Shown: one piece after another, positions 1-64,000 of the stretch
Layout of the letters: the number at the start of each line of letters is the position of its first letter
Position numbering within the stretch: position 1 is the first letter of the stretch
Source of the DNA: Balneolaceae bacterium
GTDB lineage: Bacteria > Bacteroidota > Rhodothermia > Balneolales > Balneolaceae
DNA: 64,000 bases
Assembly (NCBI GenBank): GCA_009711805.1
Contig: VEMX01000012.1
Location: 1 to 64,000 of the forward strand
Reading direction: 5' to 3'
Translations under genes and position numbers: made by a program
Notes under the pieces: generated by a model
The model's input: the letters and a program-made list of their open reading frames with translations, nothing else
The model's database searches: none
Told to the model about the DNA's origin: nothing

Positions 1-142
1 GGTACGGATTAGGCGGCGAAATTTCCCCGTACGCTGCGTTCAAGTGAAAATTGGGGTACTCAGGGTACCACAGTACCCTTCCGTTCCCATTTCCACTTCG
101 CCTTGCGTACGATTAAATTTCTTGGTCAATAATCCGGGTTAA
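1..142 (+). mobile_element. MITE-like inverted-repeat element, right part (cut by the window edge)
   Basis: This stretch matches, in inverse orientation, about 142 bp of the complete element at 57651-57886, with four mismatches that I could count. It ends in the terminal inverted repeat (reverse complement TTAACCCGGATTATTGAC). It covers element positions 95-236; the left part lies outside the window. It contains an internal GGGTAC...GTACCC hairpin. No coding sequence is present, so if it is mobile it would need a transposase in trans. Confidence 0.75.
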
Positions 143-468
143 GAGCAGTAGCCTCGCAAGTCTCTGACTTGTTTTAGGAGGAACAATTGTTGTACGTGCG
201 CCTTCTGCCGTGGGCATCCCTTATGGGTAAACCCATCTCATTTAATGTTAGGGGGCAATACATGGTGCGATGTCCTTTATGCGCCAAAAGCATCTCACAA
301 AGTGACCCCTTCGGGGGCTTCGAGAAGTCAGAGACTTCCCACTCATTTACTTTTCAGTTACCGCTCTGCTGAAGACTGAAAAGATCCGGGGGAAGTCCCA
401 AATCTTATTCCCTCTCGTTTCTACTTTTAAACAACACCGGGCCTGTCATTCAGAATACTATGGCTAAA
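143..468. other. gene-free stretch with two self-complementary, mutually pairing hairpins
   Basis: I see no convincing gene here; the small open frame at 187-372 has no family resemblance. CAAGTCTCTGACTTG at 157-171 and GAAGTCAGAGACTTC at 324-338 each form a 6-bp stem with a 3-nt loop. Their 13-base cores (158-170 and 325-337) are also exact reverse complements of each other, so the roughly 154 bp between them could be looped out. This resembles decayed repeat or IS debris next to the transposase remnant. Confidence 0.4.
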
Positions 469-717
469 TCAAGTAGATTCGGCTGATTTTTGTATTTCTT
501 GATCATTTTTTTGAATGTGCTTTGGATCATACTCTGCTTGGTTATTCCACATGGTACAGTACAGGCGAATCAGTTTGTTGATGTTATTGTTGATGGCGAG
601 CAGTTTGTGTTTGCCTGCGGTAATTTTCTGCTCGTAATAGTTGTGGTAGCGCGAATAGTTGTTGTTTCTTACAAAATTGCCGATATAGATAAGAAAATAA
701 ATCGTAAGACCATTTAA
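469..717 (-). pseudogene. IS110-like transposase C-terminal remnant
   Basis: Reading the minus strand from about 717 to a stop at 469-471 gives roughly 80 residues containing LTIYFLIYIGNFVRNNNYSR, then YYEQKITAGKHKLLAINN, then NKLIRLYCTMWNNQAEYDPK. A Tyr-rich helix followed by K-x-x-x-GK-K-x-x-A-x-N and a helix of the K-L-I-R type is what I know from the C-terminal end of IS110/IS1111-type transposases in Bacteroidota. No start codon or upstream catalytic (DEDD) part remains; the adjoining sequence is the kinase promoter region. It is read as a dead fragment. The assignment is from pattern memory only. Confidence 0.5.
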
Positions 718-758
718 GCAGATGTCGTCTGATATATAAATTGAGATTTAATATTTGA

Positions 759-2456
759 ATGAGAGAAGCAACAACCGAACATTCGGATAGTATATACAAA
801 AGCCACCGCCATGTATTGGTGGTAAGTCTGTTTATTATTGCGGCCAGTATGCTGGTGGTGCTTACAACTTTTGCTGTAAATATGCTCACCGCTACCGGCG
901 ATTTTAATCACCTGATTGTGAACTGGAGCCAATACAATAATAAGGGAAATGAAGAAATTGTGGCCTTCTTCGAGACCAACCATCCTGATTTTAAACAAGC
1001 TTATGAGCAGGTAGTAAGGGAGCGTACTGAAACGGGCAATGTCCTCAATGAGTTAATGAGCAATAAACCAGATGCCGGCCTTATATTCAGGGAATATAAC
1101 CTGGAGGAAATTCACCCCACCGAAATAACCGGCCTCATCCGTACTTTTGCTTTCTTTGCAGATGAACCGGAAGTGAGAGGGCTCAAAAAATCGTGGGAGA
1201 CCATTCAACAACTTAATGCGCAAAAAACACAGCTCATAGATTCTCTGTTAACAATTCAACTCTCAAGCCCGGAAGAGGAAATCTCACCCCAACCTATTTA
1301 CAGTTTGAATCGCCAGCTAAATACCCATATCTATGAGATTATTGAAGGAAATTCCCATGTTTTACTTTTATTAAAACGCTATTCCCTTTGGTTCACCGTG
1401 CTGCTGGGCATCTTAATTGTATTAATTGGAGTCATCTTTACTGTTCGGGGAGTAAAACAAATTACCCAACTTAAGACAGCCCTTAGTGAACGGGATTACC
1501 TGGCAATGTTTCCTAAGCTAAACCGGTATCCGGTTATTAATGTAAATACAAATGGAGAGCTCGGATATATCAACCCGGCGGCCGATGCTCTTTTTCCCGA
1601 GCTTGGATACCAGGGCATGGAGCATCCGTTTTTAAAAGAATTGAAAACCGAGTTTTCAAACTTGAACAAACATACTAATCACACCATCCTTAAAGAGATT
1701 AAAATAGATGGCAAATACTATCAACAGGTACTCACTTTTATCTCCAAAGAAAAGGGAATACACCTTCACGCTATTGATATTACAACCATCAAAGAACAAC
1801 AGAATGAGATTTCCAGATCACTGGAAGAAAAAGATGCTTTGCTGGCTGAGGTACATCATCGGGTAAAGAATAACATGGCGGTAATAGTTGGCCTGCTGGA
1901 ACTACAGGAAATGCTTGGTGACGATCCCTCCACAGCTCTTTCCGAAAGTAAATCGCGCATAAAATCAATGGCTATCGTACATGAGCTCCTGTATGAGTCG
2001 GACCATTTGTCGGGAATAAAGACCGATCAATACCTGCACAAAATGGCACACCACCTTCAGATTTCACTCTCAAGTATTAACAAAGTGGAAGTAATGCAGC
2101 ATGGCTTTCGGGACGGATTAAATATAAACCAGGCTGTACCCCTTGGGTTGCTTATCAATGAACTGGCTATTTTTATTTGTCAACAACATCAAACCGATGA
2201 AAATCCATTTAACGTATTGCTCGGACTCAAAAAAAGGGATGAACTAATCTGTCTACGCATGTCAGTCCCCTTTCCGGATATTCAGAATCCCCTGGGCAGC
2301 CATGGCAAACCTACTTTAAGAACCAATTTAATAAAAAGCCTTTTAGAACAAATTGAAGGTGACTTATACTTACCAGAATCAAACACGGAAACATTTACTG
2401 TTGAAATTCGATTTCTCCCCTCCAACAAAAAGGGGGCCAGTAATTCGTATTTATAA
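759..2456 (+). CDS. membrane histidine kinase, HisKA_2/HWE type, with degenerate ATP-binding domain
   Basis: A 565-residue sensor. One membrane helix lies at about 19-42 and a second at about 208-230, flanking a roughly 165-residue extracytoplasmic segment. A PAS-like region follows (about 245-350). The phosphoacceptor box EVHHRVKNNM, with candidate histidines near 366-367, is typical of HisKA_2 kinases. The C-terminal HATPase part is odd. The N box reads NELAIFICQ, where the Asn after NELxT is lost; no DxGxG motif is found in RMSVPFPDIQN; and the glycine-rich lid is replaced by TLRTNLIKS. It may therefore accept phosphate without making it, or be regulatory only. No response regulator is adjacent. 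A small membrane gene follows 11 bp downstream. Confidence 0.8.
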   Translation: MREATTEHSDSIYKSHRHVLVVSLFIIAASMLVVLTTFAVNMLTATGDFNHLIVNWSQYNNKGNEEIVAFFETNHPDFKQAYEQVVRERTETGNVLNELMSNKPDAGLIFREYNLEEIHPTEITGLIRTFAFFADEPEVRGLKKSWETIQQLNAQKTQLIDSLLTIQLSSPEEEISPQPIYSLNRQLNTHIYEIIEGNSHVLLLLKRYSLWFTVLLGILIVLIGVIFTVRGVKQITQLKTALSERDYLAMFPKLNRYPVINVNTNGELGYINPAADALFPELGYQGMEHPFLKELKTEFSNLNKHTNHTILKEIKIDGKYYQQVLTFISKEKGIHLHAIDITTIKEQQNEISRSLEEKDALLAEVHHRVKNNMAVIVGLLELQEMLGDDPSTALSESKSRIKSMAIVHELLYESDHLSGIKTDQYLHKMAHHLQISLSSINKVEVMQHGFRDGLNINQAVPLGLLINELAIFICQQHQTDENPFNVLLGLKKRDELICLRMSVPFPDIQNPLGSHGKPTLRTNLIKSLLEQIEGDLYLPESNTETFTVEIRFLPSNKKGASNSYL

Positions 2457-2467
2457 CTTGTTGAACT

Positions 2468-2947
2468 ATGAAATGGATTAAAATTATTATTGCAGGCCTT
2501 CTGGCAACCTTGTCGATGGATCTTGTTTCGGGGCCGTTGGCTTTTATCATAGGAAGTGCCCCTACAAACATACATCCGGCAGGAGCTTTTCTGTATAACC
2601 TGGGAATAGAGAGTACACTCTTAGCTATGGTACTACACTACTGTTATGGTACTCTCTGGGCATTTGTTTTTGTATATGCATTCAACAAAGACATCTCCGT
2701 TAAGCGCGGCGTGCAACTGGCTATTGTACTTTGGATTTTCATGATGTTGGTGTACAGCCCTATTATTGGCTGGGGGTTTTTTGGTGTGGGTAACGCTGAG
2801 CTGCTTAACAATACCCATCCGCTGTTTTTGCGATCCACAATCGGTTATTTGTTTATCACTTTCTCGGTACATTTTGTATATGGTACTACCCTGGGTTTTT
2901 TGTGCACATGGTTTTTCAAGAGTAACAGCGACAAACAGTTGATGTAA
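2468..2947 (+). CDS. small integral membrane protein of unknown function
   Basis: 159 residues with about four hydrophobic helices and no recognisable catalytic motif. Two half-similar segments, LHYCYGTLWAFVF near 57-69 and VHFVYGTTLGFL near 134-145, suggest an internal duplication of a helix carrying H-x-x-YGT. The start follows the kinase stop by 11 bp, so the two are probably co-transcribed and may share a role in membrane sensing. I do not recognise a characterised family; DUF6789-like membrane proteins have a similar size and layout, but this is a guess. Confidence 0.7.
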   Translation: MKWIKIIIAGLLATLSMDLVSGPLAFIIGSAPTNIHPAGAFLYNLGIESTLLAMVLHYCYGTLWAFVFVYAFNKDISVKRGVQLAIVLWIFMMLVYSPIIGWGFFGVGNAELLNNTHPLFLRSTIGYLFITFSVHFVYGTTLGFLCTWFFKSNSDKQLM

Positions 2948-3094
2948 ACGTGCTCTAAACCCTTCGGTTCAAATATCCCTCTTGGTGTATTTGAGCAGGA
3001 AGCAAAAAAAGTGAAGTTATTTAGTAAGAATACTTTTACTTAGCTCGTCTTTTAACTACAGCTACAATTTTAATAGTTAAAAGGAGTCAAAAAA

Positions 3095-3517
3095 ATGAAT
3101 CAGCTTAATAAACTTTCTGGTATTGCTCACTGGTTACCCAGACTGTCGCTTGCTGCAATATTTCTCTATCACGGTTTTCCCAAACTCGCTATGTCGGGTG
3201 ATGTGGCTGCCATGATGGGCATGCCTGTATTTATGGTAATTATGGTTGGTATTGTTGAAGTAGGAGGAGCTTTGTTGTTACTGTGGGGAGGCTTTGGACC
3301 AGATTGGGCTACCCGCTTTGCAGGACTTATGTTTACAGCAGTTATGATTGGAGCCATTGTGATGGTTCATGCTCAATACGGCTGGAGCTCAATTAACATG
3401 GGAAATAACGGAGGTCGCGGGATGGAGTTTCAGGTTCTGATTATCACCGTATCCCTGTTATATGCCTTTAAAGGAAATGCTATAAGTCAAGAGGCCATAG
3501 AAACCGCTGAAGACTAA
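3095..3517 (+). CDS. DoxX family membrane protein
   Basis: 140 residues, four predicted helices. The N-terminal RLSLAAIFLYHGFPKLA pattern (R-x-x-LA-x-x-F-x-x-HG-x-x-K) and the following glycine-rich VGGALLLLWGGFG helix are typical of the DoxX/SURF4-like family, whose members are linked to membrane redox or quinone-related functions without an agreed reaction. A clear Shine-Dalgarno-like AAAAGGAG lies about 7 nt before the ATG. A strong hairpin terminator follows at 3582-3617. It sits 147 bp after the preceding membrane gene, so it may have its own promoter. Confidence 0.85.
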   Translation: MNQLNKLSGIAHWLPRLSLAAIFLYHGFPKLAMSGDVAAMMGMPVFMVIMVGIVEVGGALLLLWGGFGPDWATRFAGLMFTAVMIGAIVMVHAQYGWSSINMGNNGGRGMEFQVLIITVSLLYAFKGNAISQEAIETAED

Positions 3518-3581
3518 GTAAGGATACAAGAGAGTAAGACCGAATTCGGCGGTTTTCTTAGCCTAAGGAAGGGCAAGACCC

Positions 3582-3617
3582 ATTGCCCCATAATCAAGTG
3601 ATTGTGGGGCAATTTTT
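3582..3617 (+). terminator. intrinsic terminator after doxX-like gene
   Basis: ATTGCCCCATAATCA pairs with TGATTGTGGGGCAAT over about 15 bp with one mismatch and a very short loop, followed by TTTTT. It ends transcription of the plus-strand gene at 3095-3517 just before the convergent folE2. Confidence 0.85.
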
Positions 3618-3671
3618 ATATGCTTTCATGTATGGCAATACATACAACTATGCGATCAGAATCAATCGATG

Positions 3672-4571
3672 CTACCTCAGGCCATTTGGCAACCCTTTGC
3701 ATATACGGCTCACGGCATCGTGGCTGTGCAAGCTCTCCATATGTACACATCGCACCACAAAGTCACGAATACTGTTATAACTGTCCAGTTCCTCATAAAG
3801 CAGCCGTGCAGCATCTTCCACAAATTTCTGATAGGCACCATTCATCTCTGCAAAAGCCTGTTCATCTTCCCTTTTTACCATCACCTGGGTTTCTGTATTA
3901 AGGGCATTACGGCAGATGTTAACCAGGTCTTCCACAAAGAACTCATCCTTTAAAGCAACTGTTACATTTGCAACGCTTCGCTGACTATGCGGGATAGCAG
4001 CCACCTCTCTGTGTTCCCGGGCGTGTTCAGCTAATTCATATGAACAAGGGCAAGCACTGCTATATTCAAAATCAAGGTGCATAAATTTATAGAACCGGTC
4101 ATAGTTATCCAGCTTCCCTTCAAAAGACACTTTATAATACTGATATCCCTCTAAATCTGATCTCAGGCTTTTCATCATCATGGGGTAGTTGAAGGTAATA
4201 CGCAGGTACGCTTCCTGGCTTTTCAGATCCTTCTTATATGCCCGGAGTATGTCCTCCAGCCGATCTAAATGAAAAACCTCTTCTTTATACTTATAAAAGG
4301 TTCGCATGATACGGCTCATGTTGATCCCCTTTTTGTCCATCTCAAGGCTTACATAACCATCTATGGAGGCTTCAAGGCTAAGGGCTTCTCCTTCTCGCCT
4401 CCTGAATTTGAGAGGCAGCTTAAAATCAGCAATCCCTACCTGCTGTATAGGTACATTAGCTCCTTCAATTAACGATGCCGCACCATTTTGCAGATCTGGC
4501 AACGATTCCCGGTAGGCTTCACTCACACTAAAAGTTGGGTCATAAAATCGGCGTACTTCTTTCGATATCAT
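3672..4571 (-). CDS. folE2: GTP cyclohydrolase FolE2 (type IB)
   Basis: 299 residues, the normal length for the FolE2/COG1469 family, which converts GTP to 7,8-dihydroneopterin triphosphate using various metals rather than strictly zinc. Family signatures seen are the central SSACPCSYELAEHAREHRE (the Cys pair carries the metal-binding cysteine) and the following HSQRSVANVTV segment. The PTPS-like gene lies 30 bp upstream on the same strand, so the two likely form an operon making a tetrahydropterin or a queuosine precursor. FolE2 in place of FolE often marks a backup under zinc shortage, but no Zur-like site is evident here. Confidence 0.93.
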   Translation of the reverse strand: MISKEVRRFYDPTFSVSEAYRESLPDLQNGAASLIEGANVPIQQVGIADFKLPLKFRRREGEALSLEASIDGYVSLEMDKKGINMSRIMRTFYKYKEEVFHLDRLEDILRAYKKDLKSQEAYLRITFNYPMMMKSLRSDLEGYQYYKVSFEGKLDNYDRFYKFMHLDFEYSSACPCSYELAEHAREHREVAAIPHSQRSVANVTVALKDEFFVEDLVNICRNALNTETQVMVKREDEQAFAEMNGAYQKFVEDAARLLYEELDSYNSIRDFVVRCVHMESLHSHDAVSRICKGLPNGLR

Positions 4572-4601
4572 AGGTAATTGAGAGTAAATATATACGAATA
4601 A

Positions 4602-5033
4602 TTAAAGTCCACGATAAGGACAATATTCAGCAATGTTTCGTTCGGTTTCGTAGAGCTTAACGGAATAGAGCTTGCCCCCTTGAGTTGATGCTGCTTCTAC
4701 CTCACCCCTGAGTTGTTCAAAAAAAGCGCGGGCAAGATTTTCAGTGGTGGGCTGAATGCCTTTCAGAAAAGGTACATCAAGGTTCAGGTTCCGGTGGTCA
4801 CAGGGATCCAGAATTCTTTTTTTGATAATAGACTTGAGTTCGCCGAGATCAATAATAAAGCCGGTTTCCGGGTCTGGTTCTCCCGCTACCGTCACCTTCA
4901 ACACATAATTATGGCCATGCCAATTGGGGTAGTTACATTTACCAAATGTCTTCCGGTTCCATTCCTCACTTTTATCAGGATTATGAAGCCGGTGGGCAGC
5001 GTTAAAATGAGCTTTGCGTGTTATAAAAGTCAA
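4602..5033 (-). CDS. 6-pyruvoyl-tetrahydropterin synthase / 6-carboxytetrahydropterin synthase (QueD) family protein
   Basis: 143 residues. Zinc ligands are visible as AAH at residue 14 and HGH at 39 and 41. The catalytic cysteine is C33 in FGKCNYPNWHGHNY, which resembles the animal-type PTPS motif (FGKCNNPNGHGHNY) more than the CxxxHGH layout of E. coli QueD. Known family reactions are dihydroneopterin triphosphate to 6-pyruvoyltetrahydropterin (biopterin route) or to 6-carboxytetrahydropterin (queuosine route); the motif hints at the first but does not prove it. The start codon is TTG (5031-5033); the N-terminal MTFITRKAHFNAAHRL fits the family exactly and no in-frame ATG lies nearby. It is followed by folE2. 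Confidence 0.88.
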   Translation of the reverse strand: MTFITRKAHFNAAHRLHNPDKSEEWNRKTFGKCNYPNWHGHNYVLKVTVAGEPDPETGFIIDLGELKSIIKKRILDPCDHRNLNLDVPFLKGIQPTTENLARAFFEQLRGEVEAASTQGGKLYSVKLYETERNIAEYCPYRGL

Positions 5034-5545
5034 TGTAGGTCTGTTTTTTTCGTGGATATACCTAACCGAATATGAATAAGCTCGGTTCCCTAATCAAGGA
5101 AAAGTTTTGAGGGATTTAGTTTTTGGGGTTCAGGATTTGGTGATTAAGTAGAAAGGCAGAAGGGAAAAGTAAAAAGGCAATGTCCCCACCTGGGCGCTCC
5201 GTATGATCTGGAGGGGGATGACGTCCGTTGATTTAGTACCGACCAGATAATCTGTACAGTAAAATCTTGGAATTTTATTCTTTAACAACGTTGTGATCTA
5301 TGATTCAAATGAAACTTTATTTTACATCCCGTATAAAATCCTCTCCAGGAACGTCGTTGGCTCGACCTTCGCCCGGAAGATTACTCATTGATGTTGATCC
5401 AGGATTTTTCCCGATATCCTCATTCTATTTAAGACCTCCAAGGTTTCCTCATTGGCAGGAGTCGTTTACGAAGCTATCTTAGAAACCTTGGAGGTCTCGA
5501 AGTTAAATGTTAATTCAATGCTTTTTTATCTCAGGTTTATTCCCA
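5034..5545. other. gene-free intergenic region
   Basis: About 510 bp between the PTPS-like gene and a terminator. The short open frame at 5300-5482 shows no family features. The region holds the inverted repeat at 5433-5496 and, at its left end, the presumed promoter of the pterin operon, which I could not pinpoint. It appears to be degenerate repeat debris otherwise. Confidence 0.5.
5433..5496. repeat. 15-bp perfect inverted repeat with 34-nt spacer
   Basis: GACCTCCAAGGTTTC at 5433-5447 is the exact reverse complement of GAAACCTTGGAGGTC at 5482-5496. From memory, similar intergenic palindromes built on ACCTCCAAGGT are common in Bacteroidota genomes. It is not followed by a T tract, so I do not call it a terminator. 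Confidence 0.75.
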
Positions 5546-5578
5546 TAAAAAAGAGAGCCCCAATTCCTTGAGGCTCTC
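5546..5578 (-). terminator. intrinsic terminator of the TonB receptor/T9SS protein operon
   Basis: On the minus strand GAGAGCC pairs with GGCTCTC around a 12-nt loop and is followed by TTTTTT. It lies about 60 bp past the stop codon of the T9SS protein. Confidence 0.85.
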
Positions 5579-5637
5579 CTGTGATCAGCACACCTCACAA
5601 TAAGTGAGACGTATATGTGAGTAGGACTTATACTCGG

Positions 5638-7296
5638 TTATTTTATCAAAGTCATCTTGCGTGTCAGCGTTACATTAGCACCTGTTAAGCGGTAAATGTA
5701 AATACCACTTGAGAGGTTGGCAGCATCGAAGCTCAGGGTATTTAATCCTGCAGAAAATCGCTCACGGTTGGCCAGCGTGGCTACTTCACGACCTAACAAG
5801 TTGTACACCTTCAGTGTTACCTGCTGTGCCTGTGGCAATGTAAAGCTGATTGAAGTAGTTGGGTTAAATGGGTTGGGGTAGTTTTGATTCAACGCAATGG
5901 CTGATGGGATACCCGCTTCATCTTCGTTGCTGGTAACTATTTCATCACTTAAATATCCATATTGATCCAGTGCAGTCCAGCCAAGTGCCCAATTATCGTT
6001 GCCGAAAGCGCCATAGTAGCTGACATTTGTGAAGAAGTTATCGTCAAGGTTCATAGCTCCAAAACCAGCATTACTACCTGCTGAAGGCCTTGGATCCAAC
6101 CCACCATCGGTGGCACGGCTGATACCTCGCAGTCCCGGATCTGCAATTGAGTTGGCATTACCCTCATCGGAGATGTAGGTGGCTACAAAGTCCTGCGGGG
6201 CTACACTCGCCACATCGTTGTTGCCAATGCCCCACCACAGGTTGTTGTTAAAGACCAGGTCGCCCTGCTCTAACCGCTGGCGGCTGTCTACCTCCGCCCC
6301 ATCAATATCTTCAATGTTTAACCCTACCCCGGCAAAGTCGGTGAAGATACTGTTGTAGTACTCCCCTCCGGCATTATCACGGATGGCAAACACACGGTCG
6401 TTGTTATCTCCTTCGGCTACCGTTGCACCCGCACCAGAACCAATGTAGGTGGCATTGGTAATTACCGGAGTCGAATACGGAGTGCCGGTTTCGTCATCAT
6501 CCCCCCCGTCATGCTCTCCACCTCGTCCGGCACGGTCGGCTGCCTGGATAGAGAACCAGAACTGTCCCTTGCCCCGGAACCCCTGGTCATAGTCAAAGGC
6601 ATCATCACCACTGAAGGCATTAATCAGGTACTTGGTGTTTACGGTTCCGCCAAACCACTCATAGCCATCATCAAAGTTGGCAAATACTTCCACATATTCG
6701 ATGGTGGTTCCTGAACCTACCCCGCCAAGGGTAAGCCCGTTAATCTCGTCTCCGGATACCCCGCTGATGGAAAAACCACCGTGGCGAATCGATACATACC
6801 GGATCACGCCGCTGTCGTCGGCATCGTTGTTACCTCCGTAGAGGGCTTCATCGCCACCTTCACCCCCTTCTATCCCTTCAATCTGGTTGTCGGTGGTAGG
6901 CTGGTTGGTAGTGGCATTGCCAAGGACAATCAAGCCGCCCCACTGGCCACGATCTTCGTAGGTCAGGTCAGTGGGATCATTTACATCGTCGGCCTCGGCA
7001 GTAAAAATAATGGGAGCTGTAGCGGTACCTTCGGCAAAAATTTTGGCATCACGGCGAACAATCAGGGCAGATGCTCCATCACCAGTGGTAATGTTTTCCT
7101 GGGCCCGGCCCTTGATTACGGTACCTGGCTCAATGTATAGTTCAGCGCCTGCTTCCACAAAAATTAAACCGTCCAGAATGTATTCGTCTGAAGCCTCCCA
7201 GACTGTATTTTTGGATATATCCTCGGTTATGACAATTTGGCCCTGGGCAGGTACCATAAAACCAAGAAGCATCAATAGTATCGATAAGTATTTCAT
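5638..7296 (-). CDS. secreted beta-helix-like protein with type IX secretion sorting tail
   Basis: 552 residues. A signal peptide (MKYLSILLMLLGFMVPAQG) is followed by a segment rich in Gly, Asp and Asn with repeated short strands (for example FVEAGAELYIEPGTVIKG), resembling a right-handed beta-helix. Residues about 467-552 form a type A sorting domain: NQNYPNPFNPTTSISF, then a VYNLLGREV strand, then SSGIYIYRL and a Lys-rich end. Such tails direct export by the PorSS/T9SS machinery and cell-surface attachment. It lies 93 bp downstream of a TonB receptor on the same strand and ends at a terminator, so it is probably the surface partner of that receptor. The ligand is unknown. Confidence 0.85.
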   Translation of the reverse strand: MKYLSILLMLLGFMVPAQGQIVITEDISKNTVWEASDEYILDGLIFVEAGAELYIEPGTVIKGRAQENITTGDGASALIVRRDAKIFAEGTATAPIIFTAEADDVNDPTDLTYEDRGQWGGLIVLGNATTNQPTTDNQIEGIEGGEGGDEALYGGNNDADDSGVIRYVSIRHGGFSISGVSGDEINGLTLGGVGSGTTIEYVEVFANFDDGYEWFGGTVNTKYLINAFSGDDAFDYDQGFRGKGQFWFSIQAADRAGRGGEHDGGDDDETGTPYSTPVITNATYIGSGAGATVAEGDNNDRVFAIRDNAGGEYYNSIFTDFAGVGLNIEDIDGAEVDSRQRLEQGDLVFNNNLWWGIGNNDVASVAPQDFVATYISDEGNANSIADPGLRGISRATDGGLDPRPSAGSNAGFGAMNLDDNFFTNVSYYGAFGNDNWALGWTALDQYGYLSDEIVTSNEDEAGIPSAIALNQNYPNPFNPTTSISFTLPQAQQVTLKVYNLLGREVATLANRERFSAGLNTLSFDAANLSSGIYIYRLTGANVTLTRKMTLIK

Positions 7297-7389
7297 GATT
7301 GAGTATTATGTTTTTTTATGTATGATTAGTGATGATTTAAGAACTCTATAGTTTTATAGCTGAACCTTTTGCTTTGGATATACCTGGGT

Positions 7390-10296
7390 TTATAATTCAT
7401 ATGATATACCCACTTTAAAGGTCGTGCCTCTACTATATTCCTGATAAATAAACTCCTCCCCCCGGTAACTGTACGTTTGAGAAAATTTGGAGTCGAGAAT
7501 ATTGGTTACGCTCAATTTCAGGTTGAAATGCCTGAGAAACTTTTGAGAAGCATTCAGATCTAATTTAGGTTGTGGTCTTTCATATACATCCGGGGTAATT
7601 CCGGCACCTACATTCGACAATCTTGGTCCAAACACATTGTAATACAGGCCTATTACGGTTCCACTTCTTGGATTCTGGTAATTCAAATCAGCATTTATTA
7701 CATAAGGCGATTGCCCCTGAAGATCCCGGATATCCGACTGAGAAGGATTGATAGCCCGCCTTGCTTCCAGCTCACTTTCTGACAATGTGATTTCTGAATT
7801 GATTAATGAAAGATTGAACCCGCCGGTAAAATGACGCAATGGTGAAGCGATAAAACCGAGGTTTTTTCGAACTTCAAATTCAACTCCTTTTATCACAGCT
7901 TCATCTACATTCTGATATTGCAGGATGGGATTCGAGAGCACCTGCCCGGTAGCATAGGTAAGTTCGATTGGATTTTGCAGATTTTTGTAATATCCACTTA
8001 TGGCCAGTACTTCCCCCGGTCCCATAAACCATTCCCAGCGGGCATCAAAGTTAGTTATCAATGTGCGTTCCAGGTTTGGATTCCCTCTTAAGGTTTCATC
8101 GTTCACAAATTGAATGGTTTCGTATGGAACCAGTTCCCTGAAATTTGGCCGTGCCAGCGTTCGGCTTGCCGATATTCGCAAGTTCATACCCGAAGTAAGT
8201 TCATAGATCATATTGGCAGAGGGCAGCCAGTCGTTTTTGTCGAGTTCGGCTGATCTTTGCAGGGTATCAAGGCTGGCCACGTCCATTTCTGTAGTTTCAT
8301 ATCGTAATCCACCTACAAATTTAAGCTTATCTGAAATAGGCAATTCCAGCATTCCATATGCGGCTGCTACAGTCCGGGAGCCGTCATAATTATTTCGCTT
8401 CTGGGTACCATCTTGTATAACATTCCCCAGGCGATAGCGGTAATTGGGATTTTGAGGAGAACCGGTAGTATCAATTCTGATAACTCCCAGATAGTTGTTA
8501 CCAAAGAAAGCGTTGGCATCACCCTGAATTTCATTAAAGAATGTACCATTAACCCGGTAGGTAAATATTCGTTCCCGGAACTTACGATCGGCATTGAGCA
8601 GTGCCCCTCCAAATTTGAATTTGGCAGTAAGAGCATCCCACTGGTTGAATGGAATAGAAATATCCAGCTTCATGTTGCTGTTATCATCTTCAAGATCCCT
8701 ATAGAAGCGGGAAGGGTCTCTCCAATTGGATGAAGAAGGAGTATAAATGGGGTTAGCGTCCGGATACAAAACTCTTGTTACAGAAGTAAAATACCTTAAA
8801 TCGGGTTCACTTTGCACACTGGATGAATTTGAATACGACCATTTTACGGATGCCTTATTCAATGCTTCTATCACATGATCCCCTCTCAGTTGATAGCTTT
8901 TAATAGAACGGTCAATAAAGTGAAGCACCCGGTTTATATATGAGCTTAATGTATCATTGGCTCCAAATTCCTGGGCCCAAATCCCATCCTGGTAGCGCGC
9001 GGTACTCTGCTGGTTACGGGAATAGAAATAGTTTCCGCTAATCTTATTGGTAGCTGAAAGTTTGTACTGCAAATCTATCAACAAACCGGAATTCACCTCA
9101 TGCGTACCTTTGGCATCATCTAACACAAGCTGAGGGTTAAGCTCGGAAGCATTTTCATCAGACAGCCTGTATCGCTCAGTGGCGCCATCCGAGTAATAGC
9201 TATAGTTATTTCCGTAAGTATAACTTGCAAGGTACCCAAGCTGACGTCCGAATAGGCTAAGCTGGTTTCCAATAGAAGCAGAGAATCCCTGATTTGTACG
9301 ACTTTGCCCATCCTGTACCGGCCCCATGTAGTTCCCAAAGCTTTTGGTATACGTATCTAACAGCCGGGCATTTTCTGCAGAGGGATTGGATCGGTATTGC
9401 GGGACACTGGTATTGGGATCTGACAAAACATTTGGCACATCCGGGACGCTGCGAAAGCCCAATGCATTTTTCTCATTTCCGGGTACTGCCAGAAAGTTGT
9501 TATTCAAATTGGCATTCTGGTTGTAAGAATTTGAATATGAAAATTTGAGCAACAGTTGCTCAGGAAACGACTTCGTTCCTAAATCAACAATCCCCCCGCT
9601 AAAATTTCCTGGTTTATCGGGTGTAAATGTTTTTAGAGTGACAATATTATCTAATAGCCCGGCAGGAATCAGATCCATTTGAAAAGATTTCTTATCAGGA
9701 TCTGAACTGGGAAGTTCCATCCCGTTGAGGTGAGTACTGCTATACCGCCCTCCCAGTCCTCTTACATATACATATTTACCTCCCACTACGGTAGCACCGG
9801 TAACTTTACTCATAGCCGATGCAGCATCTCCTGCTCCCGACCGGGACATACTTTCAGAGGAGATAGCATCACTGAAAGCCACCGATTTCTGACGTTGGCG
9901 TAACAGGCCGGCTTCGTTATCCAGAATAGCTCCAGCCGTTATAACTACTTCATCCAACTCCTCTGTTTCGGGCTCCATGACTATATCAAGCTGAAGAACC
10001 TGACCTGTTTTTACTTCTACATCGGTAATAAGCTGGCGTGCAAAAGATACATAAGTGACTACAAGATTATAGCTACCCGGCCGGAGGTTAGAAATAGTAT
10101 ATCGGCCATCGAGGTCAGAAGAGCCTCCCTTAGAAGGATTGTTTTCTAATACAACATTAACACCTATAAGTGTCTCGCCCGATTCGGCGTCTACGATAGT
10201 TCCGGTTATTTTACCGGTGCCTTGCGCATTTGCATTCAGCTTAAAACTGAATATGAGCGCAATGCATACAAATGGAAAGAATATATTTGATTTCAC
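7390..10296 (-). CDS. TonB-dependent outer-membrane receptor with carboxypeptidase-like N-terminal domain
   Basis: 968 residues. Signal peptide (about 1-24), then a carboxypeptidase D regulatory-like domain at about 28-110 (GKITGTIVDAESGETLIGVN and NLRPGSYNLVV), a plug domain at about 120-240 (VYVRGLGGRYSSTHLNGMEL), then a long 22-strand-type barrel with the C-terminal aromatic end TFKVGISYEL. It belongs to the broad SusC/CirA-like receptor class; the substrate cannot be read from sequence. No SusD-like lipoprotein is next to it. Instead the downstream neighbour is a T9SS-exported beta-helix protein. A Bacteroidota-type promoter lies upstream, and an ExbB/ExbD set that could energise it is encoded 3.5 kb away. 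Confidence 0.93.
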   Translation of the reverse strand: MKSNIFFPFVCIALIFSFKLNANAQGTGKITGTIVDAESGETLIGVNVVLENNPSKGGSSDLDGRYTISNLRPGSYNLVVTYVSFARQLITDVEVKTGQVLQLDIVMEPETEELDEVVITAGAILDNEAGLLRQRQKSVAFSDAISSESMSRSGAGDAASAMSKVTGATVVGGKYVYVRGLGGRYSSTHLNGMELPSSDPDKKSFQMDLIPAGLLDNIVTLKTFTPDKPGNFSGGIVDLGTKSFPEQLLLKFSYSNSYNQNANLNNNFLAVPGNEKNALGFRSVPDVPNVLSDPNTSVPQYRSNPSAENARLLDTYTKSFGNYMGPVQDGQSRTNQGFSASIGNQLSLFGRQLGYLASYTYGNNYSYYSDGATERYRLSDENASELNPQLVLDDAKGTHEVNSGLLIDLQYKLSATNKISGNYFYSRNQQSTARYQDGIWAQEFGANDTLSSYINRVLHFIDRSIKSYQLRGDHVIEALNKASVKWSYSNSSSVQSEPDLRYFTSVTRVLYPDANPIYTPSSSNWRDPSRFYRDLEDDNSNMKLDISIPFNQWDALTAKFKFGGALLNADRKFRERIFTYRVNGTFFNEIQGDANAFFGNNYLGVIRIDTTGSPQNPNYRYRLGNVIQDGTQKRNNYDGSRTVAAAYGMLELPISDKLKFVGGLRYETTEMDVASLDTLQRSAELDKNDWLPSANMIYELTSGMNLRISASRTLARPNFRELVPYETIQFVNDETLRGNPNLERTLITNFDARWEWFMGPGEVLAISGYYKNLQNPIELTYATGQVLSNPILQYQNVDEAVIKGVEFEVRKNLGFIASPLRHFTGGFNLSLINSEITLSESELEARRAINPSQSDIRDLQGQSPYVINADLNYQNPRSGTVIGLYYNVFGPRLSNVGAGITPDVYERPQPKLDLNASQKFLRHFNLKLSVTNILDSKFSQTYSYRGEEFIYQEYSRGTTFKVGISYEL

Positions 10297-10336
10297 CTGT
10301 GCTGATTTGGTTAGTTTTACATTTGTGATTGCAATG

Positions 10337-10363
10337 CAAAACTACCTCTCAGCCTTTGTGAAA
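10337..10363 (-). promoter_or_regulatory. predicted promoter for the TonB receptor operon
   Basis: On the minus strand TAGTTTTG (10337-10344) fits the Bacteroidota -7 element TAnnTTTG, with a TTTC about 19 nt upstream where the -33 element is expected. The start codon is about 40 nt downstream of the -7 element. Confidence 0.45.
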
Positions 10364-10459
10364 CTGTTAAGCAGGGGTTATGCTTATATTAGATGTCTGT
10401 TATTGAAGTGTTACTTCCAGCAGCCTGTTGTTACCTAAATGTTAACCGACCCAAGTATG

Positions 10460-12553
10460 CTAGGTGGAAGGTTCTTCCTCTTTTCCTTCATCCTTTGCCT
10501 TATCTTCAGATGAATTTTCCACTTCAGTAGCATCTTCCGCTGATGAATTATTTTCTGTTTCTGCCCCTTCTGCAGTCGGAGATCCATTTTTTTGAGCATC
10601 AGCCGATTCCCCGAATATTCCTTCCGGGTATTGTCCATGCGGACGATCACCAAGCAATTCTCGTAAATCATGGTGGTTCAGCACCTCTTTATCCAGAAGG
10701 GCCTCGGCAAGTTCTTCGAGTTGCTCTCTGTGCTTCTTCAGCAGATCCAGGGTCCGGTCATGATTGTTCTTTATAATGCTCCGTACTGCTTTATCAATCT
10801 GTTCGCTTGTAGTATTGGAGTACTTCTTGTTAAATCCATAGCTGTTTTCGGGATTCTTGGAATCTCTCATCGATATGTACCCCAGCTCTTCGCTCATACC
10901 ATATTCTGCTACCATGGCATAGGCCATATTGGTAATACGCTCCAGATCATTTTGAGCACCGGTAGATATGCTGCCAAATATTATTTCCTCAGCTACACGC
11001 CCGCCTAATAAAGCACATATCTTTTCATTAAGCTCCTCGGTTGTCATCAGGAAGCGATCTTCCAGTGGAGTTTGCAAAGTATAACCTAAGGCGGCTAAGC
11101 CTCTGGGCACAATACTCACCTTTAATACGGGATCGGTATGCTTAAGAAACCATCCCACTACGGCATGGCCCGCTTCATGATAAGCCACGATCTTTCGTTC
11201 ATCCGGGCTTATGAGTTTATTCTTTCGTTCCAGTCCTGCTATTACTTTTTCAATGGAATCCTGGAAATCGGCCATTTCTACCGATTTCTTTCCACGACGA
11301 GCAGCCAGCAGGGCCGCTTCGTTACACAGGTTAGCCAATTCGGCTCCGGCAAAACCTGGGGTCTGGGAAGCCAGTACTTTCAGCTCTATCTTATCGGAAA
11401 GCTTTAATTTCTTGGTATGAACTTTAAGTACTTCTACACGGCCGTTCAGGTCTGGCTTGTCAATCATGATCTGGCGGTCGAAACGTCCGGGACGCAGGAG
11501 CGCAGAATCAAGTACATCGGGCCGGTTGGTAGCTGCCATCAGGATCACACCCTTATCGGAGTTAAAACCATCCATCTCGCTCAACAACTGGTTCAGCGTG
11601 TTTTCCCTCTCATCATTCGATCCCATAGCCATACCTCGCCCACGGGTTCGCCCAATTGAATCAATTTCATCAATAAAGATGATGCAGGGGGCTTTTTCTT
11701 TGGCTTGCTTAAATAAGTCGCGTACACGAGCTGCACCCACTCCTACAAACATTTCCACAAAGTCGGAACCACTTAAGCTAAAGAATGGCACACTTGCCTC
11801 TCCTGCGGTTGCTTTGGCTAAGAGCGTTTTACCGGTACCCGGAGGACCCACCAATAATACGCCTTTAGGAAGTACTCCGCCAAGTCTGGTAAATTTTTGC
11901 GGGTTTTTCAGAAACTCTACAACCTCTTCTACTTCTGCTTTGGCTTCTTCAAGCCCGGCAACATCTTCAAAAGTAACCTTTGTTTCCTTCTGTTGATCAT
12001 AGAGAGATGCTTTATTTTTCCCAATATTGAGGACTTGTTGTCCTGGATTCATTTTGCGGAAAATGAACACCCACAATCCAATGGCGAGTGCAATGGGGAT
12101 CAACCAAATAAAAACACCGCTAAACCAATCTTCTTCTATATGAACATCATATTCAACATCGTTGGCATCCAGTACCGGACGGATCTCATCGCCCCGAAGC
12201 ATCGTTGTTTGAAACTTCAGAAAAGCTTCACTGTCAGAATTAAACCCAAAACTGTTGTCATCAGCTGCAGGCCGGTTTACAACTCCATTCTGTACCGCTT
12301 TCTGAGTATAGGTACCGGTTACATTGGCTCCATTTGTGATAGTTATTTCCTGAATATATCCTTCTTCAACATACTCAAGGAATTCACTATACTTAATGTC
12401 GTTGCCTGGTTCTGGCCCAAAGAATAAAAGCTGAGCTGCAAGAAGTGCAAAGAATAGTAAAAATATTCCCCAGGTTGGGAATTTTGGAGTTTTAACAGAC
12501 TTATTGTCTGAAGACTTACCGGGTTTCTTATTGTTTGGTTTTTTTTGAGCCAT
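10460..12553 (-). CDS. ftsH: ATP-dependent zinc metalloprotease FtsH
   Basis: 697 residues. Membrane helices lie at about 28-46 and 146-166 with a periplasmic segment between. The AAA+ domain has Walker A GPPGTGKT at 236-243, Walker B IIFIDEID at 291-298 and the second region of homology [20 protein letters not shown]. The M41 protease domain has HEAGH at 459-463. Residues after about 640 form an acidic, Ser/Glu/Asn-rich tail longer than the core family needs. The enzyme degrades misfolded membrane proteins and short-lived regulators as a membrane-anchored hexamer. It appears to be a stand-alone gene between thiL and the TonB receptor. Confidence 0.98.
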
Positions 12554-12671
12554 TAAAACAAGCTTAAAATAATTTTCGTGAGTTGGCTACCAACAGAAAC
12601 GGTGTTGATTCTCTTGGCAACGGTGGCGTTAAGTTAACTAATTATGGGCAAAAAACGTGCCACCAGTTTTT

Positions 12672-13706
12672 TTATGACATATCATCAAAAGAAATGACGT
12701 CGCCCTCGGCAGTTTGCATTTTTAGCCCTTCTTCTTTTGGAACCATGCGCCCTATTACTACAAAGTCATCGAAATGATTCACAAATTCTTCGACTTTTTT
12801 TTCGGGGAGAGTGAACATAAGCTCCAGGTCCTCTCCACCATATAGTGCATAACGGTCAACATCTTCTTCCATTTCATCTGCCACCTGCCGGCTTTCGATA
12901 GCTATAGGCAAAGTAGCCTGGTAGATATAGGCTCCATGTCCTGATGCTTTACTGATTTCACTCACCTCATTAACAAGTCCTTTGGTAATATCGATCATTG
13001 AAGTGGGTACAACACCTTTTTTAGCCAGAGTGTCGATCAAATCCTTTCGGGCTTTTGGCACTAACTGCCGCTGTACTACAAACTGGTAATCAGCCAAATC
13101 GGGCTGAATGTTTTCGTCGCCATGTTCTTCCCAGTGTTTCTTTTCCCGCATTAAGATTCTAAGACCAGCCAAAGCTCCACCTAAATCACCGGTAACGCAA
13201 ATGGCGTCTCCCTCGTTGGCTCCGGAGCGGTAGGTTACTTTATCTTTTTCAACTTTCCCATATACGCTTATACCAACTACCAAATTGGCATGGTTGGCTT
13301 TAAGATCTCCACCTGCTATCTCAACCTCATGTTCTTTAGCCGCTGAGTATAAACCCTCGTAAAGCCTTTCGATCATTTCAACCGACATTCGGTTGGGAAG
13401 TGCCAGGTTAATCAGTACGGCCTCGGCTTTGCCGTTCATGGCATATATGTCGCTGATGCCCGCCGACAATATCTTATACCCCAAGTGGCGAAAAGGGGTA
13501 TATACAGGATCAAAATCCACGCCCTCCACATAGGTGTCGGAAGAGAGCAGAGACAGACTATCATCGCCTTCTTCTACTACAGCCGCATCATCTCCTATCG
13601 ACTGTTTAACCCTTGGGTTTTTATACCCATCAAAAGCAGTGATTTTTTCAATAAGCCCCTTAAGGCCTATTTCCTGTATCGTTTGAAATGATTCTGATTC
13701 TGACAT
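12672..13706 (-). CDS. thiL: thiamine-monophosphate kinase
   Basis: 344 residues when started at the ATG 13704-13706 (MSESESFQTIQEIG). The open frame extends 12 codons further upstream, but that part runs into the terminator at 13722-13761 and reads MGAFFYFQFKYF, unlike the family, so the shorter start is chosen. ThiL/PurM-type features are IGDDAAVVEEGDDSLSLLSS with the phosphate and Mg-binding aspartates, DTYVEGVDFD, AGGDLKANHANLVVGISVYG and CVTGDLGGALAGL. The enzyme phosphorylates thiamine monophosphate to thiamine pyrophosphate in the cytoplasm. No other thiamine genes or THI-box-like structure are nearby. Confidence 0.92.
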   Translation of the reverse strand: MSESESFQTIQEIGLKGLIEKITAFDGYKNPRVKQSIGDDAAVVEEGDDSLSLLSSDTYVEGVDFDPVYTPFRHLGYKILSAGISDIYAMNGKAEAVLINLALPNRMSVEMIERLYEGLYSAAKEHEVEIAGGDLKANHANLVVGISVYGKVEKDKVTYRSGANEGDAICVTGDLGGALAGLRILMREKKHWEEHGDENIQPDLADYQFVVQRQLVPKARKDLIDTLAKKGVVPTSMIDITKGLVNEVSEISKASGHGAYIYQATLPIAIESRQVADEMEEDVDRYALYGGEDLELMFTLPEKKVEEFVNHFDDFVVIGRMVPKEEGLKMQTAEGDVISFDDMS

Positions 13707-13721
13707 AAAGTATTTGAATTG

Positions 13722-13761
13722 AAAATAAAAAAAGGCACCCACGCAAAACGCAGTTGCCTTT
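13722..13761 (-). terminator. intrinsic terminator after the ExbB/ExbD cluster
   Basis: On the minus strand AAAGGCA (13755-13761) pairs with TGCCTTT (13731-13737), followed by further Ts. It lies about 20 bp after the last exbD stop and argues that thiL is transcribed separately. Confidence 0.8.
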
Positions 13762-13781
13762 AAAACTAATTAGTGTGCGAG

Positions 13782-14228
13782 TTAATTTTCGCGTTTGGTA
13801 GAATAATTTACTCTAAATGTACCTGCTTGTTTGAGCTCTTCCTGAACTTCCGTAAGCAGTCCAAATGTAGAATTTTCATCTACTCTCAGCGAAACAATCA
13901 ATCGTTGTTCTTCCAGAAGTTTATCATACATAAGGGTTCTTATTGCCCCGATATCTTCAATAATATCATCGTCAATTTGAACCTTATCTTCCCCTAACTT
14001 GCCGTTCTCGAGCCGCTCAGGACCTATGTAGATATAGGAAACAAGGCGCTTCTTTTCTATTTTTTCGATATTTTCAGCCTGTGTAAGATCTACTTTTACC
14101 TTTAAGGTTACTTCCCGTAATACCGTTGTAACCATAAAAAAGAAAAGCAGCATAAACACCACATCGGGCATTGCAGAAGTGGGAACCTCCTGCTTAGTTC
14201 CAGCTTGTTTTTTCTTAAAATGAGCCAT
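13782..14228 (-). CDS. ExbD/TolR family biopolymer transport protein (second copy)
   Basis: 148 residues. A short basic N-terminus (MAHFKKKQAG) precedes one membrane helix, about residues 23-42, introduced by VPTSAMPDVVFMLLFFFMVTT, where the helix-embedded Asp (PDVVF) is the conserved proton-path residue of ExbD/TolR. The rest is a periplasmic domain. It is the last gene of a four-gene cluster, five bp after the first ExbD copy, and is followed by a terminator. Bacteroidota commonly have paired ExbD proteins of different length next to one ExbB. Confidence 0.9.
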   Translation of the reverse strand: MAHFKKKQAGTKQEVPTSAMPDVVFMLLFFFMVTTVLREVTLKVKVDLTQAENIEKIEKKRLVSYIYIGPERLENGKLGEDKVQIDDDIIEDIGAIRTLMYDKLLEEQRLIVSLRVDENSTFGLLTEVQEELKQAGTFRVNYSTKREN

Positions 14229-14233
14229 ATTCG

Positions 14234-14779
14234 TTAATCCCTGTCCTGTTCTGCAATTGAAATTCTCTTCGGATAAATATCCTGCACCGCTTCTTGCTGA
14301 GCACTTCCTTCTTCGAGCGCCCCGTAAGGCACGCCGTAATTGGCTCGTGCTGCTTCATTTCTTATCTCTCTGTACGCCCCAACCACTTCATCCAGCATAT
14401 CAATATATACTTTATAAGGTGTCTCCTCTGTGGTTTTCAAAGAAACAATTGCTTTTTGTGGTGTTTCAGAAAGATTTGGATCATTGGTAGGGTTCTTGAT
14501 GAATTCGATGATTGTAGGCTTTACATCGTTTAGTAAAACCTGGTTATCATTCATCACAATGATACCCTGAGGGTTCACAAGAATCTTCATGAGATTTCGC
14601 TCCTTAATGGGAGGCGGTTCTTGAGTAGGATCTAACGGCGGGGGTAACATCAATCCAATTCCCGTATCCACATTAATCGTGGTGGTAACCAGGAAAAAGA
14701 TCAATAGTAAAAACGCAATATCGGCCATAGATGAGCCATTGATATCTGCGGATTCCCTTTTGCGTTTCTTTAATAACAT
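14234..14779 (-). CDS. ExbD/TolR family biopolymer transport protein (first copy)
   Basis: 181 residues. The N-terminal SSMADIAFLLLIFFLVTT contains the conserved Asp of the ExbD transmembrane helix (ADIAF). A proline-rich linker (LMLPPPLDPTQEPPP) leads to a periplasmic domain longer than in the second copy. With ExbB it forms the proton-driven motor that energises TonB or TolA. Two ExbD paralogues suggest a heteromeric motor; the sequence cannot show which one drives the nearby TonB receptor. Confidence 0.92.
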   Translation of the reverse strand: MLLKKRKRESADINGSSMADIAFLLLIFFLVTTTINVDTGIGLMLPPPLDPTQEPPPIKERNLMKILVNPQGIIVMNDNQVLLNDVKPTIIEFIKNPTNDPNLSETPQKAIVSLKTTEETPYKVYIDMLDEVVGAYREIRNEAARANYGVPYGALEEGSAQQEAVQDIYPKRISIAEQDRD

Positions 14780-14792
14780 AGTTTAGGTCCTC

Positions 14793-15059
14793 TTATATCT
14801 TAAAAGTACCGCGCAGCCCGGTCAGAGCAATCGCAACTATCATTATAGCCATCATTACAACTGCTGTAAGTACACCAGATTTTGCAAATTCACCAAGCAC
14901 AGCATAACTAATTGCAAATATCACAAAAGGAACAGCCATCATGCCGATTCGTTTTGTATCTGATTTACCTTGAGTTAAACTTCGGACTCCGGCAATAACC
15001 ATTGCCACAACTCCGAGAACAATAAGTATTAATCCAATACCAACACTTAAAGTAACCAT
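14793..15059 (-). CDS. small membrane protein between exbB and exbD
   Basis: 88 residues with about three hydrophobic helices (VTLSVGIGLILIVLGVVAMV; MMAVPFVIFAISYAVLGEFA; VLTAVVMMAIMIVAIALTG). It is encoded between ExbB (34 bp upstream) and ExbD (13 bp downstream) on the same strand. I do not recognise a characterised family. Its position suggests an accessory subunit or assembly factor of the motor; this is inferred only from gene order. Confidence 0.8.
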   Translation of the reverse strand: MVTLSVGIGLILIVLGVVAMVIAGVRSLTQGKSDTKRIGMMAVPFVIFAISYAVLGEFAKSGVLTAVVMMAIMIVAIALTGLRGTFKI

Positions 15060-15093
15060 ATCATGTTCTCCTTATTGTTTGGTTATAGATTAA

Positions 15094-15813
15094 TTATTCT
15101 TCGTCAGCGTCTGCAGTTGGAGGTACTAAAGGCTTCCCTTCTCTTAGTAAAATAATTGAATCGATTAGAGTAATAGAACTTTCTTCCATTTCTGCAATCA
15201 GACGGTCAATTTTTGATACACAGTAGTTGTATCCAATCTGAAGAATGATACCTGCAATCAAACCACCAGCCGTTGTTAAAAGAGCTACCTTAATACCACC
15301 CGCTACAATACTTGGGGAAATATCTGCAGCAGCTTCAATATTATCAAAGGCGGCGATCATACCTACAACCGTTCCAAGGAATCCAAAGAGCGGCGCAATT
15401 GCAATAAACAACGAAAGCCATACAAGTCCTCGTTCCAGAAAACTCATTTCGATAGAGCCATAGGCTGAAATAGCTTTCTCAGCGGCATCTATACCTTCAT
15501 CGGCTCTCATAAGTCCTGCCTGAAAAACAGAGGCGATGGGGCCTTTTGTTTGGGCACAGAGTTCTTCAGCAGCAGGAATACCGCCATCCTGAAGAGCTTC
15601 CTGTACTTCCAAAATGAATTTTCGGGTATTAATGTCTGCAAGGTTGAGGGTAATAATTCTTTCAAGAAAAATGGCTAAACCAAGAATTAATGTGATCAAA
15701 ACCGGCCACATCCATCCTCCTTCATTTCCCTCATTAAATTTTGCGACAATTACGTTAAAAAACCCTTCGTCAGCAGGGGCTTGTAAAAGAAAAAGAGCAA
15801 TCGACGAGATCAT
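15094..15813 (-). CDS. exbB: MotA/TolQ/ExbB proton channel family protein
   Basis: 239 residues. Three membrane helices at about 35-53, 133-155 and 173-196, with the family loop APLFGFLGTVVGMIAAFD and the helix ALLTTAGGLIAGIILQIGYN that carries the conserved Thr/Gly pattern lining the proton path. ExbB pentamers surround ExbD dimers in the inner membrane. It is first in the ExbB, 88-residue protein, ExbD, ExbD order. The upstream 168 bp should hold the promoter; a weak GATACTTTG is present but not convincing. Confidence 0.92.
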   Translation of the reverse strand: MISSIALFLLQAPADEGFFNVIVAKFNEGNEGGWMWPVLITLILGLAIFLERIITLNLADINTRKFILEVQEALQDGGIPAAEELCAQTKGPIASVFQAGLMRADEGIDAAEKAISAYGSIEMSFLERGLVWLSLFIAIAPLFGFLGTVVGMIAAFDNIEAAADISPSIVAGGIKVALLTTAGGLIAGIILQIGYNYCVSKIDRLIAEMEESSITLIDSIILLREGKPLVPPTADADEE

Positions 15814-15981
15814 GTCTACTCCACTAATAGTTTAAGTGTTAAAAAGCTAAGTTTTGTGAAGCGAAAGAATAGGTCATTTTATACTAAATGTCAAAGTATC
15901 GGAAACATGAATTTTTTTTTCTCGTATTAATTACATTTTTGCATTTCTTTCTTTTAAGTAACTTAAAATTAACCAGATGTT

Positions 15982-18900
15982 TTAGAACAGAGCGCTCATA
16001 ACTAATTTAATAGTATGAATGGTTTTATCATTTTTTAAAGTTCTTCCGTCATAATTCAAATTCATGCGGATTAGATTGCTCACTCTGTAGGATGTATTTA
16101 ACGACCAAATCAGGTTTGTACCCTCTCCACTTCCATCTGTGAGCTCGTAACTCCCATAGGCCGATGAGTTTCCTGAAAGGCTCGTATTTCTGAGTTCTAT
16201 TTTCAGTCTTGCCTGCATTTGCTTCCAGAGATAAGCCCGCTGGGTGTTGGATATTTTTACAGTTGTGGCTCGCACTGGCTGTGTGGGAAATCGATCTTCT
16301 TTCTTGCTATAGGCAATATCTACCGTTGTACTCCAGGATCGGTTTAGTGTAGCCTCTATCCCCGGAGACACACTAAAAGTATGTATATCAAAATTACGGT
16401 TCTGAAGACGATTGCTAATATTTCGGCTAAGGCCGTTTAACACCTCCCCCTTTAGTCTTATCCTTTCGCTGAGGTTGTATGCCCCATGAAGGTACAACAA
16501 ATCGGTATAGGTACGGATCAGTTCTGTACTGCGTTGATTCATGGATCTGTTTTGCCGGTATCCCACTTTAAGGTCTGCTTTCCCGTAGGTGGGGAGAACA
16601 TCTAACTCTTTCTCCCAAAATATTCTGCCTTCAATGGTGGAGGTATCATTTCTGAATGTATTCAGCTTCAATAAATACACCTCTTCAAGTTTTTCAGTTG
16701 TTGAATTCTCTGTTACATCCACTCTTGAATGCAACACCATTTCAGACCATATGCTCTCACTATTTTTTGTCAGCAACTGAAAGGGGCGTAAGGAGTGTGT
16801 CATCCGCACGTTTAAATCTACTACGGGAAACAATTTATCAGAAGGGAGTAACTGCCGGATAAAAGTTCCTTCATTCACACTTACTTCCGGGAAAAACTCA
16901 TCTACTTGCTGTACCCCATCGGCGTTATTGTCATCCCATACATACTGCCCTATTTCCGGGCCTACCTCTATATAGGTTTCCTGAAATAATGAACGCCTTT
17001 GCGTATTAGCCTGGTAAAAGAACTCTCCTTCAACTTCTTTATTAGCGGTTTGGTAGGTAGTGATCGATTTAAGAAGCAGCCCCTTCCGGTTCGAGTTTCC
17101 TTCCTGGAGAAACTCATCGGTAAATGTCTTGTCCCTTACCTTAATTTCATTTTGTGTACTGAAATGTGCACCCGGTTTGTAGTTTAACCCATACCTGTAT
17201 TCCAAAGCTGCAGACTGGTCTTGCAATACATTACCCAAAACACCTTTTTCGACCCTGTAACCAACTCCGGCTTCCAGTTCAAGGTTATTAATTAACAGGC
17301 GAGCCCCTGTGCCTACATCATAAAAGGAGAATGAAAACCGTGACAGGGTGTCATCAGCCATATCTTTCTGCAGCCTTTTTTCTTGTTCAAAAGAGATGAA
17401 AGGAGTAATTCGGTGGTCTTTTTTTCCAAAATCCTTTGCTATATCTCCCTGCTGACGAAACCAGTTCCCTTTATTAAAGGTCAGGTCGTTTTCGCTCTTA
17501 ACCCAATCCTGATTATAGATCACATTAAGTACCCCCGGTTCGTTTGAAGAAACCGAGGCTGCTTGCCGGTATCCTATAAAATTATCGTGCTCTACAAAAC
17601 CAAATTCTCCCCCGATGGATGTTTCTGCGGAGGGGCTAACGCTCACAATAACTTCATTGATGGATTCAGCAGTAGGCTCCTTCCGATTTATATTCCATTT
17701 TCGGTCAAATTCTACTTCCCGGCTGCGTTCAAAGAATTGAAACCGCCGGCCGGAATATCTTCTTCGAACCAAACCGTCTATACTTCCAATGGCTGATTTA
17801 ATTTTGCTGATGCGTATGCCGGAATTATAGGCCATATCTACATTGTCTTCATCATCCAGGGATGAAAAACGGTTTTGATCAAAATCACTCACCGCCCATT
17901 CTCCAAAGAGTTCCACCTTATCCGATAATTGATAGCTGCTTTTGAATGCTACCGCCTGCTGTTTTTGGGGAGCCGGTAAATTCCGGAATGGTGCATAGGC
18001 TCCCATACCCGGACCTACCCATTCATAAAGCAAACCATTTACGGAACCTCCTGTTCTTTTATAACTCCCCTTGCCTTCCCCTGCGTTTGTGAAACGCACT
18101 CTGTATATGGCATCTTCGGAACCGGGTACATGCTTGTATATAGCATAGGTTTCACCATTCAGAGATGTATCGACTCTGGCGTATAGCACGTAGTTTTCTC
18201 TTTCTTCCTTATCGGCAATAACGGCACCACTGACCTGAGCCTCTTCCAGGTTGTCCCCTACCGTTTCGAGCAAGTTAACATCATCCTGACTAAGTGTTTG
18301 CTGTGAAAGCAAATCATTACCATCGGCCTGGCGGATTACGGTAGCCCCTATTTTCAACTTTCCATCTAAAAATTCTTCTGTACCCTCAGCGGCTACCAAA
18401 GTACGGTTGAAGTTCTGATCTACATATTCATACTCAACTACAATTCGGCTTTCATCCTTGATGAGCGTATTACTTGTAAAGGTCAATTCCCCTAAGCCAT
18501 AATCTATGATATAGTCATTTTCGGCGCCCCGCTTTAACAGTTGCCCATTCAGGTATACACTTTCAGTTCCGGCCAGGATAATTACAAACTTTTCGTTGTC
18601 TCTGCCGGTAAGGCGATATGGTCCTTGCACCCCTTCACTTCCGTTAATAGAAATAGATTTATACGTTCCTCTTACAGCAGACACCGCTCCACTGTAATAT
18701 CCACCCGAAGACCGAACCGTACCTTTTGCTCCCTGAAGCCTTCGGTTAAGGCGGGCGAATGTATTTTGCTCCAAACTAATATCTACATCCCCCATTGCTA
18801 CCGAAGCGAAAGGAGCCTGTAGCTGGATTAATACCCGGTCAAATTCTTTGAGGTTTTGGGTGGTTCCATCTGGTTGTATGGGAATACTTTGATCAGTCAG

Positions 18901-19539
18901 GGATGCATTAATATCAATTTTCTCGGTAAGCTTACCATTCAGCTCAAAGTTTAAGCCACTTTCCAAAGCAAAATCCTGATTAGTCCCAACAATAATCCCC
19001 CGGCTTAAACTGCCTGACTGGGTTAAATCAGAATCCCTAAAAGCAGAGGACTGCCGGTTATTTGAGAGTGTCTCTGCCAGTGAGTCTTGATTTGCAAATA
19101 AAGCCGTATCCAAAACCAGGGGCTTCCTCCGCTGAGAAGTTCGGCTAAAGACCAATGGAAGTATTTCGTACTCTGCCGTCAATGAATCTATGCCATACCT
19201 GGAGAGATAGGATCCAGGGATTTCCAAAGAAACTGTCCCCTGTATTCTATCCAGTTTCCACCATTCTGCAGGCAGTAAATGGTTGTTGGCCGTTAACTTA
19301 ATTGAAGACTCAATAACCCATTCATCAAGAAAATAGGAAGTGTCGTTTTTGACCGGACTGAAGGTTTTCTTCACCTTTACTACAGCCTGAGCCTGAATCT
19401 CCGTGCTTCTCATCAAAACTATTACCGCAATCAGCATTGCGGGTAGCAGATACCTGAATACGGTTAACAGCCCCTCTCTATCACAAACGAGTGTACGATC
19501 AGATGACAGATGTGGATAAGCCGTATTCAGAATAATCAC
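15982..19539 (-). CDS. very large predicted outer-membrane protein of unknown function
   Basis: 1185 residues as an open frame. The true start may be later: a hydrophobic signal-like stretch FRYLLPAMLIAVIVLM lies at about 29-44 and no clear ribosome-binding site separates the options. The mature part is rich in alternating polar/hydrophobic strands and ends in KLVMSALF with a terminal Phe, as in barrels. A segment near 300-370 (VYLNGQLLKRGAENDYIIDY, then GELTFTSNTLIKDESRIVVE) resembles a repeat unit that I recall from SprA-like and other large Bacteroidota surface proteins. An earlier segment has FASVAMGDVDISLEQNTFAR. I cannot name the family. dsbD lies 52 bp upstream on the same strand. Confidence 0.75.
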   Translation of the reverse strand: MIILNTAYPHLSSDRTLVCDREGLLTVFRYLLPAMLIAVIVLMRSTEIQAQAVVKVKKTFSPVKNDTSYFLDEWVIESSIKLTANNHLLPAEWWKLDRIQGTVSLEIPGSYLSRYGIDSLTAEYEILPLVFSRTSQRRKPLVLDTALFANQDSLAETLSNNRQSSAFRDSDLTQSGSLSRGIIVGTNQDFALESGLNFELNGKLTEKIDINASLTDQSIPIQPDGTTQNLKEFDRVLIQLQAPFASVAMGDVDISLEQNTFARLNRRLQGAKGTVRSSGGYYSGAVSAVRGTYKSISINGSEGVQGPYRLTGRDNEKFVIILAGTESVYLNGQLLKRGAENDYIIDYGLGELTFTSNTLIKDESRIVVEYEYVDQNFNRTLVAAEGTEEFLDGKLKIGATVIRQADGNDLLSQQTLSQDDVNLLETVGDNLEEAQVSGAVIADKEERENYVLYARVDTSLNGETYAIYKHVPGSEDAIYRVRFTNAGEGKGSYKRTGGSVNGLLYEWVGPGMGAYAPFRNLPAPQKQQAVAFKSSYQLSDKVELFGEWAVSDFDQNRFSSLDDEDNVDMAYNSGIRISKIKSAIGSIDGLVRRRYSGRRFQFFERSREVEFDRKWNINRKEPTAESINEVIVSVSPSAETSIGGEFGFVEHDNFIGYRQAASVSSNEPGVLNVIYNQDWVKSENDLTFNKGNWFRQQGDIAKDFGKKDHRITPFISFEQEKRLQKDMADDTLSRFSFSFYDVGTGARLLINNLELEAGVGYRVEKGVLGNVLQDQSAALEYRYGLNYKPGAHFSTQNEIKVRDKTFTDEFLQEGNSNRKGLLLKSITTYQTANKEVEGEFFYQANTQRRSLFQETYIEVGPEIGQYVWDDNNADGVQQVDEFFPEVSVNEGTFIRQLLPSDKLFPVVDLNVRMTHSLRPFQLLTKNSESIWSEMVLHSRVDVTENSTTEKLEEVYLLKLNTFRNDTSTIEGRIFWEKELDVLPTYGKADLKVGYRQNRSMNQRSTELIRTYTDLLYLHGAYNLSERIRLKGEVLNGLSRNISNRLQNRNFDIHTFSVSPGIEATLNRSWSTTVDIAYSKKEDRFPTQPVRATTVKISNTQRAYLWKQMQARLKIELRNTSLSGNSSAYGSYELTDGSGEGTNLIWSLNTSYRVSNLIRMNLNYDGRTLKNDKTIHTIKLVMSALF

Positions 19540-19591
19540 ATTTTGTTTAAGTGTGATTAAGGCTAAAGCTTTCCCAGCAAAGGGTCAATGC

Positions 19592-21502
19592 TTAGCGGGA
19601 ATTAAACTTTCGAAGCCCACGGTCTAAGAAAGCAACAAATTCTTCTTCCGGAGTCCAGCCCAGCAGTTGCTCAATTACTTTTCCACTCACCGGATCAACA
19701 ATGGCGTATGTAGGAAGAGCTACATTCCCTGTGAGTTTAAACTGGAACTGCTGGTTTTCCTGGGCATTGGCCCCGCCGTCAGTATATAATTTTACCAATA
19801 CCATTTCATCGAATTTGGCTTTCACCTCTTCAAGAGGAAATATATTGGTTTCCATCTGGCGGCAGTTGGTGCAGGTATAACCGGTGAAATCAATAAATAC
19901 AGCTTTGCCCTCACTTTTAGCTATCTCGCGCGAAACTTCATAGTCATCCGACCATCCTTCATCATTACTGTCGCTTGATGCTCCCCCCATTGCTGCAATG
20001 GAAGCAACTACACTTACATCAGTAGCTTGTTTGGGAGGTAGAAATGAATCCCATACTCCCAGGTTTGATCCCAATAATCCCGGAATTAAATAAAAGCTAA
20101 ACAACAGAAATGGAATAGATATCAAGAGTCTTCCGGTACTAATACTTTCGGGCTTTTGTTCATGCTTGAGGCTATATATCCCAATCAAATACAAAGTGGT
20201 GAGAATGAAAATGGCAATCCATGTTGAGATAGCAAACGGGCGGGAAACAAGCCCCCACTCCCACACCAAGTCAACATTAGAAATAAACTTAACAGCGGCG
20301 GCCAATTCAATAAAACCCAGCAATACTTTCACAATATTCATCCATGATCCGCTTTTGGGCAGAGCCTCCATCCATTGCGGAAACATAGCAAAAATAACAA
20401 AGGGACTGGCAAATGCCGCTGAGAAACCAACCATACCAATAATGGGATAAAACCATTCGCCCCCGGTTGTAGCTGCAAACACCCCACCCACAAAAGGCGC
20501 CGTACATGAAAATGAAACCGCACTAATAGTCAGAGCCATGAACAGTATGCCCGCAATCCCACCGCTTTCATTACTCTTTCGGTTTAACCAATTGGTGAGT
20601 TGGTGCGGAAGCTGAAGCTCATACATCCCTAATAAACTGAATGCAAACCCAACCAATACGGCTGCAATAAAAAGGTTTACCCAGGGATTGGAAGCGAAAT
20701 TCTGAGCTCCGGATACTCCAAAGACAGCTGCCAGCAAAATTCCCAATACGGTAAAAGTGACCACAATGCTCACCCCAAATAAGAGGGCATTAAATATTCC
20801 CTTTTTTTGATCCGTATTCTTTGAAAAGTACGATACGGTAAGCGGGATCATCGGGAACACACAAGGTGTAAGTAAAGCGGCAAAGCCTGCTAACAGTGCT
20901 ATCCATATAAAAGAAAAGATCCCCTCCTCAGCCATACCGGCCTCTTCATAAGCTGCTGAAGACTCCTCACTTTCAGCTGAACTTCCGGCTTCGGTACCCT
21001 TTGCCGGGCTTTCTGCTACTCCCGTAACCGTAACGGAGGCTATAATTGATTTGCTTTTGGGAGGCAGACACATCCGGTCATCGCATACCTGGTAGTATAC
21101 TTCCACATCAAGGTTTTGCTTACCCTGTTTATCTACTTTAACAGCCGCGGGTATACTAAAAGTGGCAAAACTGCTGTGCCACCCCAACTCGGCGTCAAAA
21201 TTGGGATCGTATTCAATATCCGCATCCGATTCTTTAGTTTCACCTGAAATAATAAAATTGCCGGACTTGGCCGAAAATTCGGTAGGAAAGGGCCCAGCGT
21301 CTTCTGCATTTAGAATAGAATATAAATGCCAGTCGCCTTCAATAGAAGCATTCACTTTAATCGTAAAAACTTCACCGGCCTTTACTTCTTCAGGGATACT
21401 GCTTATTTCAAATTTAACGGGGTCAAGAATCTGTGCCTGCAAAAAAAATGGGGATAACATCAATATGATGATCCCCATAATAACGGTCTTAAATATTTTC
21501 AT
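19592..21502 (-). CDS. dsbD: thiol:disulfide interchange protein DsbD (full length)
   Basis: 636 residues with a signal peptide and three parts. The N-terminal periplasmic domain (about 24-165) has the cysteine pair CDDRMCLPP. A central eight-helix domain (about 195-490) has redox cysteines in LLTPCVFPMIPLT and FSCTAPFVGG. The C-terminal thioredoxin domain (about 510-636) has the active site CTNC at about 544-547. The protein carries electrons from cytoplasmic thioredoxin to periplasmic partners for disulfide reduction or cytochrome maturation. It is upstream of the large outer-membrane protein, which could be a co-transcribed client, though gene order alone supports that. Confidence 0.95.
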   Translation of the reverse strand: MKIFKTVIMGIIILMLSPFFLQAQILDPVKFEISSIPEEVKAGEVFTIKVNASIEGDWHLYSILNAEDAGPFPTEFSAKSGNFIISGETKESDADIEYDPNFDAELGWHSSFATFSIPAAVKVDKQGKQNLDVEVYYQVCDDRMCLPPKSKSIIASVTVTGVAESPAKGTEAGSSAESEESSAAYEEAGMAEEGIFSFIWIALLAGFAALLTPCVFPMIPLTVSYFSKNTDQKKGIFNALLFGVSIVVTFTVLGILLAAVFGVSGAQNFASNPWVNLFIAAVLVGFAFSLLGMYELQLPHQLTNWLNRKSNESGGIAGILFMALTISAVSFSCTAPFVGGVFAATTGGEWFYPIIGMVGFSAAFASPFVIFAMFPQWMEALPKSGSWMNIVKVLLGFIELAAAVKFISNVDLVWEWGLVSRPFAISTWIAIFILTTLYLIGIYSLKHEQKPESISTGRLLISIPFLLFSFYLIPGLLGSNLGVWDSFLPPKQATDVSVVASIAAMGGASSDSNDEGWSDDYEVSREIAKSEGKAVFIDFTGYTCTNCRQMETNIFPLEEVKAKFDEMVLVKLYTDGGANAQENQQFQFKLTGNVALPTYAIVDPVSGKVIEQLLGWTPEEEFVAFLDRGLRKFNSR

Positions 21503-21656
21503 CTGAATTTTATCATTTCTGAGTTACTCCTTCATTCAACGCTGAATAATAAGCCAGATTGTTGTAGCATCAAATTTTCAGAGATAACAATTCTGTAACA
21601 TTTTGTTTTCAGCATTGAGTTTCACGATACATGTAACCCAAAAATTAATTTAGCTG

Positions 21657-22103
21657 TTACTCAGCTTTTATAACCCAGATCTTAATCTGCGGATTCAGCT
21701 CGCCAACCAGGTCGATAGTAGCGGTATACTCGCCAAGAGCTTTCACATCCTGATCTAAAGAAATATCTCTTTTGTCTACAAGAATACCCTTTTCTTCCAA
21801 AGCTTCAGCAACATCCACATTTGTTACGGTACCGTGAATCTTGTCATCTTCACCTGTTGTAACTGCTATAGTAACCGAAGTAATTTCGAGTTGCTTTGCC
21901 AGCTCTTTTGCTTCTTTAACAGTGAGTTCAGCCTGTATCGCAGCTTGTTTCTTCAGCCGCTCGAGTTCTTCGATAGCTCCTTTTGTTGCCAATACTGCTT
22001 TCCCCTGCGGGATCAGGTAGTTTCTTCCGTAGCCATCTTTCACGTCTACGAGTTCACCAGCTTCCCCTAATTTTTCTACGTCTTCTCTTAGAATAACTTT
22101 CAT
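21657..22103 (-). CDS. rplI: 50S ribosomal protein L9
   Basis: 148 residues, normal length. The N-terminal MKVILREDVEKLGEAGELVD and KDGYGRNYLIPQGKA is the L9 23S rRNA-binding domain, followed by a long connecting helix and the C-terminal domain with the glycine-containing GEDDKIHGTVTN. It is the last gene of the classical rpsF-rpsR-rplI set; 18 bp separate it from rpsR. Confidence 0.98.
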   Translation of the reverse strand: MKVILREDVEKLGEAGELVDVKDGYGRNYLIPQGKAVLATKGAIEELERLKKQAAIQAELTVKEAKELAKQLEITSVTIAVTTGEDDKIHGTVTNVDVAEALEEKGILVDKRDISLDQDVKALGEYTATIDLVGELNPQIKIWVIKAE

Positions 22104-22121
22104 GTACTTATATCTGTTAAA

Positions 22122-22373
22122 TTATCGAAGGTTGTCTGCTACATACGGAATCAAGCTTAGGAAACGAGCTCGCTTAATAGCGGTCGTTAACTGTCGCTGA
22201 TGCTTGGCGCTGGTTCCAGTGACACGACGAGGAAGAATTTTTCCCTGGTCGTTGGTAAATCGTTTCAGCATATCCGTGTCTTTGTAATCAATGTATTCTA
22301 AACCCGCACGGCTAAACTTACATTGCTTTACCTTGCGTTGGTTTTTCTTTGGGTGTGATGGGTTCTTAATCAT
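22122..22373 (-). CDS. rpsR: 30S ribosomal protein S18
   Basis: 83 residues. The core [20 protein letters not shown] followed by [20 protein letters not shown] is the invariant S18 signature, ending [10 protein letters not shown]. The start gives a basic tail ([20 protein letters not shown]). It lies between rpsF and rplI; no ssb gene is interposed, unlike in many Gram-positive operons. Confidence 0.98.
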
Positions 22374-22400
22374 AACTTAAATTCTTTTTTGATAGTTGGC

Positions 22401-22778
22401 TTATTCGTCTTCGTCTTTTTCTTCTTCAACTGCGAAGATATCAGGCACTGCATTCTTTTGCTGCAGTTCGCGGTGGCGCAACATTTTAGCATCGTATTTC
22501 AGGGTAAGATAACGGAGAATATCGTCATCAATTTTTAAAGCCCTTTCGATCGGTGCTATTGCTTCGCCGAGCGCTGTGAAATACATATTCACATAATAAC
22601 CGCTGCCCTTATTGTCGATTTCATATTCGAACTTGCGCAAGCCCCACTCATCAACTTCTTCGATTTCGCCGCCGTGCTTTTTGACAAGGTCGTTAACTTT
22701 TTCAACGGCAACTTTAAACTGTTCTTCTTCCAGAACAGGATTTATGATATACGTTAACTCGTAAAAATTTTTGCTCAT
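22401..22778 (-). CDS. rpsF: 30S ribosomal protein S6
   Basis: 125 residues. YELTYIINPVLEEEQ, GLRKFEYEIDNKGSGYYVNM and ALKIDDDILRYLTLK are S6 family positions; an acidic C-terminal tail (EEEKDEDE) follows. S6 binds S18 and the central domain of 16S rRNA. It is first in the operon, with a well-placed promoter upstream. Confidence 0.97.
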   Translation of the reverse strand: MSKNFYELTYIINPVLEEEQFKVAVEKVNDLVKKHGGEIEEVDEWGLRKFEYEIDNKGSGYYVNMYFTALGEAIAPIERALKIDDDILRYLTLKYDAKMLRHRELQQKNAVPDIFAVEEEKDEDE

Positions 22779-22856
22779 TATACTATCTGTATGTCTTTGG
22801 GTGTTTCCAAGGATGAAAACAGTCGTTCAGGCACTTTGCTCGAACAACAGAAGAAC

Positions 22857-22888
22857 CAAAGATAAGGGTTTTTTACAGTACAATCCAA
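22857..22888 (-). promoter_or_regulatory. predicted promoter of rpsF-rpsR-rplI
   Basis: On the minus strand TATCTTTG (22857-22864) is a perfect TAnnTTTG element with TTGGATTG (22881-22888) upstream, giving a TTG spacing of 16 or 21 nt. The rpsF start is about 80 nt downstream, leaving a leader long enough for ribosomal-protein autoregulation, though I could not fold it by eye. Confidence 0.6.
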
Positions 22889-23050
22889 CTATCCTGCACC
22901 ATTAAAATTTGAATCTATATAATCCTTGATCATATTTACCTATGGTACATTTAGGCTTCATACTTATTGGGATCATTATTATAAATACCTGTCCGGATTT
23001 ACTGAGTTGACGACCACATTCAAAAAATTAATAGTATCTGGAAAACAGAT

Positions 23051-23185
23051 TTCCGAATCACTTCCGAATCACTTCCGAATCGCTTCCGAATCGCTTCCGA
23101 ATCGCTTCCGAATCACTTCCGAATCACTTCCGAATCACTTCCGAATCACTTCCGAATCGCTTCCGAATCGCTTCCGAATCGCTTC
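23051..23185. repeat. 11-bp tandem array, 12 units
   Basis: Twelve head-to-tail copies of TTCCGAATCRC plus a final TTC. The variable ninth-to-tenth position runs A,A,G,G,G,A,A,A,A,G,G,G from left to right, so variants occur in blocks rather than at random. There are no spacers. The array ends 4 bp before the stop codon of the minus-strand gene at 23190, placing it in that gene's 3' untranslated region, and lies about 165 bp upstream of the rpsF promoter. The 11-bp period is close to one DNA turn. Confidence 0.97.
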
Positions 23186-23189
23186 TTTA

Positions 23190-24551
23190 TTACTGTTTGT
23201 CTATATTTAAATAATATTTTCTTTTTCTCGTTTTACCAGTGGTAATCAAAAAATCTCTCTCAACTAATTCAGTCAGATCTTTTCTGAGAGTTCTCACCGA
23301 AACATCTGGAAAATGATCTTTTATATCAGATGTTTGAAAAGAACCTTTCTTAGCAAAATCAAGTATCTTTTTTTGACGTAGGTTAAGTATATCTGAGCTA
23401 ACAGAAATTTGAGAAGTTTCTGACATAGATTTTTGATTGAAGGTAACGACAAATGAGTGGCCTTTATCTTGCAACTTGAGTTCGGGTAAATTTGCTTCTT
23501 TCAAATATTTTTGAATTCGAGATATACCTGTACCAAATATTTCAATAAGACCTGCACGATAAAATACATTGGCCAAAAGCTCATTCCGCTTAATAGACGG
23601 ATGCTTATCCAACAATTCTTCAACACTTAAACCTTCAGGTAATCCACCCGGACTAAAAATGCTAAGGTGATCTGGAAAAATTTTAACCTGCACCTCCGCC
23701 CCTTGGCGATGATAATCCCGATGAATAACAGCATTTACTATTCCCTCTCGGAATGCCGGTAGTGGGTACTTCCATTTTTCTTTCCGGGTAAATTTCCTAT
23801 CAGAAATCTCATAACCATGTTGCATGTGAGATTTTAGGATCTCTTCAGCTCTCCGAATTTGATGGAATAAATGGCTATTAGCAGTCTTATCATCAACTAC
23901 CCTATCATCAGCAATAAATACACCAATCCTTATTTTCGCTGAGGAAAATATACGCTGTGGCTCTTCTCCAAAGAGTAAGATAGCTGCATTTGTTAATGCA
24001 TCATTCTGTATAAGATTTGTCTGCCTTAAAATAGCTTCGGGTTCATTGGGATCAACCTCTGCATTAATCCGGCCCGCTTCTTGTCCTGCTTTAACAAAGC
24101 GCTTGATTTCTGTTTTATCTAATTCTTCAATTGATACCCCATTACAAATCTGACTATCCCAAGGTACATTATTAAGCATTTTGACCCTCAGTTGATCTTG
24201 GCTCATTCTTTGGGTTGTATTTCCAACACGTAAATAATAGCTCCCTTTGAAAGGAACAGGATTGGGGGCTTTAGGTACTTTTATTTCAATAAATGCTTTA
24301 TTATCCCAAGTATGGGTAACAATATTTGGTTGAACACCTAAACCACTTATAATCTTATTGGCAATATTTTGCTGTTGCTCATCGGTAAGAGGTGTTTCCT
24401 TTACTTTCCCATTATCTCTGACAGGTAAATACAATGAGCCGCCATCTGTATTAAGAAAAGCACATAAAGTTTTCAGACCACGATCATTGAACGTCTCTTT
24501 TCGTTCTATCATTTGATTTTCTTCTAATGTAAACGGATCTAATACTGACAT
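23190..24551 (-). CDS. AlbA_2 / HATPase_c_4 / winged-helix predicted transcriptional regulator
   Basis: 453 residues from the ATG at 24549-24551 (MSVLDPFTLEENQMIERKET); the open frame continues 26 codons upstream without family resemblance. Residues about 14-130 form the AlbA_2 domain (IERKETFNDRG, GGSLYLPVRDNGKV). About 275-375 is the HATPase_c_4-like part (FREGIVNAVIHRDY, RNELLANVFYRAGLIEIFGT). About 400-453 is a DeoR/HTH-like winged helix (FQTSDIKDHFPDVSVRTLRK). Family members are described as ATP-binding transcriptional regulators and are frequent in accessory regions; the target is unknown. It is monocistronic, with a palindrome upstream and a tandem array immediately after its stop. Confidence 0.88.
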   Translation of the reverse strand: MSVLDPFTLEENQMIERKETFNDRGLKTLCAFLNTDGGSLYLPVRDNGKVKETPLTDEQQQNIANKIISGLGVQPNIVTHTWDNKAFIEIKVPKAPNPVPFKGSYYLRVGNTTQRMSQDQLRVKMLNNVPWDSQICNGVSIEELDKTEIKRFVKAGQEAGRINAEVDPNEPEAILRQTNLIQNDALTNAAILLFGEEPQRIFSSAKIRIGVFIADDRVVDDKTANSHLFHQIRRAEEILKSHMQHGYEISDRKFTRKEKWKYPLPAFREGIVNAVIHRDYHRQGAEVQVKIFPDHLSIFSPGGLPEGLSVEELLDKHPSIKRNELLANVFYRAGLIEIFGTGISRIQKYLKEANLPELKLQDKGHSFVVTFNQKSMSETSQISVSSDILNLRQKKILDFAKKGSFQTSDIKDHFPDVSVRTLRKDLTELVERDFLITTGKTRKRKYYLNIDKQ

Positions 24552-24673
24552 ATTTATAACCTTAAAAACAATAGCTCTCAATAAATGAAGAATCCAATAC
24601 CCACACGAATCAACATAGAGCCAAAACAATTGTAAGTTATAAAAAACAAAATAACAGAAATTAGTTTAGATGC

Positions 24674-24692
24674 TTATTTGATCACCAAATAA
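24674..24692. promoter_or_regulatory. 19-bp palindrome upstream of the AlbA_2 regulator (candidate operator)
   Basis: TTATTTG-ATCAC-CAAATAA has perfect 7-bp arms around five bases. It lies about 120 bp before the regulator start and about 90 bp from the nuoN stop. Autoregulation is plausible because the protein ends in a winged helix, but no other copy was noticed. Confidence 0.4.
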
Positions 24693-24778
24693 AAGTTAGT
24701 ATACATTGAGAGTTACCTGGCTGAATTCACAGCCATACTTATGCATACCAGATCAAACCAACATATCCCTGTATGCCA

Positions 24779-26245
24779 TCAGGGTATTAATACATTAGTA
24801 ACAGCACCAAGATTTCCGTAGGAATTCAGCAACTCCATCAAACCGGAAGCAGGCAGAATAGGCTCTATGCCATAATACAAGGTAAGTATGGCAAGTATGA
24901 TAATGGTCCCTTTATATAAAAGGGTTGGATTGAACAACTCTACTGGTTTGTGTTCTTCGCGGAAATACAAGTATACCATCACCCGCAGATAGTAATACAC
25001 ACTGGCCGCACTTGCTAATACACCAATTACGGCAAGAGTAACCATCTCTGCATTGATGGCAGCAGCAAACACATAGTACTTTCCTGCAAAACCAACTAAC
25101 GGAGGGATACCCGCTAAAGAAAATAGAAAAATGGATAAGGCAATTCCCATCACCGGTTTCTTAAAACCAAGACCGGCCAGGTTTTGAACCTCGCTGAAAT
25201 CCATGCCTTTGTTACGCTCGTAATAAGCTATCACGCCAAAAGCACCAATATTCATGATGGTGTAGGCAAACATATAAAAAAGTACGGCCGAATATCCTTC
25301 TGGCGTTCCGGCTGCCAGTCCAACAAGCGCATAGCCTGCGTGGGCAATACTTGAATAAGCCAGCATTCTCTTCAGGTTATCCTGTACAAGCGCAATGATA
25401 TTACCAAACACCATAGTTAGTATAGCGATAACTGAGAATACCATCTGCCAGTTCAACCCTTCCATTACAGGCAGTGCCCTGGACAGCACCATAATCAGAG
25501 CCACAAAAGTAGCTGCCTTCGAAGCGGTTGCAAAATAAGCTGTAAGTGTGGTGGGTGTACCCTGATAGACGTCAGGAGTCCACATATGGAATGGTACAGC
25601 TGATACTTTAAATAAGAAACCAACCAGCAATAAAGCCGCTCCCGCTAAAAATAACAGATCGGTACTTGCTGCAGCACCAATCGCCGAAATATTGGTCGTT
25701 CCCGTTGCTCCGTATATCAGGGCCATTCCATAGAGAAGAAAACCGGTGGAGAACGCTCCCAATAAAAAATATTTAAGTGCGGCTTCAGCCCCGGATTTTT
25801 CATCCTTAATGAGCCCTGCCATTACATATAAACAAATAGACATTGTTTCCAAACCGATAAAAAGGGTGATGAGATCGTTGGAACCTGCAAGGCACATCAT
25901 ACCTGTGGTAGCAAAAAGGATAAGGGCGTAAGTTTCCCCGTAGTAGTGATTAATTCCTTTCAGGTAATCTTCTGAAATAAATACACAGAACAGCGTGGCT
26001 ACAACAATAATTACATTCCCGAAAGCGACTGCGCCTCCATGTACCAGCATGCCTGAAAAGGCCGTATCCAGACCTGTCCCTAACGATTGTATACTAAAGA
26101 AGAGTGCTGCCACCAGCGATAGGACCGTAACCCAGAAAGTAGCCGAACTATCCTTCTTCAGTGATTCAATAACTATAACAATGAGTCCCGCCAGTGCGGT
26201 GATAACTCCGGGTAAAAAAGCTTGTATGTCGCCTAAATAATCCAT
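24779..26245 (-). CDS. nuoN: NADH-quinone oxidoreductase subunit N
   Basis: 488 residues, about 14 membrane helices. Antiporter-like subunit features are GLETMSICLYVMAGL with the conserved helix Glu, FLFKVSAVPFHMWTPDVYQG with the conserved Lys and the HMW motif, and LAYSSIAHAGYALVG. It is one of three proton-translocating antiporter-like subunits of complex I. It is the last gene of the nuoL-nuoM-pterin dehydratase-nuoN run, 8 bp after the dehydratase. Confidence 0.96.
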   Translation of the reverse strand: MDYLGDIQAFLPGVITALAGLIVIVIESLKKDSSATFWVTVLSLVAALFFSIQSLGTGLDTAFSGMLVHGGAVAFGNVIIVVATLFCVFISEDYLKGINHYYGETYALILFATTGMMCLAGSNDLITLFIGLETMSICLYVMAGLIKDEKSGAEAALKYFLLGAFSTGFLLYGMALIYGATGTTNISAIGAAASTDLLFLAGAALLLVGFLFKVSAVPFHMWTPDVYQGTPTTLTAYFATASKAATFVALIMVLSRALPVMEGLNWQMVFSVIAILTMVFGNIIALVQDNLKRMLAYSSIAHAGYALVGLAAGTPEGYSAVLFYMFAYTIMNIGAFGVIAYYERNKGMDFSEVQNLAGLGFKKPVMGIALSIFLFSLAGIPPLVGFAGKYYVFAAAINAEMVTLAVIGVLASAASVYYYLRVMVYLYFREEHKPVELFNPTLLYKGTIIILAILTLYYGIEPILPASGLMELLNSYGNLGAVTNVLIP

Positions 26246-26253
26246 TCGCTGTT

Positions 26254-26538
26254 TTATAAAACGCTTTCTATTGCTTGGGCAAGATCCACATCCTTTTGTG
26301 TAACCTTATTTCCGGCATCGTGTGTACTCAATTCGATTTTCACCGTATTGTACACATTATAAATACCGGGATGATGCACTTGCTTTTCAGCTTCCAGACC
26401 TAGCCGAACAATAAATCCGAGAGCCTCGCTGAAATTGTTAAATTCAAATTTCTTTTTGATTTTGTCGTCGCCAAGCTCCCAACCATTTAAAAACTCGAGA
26501 GCTTCACTAATTTCATCGTGTGAAAGTGGTTGTGCCAT
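26254..26538 (-). CDS. pterin-4a-carbinolamine dehydratase (4a-hydroxytetrahydrobiopterin dehydratase)
   Basis: 94 residues, the usual length. The active-site segment QVHHPGIYNVYNTVKIEL and STHDAGNKVTQKDVDLA match the PCD/DCoH family (HHPxxxxxYNxVxxxLxTHDxGGxTxxD). It dehydrates 4a-hydroxytetrahydropterin formed by aromatic amino acid hydroxylases, and is also tied to molybdopterin metabolism in some bacteria. Here it sits between nuoM (1 bp upstream) and nuoN (8 bp downstream), so it is translated from a complex I mRNA. No phenylalanine hydroxylase gene is in the window, although FolE2 and PTPS are. Confidence 0.93.
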   Translation of the reverse strand: MAQPLSHDEISEALEFLNGWELGDDKIKKKFEFNNFSEALGFIVRLGLEAEKQVHHPGIYNVYNTVKIELSTHDAGNKVTQKDVDLAQAIESVL

Positions 26539-26539
26539 C

Positions 26540-28150
26540 TTAGTTGGTTGATGCTAATTGTGATTCTGCTTCGTCAATATCATATAACTTTGCAGTCCAG
26601 TCCGGGAGTTCATCACGACTTGTATTCTTAATAACGGCCATGCTTTTCTCCTCGGATGAACTCAGTAATTCTTGTACCTGAGCTTCAGAGTATTTGGTGA
26701 AATCTACCGGGTGTACTCCAATCCAAAACATAAATATCACCATGGGCACCAATAGCCCAATTTCGCGGGCATTCAGGTCTGCAAGGCTATTATTTTCTTC
26801 GTTGGTAATAGGACCGAACATTACCCGCTGGAACATCCAGAGCATATATACCGCAGCCAGAATTACTCCGGTAGTTGCTAATATGGCAAAGGCTTTGTTA
26901 CTGTAAAGCTCAGAAAAGAATGAGCCATTCAATATTAAAAATTCCCCGATAAACCCGTTTAATCCCGGCAGACCAATAGAGGCAAATGTGGCAATCATAA
27001 ACATTACAGTAAATATCGGAACCTTCTTTGCAATCCCACCAAAGTCTTTAATCATGCGGGTGTGTCGGCGGTCGTAAATCATACCAACAATGAGGAAGAG
27101 GGCACCGGTTGAAAGACCGTGATTAATCATCTGCAGGATAGCACCCTGCACCGCTACCGCGTTAAAAGCAAATATGCCCAATACTACAAAACCAAGGTGA
27201 CTCACCGAAGAGTACGCAACCAGTTTTTTTACATCTTTCTGTACCATCGCCACCAGGGCACCATATATAATACCGATGACCGCCAGTGTTGCCATCCATG
27301 GAGCAAACTCCATAAAAGCATTTGGGAATATGGGCAAACAAACACGGATCAGTCCGTAGGTTCCCATCTTAAGCATGATGGCAGCCAGTACAACAGATCC
27401 TGCCGTTGGTGCCTCGGTATGGGCATAAGGCAGCCAGGTATGAAATGGGAAAAGCGGCACTTTAATACAAAAAGCCAGGGCAAAAGCCAGGAATAAATAG
27501 GTTTGCTGTTCCAAACCTATCTGATACAGATTACTGGATAAAAACCTCCAGTCGGTAGTAAAGTTGACTCCATTCATTACTGCACCAGCATCATATCCTA
27601 CATAGATAAGGCCAACGAGCATAATGAGCGACCCTACAAGGGTATAAATAAAGAACTTTATAGTAGCTCTGATTCTGTCGGCTCCTCCCCATATTCCAAT
27701 CAGGAAGTACATGGGAATGAGTGAAAGCTCAAAGAACACATAAAAAACCATCAGGTCAAGTGAAGCAAATACCCCCAGCGAAGCTGTCTGAAGCAGCAAT
27801 AACATAGACAGATAGCCTGCCAGGTGTTTTTTGACTGAATCCCATGAGGATAGAATCACGATAGGCCCCATAAAGGTGGTGAGCATAAAAAGAAGCAGAC
27901 TAAGACCGTCTAACCCAACCAGGTACTTGATGTCCAGAGATTCCATAATCCGACTACCCTCGCTTAGGTATTGAGCGGTACCAGACCCGGCTACATTAAA
28001 ATTAAAAAGGAGTGGGAGCGATAAAATGAACGTAAGAGACGTCACGATAAGTGCAATCCATTTCCTGGAATTCTCATTCTTCAACATTAGAATTAAGGGA
28101 ATTCCCAACAGGGGTAAATAAATGGTGATATTTAAAAGTGCTTCCATCAA
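26540..28150 (-). CDS. nuoM: NADH-quinone oxidoreductase subunit M
   Basis: 536 residues with about 14 helices. Typical chain M motifs: FFELSLIPMYFLIGIWGG with the conserved Glu, FCIKVPLFPFHTWLPYAHTEAP with the conserved Lys, and LVAYSSVSHLGFVVLG. An extra roughly 35-residue hydrophilic C-terminus (SSSEEKSMAVIKNTSRDELP) extends past the last helix. It lies between nuoL (14 bp upstream) and the pterin dehydratase. Confidence 0.96.
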   Translation of the reverse strand: MMEALLNITIYLPLLGIPLILMLKNENSRKWIALIVTSLTFILSLPLLFNFNVAGSGTAQYLSEGSRIMESLDIKYLVGLDGLSLLLFMLTTFMGPIVILSSWDSVKKHLAGYLSMLLLLQTASLGVFASLDLMVFYVFFELSLIPMYFLIGIWGGADRIRATIKFFIYTLVGSLIMLVGLIYVGYDAGAVMNGVNFTTDWRFLSSNLYQIGLEQQTYLFLAFALAFCIKVPLFPFHTWLPYAHTEAPTAGSVVLAAIMLKMGTYGLIRVCLPIFPNAFMEFAPWMATLAVIGIIYGALVAMVQKDVKKLVAYSSVSHLGFVVLGIFAFNAVAVQGAILQMINHGLSTGALFLIVGMIYDRRHTRMIKDFGGIAKKVPIFTVMFMIATFASIGLPGLNGFIGEFLILNGSFFSELYSNKAFAILATTGVILAAVYMLWMFQRVMFGPITNEENNSLADLNAREIGLLVPMVIFMFWIGVHPVDFTKYSEAQVQELLSSSEEKSMAVIKNTSRDELPDWTAKLYDIDEAESQLASTN

Positions 28151-28164
28151 CTAATTAGTGACAA

Positions 28165-30186
28165 TTACATTACCATTAAATAAAGAATAACAATTACGCC
28201 GATCACAAAGGCCAGCGCATAACTTGATACAACTCCGGTTTGTACATATCGGAATAAACTTCCAAAGAGTTTTACGGTGCCGGCAGTGGCATTTACAAAT
28301 CCGTCTACCACTTTCATATCAAACACTGCAAGAACTTTGTCGGATACTCTTACAATCGGTCGAACAATCAGCCCTTCATACACTTCATCCAGATTGTATT
28401 TATCTTTCCAAAGATCGTAGAGACCTCCAAACCGTTTGGCTATAGCCGCATCCGATTCCTGCTGCTGATTGTTGTTGTACATTCGGAATGCCACGACAAC
28501 ACCCAGAACTGCAATCACAATAGATGTGGCCATAAGCCCCCATTCTACCGCATGTGATAAAGTAAGCTCTACATCGGCGGTAACATGATGCAGCCAGTTA
28601 TGAAGCAGATTGACATGGGCTTCTTCGTGAGTAAATGTTTCTACTATGAAATTCGGTACTCCTAAAAATCCACCTACCGTAGCGGCTCCCGCCAGTGTCC
28701 AAAGCGGTATTGTCATGGTTGCAGGGCTTTCATGCAGATATTTCTCTGCGCCAATAGCTTCTTTAAAGCGTTTACCCAGTTTAAACTCTCCATGAAAAGT
28801 TGTAAGAGTGAGCCGGAACATATAAAAAGCCGTAAGGAATGCTGTAATTATGCCCACTCCCCACAGAGCCATATACATATAACTGCCAAACTCACCTGCT
28901 CCGGCATTGGCTGCCATTGCGAGAACTTCATCCTTGGAAAAGAAACCTGCCAGCGGAGGGATACCGGCAATGGCTATGGTTGAAATCAGAAATGTCTTAT
29001 AGGTAGAGGGCATATACTTCCTAAGCCCTCCCATATTCCGCATATCCTGCGGGTCGAAGTGAACGTCCTTGCCTTCATGCTCCAGTTCGTGCTCTACGTG
29101 GTGCATGGTGTGAATCACAGAACCAGAACCGAGGAATAAACAAGCTTTAAAGAATGCGTGAGTCACCACATGGAACATAGCTGCTGTAAAGCCTCCCGCC
29201 CCCAGCGCCAGGAACATATACCCCAGCTGTGAAACGGTTGAGTAGGCCAGCACACTTTTAATATCGTTTTGGGTAATTGCTATGGTTGCGGCTACTATAG
29301 CGGTTAACGCCCCTATCACAGCTACCACCAGCATCACTTCCGGGGACAACACATACATGGGCGACATTCTCGAAATCAGGTAAATTCCGGAGGTTACCAT
29401 AGTTGCGGCGTGAATAAGAGCCGACACCGGGGTAGGACCAGCCATCGCATCCGGCAGCCATACAAACAGCGGAATCTGAGCCGACTTACCGGTTGCCCCT
29501 ACAAACATCAGCAAACCAATAGCCACAATATATTCTTCAGAAAAGGCTTCGAGGTTACCAAGAATAGCATCAAAATTCAGACTTCCAACGGTCTGGAATA
29601 CCATAAACATCGCAATCAGGAAAGCAAAGTCGCCCACCCGATTGTATATAAAAGCTTTTTTAGCTGCATCCGACTTGGCCATATCGGTGTACCAGAAGCC
29701 AATCAACAGGTATGAACAAACGCCCACCCCTTCCCAGCCGAGGAAAAGCAATAACAGGTTATTCCCCAATACCAGGTTCAGCATTGCAAAGATGAACAGG
29801 TTCAGGTAAGCAAAAAACTTCCAATACCCTTCATCATCGGCCATATACCCCATTGAGTACAGATGAATCAAGAAACCAACCCCGGTAACAACCAGGGTCA
29901 TCATAATAGAAAGCTGGTCGATGCGGTAGGCTATGTCTACGCTGAAGCTGCCCGCCTCTATCCAGGTAAAGAGTTTAAATACTACTGCCTCTGAACCTGC
30001 ATTCATATTCATGAAAAAATAGACAGCAATAACGAAAGGAATAAAAACGGCTGTATTGGCTATAATGCCAATAAGCTGTTTTTTAGTTCTAAAGCTTTCT
30101 ACAAACAGACCGATAATCCCATTTATGAGAAAACCAGCCAATGGAAGAGCAATAATGAGTGACAACAACGCCGTAGCGGATTCCAT
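28165..30186 (-). CDS. nuoL: NADH-quinone oxidoreductase subunit L
   Basis: 673 residues, usual for NuoL with its long lateral helix. Core motifs: LFLGWEGVGVCSYLLIGFWY with the conserved Glu, GATGKSAQIPLFVWLPDAMA with the conserved Lys, TPVSALIHAATMVTSGIYL, and VLAYSTVSQLGYMFLALG. The histidine-bearing HVVTHAFFKACLFL is present. It is the first gene of this group: the next gene upstream, nhaD, is divergent, so nuoA-K are not adjacent. A predicted promoter is present upstream. Confidence 0.97.
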   Translation of the reverse strand: MESATALLSLIIALPLAGFLINGIIGLFVESFRTKKQLIGIIANTAVFIPFVIAVYFFMNMNAGSEAVVFKLFTWIEAGSFSVDIAYRIDQLSIMMTLVVTGVGFLIHLYSMGYMADDEGYWKFFAYLNLFIFAMLNLVLGNNLLLLFLGWEGVGVCSYLLIGFWYTDMAKSDAAKKAFIYNRVGDFAFLIAMFMVFQTVGSLNFDAILGNLEAFSEEYIVAIGLLMFVGATGKSAQIPLFVWLPDAMAGPTPVSALIHAATMVTSGIYLISRMSPMYVLSPEVMLVVAVIGALTAIVAATIAITQNDIKSVLAYSTVSQLGYMFLALGAGGFTAAMFHVVTHAFFKACLFLGSGSVIHTMHHVEHELEHEGKDVHFDPQDMRNMGGLRKYMPSTYKTFLISTIAIAGIPPLAGFFSKDEVLAMAANAGAGEFGSYMYMALWGVGIITAFLTAFYMFRLTLTTFHGEFKLGKRFKEAIGAEKYLHESPATMTIPLWTLAGAATVGGFLGVPNFIVETFTHEEAHVNLLHNWLHHVTADVELTLSHAVEWGLMATSIVIAVLGVVVAFRMYNNNQQQESDAAIAKRFGGLYDLWKDKYNLDEVYEGLIVRPIVRVSDKVLAVFDMKVVDGFVNATAGTVKLFGSLFRYVQTGVVSSYALAFVIGVIVILYLMVM

Positions 30187-30248
30187 TAAATATGTTAGTT
30201 TTAATTTTTACCAGATACCGCAACTATTCACGGCTCTAAAATGGTTGG

Positions 30249-30278
30249 CAAAGATACAAAAAACTAAAGGAAGGTAAA
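30249..30278 (-). promoter_or_regulatory. predicted promoter of nuoL-nuoM-PCD-nuoN
   Basis: Minus-strand TATCTTTG (30249-30256) matches TAnnTTTG, with CTTTA about 19-23 nt upstream. It lies about 60 nt before the nuoL start, in the 249-bp divergent region shared with nhaD. It supports nuoL being the first gene of its transcript. Confidence 0.55.
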
Positions 30279-30435
30279 GACTGTTTTGCCGTATTTTTAT
30301 GGATTCTTAATAAATCCCGTTTACAATATTTTATGAGAAAGATGAATTGTTATTGAGTTCCATTTTTGAAAGCCACCGGCAAATATTATTTTATCGCACT
30401 TGAAAAAATTTTAAACCTATTCAAAGCAAATATTC

Positions 30436-31875
30436 GTGAGTTCAAAATCATTATTTCGAAAACTTCGTCTGTTATTAGCCCCCATCTTTGTATTAATAGC
30501 TTCTGGAGTTGCATTTGCAGCTGAAGGAGGCTCCGGTCATGGAATATCAGGAGCTGAATTAGGGCTTCTGTGGGTTATTCCATTTGCGGGAATACTACTC
30601 TCTATTGCCATTTTCCCTCTCGTAGCAGAGGATTTCTGGCATCATCATTTTGGAAAAATATCCGCTTTTTGGGGTATTTTACTCATTATTCCCTTAGTTA
30701 TTAAGTTTGGCTTTAGTGCAGCTTTGTATGAAGTACTTCACGTTTACTTACTGGAATACATTCCTTTCATCATCCTGCTGTTTGCACTCTTCACCATTTC
30801 AGGTGGTGTCCGAATTAAAGGATATTTGCAGGGCACCCCGGCTGTTAACACCGCTATTTTATTGATTGGTACCTTACTGGCCAGCTGGATGGGAACAACA
30901 GGAGCAGCAATGCTGCTTATCCGCCCTTTGCTGCGTGCCAATGCCTGGAGAAAGAAAAAAGCGCATATCGTCATTTTCTTCATTTTCCTGGTAGCTAACG
31001 TTGGTGGATCTCTCACTCCTCTGGGTGATCCTCCCTTATTCCTTGGATTCCTTCAGGGAGTGAGTTTCTTCTGGACCACATCACACTTGTTTGTGGAAAT
31101 GAGTTTTGTAGTAGTCATCCTGCTTATCCTTTATTATTTCTGGGATATGGCCATGTTTAAGAAAGAAGAAGGTCATCCCCCAACCAGTGAAGGCAGTGAG
31201 CCCCTGGGAATTGAAGGTGGATTTAACCTCTTACTGTTAGGAGGTGTCATTGGAGCCGTATTGTTCTCCGGTCTGGTAAAAATGGGAGATTTTGCGGTAT
31301 ACCACGTACATGTCCACTATGAAAACCTGATCCGGGACCTTAGTTTACTGGGACTCTCTTGGTTGAGCTGGCATTTTACCTCAAAAGAAAGTCGGGCTGC
31401 CAACGGTTTTAACTGGTTTCCTATTCAGGAAGTAGGGAAACTTTTTGCCGGGATTTTTGTCACTATTATTGCTCCTATTGCAATGTTAAAAGCTGCACAA
31501 ACCGGCCAGGGAGCTCTGCAATTTGTGAATGACGCTGTGTTTACCGCAGGCGAACCAAACAACACTATGTTCTTCTGGATTACGGGTATGCTCTCAGCAT
31601 TCCTCGATAATGCCCCCACTTACCTGGTCTTCTTTAATGCAGCCGGCGGTAATGCTCAGGCCTTGATGTATGAAATGACCCAAACACTGGTTGCTATTTC
31701 AGCGGGTTCGGTTTTCTTTGGGGCACTTACGTATATTGGAAACGCACCAAACTTTATGGTAAAATCTATTGCCGAACAAGATGGTGTGAATATGCCCAGC
31801 TTTGGAGGCTATATGTTGTGGTCGTTCGGAATACTTATTCCGGTGTATATACTGGTCACACTCATTTTTATTTAA
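30436..31875 (+). CDS. nhaD: NhaD-type sodium:proton antiporter
   Basis: 479 residues starting with GTG (30436-30438); the following MSSKSLFRKLRLLLAPIFVL and AFAAEGGSGHG look like a cleaved or anchor-type N-terminus found in NhaD proteins. About 12 helices. Ion transporter superfamily signatures: WMGTTGAAMLLIRPLL, GGSLTPLGDPPLFLGFL and FLDNAPTYLVFFNAAGG with the functional Asp. NhaD exchanges cytoplasmic sodium for external protons and suits a marine or saline organism. It is divergent from nuoLMN and 4 bp upstream of an Omp85-type gene, with a terminator hairpin just after its stop. Confidence 0.92.
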   Translation: MSSKSLFRKLRLLLAPIFVLIASGVAFAAEGGSGHGISGAELGLLWVIPFAGILLSIAIFPLVAEDFWHHHFGKISAFWGILLIIPLVIKFGFSAALYEVLHVYLLEYIPFIILLFALFTISGGVRIKGYLQGTPAVNTAILLIGTLLASWMGTTGAAMLLIRPLLRANAWRKKKAHIVIFFIFLVANVGGSLTPLGDPPLFLGFLQGVSFFWTTSHLFVEMSFVVVILLILYYFWDMAMFKKEEGHPPTSEGSEPLGIEGGFNLLLLGGVIGAVLFSGLVKMGDFAVYHVHVHYENLIRDLSLLGLSWLSWHFTSKESRAANGFNWFPIQEVGKLFAGIFVTIIAPIAMLKAAQTGQGALQFVNDAVFTAGEPNNTMFFWITGMLSAFLDNAPTYLVFFNAAGGNAQALMYEMTQTLVAISAGSVFFGALTYIGNAPNFMVKSIAEQDGVNMPSFGGYMLWSFGILIPVYILVTLIFI

Positions 31876-31879
31876 CCGA

Positions 31880-33046
31880 ATGAATATTTCATATCGACTT
31901 ATAATGTTTAAAGGAGCAGTTATACTGCTCCTTTTTTTTGGCCTCTGGCAAAACACACATGCCCGCCAGGCAACGGTCACAGATACGGTTAGCTATGCCT
32001 TTCTGCCCGCCCTGTCCTACAATACCGATATTGGTTTTCTGGCGGGTGGAATTATGGATCGCTACCAATTTAAAGAAGGAGTACGTCCATTCTATTCTTA
32101 TATGAGCACGGCCGCCATTGCCTCTACCAAAGGGTTAATATCCGCCCAATTATTTATTGATCGGCCTGAGGTATTTAATTCGAACTTCAGGGTCAGCTCA
32201 GAAACATATTTCTCGCGTTTTCTTCAGGATCAATACTACGGCATCGGAAATTATGGAAAGCTGGATAATCCTCCCGAGAATAAACCAGATTACTATATGT
32301 TCCAGTCTTTTTCTGCCGGACAAACCTTCAGCCTCCGCGCACCTATATGGTATGCTGCGACTAACCATCACCTTGACCTGATTGGCAGTTTAGATGCTGC
32401 ATATCAAACTCCTTTCGATAATGACTCTACCCACCTGATCACTCTTCAGGCTCCACCTGGCTATAAAGGAGGAGCTACCATCTCGTTAGGCGGTGGACTC
32501 ATTTGGGATAGCCGTGACAGTGAATTCAGGCCCACTACCGGTAACCGTTTCCGCGTTGAAGGTAAACTGGCCAACAAATTCTACGGCAGTTCCTTTAATT
32601 ACTTCCTCCTCGAGGCCGAAGCCCGCACCTATACTTCTTTTCATCTGATCCGGAAAATCACTTTTGCCAACCGTATCCTTTTTGAACACTCTTCTGGAGA
32701 TGCTCCCTATTGGAAACTCCCTTACGCCGGCGGCGAAGAAACCATGCGTGGATATCCTGAAAACCGCTTTATGGATGACAATATGATTGTCTTTAACACT
32801 GAACTACGCACATGGCTGTTCAGTCTCCCCAGCATAGACGCTGAATTTGGGGGCACCCTCTTTATCGATATCGGTAATTCATTCTCAAACGGCACTTCTT
32901 TTAACCATCTTCTCAAGGACCTGAACTATACCTTTGGATTTGGAGGGACCAGCTCCTTCTTTAATGAAAACTTTATTTTTCGTGGTGATTTCGGTTTTTC
33001 TGATGAAGATATGGGCGTCTATTTCACTGCCGGCTATATGTTTTAG
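31880..33046 (+). CDS. BamA/TamA (Omp85) family outer-membrane protein without POTRA domains
   Basis: 388 residues from the ATG at 31880, four bp after nhaD; an alternative ATG is 31904. A signal peptide (FKGAVILLLFFGLWQNTHA) leads directly into a barrel. Features: DIGFLAGGIMDRYQF, GGGLIWDSRDSEFRPTTGNR and the Omp85 lid-loop type motif MRGYPENRF, then a C-terminal strand ending in FTAGYMF. The length fits a bare 16-strand barrel, as in short bacterial surface-antigen (D15-like) proteins. Function is unknown: it could be a lipid or protein handling barrel. The signal-peptide codons coincide with a perfect terminator hairpin (31910-31939). Confidence 0.85.
   Translation: MNISYRLIMFKGAVILLLFFGLWQNTHARQATVTDTVSYAFLPALSYNTDIGFLAGGIMDRYQFKEGVRPFYSYMSTAAIASTKGLISAQLFIDRPEVFNSNFRVSSETYFSRFLQDQYYGIGNYGKLDNPPENKPDYYMFQSFSAGQTFSLRAPIWYAATNHHLDLIGSLDAAYQTPFDNDSTHLITLQAPPGYKGGATISLGGGLIWDSRDSEFRPTTGNRFRVEGKLANKFYGSSFNYFLLEAEARTYTSFHLIRKITFANRILFEHSSGDAPYWKLPYAGGEETMRGYPENRFMDDNMIVFNTELRTWLFSLPSIDAEFGGTLFIDIGNSFSNGTSFNHLLKDLNYTFGFGGTSSFFNENFIFRGDFGFSDEDMGVYFTAGYMF
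31910..31939 (+). terminator. perfect terminator hairpin inside the signal-peptide codons of the Omp85-type gene
   Basis: AAAGGAGCAGT (31910-31920) pairs perfectly with ACTGCTCCTTT (31924-31934) around TAT, and eight Ts run from 31932 to 31939. It is 35 bp after the nhaD stop, where a terminator would be expected, yet encodes residues 3-12 of the next protein counted from the ATG at 31904. It may attenuate downstream transcription unless ribosomes cover it. Confidence 0.8.
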
Positions 33047-33730
33047 CGGGTGCCTTCATTAAGGGGTAAGAATGGTTTGGAAACAACAACACGACTTGCC
33101 ATTATCGGACCTCTTTTGTTTTCTCCTCACCCTCTCATTCTCGTCTGTCTTTGTGAAGTGCGGCCACTACCTCAATCAGTATTGATATGGTTAGCCCGAA
33201 TTATTCACGAATGGATGCAAAATAGCGATCTATATACTTGAATATATTACCATTGAATTGCTTTATGTAATAGCCCAATTTTGAGGTACGGATTAGGCGG
33301 GTTAGTTGCCATGAAGGCTGATACTGCTGTGTACTCCACCTCACCTAAATCTTTTCCTGGAGGAGAGGATTTATTAGCCAAACAATAGATCGTTTACTCA
33401 CTTTTTAGATTTTGGAACCTATTGAACAGCTCTCTCCTTGTGCGCCGCAGACGTCCCCAGGGGGGAAGGAGAGGGTTTCCCGAGGGGGTGCCTTCAGCAG
33501 GGTAAGGTCCGGGGAAAAGACAATGAGTAATGTTTTCTGTTTCTAAACCTACCGGAAGGATCGGGGCTTCACTGCGAACAAGAAGGGAGATGCAGAACAA
33601 AGCTCAATGCCAGGTCTCAAATAAACAAAATGGCCAACATGTGAAAAGGCAGAAGCCCCGGCTCCTTCTCACTTCTGCTTTCTCATTTTTTCATAAATCC
33701 TTCATATCAGATACCTATCATAGTAGCTGA
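33047..33730. other. gene-free intergenic region
   Basis: About 680 bp between the Omp85-type gene and hemN. Short open frames (33050-33241, 33394-33600) have no family features, and the first runs into repeat DNA. The region contains the truncated inverted-repeat element at 33191-33300. The right end must hold the hemN promoter, which I could not define; no TAnnTTTG of good quality was found near it. Confidence 0.5.
33191..33300 (+). mobile_element. MITE-like inverted-repeat element, left part only
   Basis: 110 bp matching element positions 1-110 of the complete copy at 57651-57886 (inverse orientation) with about three mismatches. It begins TTAGCCCGAATTATTCAC, one base different from the terminal repeat, and stops sharply after GATTAGGCGG, so the right half is deleted or was never present. 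Confidence 0.8.
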
Positions 33731-35101
33731 ATGAATGAATATCCTATGATGAACGCTAAACTGATCCAGAAATTTAATGTACCCGGTCCCAGGTACACCA
33801 GCTACCCTACGGTTCCATACTGGGACGAAAACGGAATCTCTGTTCAAGACTGGAAATCTACCCTCCTTCAGTCTTTTGAAGACAACCGGGGTGAGGGTAT
33901 CAGCATATATATACACCTTCCTTTTTGCGAAAGCCTGTGCACTTTTTGCGGCTGCCATAAAAGAATTACCAAACGGCACGAGGTGGAAGCTCCATACATC
34001 CAGACCCTGCTAAAAGAGTGGAAGCTTTACACAGACCTTCTCCCAGCTAAACCTAAAATCAGAGAAATACATCTTGGGGGAGGAACACCTACTTTTTTTG
34101 GAGCCGACAATTTAAAAAAGTTGATTAACGGTATTCTGGAACAGGCCGAACTGGCTGAACACGTAGAATTTAGTTTCGAGGGACATCCCAACAATACCAC
34201 AAGAGAGCATTTACAGGAGCTGTATGACCTGGGCTTCCGAAGAGTTTCTTTTGGAGTTCAGGATTATGATATGGGAGTACAAATTGCGATTAACAGGGTA
34301 CAACCGTTTGAACAGGTTCAAAAAGTTCACCAATGGGCTAAGGAAATAGGCTATATCTCTGTTAATCATGACCTGGTTTTTGGCCTCCCCCATCAAACCG
34401 AAGACAGTGTCAGGAAGACGATTGAAAAGACCAATGAACTAAAACCAGACCGCATTGCCTACTACAGCTATGCACATGTACCCTGGATTAAAGGTGTGGG
34501 ACAGCGTGGGTTTGATGAGAACGATCTCCCTAAAGATGAAGAGAAACGAGCGTTGTATGAGATCGGAAAATCTATGTTTTATGATAACGGCTATGTGGAA
34601 ATAGGTATGGACCATTTCGCCCTCCGCAGTGATTCTCTATACAAAGCCATGGAATCAAAAACATTGCACCGCAATTTTATGGGTTATACCACCAGCAACA
34701 CACGCATGTTAATCGGACTTGGGATGTCATCCATAAGTGACAGCTGGTACGGCTTTGCCCAGAATGAGAAAAAACTGGAAGATTACCAGGCTCAGATAGA
34801 TACTGGAGAACTTGCCATTTTCCGTGGACATAAACTCAACCAGGAAGATCTGCTTCTTCGCCGGCAAATCCTCAATGTGATGTGTCACTTCGAAACTACT
34901 TTTGATGGCAATGATGAGTTGTTTGAGGATATAAAAAATGATCTTTCAGAACTTGAGTCTTGTGGACTGGTTAACATCTCCGGGAATAGTATTACTGTTC
35001 CCCGGGAAGGGATTCCTTTCGTCCGCAATATTTGTATGGCCTTCGACCGCAGACTAAAACGCTCTAAACCAGATCGCCACCTCTTTTCCAAAACAGTATA
35101 A
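33731..35101 (+). CDS. hemN: oxygen-independent coproporphyrinogen III oxidase
   Basis: 456 residues. The radical SAM cluster motif is C66-x3-C70-x2-C73 in PFCESLCTFCGCHK, preceded by PRYTSYPTVPYW, which is diagnostic for true HemN rather than HemW. Further HemN positions: LGGGTPTFF, FEGHPNNTTREHL, RVSFGVQDYD and GMDHFALRSDSLYKA. It converts coproporphyrinogen III to protoporphyrinogen IX without oxygen. Start: ATG 33731; a second ATG at 33746-33748 gives MNAKLIQKFN and is nearly as good. No other haem genes are nearby. Confidence 0.95.
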   Translation: MNEYPMMNAKLIQKFNVPGPRYTSYPTVPYWDENGISVQDWKSTLLQSFEDNRGEGISIYIHLPFCESLCTFCGCHKRITKRHEVEAPYIQTLLKEWKLYTDLLPAKPKIREIHLGGGTPTFFGADNLKKLINGILEQAELAEHVEFSFEGHPNNTTREHLQELYDLGFRRVSFGVQDYDMGVQIAINRVQPFEQVQKVHQWAKEIGYISVNHDLVFGLPHQTEDSVRKTIEKTNELKPDRIAYYSYAHVPWIKGVGQRGFDENDLPKDEEKRALYEIGKSMFYDNGYVEIGMDHFALRSDSLYKAMESKTLHRNFMGYTTSNTRMLIGLGMSSISDSWYGFAQNEKKLEDYQAQIDTGELAIFRGHKLNQEDLLLRRQILNVMCHFETTFDGNDELFEDIKNDLSELESCGLVNISGNSITVPREGIPFVRNICMAFDRRLKRSKPDRHLFSKTV

Positions 35102-35312
35102 TACCATCTGGGCTTCAAATAACAGATAGTCCTATTCCACCAACATCAGTTTAAACAAAAGGGCTCAGAAGTTTCCTGCACTGGTTTTTTTGTTTTCCCC
35201 GCTTGTACGGTTAACAAGGATTCACCAGAACCTGCTAAAAAAATCATCCTCGCAAGCCCCATCAATTCTGCATTCTGATTCTTATATTCCCATTCATCAA
35301 CAAAACAAATCT

Positions 35313-36188
35313 ATGAGCTTGAGTAAAACTACCCTGGGACCTTTTGAATTATATACCATAGAAACCGGTGATATTAAATTGGACGGAGGAGCCATGTTTG
35401 GTGTGGTCCCAAAAACATTATGGTCGAGAGGAATCCCTGCCGATGAGAAAAACCGTATTCCTATGACAATGCGCTGTCTTCTTATTAAATCCAACAATAC
35501 CGGCAAAATATACCTTGTTGACAATGGAGCAGGAACTAAGTTCAACGAGAAGATGGAAAACATATATCAACTCGATTATTCGGATAAAAACATCCACAAA
35601 TCGCTTAAGACCCATGGTTTTTCAGAAGAAGATATCAGTGACATTATCTTTACCCATCTCCACTTCGACCACTGTGGAGGAACTACCTATTATGATGAGC
35701 AGGGGCATATTCAGTTCACCTTCCCCAACGCAACCTATCATGTAACCAAAACACACTGGAAAAGTGCAACAGATCCTAATGCACGGGAAAAAGCCAGCTT
35801 TATCAACGACAATATAGAGCCTCTCTCCGGCTCTGAGGTTCTTCATTTTGTGGATGGAGAACATGAATATGAACCAGGCCTCTCCACCATTCTGGCGAAC
35901 GGGCATACCATCGGTCAACAGCTTCCAAAAATAGAAGCTGATGGTAAAACACTCATTTTTGTAGCTGATTTACTCCCCACCCATGTTCATGTACCTCTCC
36001 CCTGGGTTATGGGGTATGATATGTATCCCGTGCAAACGCTGACCGAAAAAGATGCGTTTTTAAAGCAAGCAGCAGAGAAAGACTGGAAATTATATCTGGA
36101 ACATGACGTCAAACACGAAGTGATAACAATTACTTATGATGGCAGAAAGTTTAAAGTTAAAGACTTTCTGAAACTTTCTGATCTCTAA
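35313..36188 (+). CDS. MBL-fold metallo-hydrolase
   Basis: 291 residues from the ATG at 35313-35315 (MSLSKTTLGPFELYTIETGD). The open frame reaches back to 35190, but that extension is low-complexity and lacks family resemblance. Metal-binding motif: THLHFDHCGG (HxHxDH), with a later H in LANGHTIGQQ, an Asp in VADLLPTHVH and a final H in LEHDVKHEV. This resembles the lactonase/AttM-like or AidB-unrelated MBL hydrolases (COG0491) acting on small esters or lactones; substrate unknown. A single gene between hemN and the DUF4175 gene. Confidence 0.87.
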   Translation: MSLSKTTLGPFELYTIETGDIKLDGGAMFGVVPKTLWSRGIPADEKNRIPMTMRCLLIKSNNTGKIYLVDNGAGTKFNEKMENIYQLDYSDKNIHKSLKTHGFSEEDISDIIFTHLHFDHCGGTTYYDEQGHIQFTFPNATYHVTKTHWKSATDPNAREKASFINDNIEPLSGSEVLHFVDGEHEYEPGLSTILANGHTIGQQLPKIEADGKTLIFVADLLPTHVHVPLPWVMGYDMYPVQTLTEKDAFLKQAAEKDWKLYLEHDVKHEVITITYDGRKFKVKDFLKLSDL

Positions 36189-36251
36189 ACCTGCAATATT
36201 TACTATTAATTACGGTTTTTGATGTAGCAGTATCCTTTCTTAATATATCCT

Positions 36252-39200
36252 ATGGACAATCAAAGAGCAGAAATAACAGTCGCCCAGGTAACCGCCAAGC
36301 TTAAGCAGGCCTACAGGGATACGAACCAAAAGGAAAAGGGAGCCATCTTTTTCAGGGCTTTTTTAATTCTGTTGGCAGGATTTAGCGCCTTTGTAGTTGC
36401 CGAACAACTGCTATACTTCTCAGGCACCACAAAATCGGTTTCATTGTTTCTATTGGTAGCCATCGCTGCATACAAGCTGTGGCGTGGATATAGCTCAGTA
36501 CAAAAAATAAGCTTTGAAGATTATTACAGAGACTTCAGCCGAAAAAGTAAGCTAACCGAATTAAAAGACAGCCTGGACCTGGGAAAAGATACAATCGGAA
36601 ACCCTGCTTTGGTAAACGCAGCTATTCTGCAGAATATGACCCGTATTAAGCCCGGAAAGCTGGATCAGGCTCTCCAGTCTTACAGCAGGCAAACATCAGC
36701 CTATAGTCAGTTTCGAACCTTAGGTGCCCTCACCGGTATGTTCGTTATCGTTGCTTCCGTAACAGCTTTTAATTTTACCTCTGCGGCCTCCAGAACAATT
36801 ACATTCTGGGAAAGTTTTGAAAAACCAAACCCCTACCTGTTCACCATCTCACCGGGAGATATAACTGTAGAACAAGGCCAGCCCTTTAGTGTAAGCGTGC
36901 AGTTTAAAGGAGCCCAACAACCAGAAAAAGTGGTTTTACATGTAAAAACTACTGTTGAAGAAGAATATCGGTCACGCGTCATGGCTGGCGGCCAAAACAC
37001 CTATACCTCTATCCCCTTCGACCTCAACAACGACCTGCTGTACTATGTGCAAATGGATGAATACCGGAGTCCGGTATATGAAGCAAATGTACAGCTTCCT
37101 CCCCGATTTACTGAATTAAAAGCAGCGATCCAGCCTCCGGCCTATACCGGCCTTGACCGCACCCAACTCTCATATCCCTTTTCACAGATTCGCGCATACC
37201 AAGGCTCGCAAATTGAATTCAGCGGTATCATTAATAAGGAAGTCATCAAGCTATTTCTTCTATCCACGAGTGATACCCTCTCGCTGCAAACCGATTCAAC
37301 CTTTAGTTTCAGCCATCGGGTACCGATAGCCCATAACGATACCCTCACTTTTGTGATGGAAGATGGGGACGGTTTGACAAATAAAAACCCCTTCCAGGTA
37401 ATTATAACGCCCCGAACAGATGAATACCCTGTTGTTGAAGTAATTGAACCTGAGGCTTCCTTTGAAAAGGTAAACCCCAAACAGATAGAGCTTTTATACC
37501 GTGCTACAGATGATTTCGGCCTCACCAGGGCCCGGCTTAAATATGAATTAAGCAGGGCATATGTTGAGAATCCGCTTACAGGAACTCTCTCATTGGAAAA
37601 CCCTGAAAACGGGGTGTTACAACCGTTTAACTGGGATCTTGAAGAACTGCGGCTGAAACCTCAGGATGTACTCTCCTTTTGGGTAGAAGTAGCAGATAAT
37701 GATGGCTACAACGGCCGTAAAACCACTCGCTCGCAGGTACTTACCTTAAGTGTACCCTCCATGGTTGATTACTTTGAAAGCCTGGATGAAAAAGAAGAAA
37801 ATGTAGATACCGAACTGGATGATATCTCCGAATCTTTCAAACAGATGCAGGACAGCTACAAGCAGTTTAAAGAAAAGATGAAAGAGCAGCCTGAACAAGC
37901 CGGCTATGAGCAGAAGAAAGAGCTTGAGCAAACAAAAAAATTACAAGAAGACGTCCAGAAGAAAGTTGATGATCTAAATAAACAGTTCGAAGAGATCAAG
38001 AAAGAACTCAGCGAAAACAGTATGCTTTCGGAAGAAACACAGAGAGCATATGAAGAACTGCAAAAACTCATGGAAGAGGTGGACGACCCGGAGTTTTTAA
38101 AGCTGATGGAAGAAATGAGGAAAAAACTGGTAGAGCTATCTCCTGAACAGCTTCGGAATATGATGGAGCAAACTGAGTTTAAAGAAGAAGAGTACCGCCA
38201 GCGCTTAGAGCGGACTATTGAACTCTTTAAACAACTCAAGCTTAGTTCTGATCTGGATAAAATCACCCAGTCTTTTAAAGACCTGGCTCGAAAAGAAGGG
38301 GAAATGGAACAAAATAAACCGCCAAAGAAAGAACAAGATCAACAGCGGGAAAAAACGATAGAAGACACTAAAAAAATCCAGGAACAGATTGAGGAACTAT
38401 CTGAAAATACAACCAGCGGAAACCGTAAGGATGTTGAAGAATACCAGAAAAACACAAAGCGGGAAATAGAAAAGTTGCTGGAAAAACTAAAAAAGCAGCT
38501 GGAAGACATTCAGAAAAAAAACAACGAACAAAACGGACAGCAAAACCAAAACAGTAATACTAATTTCCAGCAACAATATCAGCAACTGGCTCAAAAAACC
38601 GAAGAGCTCAAAAACGCCCTATCCAGTAAACAAATGCAGATCAATATATCCGGCTTGCAGTATGCACTGTACTCCTTATTGAATTTATCTGTCGAACAGG
38701 AAGATCTGGTAACACTGGCTTCTGCTACTGAAAACCGAAGTCAGGCGTATGTAGGATATGCAAGGGATCAAAAAAATATTGAATCAATATTCAGCAGCAT
38801 TTCGGATTCTCTCTTCCAGCTTTCATCTCAAATTCCACAATTCTCCAATCAAATTAACACCAAAAAGCTGGAAGTTGAAAAACGATTAAGCCGCTCTCTT
38901 AAACAAATGGCCGAGCGTGATCAAAGTCAGTCTTCGGTGGCTTCGCGGCAGGCGATGGGGGGCATCAATGAAATCGCCTTTATGGTAGCCAATTTACTTG
39001 AGCAGCTTCAAAACTCTAATAGCGGAAGTGGAAGTGGCCAGGGAATGTCGATGCAGCAGATGATGGAGCAGATGCAAAAATCCGGGAAGAACCAGCAGCA
39101 GCTAAATCAGCAGATGCAGGATTTGATCAATGATATTCAGGGCGAACGCCTCACCAAAGATCAGATGGAGCGATTAAACCAGCTTGCTAAACAACAAAAC

Positions 39201-39611
39201 CAAATTCGTAAACAGCTCGAAGAGCTCCAGCGAAGCGGCGCCCTTAAAGGTGGAGACAAACTTGGAAGCGAGCTTCAGCGTGCTATAGAAGAAATGGAAA
39301 ACACCATTAATGATCTTAGGGGAGGCGTCACTGATCCTACTCTCATCAACAGACAGCAGAATATACTTTCACGCATGCTTGAAGCTGAAAAAGCCATGCA
39401 GGAACGGGATCAACAAGAAAAAAGAGAAGGCAGTACAGCTGACCAGATTCTACGACAAACATCCCCAGAACTAACCCTGGAAGAACTTGAAAAGCAGATC
39501 CGAAACCGCCTGAATGACCCGAACTTCACCAAATACTCGGCTGATTACCAGCGGCTTATTGAAAAATATTTTGAGTTGCTTAAAAAGCTCCAGGAGCGGG
39601 AACTACAGTAA
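36252..39611 (+). CDS. DUF4175 family large coiled-coil membrane protein
   Basis: 1119 residues. Two hydrophobic helices near 35-75 and one near 155-175 anchor the protein. An Ig-like/beta-rich part follows (about 190-500; DITVEQGQPFSVSVQFKG, PPAYTGLD). From about 515 the protein is a long coiled coil rich in Glu, Lys and Gln (EEIKKELSEN, LEELQRSGALKGG) with glutamine-rich linkers around 765-790 and 930-970. DUF4175 proteins are common in Bacteroidota and have no established function; a role in envelope architecture fits the layout. It is convergent with the HAD phosphatase 14 bp away. Confidence 0.88.
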   Translation: MDNQRAEITVAQVTAKLKQAYRDTNQKEKGAIFFRAFLILLAGFSAFVVAEQLLYFSGTTKSVSLFLLVAIAAYKLWRGYSSVQKISFEDYYRDFSRKSKLTELKDSLDLGKDTIGNPALVNAAILQNMTRIKPGKLDQALQSYSRQTSAYSQFRTLGALTGMFVIVASVTAFNFTSAASRTITFWESFEKPNPYLFTISPGDITVEQGQPFSVSVQFKGAQQPEKVVLHVKTTVEEEYRSRVMAGGQNTYTSIPFDLNNDLLYYVQMDEYRSPVYEANVQLPPRFTELKAAIQPPAYTGLDRTQLSYPFSQIRAYQGSQIEFSGIINKEVIKLFLLSTSDTLSLQTDSTFSFSHRVPIAHNDTLTFVMEDGDGLTNKNPFQVIITPRTDEYPVVEVIEPEASFEKVNPKQIELLYRATDDFGLTRARLKYELSRAYVENPLTGTLSLENPENGVLQPFNWDLEELRLKPQDVLSFWVEVADNDGYNGRKTTRSQVLTLSVPSMVDYFESLDEKEENVDTELDDISESFKQMQDSYKQFKEKMKEQPEQAGYEQKKELEQTKKLQEDVQKKVDDLNKQFEEIKKELSENSMLSEETQRAYEELQKLMEEVDDPEFLKLMEEMRKKLVELSPEQLRNMMEQTEFKEEEYRQRLERTIELFKQLKLSSDLDKITQSFKDLARKEGEMEQNKPPKKEQDQQREKTIEDTKKIQEQIEELSENTTSGNRKDVEEYQKNTKREIEKLLEKLKKQLEDIQKKNNEQNGQQNQNSNTNFQQQYQQLAQKTEELKNALSSKQMQINISGLQYALYSLLNLSVEQEDLVTLASATENRSQAYVGYARDQKNIESIFSSISDSLFQLSSQIPQFSNQINTKKLEVEKRLSRSLKQMAERDQSQSSVASRQAMGGINEIAFMVANLLEQLQNSNSGSGSGQGMSMQQMMEQMQKSGKNQQQLNQQMQDLINDIQGERLTKDQMERLNQLAKQQNQIRKQLEELQRSGALKGGDKLGSELQRAIEEMENTINDLRGGVTDPTLINRQQNILSRMLEAEKAMQERDQQEKREGSTADQILRQTSPELTLEELEKQIRNRLNDPNFTKYSADYQRLIEKYFELLKKLQERELQ

Positions 39612-39625
39612 CAGTGAAGGGGCCG

Positions 39626-40378
39626 CTATGCTCTTCTGTTATGTTCTACAATATCTTCGTATGCCTGCAACACTCCTTTAGTGGCCTCAGCGGTTATCAT
39701 CTGAACCTCATCTTTGGTATATGATTTAGCGTTTACGGGAGCATACGACTTACCAACAATCCTGAGAGCCGGTATATCTCCACTCGAGTCTCCAATATAA
39801 GCTACCTCACTGAGCTCAAAACCCAACACCTCACACAGAAACTTTACCCCCTCTCCTTTATTTGCCCTTTTGAGAATAATATTCACCGAAACATCGGTTT
39901 GATGCACCTCAAACATATTATAGTGTTGATCAATGTAATTGTTAATTTCCTTATGCATCAGGGCAATTTTGGTAGGGTCAGGGTTTACAAGGCCGGCATC
40001 CGTGTGTTTTGTAAACTCGGGGATTGTTCCTTTATAGTTTTTGATGATGGTATCATTCAGCCAGTGTTTAATTTCTGTTATAGCCATTTTTGCTTCTTCA
40101 CTAAACTGGGGATTCCAGCTAATGACATTTGTTTTGGAATCATACATCCCACCCCCGCTTTCAAATAATACCGGCAGGTCTACATCCAGCCATTGAGCAA
40201 GAGCCTCTACATAAGGGAACGGCCGTCCTGAGCAGATGGTAAGCGGAGGAATCAGCTTATTTTCATTCTCTTTACTCAGCTGATTCAACTCCCTGATCCG
40301 GGTAATTGCCTGCCAGTCAGGCGTTTTAAAAGGGTGAGCCAAACAACCGTCAAGATCCGATATAAATAACTTAATCAT
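39626..40378 (-). CDS. HAD superfamily hydrolase (Cof/mannosyl-phosphatase-like)
   Basis: 250 residues. HAD motif I is FISDLDGCL (nucleophile Asp8 and acid/base Asp10), motif II LTICSGRP, motif III Lys in ANKGEGVKFL and motif IV GDSSGDIPAL. The cap layout suggests the HAD-IIB type that dephosphorylates sugar or phosphoglycolate-like phosphates. Its start codon overlaps the last codons of the upstream VWA gene by 8 bp, so the two are translationally coupled. The substrate is unknown. Confidence 0.88.
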   Translation of the reverse strand: MIKLFISDLDGCLAHPFKTPDWQAITRIRELNQLSKENENKLIPPLTICSGRPFPYVEALAQWLDVDLPVLFESGGGMYDSKTNVISWNPQFSEEAKMAITEIKHWLNDTIIKNYKGTIPEFTKHTDAGLVNPDPTKIALMHKEINNYIDQHYNMFEVHQTDVSVNIILKRANKGEGVKFLCEVLGFELSEVAYIGDSSGDIPALRIVGKSYAPVNAKSYTKDEVQMITAEATKGVLQAYEDIVEHNRRA

Positions 40379-41393
40379 TCCCTTTTTTTCTGTAATTGGG
40401 GATTAGGGTTGAACATACCAGACAAACTAATCCAAGAGCGGCCATCCACTGGTATTGGTTTTTAAAGTCGGCATATTCCTGGCTCGAAAACTCTCCTTTT
40501 TCCAATTCATCTACCCGGGCCAAAAAGGAATCGATGCCATCGTTGCCTCGTTCAATAGAATAATAAGCACCATTTCCCCGCTGGGCAATAGACCGAAGTT
40601 CTTCGCTTTGCAAACGGCTTGTTACTACGTTACCGCCGGAATCTCTTTTGTAACCAATTAATTTCCCCCTGTTGTCATATAGCGGGATGGTTGTGCCCTC
40701 CTCAGTTCCAATACCCAGCGTATACACCGAGATGTTATTATCGATAAGCTGATTTAGTGCCTCATCGTATGGCTGTCCGTGCCCTTCCCCGTCCGATATG
40801 ATTAGGAGTACTTTTGCGGCCTCACTGTTGTTATCTTCCAGTGATGAGAAAGCTGCATTAGCGGTTTCTAAAGCCGATTTAAAATCGGTAGCTGAACTGG
40901 GCATCTGATCAGTATCCACAATATCGAGGAATAGTTTAAGGGCAGAATAATCCAGCGTCATAGGGCTTTGGAGGTAGGCTTCTCCGGTAAAAACAACTAA
41001 GCCTACCCGATCTCCCTTTAATCGCTCTATGAGCCTGTTAATTTCAAATTTGGCCTTTTCAAGCCGGCTGGGGCGCACGTCTTCGGCATTCATGCTTGCA
41101 GAAAGGTCAAGGGCAATCAGCATATCCACCCCCCTTCGCTTCACTTCGCGCACTTCGGTACCCACCTTGGGCCCTGCCAATCCAATAATCACAAATAATA
41201 TTCCTGCTACCATAAAGGAGGTCTTCAGTGTTCCTCCCAAATTCCAATATCCCTTTCGGAGCGAAGTAAACAGTTCTTCGCTAAAATAAGTCTTCTTTCT
41301 TGCGTTCAGTTGTCTGCTGTTCCACCATATCAAACTAATGGTTACAGGAACCAAAAGTAACAGCCAAAGAAATAACGGGTTTTCCCAGATCAT
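40371..41393 (-). CDS. VWA domain-containing membrane protein (BatA/BatB type)
   Basis: 340 residues. Two N-terminal helices (PLFLWLLLLVPVTISLIWW; FMVAGILFVIIGLAG) precede a von Willebrand A domain whose MIDAS motif is DLSASM, with Thr and Asp positions in VVFTGEAYLQSP and IISDGEGHGQ. A C-terminal helix ends the protein (WMAALGLVCLVCSTLIP). BatA/BatB proteins of Bacteroidota operons are usually encoded with a MoxR ATPase and TPR proteins; here only this gene and a HAD phosphatase are seen, so it is either an orphan or the remainder of such a set. Confidence 0.9.
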   Translation of the reverse strand: MIWENPLFLWLLLLVPVTISLIWWNSRQLNARKKTYFSEELFTSLRKGYWNLGGTLKTSFMVAGILFVIIGLAGPKVGTEVREVKRRGVDMLIALDLSASMNAEDVRPSRLEKAKFEINRLIERLKGDRVGLVVFTGEAYLQSPMTLDYSALKLFLDIVDTDQMPSSATDFKSALETANAAFSSLEDNNSEAAKVLLIISDGEGHGQPYDEALNQLIDNNISVYTLGIGTEEGTTIPLYDNRGKLIGYKRDSGGNVVTSRLQSEELRSIAQRGNGAYYSIERGNDGIDSFLARVDELEKGEFSSQEYADFKNQYQWMAALGLVCLVCSTLIPNYRKKGND

Positions 41394-41477
41394 AGATGAT
41401 TTTGTTAATTCAGCCTAAAATAGAAAATTCAACACCTTTGTTGCAGTAATAAATTATAAATGTACTGCCTTATCATA

Positions 41478-41509
41478 TTGTTATCTATTTTATGCTTTTA
41501 TTAGGTTTG
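41478..41509 (+). promoter_or_regulatory. predicted promoter of the pgpH operon
   Basis: TAGGTTTG (41502-41509) fits TAnnTTTG, with TTG at 41478-41480 and a 21-bp spacer. It lies about 50 bp upstream of the pgpH start in a divergent intergenic region. Confidence 0.5.
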
Positions 41510-41559
41510 TAAATTAGCAAACGCTTGCTATACTTTGAAGTGAATAGAAAACAGTGCTA

Positions 41560-43980
41560 ATGAATTTTCTGGAAAAAATTGGGCTAGGACAAAAGAAAAA
41601 AGAGCTGACGCCCCTAATTGGTGAGAAGAAGAAAAAAGAACAGGAAGCTTATTCTCTGAAACGAAATCCGTATATCCGTTTCCTTATTTTCTTGTTCTTT
41701 ATTCTGATATGTGTGTTTTCGCTACCCAAAAACACCATAAATACCGGTTTCAATTATGTGGTAAACCAACCGTGGCGTGCCCCCAACCTGACAGCTCCTT
41801 TTAACTTTGCCATTAACAAAACCGGAAGTGAAATAGAGCAAGAACGGGAACAAATTCGTGCACAAACTCCTCCTATATACCGGGCAGATCCCACCGTTGC
41901 AATCAACATTCAATCCAGGATGGATTCGCTCTACCGTCAGATACAGCCAGTACTGCAAACCTACCATGAGTGGCAAACAGCAAAAGAAGATCCCAATACT
42001 TCTGATATGAACGACAGCCTGCGTTTTGCACAGGCTTTTAATACGAACAACCCGGGCCTTACCGAAAATTCCTGGAACCTGTTGCTTAGTGATTACCATG
42101 AAATGCAGCGTTCTAACCAATCTCCCACCGATTTTATCGGGGTTAACGTAAAACAACGCCTTGAGACCATTATTGAACAAATGCTTAATCGGGGGATTAT
42201 TAACCGAAATAAAGCAAACCTCAATACCGATGAAGTTATCGTTAGAAATCCCAAAGAAAGTACAGAGCAGTCGGTAAACCTGGCACGGCTCAGAGATCTC
42301 CGGGAAGCCAACCAATTTGCTCAGTTTAGACTCAACACTTTTTTTGAAGAACAATCCGTACGGCTTGCTATGGAGATTTACAATAAGGTAATAGAACCCA
42401 ATTACCGCTACAGTGAAATTGACACCCGGAATAACATTGAAGAGGCCCTGTCTACTATTTCAGATAAAAAAGGGGCCATAGCCCAGGGACAGGTTATCAT
42501 ACGCCGTGGTGATATTGTTACCGCTGAAAAGGCCAATATTATTGAGAGTTTGGCAGAAGCACGCGCTCAAAACGCTTCTGACACAGAACGGTGGATCCGT
42601 TATGCGGGACAAGTTGTGATCATTGTCATCATATCTTTTGTCTTTTTCATGTACATCTATTTATACCGGCGGAGCATTACCTCCGACAACAGTATGTTTT
42701 TATTGGTATTCCTGACAATGGGCCTTATCTGTATGTCAACCGGTATTATCAATCATTTGGATATTGCCGATCCCTATGTGATCCCCATTGCGATTGCTCC
42801 AATTATCCTCACCATTATTTTTGATTCCCGGGTAGGTTTAATTGCCACTGTAACTCTGGCATCTATTCTGGGCTTGGTTAACAACACAAATTTCGAATTC
42901 GTTATCGCCACCTTTGCGGCTTGCAGCCTGGGGGTATTTTCGGTACGGGATATCAGAGATCGTGCGCAGTTCTTTTTTACAACACCGGGAGTTGTTTTTA
43001 TCACCTACATTCTTATTATTGGCTCTTTTAACCTGGCTTCACTGAGTGGATGGGATATGTTTCTCTCCGACTTGATGTACATTGCTATCAGTTCCGTTTT
43101 CATTCTTTTCACCTACCCTCTTATTCTCCTTTTTGAAAAAATATTTGGGGTAACCACCGATTTTACCTTATTGGAGCTGGGTGATACCAACCAGCCGCTG
43201 CTTAAAGAACTCATGAATAAAGCACCCGGCACTTTTCATCACAGCTTACAGGTAGCCAATCTTTCGGAAGCAGCTGCTTCAGCCATTGGTGCCAACTCCC
43301 TTCTGTGCCGGGTTGGAGCTCTCTACCACGATATTGGGAAAATGGTGAAACCCGAATACTATGTAGAAAACCAGAGTAAAGGATCTAATGAGCACGATAA
43401 GCTGAAACCCCAGATGAGTGCCATGGTCATTAAAGCTCACGTCACGGAAGGGGCAAAAATGGCCCGGAAAGAAGATTTACCCCAGGTAATTATAGATTTT
43501 ATTAAAACACATCATGGTACTTCGTTTATCCGCTACTTTTATGAAAAAGCAAAAGAGGATGAAAAGCTCAAGAACATGCTGAATGAAGAACAATTCCGCT
43601 ATGACGGCCCCCTGCCCTTTTCAAAGGAAACAGGTATTCTCTCGCTGGCTGATGGAATTGAAGCAGCTTCACGAGCCATGAAAAATCCTACCTATAGCAA
43701 GCTCGAAAACCTGGTCAACCGAATGGTGGATGAACGGGTAAATGAAGGACAGCTCAGTCATTGCCCACTTACATTCAGGCACCTGCAAATTATAAAAGAA
43801 ACGTTTTTAAATATTCTTGTTGGTGTTTATCACAGCCGGGTAGAATATCCCGACGACAAAGAAGGTGAAGAAATCAATAAGGAAAAGCTTAAAGAAGCGC
43901 CCGGTGCAACCACAGACCGGCCCAATGCTCCCGAACCTTCATTGGAAAGCCCTGAAGAAAAGCAATCTCCAAATACCTAA
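41560..43980 (+). CDS. PgpH-type c-di-AMP phosphodiesterase (7TMR-HDED/7TM/HD)
   Basis: 806 residues from ATG 41560; a GTG two codons upstream (41554) is an alternative. An N-terminal helix (about 30-50) is followed by a large extracytoplasmic 7TMR-HDED domain (about 80-330), about seven helices (345-535) and a cytoplasmic HD domain (about 560-760) with HHSLQVANLSE, GALYHDIGKM, and KTHHGTSFIRYFYEKA. In Listeria, PgpH hydrolyses c-di-AMP; c-di-AMP control of potassium and osmolarity is the inferred role. The C-terminal 40 residues are charged and proline-rich. xerD-like starts 2 bp later. Confidence 0.93.
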   Translation: MNFLEKIGLGQKKKELTPLIGEKKKKEQEAYSLKRNPYIRFLIFLFFILICVFSLPKNTINTGFNYVVNQPWRAPNLTAPFNFAINKTGSEIEQEREQIRAQTPPIYRADPTVAINIQSRMDSLYRQIQPVLQTYHEWQTAKEDPNTSDMNDSLRFAQAFNTNNPGLTENSWNLLLSDYHEMQRSNQSPTDFIGVNVKQRLETIIEQMLNRGIINRNKANLNTDEVIVRNPKESTEQSVNLARLRDLREANQFAQFRLNTFFEEQSVRLAMEIYNKVIEPNYRYSEIDTRNNIEEALSTISDKKGAIAQGQVIIRRGDIVTAEKANIIESLAEARAQNASDTERWIRYAGQVVIIVIISFVFFMYIYLYRRSITSDNSMFLLVFLTMGLICMSTGIINHLDIADPYVIPIAIAPIILTIIFDSRVGLIATVTLASILGLVNNTNFEFVIATFAACSLGVFSVRDIRDRAQFFFTTPGVVFITYILIIGSFNLASLSGWDMFLSDLMYIAISSVFILFTYPLILLFEKIFGVTTDFTLLELGDTNQPLLKELMNKAPGTFHHSLQVANLSEAAASAIGANSLLCRVGALYHDIGKMVKPEYYVENQSKGSNEHDKLKPQMSAMVIKAHVTEGAKMARKEDLPQVIIDFIKTHHGTSFIRYFYEKAKEDEKLKNMLNEEQFRYDGPLPFSKETGILSLADGIEAASRAMKNPTYSKLENLVNRMVDERVNEGQLSHCPLTFRHLQIIKETFLNILVGVYHSRVEYPDDKEGEEINKEKLKEAPGATTDRPNAPEPSLESPEEKQSPNT

Positions 43981-43982
43981 TT

Positions 43983-44894
43983 GTGGCATTTAAGCAGGAA
44001 CTCGACCTTTACCTACAGTTTGTTAAGCTTGAAAAAGGGCTTTCTGAAAATTCGGTAACCTCTTACAAGAATGATCTTCAACGATACCTGCTTTACCTGG
44101 CCACAGAGAAAAAACTAAACCATCTATCGGGAGTGAGCCTGTCTCATATCGAAGATTTTCTAAACCACCTGGTAGATCATGAGTTGCTCTCAGCCAGCTC
44201 CCTTGCCCGTAACATATCAAGCGTGCGGGGATTTCATGAATTCATGGCAGTGGAAGGAATTACGCAAGCCAATCCTGCTGAACTGGTGGAACTCCCCAAA
44301 ACAGCCCAAAACCTGCCCGAGGTGCTCAACCCCGACGAAGTAACAGCTATACTGGAATCTCCCGATCTCACCCAGCCTGCCGGCATCAGGGATAAAGCAA
44401 TTTTAGAATGTTTGTACGGAACAGGAATGCGGGTGAGTGAGTTAACAGGCTTAGAGCAGGATCGCCTTATCTTCGAGATCGGATTTATCCGGGTTATAGG
44501 CAAAGGAAATAAGGAACGCCTGGTTCCTGTTGGTGAAATAGCCCAGGACGCTATTGAGCATTATGTAGAGCATGTACGCCCGGATTTCATCAACCCAAAG
44601 AAAAAAGAAAAAACAAAGAACAAGGTGTTTCTGAGTGTTCGGGGCAACCCCCTTTCCCGCATGAGTATCTGGAACATAGTACAGAAAGCAGCACGAAAGG
44701 CTGATATTCAAAAAAACGTATATCCACATATATTCCGCCATTCCTTTGCTACTCATTTGCTGGAAGGCGGAGCCGACTTGCGGGCCGTACAGGAAATGCT
44801 TGGCCATTCTTCTATCCTTACTACCGAAATATACACCCATGTAGACCGTTCTTTTCTGCATCAGGTGCACAAAGAATTTCATCCACGATCTTAA
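43983..44894 (+). CDS. tyrosine recombinase XerD/XerC
   Basis: 303 residues, standard for Xer proteins. GTG start (43983). N-terminal SAM-like DNA-binding domain with EKGLSENSVTSYKNDLQRYL; the catalytic domain carries Arg in GTGMRVSELTGL, Lys in IGKGNKERLVP, the HxxR box HIFRHSFATHLLEGG, and His/Tyr in LGHSSILTTEIYTHV. Xer recombinases resolve chromosome dimers at dif with FtsK. It is the second gene of the pgpH operon, spaced 2 bp, so it is not obviously phage or integron derived. No dif-like site was noticed. Confidence 0.93.
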   Translation: MAFKQELDLYLQFVKLEKGLSENSVTSYKNDLQRYLLYLATEKKLNHLSGVSLSHIEDFLNHLVDHELLSASSLARNISSVRGFHEFMAVEGITQANPAELVELPKTAQNLPEVLNPDEVTAILESPDLTQPAGIRDKAILECLYGTGMRVSELTGLEQDRLIFEIGFIRVIGKGNKERLVPVGEIAQDAIEHYVEHVRPDFINPKKKEKTKNKVFLSVRGNPLSRMSIWNIVQKAARKADIQKNVYPHIFRHSFATHLLEGGADLRAVQEMLGHSSILTTEIYTHVDRSFLHQVHKEFHPRS

Positions 44895-44912
44895 ACCTTA
44901 TTAAATCCTATT

Positions 44913-46616
44913 ATGCGAATGTTACTCCTGCTTTTACTTTTTGTTCTTCCTGTTGAATCACTTGATGCACAGGTATTCACATCTAAATCATATGCAAACG
45001 GCCTGGTTGTTTCAGCCGATGGGTATGCTTCTGATGTTGGGAAGGAAATCCTCGATAAAGGGGGGAATGCCGTAGATGCAGCCGTGGCTGTACAGTTTGC
45101 GCTGGCCGTAACTTTGCCCCGTGCCGGAAACATTGGCGGCGGAGGCTTTATGGTGATACGCCTTGCCAACGGAGAAACGGCAGCACTCGACTTCAGAGAG
45201 GTTGCCCCGGGAAAAGCGACACGCGATATGTATGTGAAGAATGGAGAATTCCAGCGTGATTTGAGCTGGGAGGGCGCACTTGCCGTTGGCGTTCCGGGTA
45301 CCGTAGATGGGATGATTCGGGCACTTCAACAATATGGCCGCCTGCCCCTGGATGTCGTTATTCAACCTGCTATTGATCTTGCGAGAAACGGCTATCCTCT
45401 CTCTTTCTCACATGCTAAAGACCTCAATAACCACAAGGAGACCTTTCGCAAGTACCTGGCCTCGGCCCGTTATTTCACCAAAGGTGATTTTATCTCAACC
45501 AATGATTCCACCCAATGGAAAGAGGGAGACCTGTTTGTACAGGAAGATTTAGCCCATACCCTTGAGCGTATTGCCCGTTTTGGACGCGAAGGATTTTACT
45601 CTGGTCCCGTAGCCGATGCTATTGTAAATGAAATGAACCGCTACGGCGGGCTTATCACCCACAAAGATTTACGGAATTACGAAAGCAAGTGGAGAACACC
45701 TATTACTACTTCTTTCCGGGGGTATGAGCTCAATATTATGCCGCCCCCCAGCAGTGGAAGCATAGCGGTGGGACAAATTCTGAAAATGATTGAAAGCTAC
45801 CCGCTGGAAGATATGGGGCATAATTCCGCCGATTATGTTCACCTGGTATCGGAAGCTATGCGTCGCGCCTTCGCCGACCGTACTTATTTTCTGGGCGATC
45901 CTGATTTCTGGGAAATCCCCATATCAGAACTTATGAGCAGTGAGTATAATAACCGGAGAATGGAGAGTTTTTCCATGGATACCGCTACAGCATCCACCGA
46001 GCTAACCCATGGCATCGTACCCAGCTATACTGAATCGTCTGAAACCACTCACTTTTCTATTGTGGATGAAAATGGAAATGCCGTATCTGTGACCACTACC
46101 CTGAACGGATCCTTTGGCAGTCATGTATCTGTAACAGGAGCCGGCTTCCTGCTCAATAACGAGATGGATGACTTCTCTGCCCAGCCCGGTGAGCCCAATG
46201 CCTATGGCCTCCTGGGGGGAGAAGCGAATGCCATTGAACCAGGAAAACGAATGCTCAGCAGCATGACTCCCGTTATTGCCAGCAAGAATGGCAAGGTACG
46301 GATGGTGCTGGGAGCTGCCGGAGGACCGCGTATCATCACAGCGACCATACAGAATTTTTTGAATTCGGCCGTCTTTGATATGAGTGCTCAGCAAGCTGTG
46401 AGTGTTCCCCGCTTTCACCATCAGTGGTTTCCGGATGGTATTTTGTATGATGACTTTGGGCTAAGCCCGGATACCAAATCTATACTCAGCCAAAGAGGGC
46501 ATAATATGATGGAGTTCTATGGCATTGGCCGCTCACATATGATATTGGTAGATGACAACGGAATACTTCATAGTGGAGTTGATCCCCGTGGAGACGGAGG
46601 TGCTTCCGGTTATTGA
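44913..46616 (+). CDS. ggt: gamma-glutamyltransferase
   Basis: 567 residues with a signal peptide (MRMLLLLLLFVLPVESLDAQ). The N-terminal KSYANGLVVSADGYASDVGK and GNIGGGGFMVIRL are family positions; the autoprocessing nucleophile Thr378 starts the small subunit (ETTHFSIVDENGNAVSVTTT), and the C-terminal RMLSSMTPVIA and GAAGGPRIITA follow. The enzyme breaks the gamma-glutamyl bond of glutathione or other thiols in the periplasm. It starts 18 bp after the XerD-type gene, probably in the same transcript. It is expected to be exported and self-cleaved. Confidence 0.95.
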   Translation: MRMLLLLLLFVLPVESLDAQVFTSKSYANGLVVSADGYASDVGKEILDKGGNAVDAAVAVQFALAVTLPRAGNIGGGGFMVIRLANGETAALDFREVAPGKATRDMYVKNGEFQRDLSWEGALAVGVPGTVDGMIRALQQYGRLPLDVVIQPAIDLARNGYPLSFSHAKDLNNHKETFRKYLASARYFTKGDFISTNDSTQWKEGDLFVQEDLAHTLERIARFGREGFYSGPVADAIVNEMNRYGGLITHKDLRNYESKWRTPITTSFRGYELNIMPPPSSGSIAVGQILKMIESYPLEDMGHNSADYVHLVSEAMRRAFADRTYFLGDPDFWEIPISELMSSEYNNRRMESFSMDTATASTELTHGIVPSYTESSETTHFSIVDENGNAVSVTTTLNGSFGSHVSVTGAGFLLNNEMDDFSAQPGEPNAYGLLGGEANAIEPGKRMLSSMTPVIASKNGKVRMVLGAAGGPRIITATIQNFLNSAVFDMSAQQAVSVPRFHHQWFPDGILYDDFGLSPDTKSILSQRGHNMMEFYGIGRSHMILVDDNGILHSGVDPRGDGGASGY

Positions 46617-46774
46617 AGTAAGCCCCCTCAAAAGAAAAGTTTATTCTAAGCCGCGAAAATCTAATATTAAGGGCATAGTGGATGTGTCACACCTAATAAT
46701 AAAAAAGCTAAATCCATATAAGCCGATGTATCCGCGTTCCGCAAAACTGAACTAATCAGCAAATACAATTATAC

Positions 46775-47815
46775 ATGAATCAGTCTTTTGAATCTATTTC
46801 CTGGCAAGAAGATCACCTTGTAATTCTTGATCAAACACAACTCCCACTCAGAGAAATTTACTCTGATGTGAATACCATCGGGCAGGTGTGGGATGCCATC
46901 AAAAAACTAAAAGTGCGTGGTGCTCCGGCAATTGGTATAGCAGCTGCTTATGGGATGTACCTGGGGGTACGAGAGCTGGAAAGCAAAAACTTCACCAGTT
47001 TTAATGTAGAACTTCAACGCTGGGCAGAGTACTTAAAATCATCGAGGCCTACAGCGGTAAATTTAAGCTGGGCACTCGAGCGTATCGACCAAACCGTATA
47101 TGCCAATAAAGAGAAACCACTGGATGAGATTAAGGAAATCATCCTGGATACGGCTAAAACAATCCACGATGAAGATAAGCGTACCTGCAAAAAAATTGGT
47201 GAACACGGAGCGGAACTCATTCATCACGACTTTAATATTTTAACCCACTGTAACACCGGCGGATTGGCCACAGGAGCATATGGAACTGCCCTCTCGGTAG
47301 TAAATGAAGCCCACCAACAAGAAAAAAATATTCATGTGTGGGTAGGAGAAACACGCCCGCTTATGCAGGGATCGCGCCTTACTGCCTGGGAGTTGAAACA
47401 GGAAGAAATCCCTTTTAAGCTTATCACCGATGCCAGTGCCGGTTCTCTTATCAACCGAGGAAAAGTAGATATTGTTATTGTAGGGGCAGACCGGGTGACC
47501 GCCAATGGCGATACAGCCAATAAAATCGGCACCTATCCCCTGGCAGTACTCGCACAGGAAAATGATATCCCTTTTTATGTAGCACTTCCGCTCTCTACCT
47601 TTGATCTTAACACTGAAAATGGGGATGAGATAGAAATTGAAGAGCGAGAGGGAGAAGAAATAACACACTTTGCAAACTCACAACTTACCCCCAAGAAAAC
47701 AGACGCATACAATCCGGCTTTTGATGTGACCCCGCATAAATATATCACGGGTTTTATAACAGAAAAAGGCATCATTGAACCGGATTTCAAAAAGAACATT
47801 AAAAAGTTGTTTTAG
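46775..47815 (+). CDS. mtnA: S-methyl-5-thioribose-1-phosphate isomerase
   Basis: 346 residues, typical for MtnA. Family positions: VRGAPAIGIAAAYGMYLG, RPTAVNLSWALERID, THCNTGGLATGAYGTALS with the catalytic Cys, VGETRPLMQGSRLTAWEL and GADRVTANGDTANKIGTYPL with the catalytic Asp. It isomerises methylthioribose-1-phosphate to methylthioribulose-1-phosphate in methylthioadenosine salvage. No mtnB, mtnC, mtnD or mtnK lies nearby, but a RuBisCO-like protein is encoded 12 kb downstream. It follows ggt by 158 bp on the same strand; no promoter was found by eye. Confidence 0.95.
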   Translation: MNQSFESISWQEDHLVILDQTQLPLREIYSDVNTIGQVWDAIKKLKVRGAPAIGIAAAYGMYLGVRELESKNFTSFNVELQRWAEYLKSSRPTAVNLSWALERIDQTVYANKEKPLDEIKEIILDTAKTIHDEDKRTCKKIGEHGAELIHHDFNILTHCNTGGLATGAYGTALSVVNEAHQQEKNIHVWVGETRPLMQGSRLTAWELKQEEIPFKLITDASAGSLINRGKVDIVIVGADRVTANGDTANKIGTYPLAVLAQENDIPFYVALPLSTFDLNTENGDEIEIEEREGEEITHFANSQLTPKKTDAYNPAFDVTPHKYITGFITEKGIIEPDFKKNIKKLF

Positions 47816-48165
47816 GACTCAATGTATCCAGCGGTTATTGGGGGTTGGCACAAAAAATCGATCTTGAATCCACGCTTCGGGGGACCCTTTCTCACCGAAG
47901 GCACCACTGCGTGGCTGTCTCTTTCTTCCATAGGAACAGGCCTAACCTCCTTAGCACTCGGCCAGGGCAAGAGGACGCCTTGATTCGGTTTTTGAGTAGT
48001 CTTGACGATATGATCTATACAATCCGTGTAATCCCAAAATCCGTTGAATCCGTGATTCAGATTGGGGGATTTGTGATGTAGCGATGTAGCGATTTTCGAT
48101 CTGTTGGTGGGGGATTGGTCAGTCCGAGACGGTAGTCAAACCATTCTGAACCCGATTCATGGCGT
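47816..48165. other. gene-free stretch of repeat debris upstream of the HEPN/MNT relic
   Basis: About 350 bp. The open frame at 47845-48081 has no family features. It contains ATCCGTGTAATCC and ATCCGTTGAATCC-like short repeats (48017-48060) of a type often seen in Bacteroidota intergenic DNA, and lies between the arms of the inverted repeat at 47968-48172. Confidence 0.45.
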
Positions 48166-48172
48166 CCTCTTG
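47968..48172. repeat. inverted repeat, 21-bp arms (19 matches), ending on the truncated antitoxin gene
   Basis: The left arm 47968-47988 (CAAGAGGACGCC, then TTGATTCGG) is the near reverse complement of the right arm 48152-48172 (CCGATTCAT, then GGCGTCCTCTTG). The right arm overlaps the first readable codons of the MNT gene, so the insertion or recombination that produced the repeat probably removed that gene's start. Related GAGGACGC and GGGGACGCC motifs occur at 52471 and 52520. Confidence 0.7.
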
Positions 48173-48396
48173 GCTCGGTGACTACCGGTGACCTAAACCC
48201 CGACAGCGACATTGACTTGATCGTTGAGATTGAAGATAAAAATCCATTGGCATATACTGACCATTACTTCGACCTAAAATATAAACTGGAAAAACTACTC
48301 AACAGACCTATTGACCTGCTGGAAGAAAAAGCCATTAACAATCGATTTCTTAAACAGGAGATTGACCGAACCAAAGTCTTAATCTATGGAAAATGA
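48166..48396 (+). pseudogene. MntA-type nucleotidyltransferase antitoxin, start missing
   Basis: From 48166 the frame reads PLGSVTTGDLNPDSDIDLIV, which is the GSx10DxD motif of minimal nucleotidyltransferases, followed by PLAYTDHYFDLKYKLEKLLN and a normal C-terminus. Upstream in the same frame there is no start codon, and a stop lies at 48133-48135. A GTG at 48178 would omit the GS motif. The usual 20-30 N-terminal residues are therefore gone, replaced by the arm of the inverted repeat. The family di- or polyadenylates and neutralises HEPN toxins. The stop overlaps the start of the HepT-like gene by 11 bp, the expected operon arrangement. Confidence 0.8.
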
Positions 48397-48721
48397 TATT
48401 AAAACATGGCTGACCGATATCCAAAACGCAATCAGGGAAATAAACAACTTTTTGCCAGACAAAAAGGATTTTTTTTAGTTTCAAAAAGACTTAAAAACTA
48501 AGCGAGCAGTTGAAAGAAATATTGAGATTATCGGTGAAGCCGTCAATCGGATCTTAAAAAACCATCCGGGCTTTGATATCACAAATGCACGAAAGATCGT
48601 TGATACAAGAAACAGGATCATTCACGGCTATGATAGTGTATCAGAGGACATTATCTGGACTATTGTCGTTCGTGATTTACCTAATCTTGAAAAAGATATT
48701 GACACTTTACTTGATGAGTAA
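48386..48721 (+). pseudogene. HepT-like HEPN toxin with in-frame amber stop
   Basis: ATG at 48386; 111 codons to TAA at 48719-48721, interrupted by one TAG at 48476-48478 (codon 31). On both sides the same frame reads a coherent HepT/DUF86 protein: IKTWLTDIQNAIREIN, then after the stop KTKRAVERNIEIIGEAVNRI and KIVDTRNRIIHGYDS with the intact Rx4HxY ribonuclease motif. A GAG or GAA to TAG change would explain the break; it follows eight Ts. A start downstream of the stop is not visible. Together with the truncated antitoxin this is a dead or partly dead HEPN/MNT module. Confidence 0.85.
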
Positions 48722-48786
48722 ACAAGAAGCGCTAGCTACAACTGGCCATTCAACTGACCAGCACCTTCAATAAACCGCAGCACAGG

Positions 48787-49062
48787 TTAACCGGAAGAAG
48801 ATTTCTGTTTTTCTGATTTCTCTGTGGACTCTTCCCCTTGCGGGGCCTCCGGTTCTGTTTCAAGCCCGGGCTTGGGTTGCATATTTATATTCAACTTGCG
48901 GTATTTCCTTCGCTGCATATTAATCGTAATACCAATAGTACTTCCCAGGATAACGCCAACCCCTATCGTAATCAAATTCATGATTTCGGTTATTGCACCT
49001 ACAATATAACCGGCAGCGGCACCCACAATTACTCCGGTGATCCAGATTAAAAAACGATTCAT
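48787..49062 (-). CDS. small glycine-zipper membrane protein
   Basis: 91 residues from the ATG at 49060-49062, whose ATGA overlaps the stop of ytxJ-like; the longer open frame (to 49122) reads through the ytxJ coding region and is not needed. Two glycine-rich helices (FLIWITGVIVGAAAGYIVGA; LITIGVGVILGSTIGITI) precede a basic stretch (QRRKYRK) and a polar Glu/Ser/Lys-rich tail. I recognise no family. Translational coupling suggests it is made together with the YtxJ-like protein. Confidence 0.7.
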   Translation of the reverse strand: MNRFLIWITGVIVGAAAGYIVGAITEIMNLITIGVGVILGSTIGITINMQRRKYRKLNINMQPKPGLETEPEAPQGEESTEKSEKQKSSSG

Positions 49063-49457
49063 AGCTCCCTGATTGCCTCTATTACGTTCTGGGATTGTAC
49101 CCGGTGATGCGAACCATTCCATATCACTCTCCCTTTGTATAACACAAAAACCTGGGGCGACTCATGCCTCACTGCTAACCGTTCAGCTATAAACATGGAT
49201 TCTCCCCTGTTGCAGATTACATCCACAAGGTGGAAATCCAAATTCGGTTTTTCTTCTTCAGGAAATGTTTCCAAATCATTGCGTGCAAAAAAACTGGTAG
49301 CACAACGAGAACTATGCTTAAAAATGACTTGTGGGCGAGATTCAGAGGCTGCCAGTATATCCTTCACCTGCTCAACCGAATTTATTAGCCCCCAGTTAAA
49401 ACTGGTATCGGTATCACCATCACCAAAAATTCCTGCCAGTAAATCAAATAGTCCCAT
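49059..49457 (-). CDS. YtxJ-like (bacillithiol system redox-active) protein
   Basis: 132 residues. A thioredoxin-like fold segment with a single cysteine in VIFKHSSRCATSFFARND, then LDFHLVDVICNRGESMFIAE and VRHESPQVFVLYKGRVIWNGSHH, fits the YtxJ family, which is phylogenetically associated with bacillithiol synthesis and proposed to be a monothiol bacilliredoxin. No bshA/B/C genes are in the window. The stop overlaps the start of the following membrane gene (ATGA). Confidence 0.83.
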   Translation of the reverse strand: MGLFDLLAGIFGDGDTDTSFNWGLINSVEQVKDILAASESRPQVIFKHSSRCATSFFARNDLETFPEEEKPNLDFHLVDVICNRGESMFIAERLAVRHESPQVFVLYKGRVIWNGSHHRVQSQNVIEAIREL

Positions 49458-49568
49458 GGGAAATTAAGTTATTATTGAAATGAATTTAGGCTGAACCTTT
49501 CGAACCAAAAGTTCATTGTTTAAGTTAGGACAGAAAACCAATAATCGAAATATAAATCAAAAGAGCAT

Positions 49569-50273
49569 ATGGAAACGAATATTCGAGGCCAGTGGCTGGG
49601 ACATTCTGCTTTTAAATTTATTAGTCAGAGTGGGAAAATCATTTACGTTGATCCATTTTTGAAAGACAATCCCAAAACGCCCGATGAATTTAAACAAGTA
49701 GATGAAGCCGATTACATTCTCCTCACCCACGGCCATGAGGATCATGTTGGCGACACCATTGAAATTGCACAGAATACGGGATGTAAGGTATTAGGCATTG
49801 TAGAACTCATGGGACTTTTGAAGAAAAAAGGACTTCCCGAAGATCAGGCCCTGGAATTCAATAAAGGAGGCACCGTCCATTTTGATGACTTCTCCGTCAC
49901 CCTTGTTTCAGCCAATCACAGTTCTTCATTTGGAGGTGAATACGCGGGCGACCCTGGTGGGCTTATCCTCTCTTTCGAAGATGATATCTGTATTTACCAT
50001 ATGGGAGACACCAATATTTTTACTGATTTGGAACTCTATGGCGAGCTCTACCGCCCGCATGTGGTGTTGGCACCAATAGGCGATCATTATACCATGGGGC
50101 ATGAAGAAGCCGCCTATGCCGTGGACATGATTGGCGCTAAATTGGCCGTTCCTATTCACTACGGAACCTGGCCGCCGCTTGTGGGAGATCCCGAGAAATT
50201 CAAAACCATACTGGAAGATCTCTCAGATACCGAGGTAGTAATACCAGCAGCAGGAGATGATTTCTTAGGCTGA
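49569..50273 (+). CDS. UPF0173-type metal-dependent hydrolase (UlaG-like MBL fold)
   Basis: 234 residues. TNIRGQWLGHSAFKFISQSG is the characteristic N-terminus; metal ligands appear in LLTHGHEDHVGDTIEIA, ANHSSSFGG, HMGDTNIF and the late IHYGTWPPL. This family (COG2220) contains UlaG-type lactonases and NAPE-PLD relatives, but the UPF0173 subgroup has no settled substrate. Single gene with about 110 bp upstream free of features. Confidence 0.93.
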   Translation: METNIRGQWLGHSAFKFISQSGKIIYVDPFLKDNPKTPDEFKQVDEADYILLTHGHEDHVGDTIEIAQNTGCKVLGIVELMGLLKKKGLPEDQALEFNKGGTVHFDDFSVTLVSANHSSSFGGEYAGDPGGLILSFEDDICIYHMGDTNIFTDLELYGELYRPHVVLAPIGDHYTMGHEEAAYAVDMIGAKLAVPIHYGTWPPLVGDPEKFKTILEDLSDTEVVIPAAGDDFLG

Positions 50274-50390
50274 TGAAACACTTGATTTCTCAGACTTTCA
50301 ACCACACATGCTATAAAATCGAAATTCCGTACCGGATTGCCACTTTTAACAAACCCAAAGGAAATATTTGAACCTTACATTCATTGTATA

Positions 50391-50428
50391 AGAAAGCTTT
50401 GCAAAACCGGTCTCTTGCAAAGCTTTCT
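50391..50428 (+). promoter_or_regulatory. perfect 14-bp hairpin upstream of the lipoprotein gene
   Basis: AGAAAGCTTTGCAA (50391-50404) and TTGCAAAGCTTTCT (50415-50428) are exact reverse complements around a 10-nt loop containing ACCGGT. Neither side has a T tract, so it is not a standard terminator. It lies 31 bp before the lipoprotein start and may be an mRNA 5' stem or an operator; I cannot tell which. Confidence 0.6.
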
Positions 50429-50459
50429 ATAAATGATTTAAATCTAAAAAACATATGTT

Positions 50460-50786
50460 ATGCGCCACGTACTCTTTTTATCAACAGCATTGTTCATATT
50501 CATCTCTGCCTGCAGTGCAGTGAATAATATAGATCCATATATAGATGACAAAGTAGAAGGCCCTTATACTGAAATCGAAGGTACTGTACAGTATATAGAT
50601 CTTGAAGGAGGCTTTTGGGCCATAAAAGATGGACAGGGAAAAACGTATGACCCCATGAATCTCCCGGAACGGTTCCAGCAAGAAGGGTTAAAGGTATATA
50701 CTAAAGCTAAAATCCGGAACGACATGGCCAGCATTCATATGGCCGGTCCTATCATTGAGATTCATACCATTAAAAACTTAAGATAA
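50460..50786 (+). CDS. small lipoprotein of unknown function
   Basis: 108 residues with a lipoprotein signal peptide (MRHVLFLSTALFIFISACSA; lipobox ISAC, modified Cys at 18). The mature part contains a short beta-rich domain (EIEGTVQYIDLEGGFWAIKD, then GLKVYTKAKIRNDMASIHM) that looks like an OB-like barrel. No family name is assigned. A strong hairpin precedes it and a terminator follows. Confidence 0.75.
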   Translation: MRHVLFLSTALFIFISACSAVNNIDPYIDDKVEGPYTEIEGTVQYIDLEGGFWAIKDGQGKTYDPMNLPERFQQEGLKVYTKAKIRNDMASIHMAGPIIEIHTIKNLR

Positions 50787-50847
50787 CTTAAATTAAAATT
50801 ATGGATCTGTTCGTTTGATCCTTGATAAACATTCTACATTTCATTAG

Positions 50848-50880
50848 CCTCTGAACAACAAATTCAGGGGTTTTTATTTT
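50848..50880 (+). terminator. intrinsic terminator after the lipoprotein gene
   Basis: CCTCTGAA (50848-50855) pairs with TTCAGGGG (50863-50870), one G-T pair, followed by TTTTTATTTT. The T tract runs into the TTG start of the WYL regulator at 50879, so the two signals overlap. Confidence 0.75.
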
Positions 50881-51832
50881 GAACAGGATCGATCGACTTA
50901 CTGCCATCATTATCTTTCTGCAGGGGCGTAAGGGAGTGCGGGTAGAGAAATTAGCCGAACGCTACAACATTAGTAAGCGTACGGTATTCCGGGATCTGAA
51001 GGCTCTTCAGGAAGCCGGAGTTCCCATAGGGTCAGATCCCGACCGGGGATATTTTATTGTGAAAGGATACCACCTTCCACCTGTTTCCTTCAGTAAAGAA
51101 GAAGCGGCATCTCTTTTAGCCGGCGAACGATTAATGCAAAAATGGAATGACACCGAGCTTGGGAAATCGTACCATTCTGCCCTGGATAAGATCCGGTCTA
51201 TCCTCCCCAGTGAAGAAAAAGAATATTTTGAAAGTATGGAAGAAAGCATCCGTACATTTTCATACTCCACCACAAATATTCCTTCTCCTGATGGACAAAT
51301 ATTCAGCTTCCTCCAAAACGTTATCTATAAAAAGGAAGTCATCGAAATTGATTATACTGCTCACTATCGGCAACAAACCACCCGCCGAAAGGTTGAACCG
51401 CTGGGCTTACTGCTAATGGGAAGTAACTGGTACCTGGCAGCATGGTGTAAACTCCGTGAAGACTACCGAATGTTCCGCCTCGACCGTTTCAATGAATACA
51501 AACGCACCGGCATAAAATTACGGCAGCCCCCCGAACACACCCTGAAGGATTACTTTGATCAAAACCTGCATCAGGAGAAAGAACTTCATGAAGTGGTGGT
51601 GTGGTTTAGCAATGATATTGCCCGATATGTTGGCGAACAAAAATACTGGCATGGCTGGGCCTGGGAAGAGTTTAAGGATGAGGGGGTGGAAATGACCTTC
51701 CTCTGCTCGTCCATTGAATACTTCTGCCACTGGCTGATGATTTGGGGAAACGGAATCGTAATCAAAAAATCGGACCGTGTTAAAAAACGGGTTAAAGAAC
51801 TGGCGGATGAGCTGTACCGGCATCATCGATAA
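50879..51832 (+). CDS. YafY-type transcriptional regulator with HTH and WYL domains
   Basis: 317 residues. TTG start (50879-50881), the only sensible start because a stop lies in frame at 50852-50854 and MNRIDRLTAIIIFLQGRKGV fits the family start. HTH (about 1-60; LAERYNISKRTVFRDLKALQ), middle segment, then WYL domain (about 140-235; RRKVEPLGLLLMGSNWYLAA and WCKLREDYRMFRLDRF). WYL domains sense ligands or nucleic acid. The start codon overlaps the preceding terminator's T tract, so the transcript must begin elsewhere or be leaderless. DinB lies about 136 bp downstream, a pairing often seen in Bacteroidota. Confidence 0.9.
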   Translation: MNRIDRLTAIIIFLQGRKGVRVEKLAERYNISKRTVFRDLKALQEAGVPIGSDPDRGYFIVKGYHLPPVSFSKEEAASLLAGERLMQKWNDTELGKSYHSALDKIRSILPSEEKEYFESMEESIRTFSYSTTNIPSPDGQIFSFLQNVIYKKEVIEIDYTAHYRQQTTRRKVEPLGLLLMGSNWYLAAWCKLREDYRMFRLDRFNEYKRTGIKLRQPPEHTLKDYFDQNLHQEKELHEVVVWFSNDIARYVGEQKYWHGWAWEEFKDEGVEMTFLCSSIEYFCHWLMIWGNGIVIKKSDRVKKRVKELADELYRHHR

Positions 51833-51968
51833 CAACAGTTATTAGAAGTGTTGAAGAGGTATAAACACATTTTCCTTTTCTCAGAAAATTAATTTCTCAC
51901 CCGTTGACATAGGGTTGTCAGTAGCGTCTTCTACCTTGGATGCGAACACATTAACCAATACCTATGTC

Positions 51969-52469
51969 ATGCAAAAAACAAACACTCAATCTATTACTAT
52001 AACCCCGGATGAACTCTTCAACCACTGGCAAGGCCACCGCAGGCTTACCCGCAAAGTGATTGAAGCCTTCCCTGAAGACAAACTCTTCACGCACTCCATC
52101 GGCGGCATGCGTCCGTTTTCTGAGCTGGCCATGGAAATGATTACCATTGCCGGGCCTGGTGTATTAGGCATGGTAAGTGGCGAGTGGAAAAACTTTGATG
52201 AGGTCGAAAGCGAGTTCACTAAAAAGAAACCCACCACAAAAAAAGAATTGCTTAATCTTTGGGACTCCATCACAGAAACCATTGATGAGGCCTGGCCAAA
52301 AATAAAAGAAGGGCGGTTCCAGGAATCTGAGTTAGTCTTTGAGACCTATGAAGGTAAAATATGGTCGCATCTCTTTTACTTTATCGACAATGAGATCCAT
52401 CACCGTGGGCAGGGGTATGTGTACCTGCGTTCGCTGGACATTGAACCTCCCTATTTCTGGGAACGGTAG
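51969..52469 (+). CDS. DinB family protein
   Basis: 166 residues from ATG 51969 (MQKTNTQSITITPDELFNHW); the open frame starts earlier at 51915 without support. DinB/YfiT-type four-helix bundle features: FNHWQGHRRLTRKVIEAFPE, FSELAMEMITIAGPG and the metal-binding FIDNEIHHRGQGYVYLR. Proteins of this fold are thiol transferases or metal-dependent hydrolases; the role here is unknown. It probably shares a transcript with the WYL regulator. Confidence 0.88.
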   Translation: MQKTNTQSITITPDELFNHWQGHRRLTRKVIEAFPEDKLFTHSIGGMRPFSELAMEMITIAGPGVLGMVSGEWKNFDEVESEFTKKKPTTKKELLNLWDSITETIDEAWPKIKEGRFQESELVFETYEGKIWSHLFYFIDNEIHHRGQGYVYLRSLDIEPPYFWER

Positions 52470-52479
52470 AGAGGACGCT

Positions 52480-52782
52480 ATGCTTAGCTTCTATTACAAT
52501 CTTGAGAAGGTGTCGAAGGGGACGCCTTCTCATTCGTTTATCAAAAAAGATGCCCCGCATGATAACGCCACTCATTTTGTATTCAGGACATCCATAAAGT
52601 CAAAATTTGATGTGGTCAGAATTTCAGAACTGTTTAAAAAAGTACCGGAAATACTTCAATGGCACATCGACCTTAAAGACCGCGAAAAAGTGATGTATTT
52701 AAAATGTATTCATTTGAAGGCCAGTGACATCCGATCTATGGTACAGAAAAGAAATATAGATATTGAAGAAATGCCGATTTAA
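52480..52782 (+). CDS. HMA-like small protein without the metal-binding cysteines, 5' end uncertain
   Basis: The last 70 residues (HFVFRTSIKSKFDVVRISEL, then LQWHIDLKDREKVMYLKC, then DIRSMVQKRNIDIEEMPI) resemble the small heavy-metal-associated fold proteins common in Bacteroidota, but the CxxC loop is replaced by SKFD. The first 30 residues come from repeat-like DNA (GAGGACGC, GGGGACGCC) and are probably not ancestral; the family normally starts near residue 29. ATG 52480 or GTG 52511 are the available starts. It may be a repeat-shifted or decaying gene. Confidence 0.55.
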   Translation: MLSFYYNLEKVSKGTPSHSFIKKDAPHDNATHFVFRTSIKSKFDVVRISELFKKVPEILQWHIDLKDREKVMYLKCIHLKASDIRSMVQKRNIDIEEMPI

Positions 52783-52895
52783 GCAGTGGGCCTGTTTTAC
52801 TATAGTATCTTAGCTATTCGAGGGTAGCATTGTACTTTAATATTTAATTAATCATTTTCAGAGGTCTCTTTTTTTAGTTTAACCTATAAGAATGT

Positions 52896-54374
52896 ATGAC
52901 TTTTGAATTTATAAAGCTTGAATTGCTCCAGCTCTCACGGTCTTTTACTCTAAGTCGGGATATTATTAGCAAGGTAATTGTTGCAGCTTTTGTGGGGTTG
53001 TTATTTCTAACGCTGTTTATACTCTCATTTGCCCTGCCGAAGATATTAAAACAGACGCTGGGTATCACAAATGTACTTCTATTTATAAATGCCAATCTTT
53101 TATTCTTTTTCCTTTTCGAGTTTATGTACCGTTTTTTTGTGCAGAAATCCCCGGTTCTGGCACTCGAAAAATTTCTGCATCTTCCAGTACCAATCTCAAA
53201 AATCACCCATTACCTCCTCGCAAAATCATTTCTATCCCCATACAATTTTGTTGTTGTAGCCTGTTTTTTACCCTTCAGTATAGTTTTTGTTGATACAGGT
53301 AATCCCACTTCGTGGTTCCTCAATCTTTTGATCCTGAGTTGGACACTTCACTTTTTCATCCTTTGGTATAAGCAAAAGTTTAACGCCCGCCCTGTTTATA
53401 TATTTATGCTGTTACTTGTTGTTGTAGCCTGCCTGGCTGCTCAACACTATGGCATCTTCAATGCAGGTAAATTTGTAGCCCCTTTTTTCCAATGGTCGCT
53501 TAACAGCTATATCCCTTTAATTATTTCTTGCTTGTTATTTGGGGGAATGTATGTGGTTATATACAACTACTATCGCAATAATGCCTATACGGAAGAACTA
53601 AGCAATCGCAAAGAATCTAAAACACTCATACACCGTTCGCTCGGTTTTTATTCCCGATTTGGGCTGGCGGGTGAAATTGCTGATCTCGAATTAAAACTTA
53701 TCCTCCGCCACAAAAAAAGCCGGGGATATCTCATTCTTAGTTTCCTCTTTCTACTGTACGGTATTTTCATGTACAAAAACTCACCTTCTGGAACTGAAGC
53801 AGGGTTTAACGGTATTCATGTTTTGATTGGTACTTTCATCACAGGTATCTTCATCCTGCAATATGGGCAGTTTTTTCTAAGCTGGAATTCCCGTTATTTC
53901 GATTTTTATTTAAACCGTAGTGAAGGAATAGATGCTCTTGTCAAAGGCAAATTTCTGCTCTTTATTTTTATTTCCTCCATCTGTTTCATCCTCACTATCC
54001 CCTATGCCTACTATGGATGGCATATTGTTTTAGTGAATTTGGCTGCCTTCCTGTTCAACCTTGGCATTTCGATTCATTTTGTTATTTATCTCGCATTGTG
54101 GCAGCCTCAACCTATGGATTTAAGTAAGAGCTCTTTATTCAATTATGAAGGCATGGGGATAGCACAGTTTATAATGGGCATCCCCTTTATAGTACTTCCC
54201 GTAGTTATTTATGGGCTGACCTCCTATTTATCAAACAAATTTTTGGGGCTTGCCGTAGTTGGACTTATCGGTATTATTGGACTCATCTTTTTCGAACAGC
54301 TTTCAAATATTAATATTAAGAAATTGAAAAAGAACAGACATAAAATCTCCATGACTTTCAGACAAGATATATGA
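52896..54374 (+). CDS. DUF5687 family membrane protein (ABC transporter permease-like)
   Basis: 492 residues with about 12 hydrophobic helices. The start MTFEFIKLELLQLSRSFTLS and the internal NRKESKTLIHRSLGFYSRFG with LADLELKLILRHKKSRGYLI loop are typical of DUF5687, whose genes are regularly followed by an ABC ATPase. Its last codons overlap the ATPase start (ATGA). It is read as the permease half of an ABC exporter of unknown substrate. Confidence 0.88.
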   Translation: MTFEFIKLELLQLSRSFTLSRDIISKVIVAAFVGLLFLTLFILSFALPKILKQTLGITNVLLFINANLLFFFLFEFMYRFFVQKSPVLALEKFLHLPVPISKITHYLLAKSFLSPYNFVVVACFLPFSIVFVDTGNPTSWFLNLLILSWTLHFFILWYKQKFNARPVYIFMLLLVVVACLAAQHYGIFNAGKFVAPFFQWSLNSYIPLIISCLLFGGMYVVIYNYYRNNAYTEELSNRKESKTLIHRSLGFYSRFGLAGEIADLELKLILRHKKSRGYLILSFLFLLYGIFMYKNSPSGTEAGFNGIHVLIGTFITGIFILQYGQFFLSWNSRYFDFYLNRSEGIDALVKGKFLLFIFISSICFILTIPYAYYGWHIVLVNLAAFLFNLGISIHFVIYLALWQPQPMDLSKSSLFNYEGMGIAQFIMGIPFIVLPVVIYGLTSYLSNKFLGLAVVGLIGIIGLIFFEQLSNINIKKLKKNRHKISMTFRQDI

Positions 54375-55069
54375 TCAAAATTTCATCCATAACAAAAGAA
54401 TATTCGGGACAAATTGTACTCAACATCCCTGAATTGTTTATACCCCGGGCAGAATGTTTTGGGCTGGTGGGAAATAACGGAGCCGGAAAAACAACCTTAT
54501 TTCGCATTATCCTTGACCTGATCAGGCCAACAAGCGGGCATGTTTTCATTGAGGGTGAAGATGTCAGTGCCACGGAAGAATGGAAAAAAAGAGTAGGCTC
54601 TTATCTCGATGAGCATATGTTGCTGGGCTACCTCACCCCGGATGAATATTTTGAAAGCCTTAGCAAAATTTACGGTCTTTCTGTAAAAGATATGGACATT
54701 CACCTGGATCGTTTTAGTGATCTTTTTAATAATGAAATTATCGGCACTAACAAATATATCAGAGATCTCTCGAAGGGGAATATTAAGAAAGTTGGTATCG
54801 CTGCAGCTATGTTTGGCCAGCCGGAAGTGGTTATTCTTGATGAACCATTTGAAAATCTCGATCCCAGCTCCCAAAACAGGCTCAAAAAGATTATTGGTGA
54901 AGAAATCGAAAACAGCCAAACTACTTTTTTGATCTCCAGCCATGACCTTTCTCATGTGACGGATATATGCAGACGTATTGTTTTATTGGAAAAAGGCATT
55001 ATTGTGCAAGACCTAAAGGAATCAAGGGAAGACATGATTCAAGCTCTGAATCAATATTTTGATGCCTGA
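54371..55069 (+). CDS. ABC transporter ATP-binding protein (partner of DUF5687)
   Basis: 232 residues. Walker A GNNGAGKTT near 34-42, Q-loop-like DEHMLLGYL, signature LSKGNIKKVG in place of the usual LSGGQ, Walker B VVILDEPFENLDPSS and switch His in ISSHDLSHV. The changed signature (K in place of the first G, N in place of Q) also occurs in related Bacteroidota ATPases as far as I recall. ATG overlaps the permease stop. Confidence 0.93.
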   Translation: MIKISSITKEYSGQIVLNIPELFIPRAECFGLVGNNGAGKTTLFRIILDLIRPTSGHVFIEGEDVSATEEWKKRVGSYLDEHMLLGYLTPDEYFESLSKIYGLSVKDMDIHLDRFSDLFNNEIIGTNKYIRDLSKGNIKKVGIAAAMFGQPEVVILDEPFENLDPSSQNRLKKIIGEEIENSQTTFLISSHDLSHVTDICRRIVLLEKGIIVQDLKESREDMIQALNQYFDA

Positions 55070-55095
55070 AATATTCACATTAACCTTCAATCGCT

Positions 55096-55344
55096 ATGAT
55101 AAAGGATGATTTTTCTAATCTGCAAAGATCCAGGGAACCCATGGCAGATTTTGTAAAAAAGGCCCTGGAAGATCGTGAACTGATGGGAGCATATAAATTG
55201 CGCCCGCCTTACCAGCAAAATGATTACCTAAGATGGATTAACCGGGCTAAGCGAGACCCCACCAAACAAAAACGCCTGAACCAAATGCTGGACGAACTGG
55301 AAAAGGGAGATGTATATATGAAGATGAAGCATAAGCCAAAATAA
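55096..55344 (+). CDS. small YdeI/OmpD-associated-like protein
   Basis: 82 residues. The C-terminal part (RPPYQQNDYLRWINRAKRDP, then TKQKRLNQMLDELEKGD) matches the YdeI/OmdA bacteriocin-protection domain (YxxWIxxAKxxxTRxxRxxxxLxxL). The N-terminal DFVKKALEDRELMGAYK is shorter than in full-length YdeI proteins. It follows the ABC ATPase by 26 bp and may be co-transcribed with it. Confidence 0.78.
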   Translation: MIKDDFSNLQRSREPMADFVKKALEDRELMGAYKLRPPYQQNDYLRWINRAKRDPTKQKRLNQMLDELEKGDVYMKMKHKPK

Positions 55345-55540
55345 AAACCTTTTTATGCCTCCCTATTTACAACCAATGAATCCTGCGTCACAACTATTCC
55401 AGGTTATTTTTATATACGGATAGCTCTGTTCAGAAGACGTTCGGCTTGCTTGGTCAGAAAGAGTTAACATACCTTAATTTGACTCCTTCAGCATTCCTCA
55501 ACATATTCGCACATCATGTTGTAATCAATGCCGAACCGGA

Positions 55541-56014
55541 ATGAAACCTCTGCAATCTCTCTCTTATACTGTTTTTTTGTTGGAATTGGACCTCCTGTAT
55601 ACACATTCAGGCATCAGCCGCTATCGATCGCCTATCACAGCCGAAACCGATCACTCGGCCCGGCAGGGTAATCAACCGGATGTCTCTGAACCTGAAATCG
55701 GTCGAATTTTACTTTATATCGACAAACACTTGTCCGAAGATTTAAAGTTGGACGATCTTGCCGCTGAAATACAAATCAGTAAATTTCAGCTTATACGCAG
55801 ATTCAGGGAAGAGATGGACTCCACCCCATGGCAATATCTCATTCAGCAACGGATAGAAAAATGTAAATATCTTCTGGAAGAAGGATATGCTCCGGCTCAG
55901 GTTGCCGCTGAAGCTGGCTTCTACGACCAAAGCCATCTGAATCATGTGTTCAAAGAATCTGTGGGAATTACACCTAAAAAATATCAAGAGAACAATTTCA
56001 AAAACCGGAATTAA
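55541..56014 (+). CDS. AraC-type helix-turn-helix regulator, no sensory domain
   Basis: 157 residues. Residues about 48-150 hold both AraC HTHs: LDDLAAEIQISKFQLIRRFR and the second with AQVAAEAGFYDQSHLNHVFK, ending ITPKKYQ. The first about 45 residues (MKPLQSLSYTVFLLELDLLY) are hydrophobic and polar mixed, not a cupin-like sensor, so the protein is unusually short and resembles MarA/SoxS-like stand-alone activators. Neighbours are the YdeI-like gene and the divergent ClpP. Confidence 0.85.
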   Translation: MKPLQSLSYTVFLLELDLLYTHSGISRYRSPITAETDHSARQGNQPDVSEPEIGRILLYIDKHLSEDLKLDDLAAEIQISKFQLIRRFREEMDSTPWQYLIQQRIEKCKYLLEEGYAPAQVAAEAGFYDQSHLNHVFKESVGITPKKYQENNFKNRN

Positions 56015-56106
56015 GCCGGTTGTTCAGGCACTGCAATAATTTACAATACATGTGTAGTGGAGTAACTTACATTGGGTTGTATAACTTGTAACTAAAACCC
56101 AATTTC

Positions 56107-56676
56107 ATGGATCAGCTTCAACATGCTATGTCTCGCCAGAGCATAACAGACCGTTTGTTTAAATCCCGGATTGTGATCATTAATGGTCAGATTAATCAGG
56201 AACTCACAGGCACTATTTCATCCCAATTACTGGCGCTTGCATCCCACTCAAATGAGCCTGTCACTCTTTTTATCCATTCGCAAGGCGGACACGTGGAGTC
56301 CGGAGATTCCATCCACGATATTATCCGTTTTATCGACACCAAAGTACGCATTGTAGGTAATGGATGGGTAGCAAGTGCAGGTGCTTTAATTTATGTTTCG
56401 GTTCCATTGGAAGATCGCTACTGTTTACCCAACACCCGTTTTTTATTGCACCAACCCCTGGGAGGTGTACAAGGCAGTAGCAGCGATATTGCCATAGAAG
56501 CCGAAGAAATAGTTAAAATGAGACATCGGCTGAATACTATTTTTGCTAAAGCTACCAGACAACCGCTCAGTAGAATTGAAAAAGATACCCAACGCAATTT
56601 CTGGCTTACGGCTGAAGAAGCCCTGGACTATGGATTAACGGGAGCTATTGTAAGTCACATATCGGATATCCATTGA
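56107..56676 (+). CDS. ClpP family serine protease (divergent paralogue)
   Basis: 189 residues, usual for ClpP. Catalytic triad positions appear as Ser90 in NGWVASAGA (normally GQAASMGA), His115 in FLLHQPLGG and Asp160 in IEKDTQRNFWL. The N-terminal LFKSRIVIINGQINQELTG and the substrate strand QGGHVESGDSIHDII are family positions. No clpX lies next to it, and several conserved residues around the nucleophile differ, so it is probably a second, stress- or niche-specific ClpP. The triad is complete. A hairpin follows. Confidence 0.88.
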   Translation: MDQLQHAMSRQSITDRLFKSRIVIINGQINQELTGTISSQLLALASHSNEPVTLFIHSQGGHVESGDSIHDIIRFIDTKVRIVGNGWVASAGALIYVSVPLEDRYCLPNTRFLLHQPLGGVQGSSSDIAIEAEEIVKMRHRLNTIFAKATRQPLSRIEKDTQRNFWLTAEEALDYGLTGAIVSHISDIH

Positions 56677-56753
56677 TGCCAGATATGGTAATAAGCCAAG
56701 CTGGTTTTATTGACACTACCCCCGGTAGAAATACAATATCTGGCATTCTTATT
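56676..56753 (+). terminator. probable terminator after the ClpP paralogue
   Basis: ATGCCAGATAT (56676-56686, overlapping the stop codon) pairs with ATATCTGGCAT (56736-56746). The 49-nt loop contains its own CTACC-CCC-GGTAG stem. TTCTTATTT follows. The loop is long for an intrinsic terminator. Confidence 0.45.
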
Positions 56754-56791
56754 TCATAAAAATATTTACTGATTCATACCTTCAGGCCCCT

Positions 56792-56799
56792 TATCTTTG
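56792..56799 (+). promoter_or_regulatory. -7 promoter element before the S1/P1 nuclease
   Basis: TATCTTTG matches TAnnTTTG; the -33 region is weak (TGATTC about 22 nt upstream). It lies 30 bp before ATG 56829 and favours that start over the upstream TTG at 56814. Confidence 0.45.
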
Positions 56800-56828
56800 T
56801 CCATTAATCAAAATTGAATGTTATTCTG

Positions 56829-57608
56829 ATGAAAAAATTAGTATTACTTTTTGCGGTTTTTTCCCTTGCTTTTACCTCTCTCCCAAACACTACAGCACGA
56901 TGGGGACAAATTGGCCATCGTACTACCGGACTGGTTGCAGAACAGTACCTCACCAACAAAGCAGCTAAGGAAGTAAAAAGAGTTTTGGGGCATGAATCAC
57001 TTGCACAAGTAAGCACCTGGATGGACGAAGTACGGTCTGATGACAACTATGATTATATGGCTCCATGGCATTATGTAACCATCCCTGAGGGAAAGACTTA
57101 CCAGGAAACCGAAAAGGCAGAAGGCGGTGATATTCTCTGGGCTATTGATAAAGTAGTTGCTGAATTAAAATCAGGAGACCTGAGTCCTGAGAAAGAAGCA
57201 GAGAATCTCAAGATTCTGGTACACCTTGTGGGCGACATACACCAGCCTTTGCATGTTGGAAACGGTACCGATCGCGGTGGCAATGATGTGAAACTGCAAT
57301 GGTTCTGGGATAATTCTAACCTACACCGGGTATGGGACAGTGAGATAATTGACGACAAGCAGCTTAGCTTTACCGAACTGGCCCGTTTTATTAATCATCC
57401 TACAGAAGGTGAAGTAAAGGAATGGCAAAGTACTTCAGTTTTGGACTGGGCGTATGAATCTCAGGCTTTACTCCCCCAGGTTTACAATATGCCAGAGAAT
57501 AAAGAACTGAGCTATGAGTATGCCTTTAAAAACTGGGATACAGTTCAGCGCCGGTTATTAAAAGCGGGTGTACGACTGGCAGGACTTATTAATGAGATCT
57601 ATGGCTAA
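56829..57608 (+). CDS. secreted S1/P1 nuclease
   Basis: 259 residues from ATG 56829. A signal peptide of about 24 residues ends in TTAR, and the mature N-terminus would be W25 in ARWGQIGHRTTG. In characterised members the N-terminal Trp is a zinc ligand, so cleavage there matters. Other zinc ligand motifs: STWMDEVRSD, APWHYVTIPEG, LKILVHLVGDIHQPLHVGNG and LHRVWDSEII. It degrades single-stranded DNA and RNA outside the cytoplasm, probably for nutrient scavenging. It is convergent with the M14 peptidase across the MITE-like element. Confidence 0.93.
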   Translation: MKKLVLLFAVFSLAFTSLPNTTARWGQIGHRTTGLVAEQYLTNKAAKEVKRVLGHESLAQVSTWMDEVRSDDNYDYMAPWHYVTIPEGKTYQETEKAEGGDILWAIDKVVAELKSGDLSPEKEAENLKILVHLVGDIHQPLHVGNGTDRGGNDVKLQWFWDNSNLHRVWDSEIIDDKQLSFTELARFINHPTEGEVKEWQSTSVLDWAYESQALLPQVYNMPENKELSYEYAFKNWDTVQRRLLKAGVRLAGLINEIYG

Positions 57609-57650
57609 GAATTGGCATTATATTTTTGTCTATGTCAAAAAGATCCGACT

Positions 57651-57886
57651 TTAACCCGGATTATTCACCAAGAAATTTAATCGTACGCAAGGCGAAGTGG
57701 AAATGGGAACGGAAGGGTACTTTGGTACCCTGAGTACCCCAATTTTCACTTGAACGCAGCCTACGGGGAAATTTCGTCGCCTAATCCGTACCTCAAAATT
57801 GGGCTATTACATAAAGCAATTCAACGGTAATATATTCAAGTATATAGATCGCCATTTTGCATCCATTCGTGAATAATTCGGGTTAA
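57651..57886 (-). mobile_element. complete 236-bp MITE-like inverted-repeat element
   Basis: Bounded by TTAACCCG-R-ATTATTCAC terminal inverted repeats (21 bp, 19 matching) with TTAA at each end. No coding frame inside. The middle has a GGGTAC...GTACCC hairpin around GGTACC. Its left 110 bp (minus orientation) recur at 33191-33300 and its right 142 bp at 1-142. It lies between the convergent S1/P1 nuclease and M14 peptidase genes, where it is harmless. A target-site duplication beyond the TTAA ends is not visible. Confidence 0.85.
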
Positions 57887-57957
57887 GCATTGGCACCCCG
57901 GACTCCATCAGGAACTCTTTGATGTCGTCTCTTTGGGACTGAGATAAATGGAGACCC

Positions 57958-59583
57958 TTAATCCAACTCATAGTACTTAAACACCGGGTATTCTACCGAT
58001 CCTTCTTCAATTCCGTTAGCCTCGAAATAATCATCGAAAAAATTCCAGGTAACCAGACCATCATCCGATTGGGGTTCAAGGGTGTAGAAAATCAGGTTGG
58101 CAAGTGGCTGAGCCAGATCAACCCAGTAGTCACCCGCTTCGAACTCTCTGGATATCTCTGCAAATGAACCTTCTGCCCGGACCATATAGTGTCCTTCAAA
58201 CTCCCGGCTGCTTCGCTCCAGCTTGGTTACCGTAAACACTTCTCCACTTGCTTCAACAGGTGCTTCTAATTGCTTGACTTCAGCACCCTGCTTCTTCAAA
58301 TGATCCGCTATCCCTTTCAGTTCTCCAGGAATAATATATCCCCGGGGCAGGGTACTTTCTACAGTAGCTTCAAACTTACTGTAATTTTGCACACCAGGTA
58401 CCTCAATGATATTTCCGGACCGCACGTATCGGTCTTCACCTTCCTCATTTTTATAAGGAATATATTCATAGGTTCTCAGTGTGAAAGTCTCATCCATTGG
58501 GGTCTTGTTGAATCTTACCCCTTTCTTCATCTCTCCGGCATGTTCTTGTACATTGCGGATAGCATTTCGTTCGGCCTCATCATTCACCCGGGCAATTTCC
58601 TCACCATTCTCACGGGTGTACTCCAATATTTCAGCTACAAAGGCATACGTTGAGTTCATCCGTTGGTAAAAACGCTCGTGGGCAAAAGCTTCGCTCAATA
58701 TCCCGATTTTGTTTCTTAGTCCCATTTGGTTTACCAGGTACCGTGGATGATGGTTATAGGTATAAATAGCTTTTGGCGGCCACCCCTGTCGTAAGCTGTA
58801 TCCCCCATAAGGTCCCAGGTGGACATCATATTTCTCTTGTACCTTTTCAGTGATGGAAGGAAGCATGTCATCCCACGTCAACCTGTACGGCCCTTTTTCG
58901 CCCGCATAATGGTAGCTGGGAGCCCAGGTCAGGGAGTATCCATGCCAGGTTCCGTTGGTGGTGTGCAGGTCCACAAACACTTCCGGATCCCATTTGGTAA
59001 TTACATTCTGGATTAAAGCGTTGGTCTCTTTGGCTTCCATCTTTATACCATCGCGGTTCAGATCCCATCCCTGACTGTTGGCCCGTATTCCAACTTTTAC
59101 CGGGCTGTCTTCCTGGGATGGCCGGCGCCCCTGCTCCATCTTGTCGTTGGAGTCAGCGTTATAGATAGGGGCAAATAATACAATCTGGTTATCCAGCAGA
59201 TGTTGTTTATCCCCCAACAATATCTCCCGCATCAGTATTTGCAGGATTTCTTTTCCTTCCACTTCACCAGAATGAATATTTCCCTGTATATAAATTACCG
59301 GCTTGCCTGAAGCTTTGGCTTGTTCCGGCGAGGTAACCATGGGATCAGCCATTACAACAACGGGTATCTGCTTGCCCTCCAGGCTGGTGCCCATATACTC
59401 CAAATGCATCAGATCCGATTGTTCCTGAACGGCCTTAATAACATTCATTACATCAGCGTAGGTAGATGTTTCATGATAATTAGTTTTTTCAGGTGTTGTA
59501 ATCAGCTCGGCGCTCCACTGCGCTTTGCATGAGATGGTGGTCAACAAGAAAAAGAGAAAAAGGGATGGTTTGGAATATTTCAT
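57958..59583 (-). CDS. M14 family zinc carboxypeptidase, lipoprotein-like N-terminus
   Basis: 541 residues from ATG 59581-59583 (MKYSKPSLFLFFLLTTISCK; possible lipobox TISC); the open frame continues 10 codons upstream. M14 zinc motif is IHSGEVEGKE (HSGE), third ligand His in VDLHTTNGTWHG, Asn/Arg substrate pair in WDLNRDG and catalytic Glu in LSEAFAHERF. A roughly 150-residue C-terminal extension (about 380-541) has no known catalytic role. It is a predicted cell-envelope peptidase acting on C-terminal residues. Confidence 0.9.
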   Translation of the reverse strand: MKYSKPSLFLFFLLTTISCKAQWSAELITTPEKTNYHETSTYADVMNVIKAVQEQSDLMHLEYMGTSLEGKQIPVVVMADPMVTSPEQAKASGKPVIYIQGNIHSGEVEGKEILQILMREILLGDKQHLLDNQIVLFAPIYNADSNDKMEQGRRPSQEDSPVKVGIRANSQGWDLNRDGIKMEAKETNALIQNVITKWDPEVFVDLHTTNGTWHGYSLTWAPSYHYAGEKGPYRLTWDDMLPSITEKVQEKYDVHLGPYGGYSLRQGWPPKAIYTYNHHPRYLVNQMGLRNKIGILSEAFAHERFYQRMNSTYAFVAEILEYTRENGEEIARVNDEAERNAIRNVQEHAGEMKKGVRFNKTPMDETFTLRTYEYIPYKNEEGEDRYVRSGNIIEVPGVQNYSKFEATVESTLPRGYIIPGELKGIADHLKKQGAEVKQLEAPVEASGEVFTVTKLERSSREFEGHYMVRAEGSFAEISREFEAGDYWVDLAQPLANLIFYTLEPQSDDGLVTWNFFDDYFEANGIEEGSVEYPVFKYYELD

Positions 59584-59666
59584 GGTATGTAAATTGATTA
59601 AGGCCATGAACATACCAAATTATTTATGAACAGAATGTTATAAAATATTTCCAATCCCAGGATCTG

Positions 59667-60767
59667 TTATCCTGATTCCAGGATTCGCCGTACTTCCTCT
59701 GAAGCTCTCCGAATGCCTGTGGGATGTTGTAGTAAGCTGGCTCCCATTAGAAAAATAGTATCCTTTCCATATACCTTCATCCAATGCGGAATGGTCTCTC
59801 GTTTCATACCTCCTCCCGGCATAGGGAGCATAGGTTTAAAAGGAGAGGTTCGGTTTCGGGCTGCCTCATTCAACTTTTTGCAGTTATCCAGGCTGAATGA
59901 AAAACGGCCGCCTGCATTAGGATACACGGTACAGTCAGCTCCAAAGGCCCGGTACAATTCACCATACAAAAAAGCGGGAGTAAAACCATGGGCGGGATCT
60001 GTAACAAAGGTTCCCGAAAACGAAGGGTGGGCTATAATGGGGAGTTCAACAGGAGAAGCCGCCAGTTCTTGCATAGCTTCATATCCACATAAGTCGGGTA
60101 AAACCATCACACCATCTGCTCCCAGCTCAGCGGCTTGGTTATACCGTTCCTGGAGTCTGGAAGCCGAAACCGTGATATTTGGAAAATAAGCCGCCCGGTA
60201 TCCATCCCTGGCTTTAGAATCTTTCAGTGCTTCTACCACCATCCTGACTCGGTCATCAAAAGGAGCATAACTTTGATTTGCCAAGCCGTGATCATCTTTT
60301 ATAAAATCTATACCCCCGGCTGAAAACTGGGTAGCCCTTTCGGCTAATTGCCCGGCAGAGAACCCCATGGGTTTCAGAACGGCACATGCCATCGGGCGGT
60401 CAGAGATGTTAAACTTTTCTCTGACCCCTGTGATACCGAAGGAAGGGCCATTGAACAGGGAGGCCAGTGGTTCCCATTCTACATGAACAACTTTTATGCC
60501 TCGCTTAAGTGAAATATTACCGTAAAGAACATTTAAAAACTGTGTTGAGTCATCCCCGATATTTTCCAGGGGCCAGGCTATCTCAACTTCCCACTTCACA
60601 TCTGTTATTGGATTGATTTGCTGTATCTTTCCCGGTATAGCCTTCAGGATATAATCCGGGATTACTTTCAGGGGTAATTCTACGCTCTGTTCAAGACAAA
60701 TCCACCGGCTTTTTTCCTCAATCGATTCTCCTTGGTAACAGGTAATATGATAGGTAACGCTAAACAT
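59667..60767 (-). CDS. RuBisCO-like protein (form IV)
   Basis: 366 residues, shorter than catalytic RuBisCO (about 470) because N- and C-terminal parts are trimmed. The TIM barrel is clear: ACAVLKPMGFSAGQLA (Lys132 aligns with K175, Met in place of K177), GGIDFIKDDHGLANQ (Lys157 is the carbamylated lysine, Asp159, but His160 in place of E204), IIAHPSFSG (His247, Pro in place of R295), TVYPNAGGRFSFS (no K334-type lysine) and LPMPGGGMK. Several carboxylase residues are changed, so it should not fix CO2. Characterised form IV proteins enolise or isomerise methylthio-ribulose phosphates; with mtnA in the same window, methylthioadenosine salvage is the best guess. Confidence 0.9.
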   Translation of the reverse strand: MFSVTYHITCYQGESIEEKSRWICLEQSVELPLKVIPDYILKAIPGKIQQINPITDVKWEVEIAWPLENIGDDSTQFLNVLYGNISLKRGIKVVHVEWEPLASLFNGPSFGITGVREKFNISDRPMACAVLKPMGFSAGQLAERATQFSAGGIDFIKDDHGLANQSYAPFDDRVRMVVEALKDSKARDGYRAAYFPNITVSASRLQERYNQAAELGADGVMVLPDLCGYEAMQELAASPVELPIIAHPSFSGTFVTDPAHGFTPAFLYGELYRAFGADCTVYPNAGGRFSFSLDNCKKLNEAARNRTSPFKPMLPMPGGGMKRETIPHWMKVYGKDTIFLMGASLLQHPTGIRRASEEVRRILESG

Positions 60768-60792
60768 GCAGGAGGTTAGCTATAGATTGACA

Positions 60793-60836
60793 AAATAAAA
60801 AACCGAAGACAAACTACTACAGATCGCCTTCGGTTT
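60793..60836 (-). terminator. intrinsic terminator after serA
   Basis: Minus-strand AAACCGAAG (60828-60836) pairs with CTTCGGTTT (60800-60808), loop 19 nt, followed by TTTATTTT. It lies just after the serA stop and separates it from the RuBisCO-like gene. Confidence 0.85.
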
Positions 60837-60858
60837 AACAGAGTACCTGACTCTTTAA

Positions 60859-62448
60859 TCAGGAAAGAGAAATATACCGGATGTTTGTAATTCCCTCCAG
60901 AGCATGGACTTTCTCCAGTTCTTCTTTGCTTAGATGTTTATCAACAGAAACGGCGGTAATCGCATCTGAGCCTTTTTCGGTCCGGCCCAAGCTCAGAGCT
61001 GCAATATTTACTCCCAGATCTGCGAGCGCTCCACTAACCGATGCCAGCATACCCGGCTTATCTACATTCTGATACATAATGATATCCCCTTCCAGCAGCA
61101 GTTCAATACCATAGCCGTTAATTTCAACAATGCGGTAATCTCCTTCACCAAATACCGCCGCCGATATGGTTTCATATTCCCCTCCTTTCGAGAGTTTTAC
61201 TGTTATCAAGTCGCTGAATGTTTTGCTTTTGGAGGCCGTTACTTCCCGGATATCAAATCCGCGTTCGTCGGCATATACCCGGGCATTAATCAGGTTAATA
61301 GCATCATCTACATATTCACCCAGCATACCTTTTAAAATACCATCGGTGAGCACTTCAGAATATTTAGCACAATCTCCGGTGTACTCAAATTCAAAACTAT
61401 TGGCGTGTTCGGGAGAGAGTTGTACAGTCATCTTCCCCAGTTTTTCGGCCAGGGCCAAATACGGCTGTACATCCTGATTGGTAAGCAGAGCTATAGACTT
61501 ACCGTTAAGACTGCCTTTAAAGCTTCTATTCTCAAGGGCGTCGGTAAGCTGGGTAGCAATATGGCGGGCTACTTTCTCCTGGGCTTCTTCGGTTGAAGCT
61601 CCGAGGTGTGGGGTACATACAATTTGGTGATGCTTTAAATACTCATATACTTCTTCTGTTGGAGGTTCCTGGCTGTACACATCTACTGCAATACCTGAAA
61701 CAATTCCACTTTCGAGCAATTCGGGCAGATCCGCTTCTTCATAAATCCCTCCTCTTGCGCAATTGATCAGCCGAACTCCTTTCTTCAGTTTCTCAGCATT
61801 TTTCAGAGAAATTAGTCCCTTTGTTTTTTCCGTTAAAGGCGTGTGAACTGTAATATAATCTGACTGTCCCAACAAGTCGTCCAGTTCAACCAGTTTCACA
61901 CCCAGCTCCTGGGCATGTTCGTGGGTTGAAAACGGATCATAGGCAATCAAATCCATTCCAAAGACACTCATACGCTGAGCCACTTCAGATCCAATCTTGC
62001 CCAAGCCAACAATACCGAGTGTTTTACTATGTACTTCGGTACCCATATAGCTTTTTCGGTCCCAGCCTCCACTTTTAACCTTGGCTACAGCCTTAGGTAT
62101 ATTCCTGGAAAGAGCCAGTATTAATCCACAGGTATGTTCAGCGGTAGAAATGGTATTCCCATCCGGGGTATTCATTACCAGTACCCCTTTTGCTGTTGCG
62201 GCTTTAATATCAATGTTATCTACACCCACACCGGCGCGGCCTATTACTTTCAGCTTATCTGCTTTTTCCAGTAATTCGGTTGTTATAGTGGTTCCGCTCC
62301 TTACCACCATTCCGTCGTATTCAGCTATAGTATCATATAATTCTTCAGTAGTAAGTTTAGCCGGAACATCTGCCTGTACCCCTCTTTCAGCAAATACCTC
62401 CGCGCAAACCGGGTCTACATTGTCGAGTAATAAAACTTTAAATGACAT
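60859..62448 (-). CDS. serA: D-3-phosphoglycerate dehydrogenase
   Basis: 529 residues, the long form with a C-terminal regulatory part. NAD-binding GLGKIGSEVAQRM, catalytic Arg in NCARGGIYEE, catalytic Glu in the following strand, and His in CTPHLGAST. Residues about 315-450 form the allosteric substrate binding domain and the last about 75 an ACT domain (NVDKPGMLASVSGALADLGV). First step of serine biosynthesis, with product inhibition by serine inferred from the ACT domain. Confidence 0.97.
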   Translation of the reverse strand: MSFKVLLLDNVDPVCAEVFAERGVQADVPAKLTTEELYDTIAEYDGMVVRSGTTITTELLEKADKLKVIGRAGVGVDNIDIKAATAKGVLVMNTPDGNTISTAEHTCGLILALSRNIPKAVAKVKSGGWDRKSYMGTEVHSKTLGIVGLGKIGSEVAQRMSVFGMDLIAYDPFSTHEHAQELGVKLVELDDLLGQSDYITVHTPLTEKTKGLISLKNAEKLKKGVRLINCARGGIYEEADLPELLESGIVSGIAVDVYSQEPPTEEVYEYLKHHQIVCTPHLGASTEEAQEKVARHIATQLTDALENRSFKGSLNGKSIALLTNQDVQPYLALAEKLGKMTVQLSPEHANSFEFEYTGDCAKYSEVLTDGILKGMLGEYVDDAINLINARVYADERGFDIREVTASKSKTFSDLITVKLSKGGEYETISAAVFGEGDYRIVEINGYGIELLLEGDIIMYQNVDKPGMLASVSGALADLGVNIAALSLGRTEKGSDAITAVSVDKHLSKEELEKVHALEGITNIRYISLS

Positions 62449-62487
62449 TTTTAGATCGATTTAAACAATTTTGTATTGGATGTTTAG

Positions 62488-63075
62488 TTATTGGGTAAAT
62501 TCAGTAATTAGCTGTTTAATTTCATCAAGCCCTTCCCGCGAATCGGCTGAATACGCCAGGATTGGCACTTCAATATTCATTTCATCTAATATTCGTTTAA
62601 CCTCTGCTTTAGATTGATTGACTTTATTTTTGGATATCTTATCCGATTTTGAAAGTAACACTGCAAAAGGTTTTCGGTTTGATCCCATCCAATAAAAGAA
62701 ATCCTGATCCAGTGCTGTGGGTTTATGACGTGCATCTACCACCGAGAGTATGAGCCTTAAAGACGCTCTTTCCAACAAATACTTTCTGATACTCCGGCCC
62801 CATCGTTCCCTTTCCTTTTTGGGGACTTTGGCATATCCGTAGCCTGGCAAATCAACAAAATAGAGCTCTTCCCCTATTTGGTAGTAATTCATTTGTTGGG
62901 TTTTTCCGGGTACGTTAGAGGTACGAGCTAGTTTTTTTTTATTCAGCAACCTGTTGATGAGCGATGACTTTCCCACATTAGATCGCCCTGCGAAACAAAC
63001 CTCCGGCAAACTACTTCCCGGACATTCCTCGAGCTTAGTGGCACTGGTGATAAACTTGGTGGGAGCGTTGAACAT
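62488..63075 (-). CDS. engB: ribosome biogenesis GTPase EngB/YsxC
   Basis: 195 residues. G1 GRSNVGKSSLINRLL, G2-like TSNVPGKTQQMNYYQ, G3 VDLPGYGYAKVPKKERERWG (diagnostic for EngB), G4 LSKSDKISKNK and G5-like YSADSREG. It is needed for large-subunit assembly. The ATG overlaps the purF stop (TAATG), so purF and engB are translationally coupled. Confidence 0.96.
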   Translation of the reverse strand: MFNAPTKFITSATKLEECPGSSLPEVCFAGRSNVGKSSLINRLLNKKKLARTSNVPGKTQQMNYYQIGEELYFVDLPGYGYAKVPKKERERWGRSIRKYLLERASLRLILSVVDARHKPTALDQDFFYWMGSNRKPFAVLLSKSDKISKNKVNQSKAEVKRILDEMNIEVPILAYSADSREGLDEIKQLITEFTQ

Positions 63076-64000
63076 TAAACTAATTCGTTATCCTCCTTTT
63101 CAACTCCGAAATTAACCGGAACTGGATAATTTGCCGTAAAACAGGCTGTACAATAGTCGTGCCCGGATGGGTTGGCTTCCTTCACTGCACTTACAAGTCC
63201 ATCCGCAGACAGGTACCTGAGACTGTCTACTCCAATTTCGTTGGCCATTCTCCCAATATCCCGATCAAACTTATTGGCTATTAATTCTTCCGGTGTGGGA
63301 AAATCCATTCCATAATAACATGGACTTATGATGGGGGGAGAACTCACTAAAAAGTGTATCTCAGCAGGATTACAAGCCCGTATCATATCAACTAAATAGC
63401 GGGAGGTGGTACCTCTCACAATAGAGTCATCTACAATGATAATGGTTCTTCCTTCAATTACCCCCCGAACCGGGTTGAATTTGGTACGCACTTTTTGTTC
63501 CCGCGACTTCTGCCCCGGTGATATAAACGTTCGGCCTACATAGTGATTTCGGATAAGCCCAATATCGTATTTGCAGTCGAAGCCCATTTTTTGACATTCC
63601 CGGGCATAGCCGATGGCTGCTGTATTACTGGAATCCGGAACCGATACTACCACCGGCTTTTTATCAGAGGGGCTATTTTTAGCAACTTCATTAACCGGAT
63701 GTTCTTTAGCCAGCTGTTTCCCCAATTTTCGGCGTACTTTGTCAACCATCTCCCCAAAAATCATGCTATCCGGGCGAGAGAAATATACATACTCAAAAAT
63801 GCACTGACTGGTTGATGTACCCTCCTGAGGTTCTATGAAATAGGACTTGGGTTCATCGGCCTCGGTAGCTTTCTGATCAATTACAATAACTTCGCCAGGC
63901 TCAACATCCCGAATGTATTTTGCTCCGTTTATATCAAAAGCACAGGTTTCACTGGCTACACAAAAGGCACCATCAATTTTACCCAGCGCCAGAGGTCTGA
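63075..64000 (-). CDS. purF: amidophosphoribosyltransferase, 5' part outside the window
   Basis: About 308 residues of the C-terminal part, reading continuously from the window edge: RPLALGKIDGAFCVASETCA, then DINGAKYIRDVEPGEVIVID, then YVYFSRPDSMI. The PRPP-binding loop is IIIVDDSIVRGTTSRYLVDM and the region GMDFPTPEELIANKFD is also conserved. The N-terminal glutaminase domain and its catalytic Cys are off the window. The enzyme commits PRPP to purine synthesis. The MIFGEM methionine at 63762-63764 is internal, not a start. Confidence 0.95.
   Translation of the reverse strand, partial: RPLALGKIDGAFCVASETCAFDINGAKYIRDVEPGEVIVIDQKATEADEPKSYFIEPQEGTSTSQCIFEYVYFSRPDSMIFGEMVDKVRRKLGKQLAKEHPVNEVAKNSPSDKKPVVVSVPDSSNTAAIGYARECQKMGFDCKYDIGLIRNHYVGRTFISPGQKSREQKVRTKFNPVRGVIEGRTIIIVDDSIVRGTTSRYLVDMIRACNPAEIHFLVSSPPIISPCYYGMDFPTPEELIANKFDRDIGRMANEIGVDSLRYLSADGLVSAVKEANPSGHDYCTACFTANYPVPVNFGVEKEDNELV

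Follow-up and report, generated by a model that had tools for sequence, protein, structure and literature searches.

Can the signal-peptide codons of one gene contain the terminator of the gene before it? The question arises in a Balneolaceae genome, within a stretch of 64,000 nt that was analyzed as a whole (hereafter, the window), where a perfect hairpin with a run of Ts stands shortly behind the gene of an NhaD-like transporter and, on the same bases, among the N-terminal codons of an Omp85-superfamily barrel protein. The first-pass annotation had proposed either that termination and the signal peptide share this DNA or that the hairpin is a translation-dependent attenuator. The best explanation of the sequences, to which we give a probability of roughly 0.7, is that the hairpin acts as an operon-internal intrinsic terminator (attenuator) of the transporter-barrel operon and that its bases double as codons for the signal peptide of the second gene. 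The features at the locus are as follows.

30436..31875, + strand: NhaD-like transporter gene, first cistron, 479 aa (open reading frame; Pfam CitMHS_2, E = 2.7e-186)
31880..33046, + strand: Omp85-superfamily barrel gene with signal peptide, second cistron, 388 aa from ATG 31880 (open reading frame; Pfam Omp85, E = 2.4e-18)
31880..31972, + strand: signal-peptide codons, MNISYRLIMFKGAVILLLFFGLWQNTHARQA (from the translation; extent judged by eye)
31910..31920, + strand: 5′ arm of the terminator-like stem, AAAGGAGCAGT, in the codons of K G A V (direct reading and fold)
31921..31923, + strand: 3-nt loop of the terminator-like hairpin, TAT (fold and direct reading)
31924..31934, + strand: 3′ arm of the terminator-like stem, ACTGCTCCTTT, in the codons of I L L L F (direct reading and fold)
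31932..31939, + strand: run of eight Ts forming the U-tract, three in the stem and five after it, in the hydrophobic-core codons LFF

The barrel gene begins four bases past the transporter gene, with ATG 31880 and ATG 31904 as alternative starts. Every in-frame start of the barrel gene precedes the stem, and there is no further start between the hairpin and the conserved mature part, so the hairpin codes for a protein that needs its signal peptide. The first gene, initially called nhaD, matches Pfam CitMHS_2; no NCBIfam model names the transporter, and nhaD is kept here as a likely name only. The barrel has no sequence match in the PDB at E ≤ 0.01. A divergent gene with proton-antiporter/complex I domains (28165–30186) precedes the transporter gene, and a radical-SAM gene at 33731 comes after the barrel gene. 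In the three transporter-less relatives examined (G024, G026, and G027; loci L122, L125, and L124, respectively), the barrel gene is located behind antiporter-like genes, and its downstream neighbors are those of the transporter-bearing G030 (L123). The genes ahead of the barrel in G024 match Pfam MnhB, MNHE, PhaG_MnhG, and Proton_antipo_M, which are Mrp-type Na+/H+ antiporter subunits; the Pfam naming covers G024 only, and NCBIfam gave mostly sub-cutoff matches with the same names. The occurrence of a cation/proton antiporter before the barrel in both arrangements favors a real operon over a chance neighbor and suggests a functional link between this Omp85-family barrel and cation/proton antiport.

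The two arms of the stem (31910–31920 and 31924–31934) are exact reverse complements that form 11 bp, including five G-C pairs, around a loop of 3 nt, and Ts continue behind the 3′ arm to 31939. Direct reading and the fold both bear out the perfect stem and short loop described in the first-pass annotation. The eight Ts that it reported (31932–31939) are also present, but three of them already belong to the stem, so “11 bp plus eight Ts” counts these twice. The peptide encoded across 31907–31942 is FKGAVILLLFFG, in the frame of either ATG. The fold energy of 31876–31945 is −19.6 kcal/mol, and none of 200 dinucleotide shuffles was as good. Based on strict criteria (perfect stem of ≥11 bp, loop of 3–8 nt, and ≥7 Ts in 8), this hairpin is the only site on both strands of the window, and 40 first-order Markov windows contained no such hairpin on either strand. 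A looser scan of 24000–40000 ranked it first of 25 sites, with 15.4 sites expected. A short G+C-containing stem with a short loop is a criterion for intrinsic (Rho-independent) terminators that was also used in the scan, and the hairpin has this form, together with a U-tract directly 3′ of the stem with five Ts beyond it. As first claimed, it lies where the terminator of the transporter gene belongs, 34 nt past the stop (stem start at +35) and on the same strand, ahead of most of the barrel gene, and its bases code in frame for the signal peptide of the next protein; the intergenic terminators in 461 kb of the window’s genome (n = 29) lie at a median of 44 nt past the stop. A search of 29900–33600 against Rfam returned seven matches up to E = 5, none reaching its gathering score.

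The barrel has a match in 85 of 92 family genomes (E ≤ 0.001) and the transporter in 28 of 92 (E ≤ 1e-60), a patchy distribution compared with the near-universal barrel. All 28 transporter loci, including that of the window, were compared along with one order-level outgroup, G343. The barrel is directly behind the transporter in 24 of the 28, the exceptions being G008, G035, G075, and G082, the last with just 479 nt of sequence behind the transporter. Ten genomes have a KGA-type hairpin in common. In G032 and G033, the stem in this position has an entirely different sequence, GGGCGATA / TATCGCCC, and encodes another peptide. G084 and G088 carry a third stem type, of which one genome has GGTATG/CATACC and the other GGCATG/CATGCC. 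A fourth stem is found further into a longer N-terminal region in five further members of genus g20 (loci L052, L053, L056, L057, and L058, with GCTAGC-type arms at +64 to +120), and may or may not be related to the third. In 12 genomes, the first base of the stem falls between +28 and +35 relative to the transporter stop, a candidate barrel start is located at 0 to +5 from that stop, and the stem begins 25–33 nt after the nearest candidate junction start, with ATG 31904 as an alternative in the window.

In the recoding test, the signal-peptide region was randomized while the peptide and codon usage were kept, and the best hairpin directly before a U-tract was scored. No recoding out of 1000 matched the hairpin of the window. 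Hairpin and U-tract were matched by ≤21 of 1000 recodings in 19 of the 24 adjacent pairs. By this synonymous-site test, hairpin and signal peptide are retained or re-formed together in most relatives with the pair, with stems that vary among lineages and in some are replaced outright. Two adjacent pairs failed (G041, 39/1000; G040, 120/1000) and no qualifying hairpin was found in three others (G034, G036, and G039); the transporter-barrel operon can do without the hairpin, as in these 5 of the 24.

The hairpin tracks the upstream gene. Eleven barrels without a transporter, one of which (L013) was mis-parsed, gave 348/1000 or worse in the same test, and a larger control set of barrels without a transporter in front included 1 of 38 at p ≤ 0.02 and 2 of 38 at p ≤ 0.05. 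With a uniform procedure, p ≤ 0.02 was reached by 17 of 25 cases (the 24 adjacent pairs and G008) versus 1 of 38 controls (Fisher 1.6e-8, calculated on rows that are not independent). The usable controls were 38 of 40 (L098 and L110 were without a barrel match) and include L103 from G035, a genome with a transporter elsewhere; the 60-codon limit of the procedure excluded the hairpin of L053 (G087). In the sole control at p ≤ 0.02, L119 (G068), an upstream gene overlaps the barrel start (L126, around 4108–5645). The L119 hairpin was matched by 1 of 500 recodings, and this locus may be another case rather than noise. A plain fold-energy test that did not require a U-tract was weaker (3/200 for the window and 23/200 for G003). 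On the barrel tree, which includes only 12 of the transporter-less barrels and a G029 row carrying part of its signal region, up to three independent transporter-differing pairs (2.8 on average) agree with the hairpin and none is opposite (p = 0.25), which is too few for significance.

These counts bear on whether Lys, Gly, and Ala codons followed by Leu and Phe codons might be complementary by chance. Signal-peptide starts, as called by a home-made rule, are indeed predisposed to a terminator-like composition: a U-tract occurs at the start of 57 of 76 such genes, further inside 18 of these 76, and at 67 of 187 starts of soluble proteins, and AAA ahead of the U-tract occurs at 37 of 76, 7 of 76, and 30 of 187, respectively. 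Weak hairpins before U-tracts are also common in random recodings. Such a coding coincidence is nevertheless highly improbable, being strongly disfavored by the recoding result for the window, the conservation of the hairpin, the replacement of its stem, and its dependence on the upstream gene.

Among six divergent genomes, identity is 0.88 in the stem versus 0.42 upstream and 0.38 downstream, and in the transporter gene, divergence at four-fold sites is close to saturation (0.30–0.42 per bin, in a different set of 14 genomes). Across 10 genomes, 98.2% of stem cells are paired. The 10 pairs of the main helix comprise five that are invariant, three with G-U, one with a both-sided change, and one with an unpaired cell. 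The both-sided change, G-C for A-U in G031, combines a silent Gly codon difference with Ser in place of the Leu found in the hydrophobic core of the others, which gives the impression that the RNA took precedence over the peptide. Within the main hairpin clade, covariation is thin, as this one both-sided change was reached in 44 of 500 shuffles. A perfect inverted repeat would also be expected of a DNA operator for a regulator. This explanation appears extremely improbable, however, as the G-U pairs preserve the symmetry of the RNA and not of the DNA, the sequences vary between lineages, and the T-run is 3′ of the stem on the transcribed strand, with no counterpart at this place on the other strand of the window. 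No conserved internal promoter for the barrel stands out in the 3′ end of the transporter gene, where four-fold identity is near background; the last nine codons form the highest four-fold bin (0.415).

The genome G008 and the outgroup G343 separate the hairpin from its coding use. G008 belongs to a clade of eight (support 100/98), of which the other seven members carry the overlap, and its place within the clade is poorly supported (91/42). The overlap is also carried by G000, G030, and G031, outside this clade, and by parsimony with these three genomes G008 appears to have lost it. An ORF of 363 aa with no Pfam match lies between hairpin and barrel in G008, and the hairpin, AAGGAGTAGTG..CACTGCTCCTT followed by Ts, persists in paired form outside the barrel ORF; it begins at +23, and its stem is longer (−18.1 vs. 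−15.6 kcal/mol in the window). The old register reads EGVVLALLLFL, apparently a remnant of the signal peptide; this frame opens only after a stop and ends short of the barrel, and it has no ATG, GTG, or TTG before the hairpin. The signal peptide of the G008 barrel is a different one and lacks the hairpin (207/1000 recodings). In G343, a hairpin with Ts is located at +24 behind the transporter, and no barrel is present in the 3623 nt of sequence available. Taken together, G008 and G343 indicate that the element behaves as a terminator of the transporter gene and that its coding use can be lost.

A hairpin near the second start codon could also work without termination, either as an mRNA processing or 3′-protection element on cleaved transporter mRNA or as a translational brake that slows entry into the barrel ORF, and the histidine-kinase family described below has conserved hairpins at a similar place with weak U-tracts. 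Such a role seems distinctly unlikely for the transporter-barrel pair, where the U-tract 3′ of the stem recurs with unrelated stems and both the G343 hairpin and the G008 copy resemble ordinary terminators.

If the hairpin is an operon-internal terminator, a polymerase leaving the transporter gene would form it approximately +28 to +35 past the stop, with the U-tract behind. Most transcripts would end there as transporter mRNA, and the readthrough fraction would carry the barrel gene. The candidate barrel starts lie upstream of the hairpin, so a full-barrel transcript must pass the hairpin whatever its promoter, and from this position of the start codon we infer that partial readthrough feeds the barrel gene. 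In Escherichia coli, termination efficiency plateaus (∼0.9) beyond 30 bp from the stop, and most of it is preserved when the terminator is placed 30 bp inside an ORF (PMC4824070). Because efficiency in E. coli is on its plateau at this distance and barely touched by new translation, strong but partial termination would be expected by analogy, with barrel mRNA made by readthrough. We also infer termination itself, its efficiency, and its purpose, which would be to set the transporter-to-barrel ratio. Selection on the RNA would fix much of the signal-peptide sequence K-G-A-x-x-L-L-L-F; signal peptides suit such double use because lysine codons give As and the Leu/Phe core gives the U-tract. Terminated transcripts would carry the barrel start codon without a stop, presumably at a cost, and transcripts of this type are discussed for an engineered construct in that study (PMC4824070).

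The hairpin may alternatively be gated by translation, in which case prompt re-initiation at the barrel start would melt it and barrel expression would follow the translation rate. In 12 genomes, the distance of 0 to +5 nt between stop and candidate start, with junctions such as TGATG and TAAGTG, favors coupled re-initiation, and coupled ribosomes are able to antiterminate intrinsic terminators (PMC7858274). Against this, the E. coli terminator placed 30 bp into an ORF lost only ∼10% of its efficiency through translation (PMC4824070), and the single 181-nt fold that was calculated contains no antiterminator and retains the terminator stem. Translation gating is rather unlikely. The two initial alternatives are not exclusive and both can hold: DNA shared between terminator and signal peptide is well supported by the 19 of 24 pairs, by the tracking of the transporter, and by persistence outside the barrel ORF in G008, and translation dependence is the less likely of the two.

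Similar hairpins were surveyed in 461 kb of the window’s genome and ∼408 kb each of two relatives, to which the transporter loci of G003 and G041 had been added on purpose. The survey identified eight strong hairpins in sense inside ORFs. Five of these are located <60 nt past an upstream stop, where the opening codons specify a hydrophobic N-terminus, and two of the five are the transporter-barrel hairpins. Of the three new ones, those of a lipoprotein and a histidine kinase are conserved in relatives with changing stems; the third, of a NAGPA glycosidase in G003, was conserved in only 1 of 19 homologues and was rejected. The lipoprotein (L156:13474–14715) has its hairpin at the signal-peptide start, 33 nt after the upstream gene, and its homologues (L168–L197) have several different stems. 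All 30 retrieved lipoprotein loci were tested and 16 were at p ≤ 0.05, the lipoprotein having a match in 89 of 92 genomes. In the histidine kinase (L140:1880–2929) and its homologues (L217–L241), the hairpin occupies the codons of the first membrane helix, with differing sequences and weak U-tracts. It exceeds synonymous expectation in 19 of 24 homologues, with 25 of 30 retrieved loci entered and no row from L239, and the query G003 itself gave only 20/300; this hairpin may not be a terminator. Both families were scored with a looser U-tract rule than the transporter-barrel and second-cistron tests.

A terminator-plus-recoding test in samples of the three genomes gave matches at 16 of 340 second-cistron starts, compared with 0 of 339 internal stretches and 1 of 447 first-gene starts. 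Four of the 16 (L064, L077, L146, and L165) were judged to be ordinary intergenic terminators with a start called too far upstream, leaving ∼12 of 340. A general excess of folding at second-cistron starts was considered and rejected (9/340 at p ≤ 0.01 vs. 6/340 internal stretches and 13/447 first-gene starts), and the terminator-specific score alone separates these starts. Tentatively, and with some doubt, the codons of N-terminal hydrophobic segments of second cistrons (signal peptides and first membrane helices) may be a recurrent home for operon-internal hairpin attenuators, with RNA selection writing part of the peptide, in at least three unrelated Balneolaceae gene pairs. If the class is general, it would give densely arranged operons a compact means of expressing their genes at unequal levels.

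A hairpin within an ORF is readily dismissed as a terminator, and the usual view of signal peptides is that only charge and hydrophobicity constrain them. Here, a transcription signal seems to determine part of the signal peptide, and a conserved peptide alone is therefore not evidence of protein function. In a trp-type leader-peptide attenuator, a stalled ribosome brings about an antiterminator hairpin; in the one 181-nt fold calculated here, the terminator stem is kept. The ampC attenuator hairpin reportedly lies in an untranslated leader. The Balneolaceae hairpin resembles the ampC/frd type in its place shortly after the upstream stop, on the same strand and with most of the downstream gene behind it, and differs from it in lying inside the barrel ORF rather than in an untranslated leader.

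The frd terminator of E. coli is the ampC attenuator, and the nlpD1 terminator of Burkholderia is the penA attenuator (PMC6045580). In these pairs, as probably here, the terminator of an upstream gene attenuates a downstream gene, the expression of which is set by readthrough; the nlpD1-penA hairpin is in an untranslated leader (PMC6045580), whereas the Balneolaceae hairpin is in signal-peptide codons and conserved there. Termination inside operons also lowers downstream genes at the ioTTS of Methanococcus, as would be the case here, but these sites are archaeal and intergenic (PMC10450193), while the Balneolaceae element belongs to a bacterium, is of the hairpin type, and lies in coding sequence. 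Premature 3′ ends inside E. coli ORFs, of which aceK int is probably due to intrinsic termination, likewise lie in coding sequence, as the 3′ ends predicted here would; the excerpts of that report give no signal-peptide overlap or cross-species conservation of hairpins (PMC7815308). An almost identical geometry is that of an artificial construct in which the tR2 terminator, placed 30 bp inside an ORF, works in E. coli (Li et al., PMC4824070), whereas the Balneolaceae element is natural and conserved. A literature search, which covered open-access articles and left most subscription journals outside it, yielded no description of a terminator that is conserved within signal-peptide codons. An upstream terminator that serves as a downstream attenuator is already known, and the new aspect is its conserved placement in the codons of a signal peptide.
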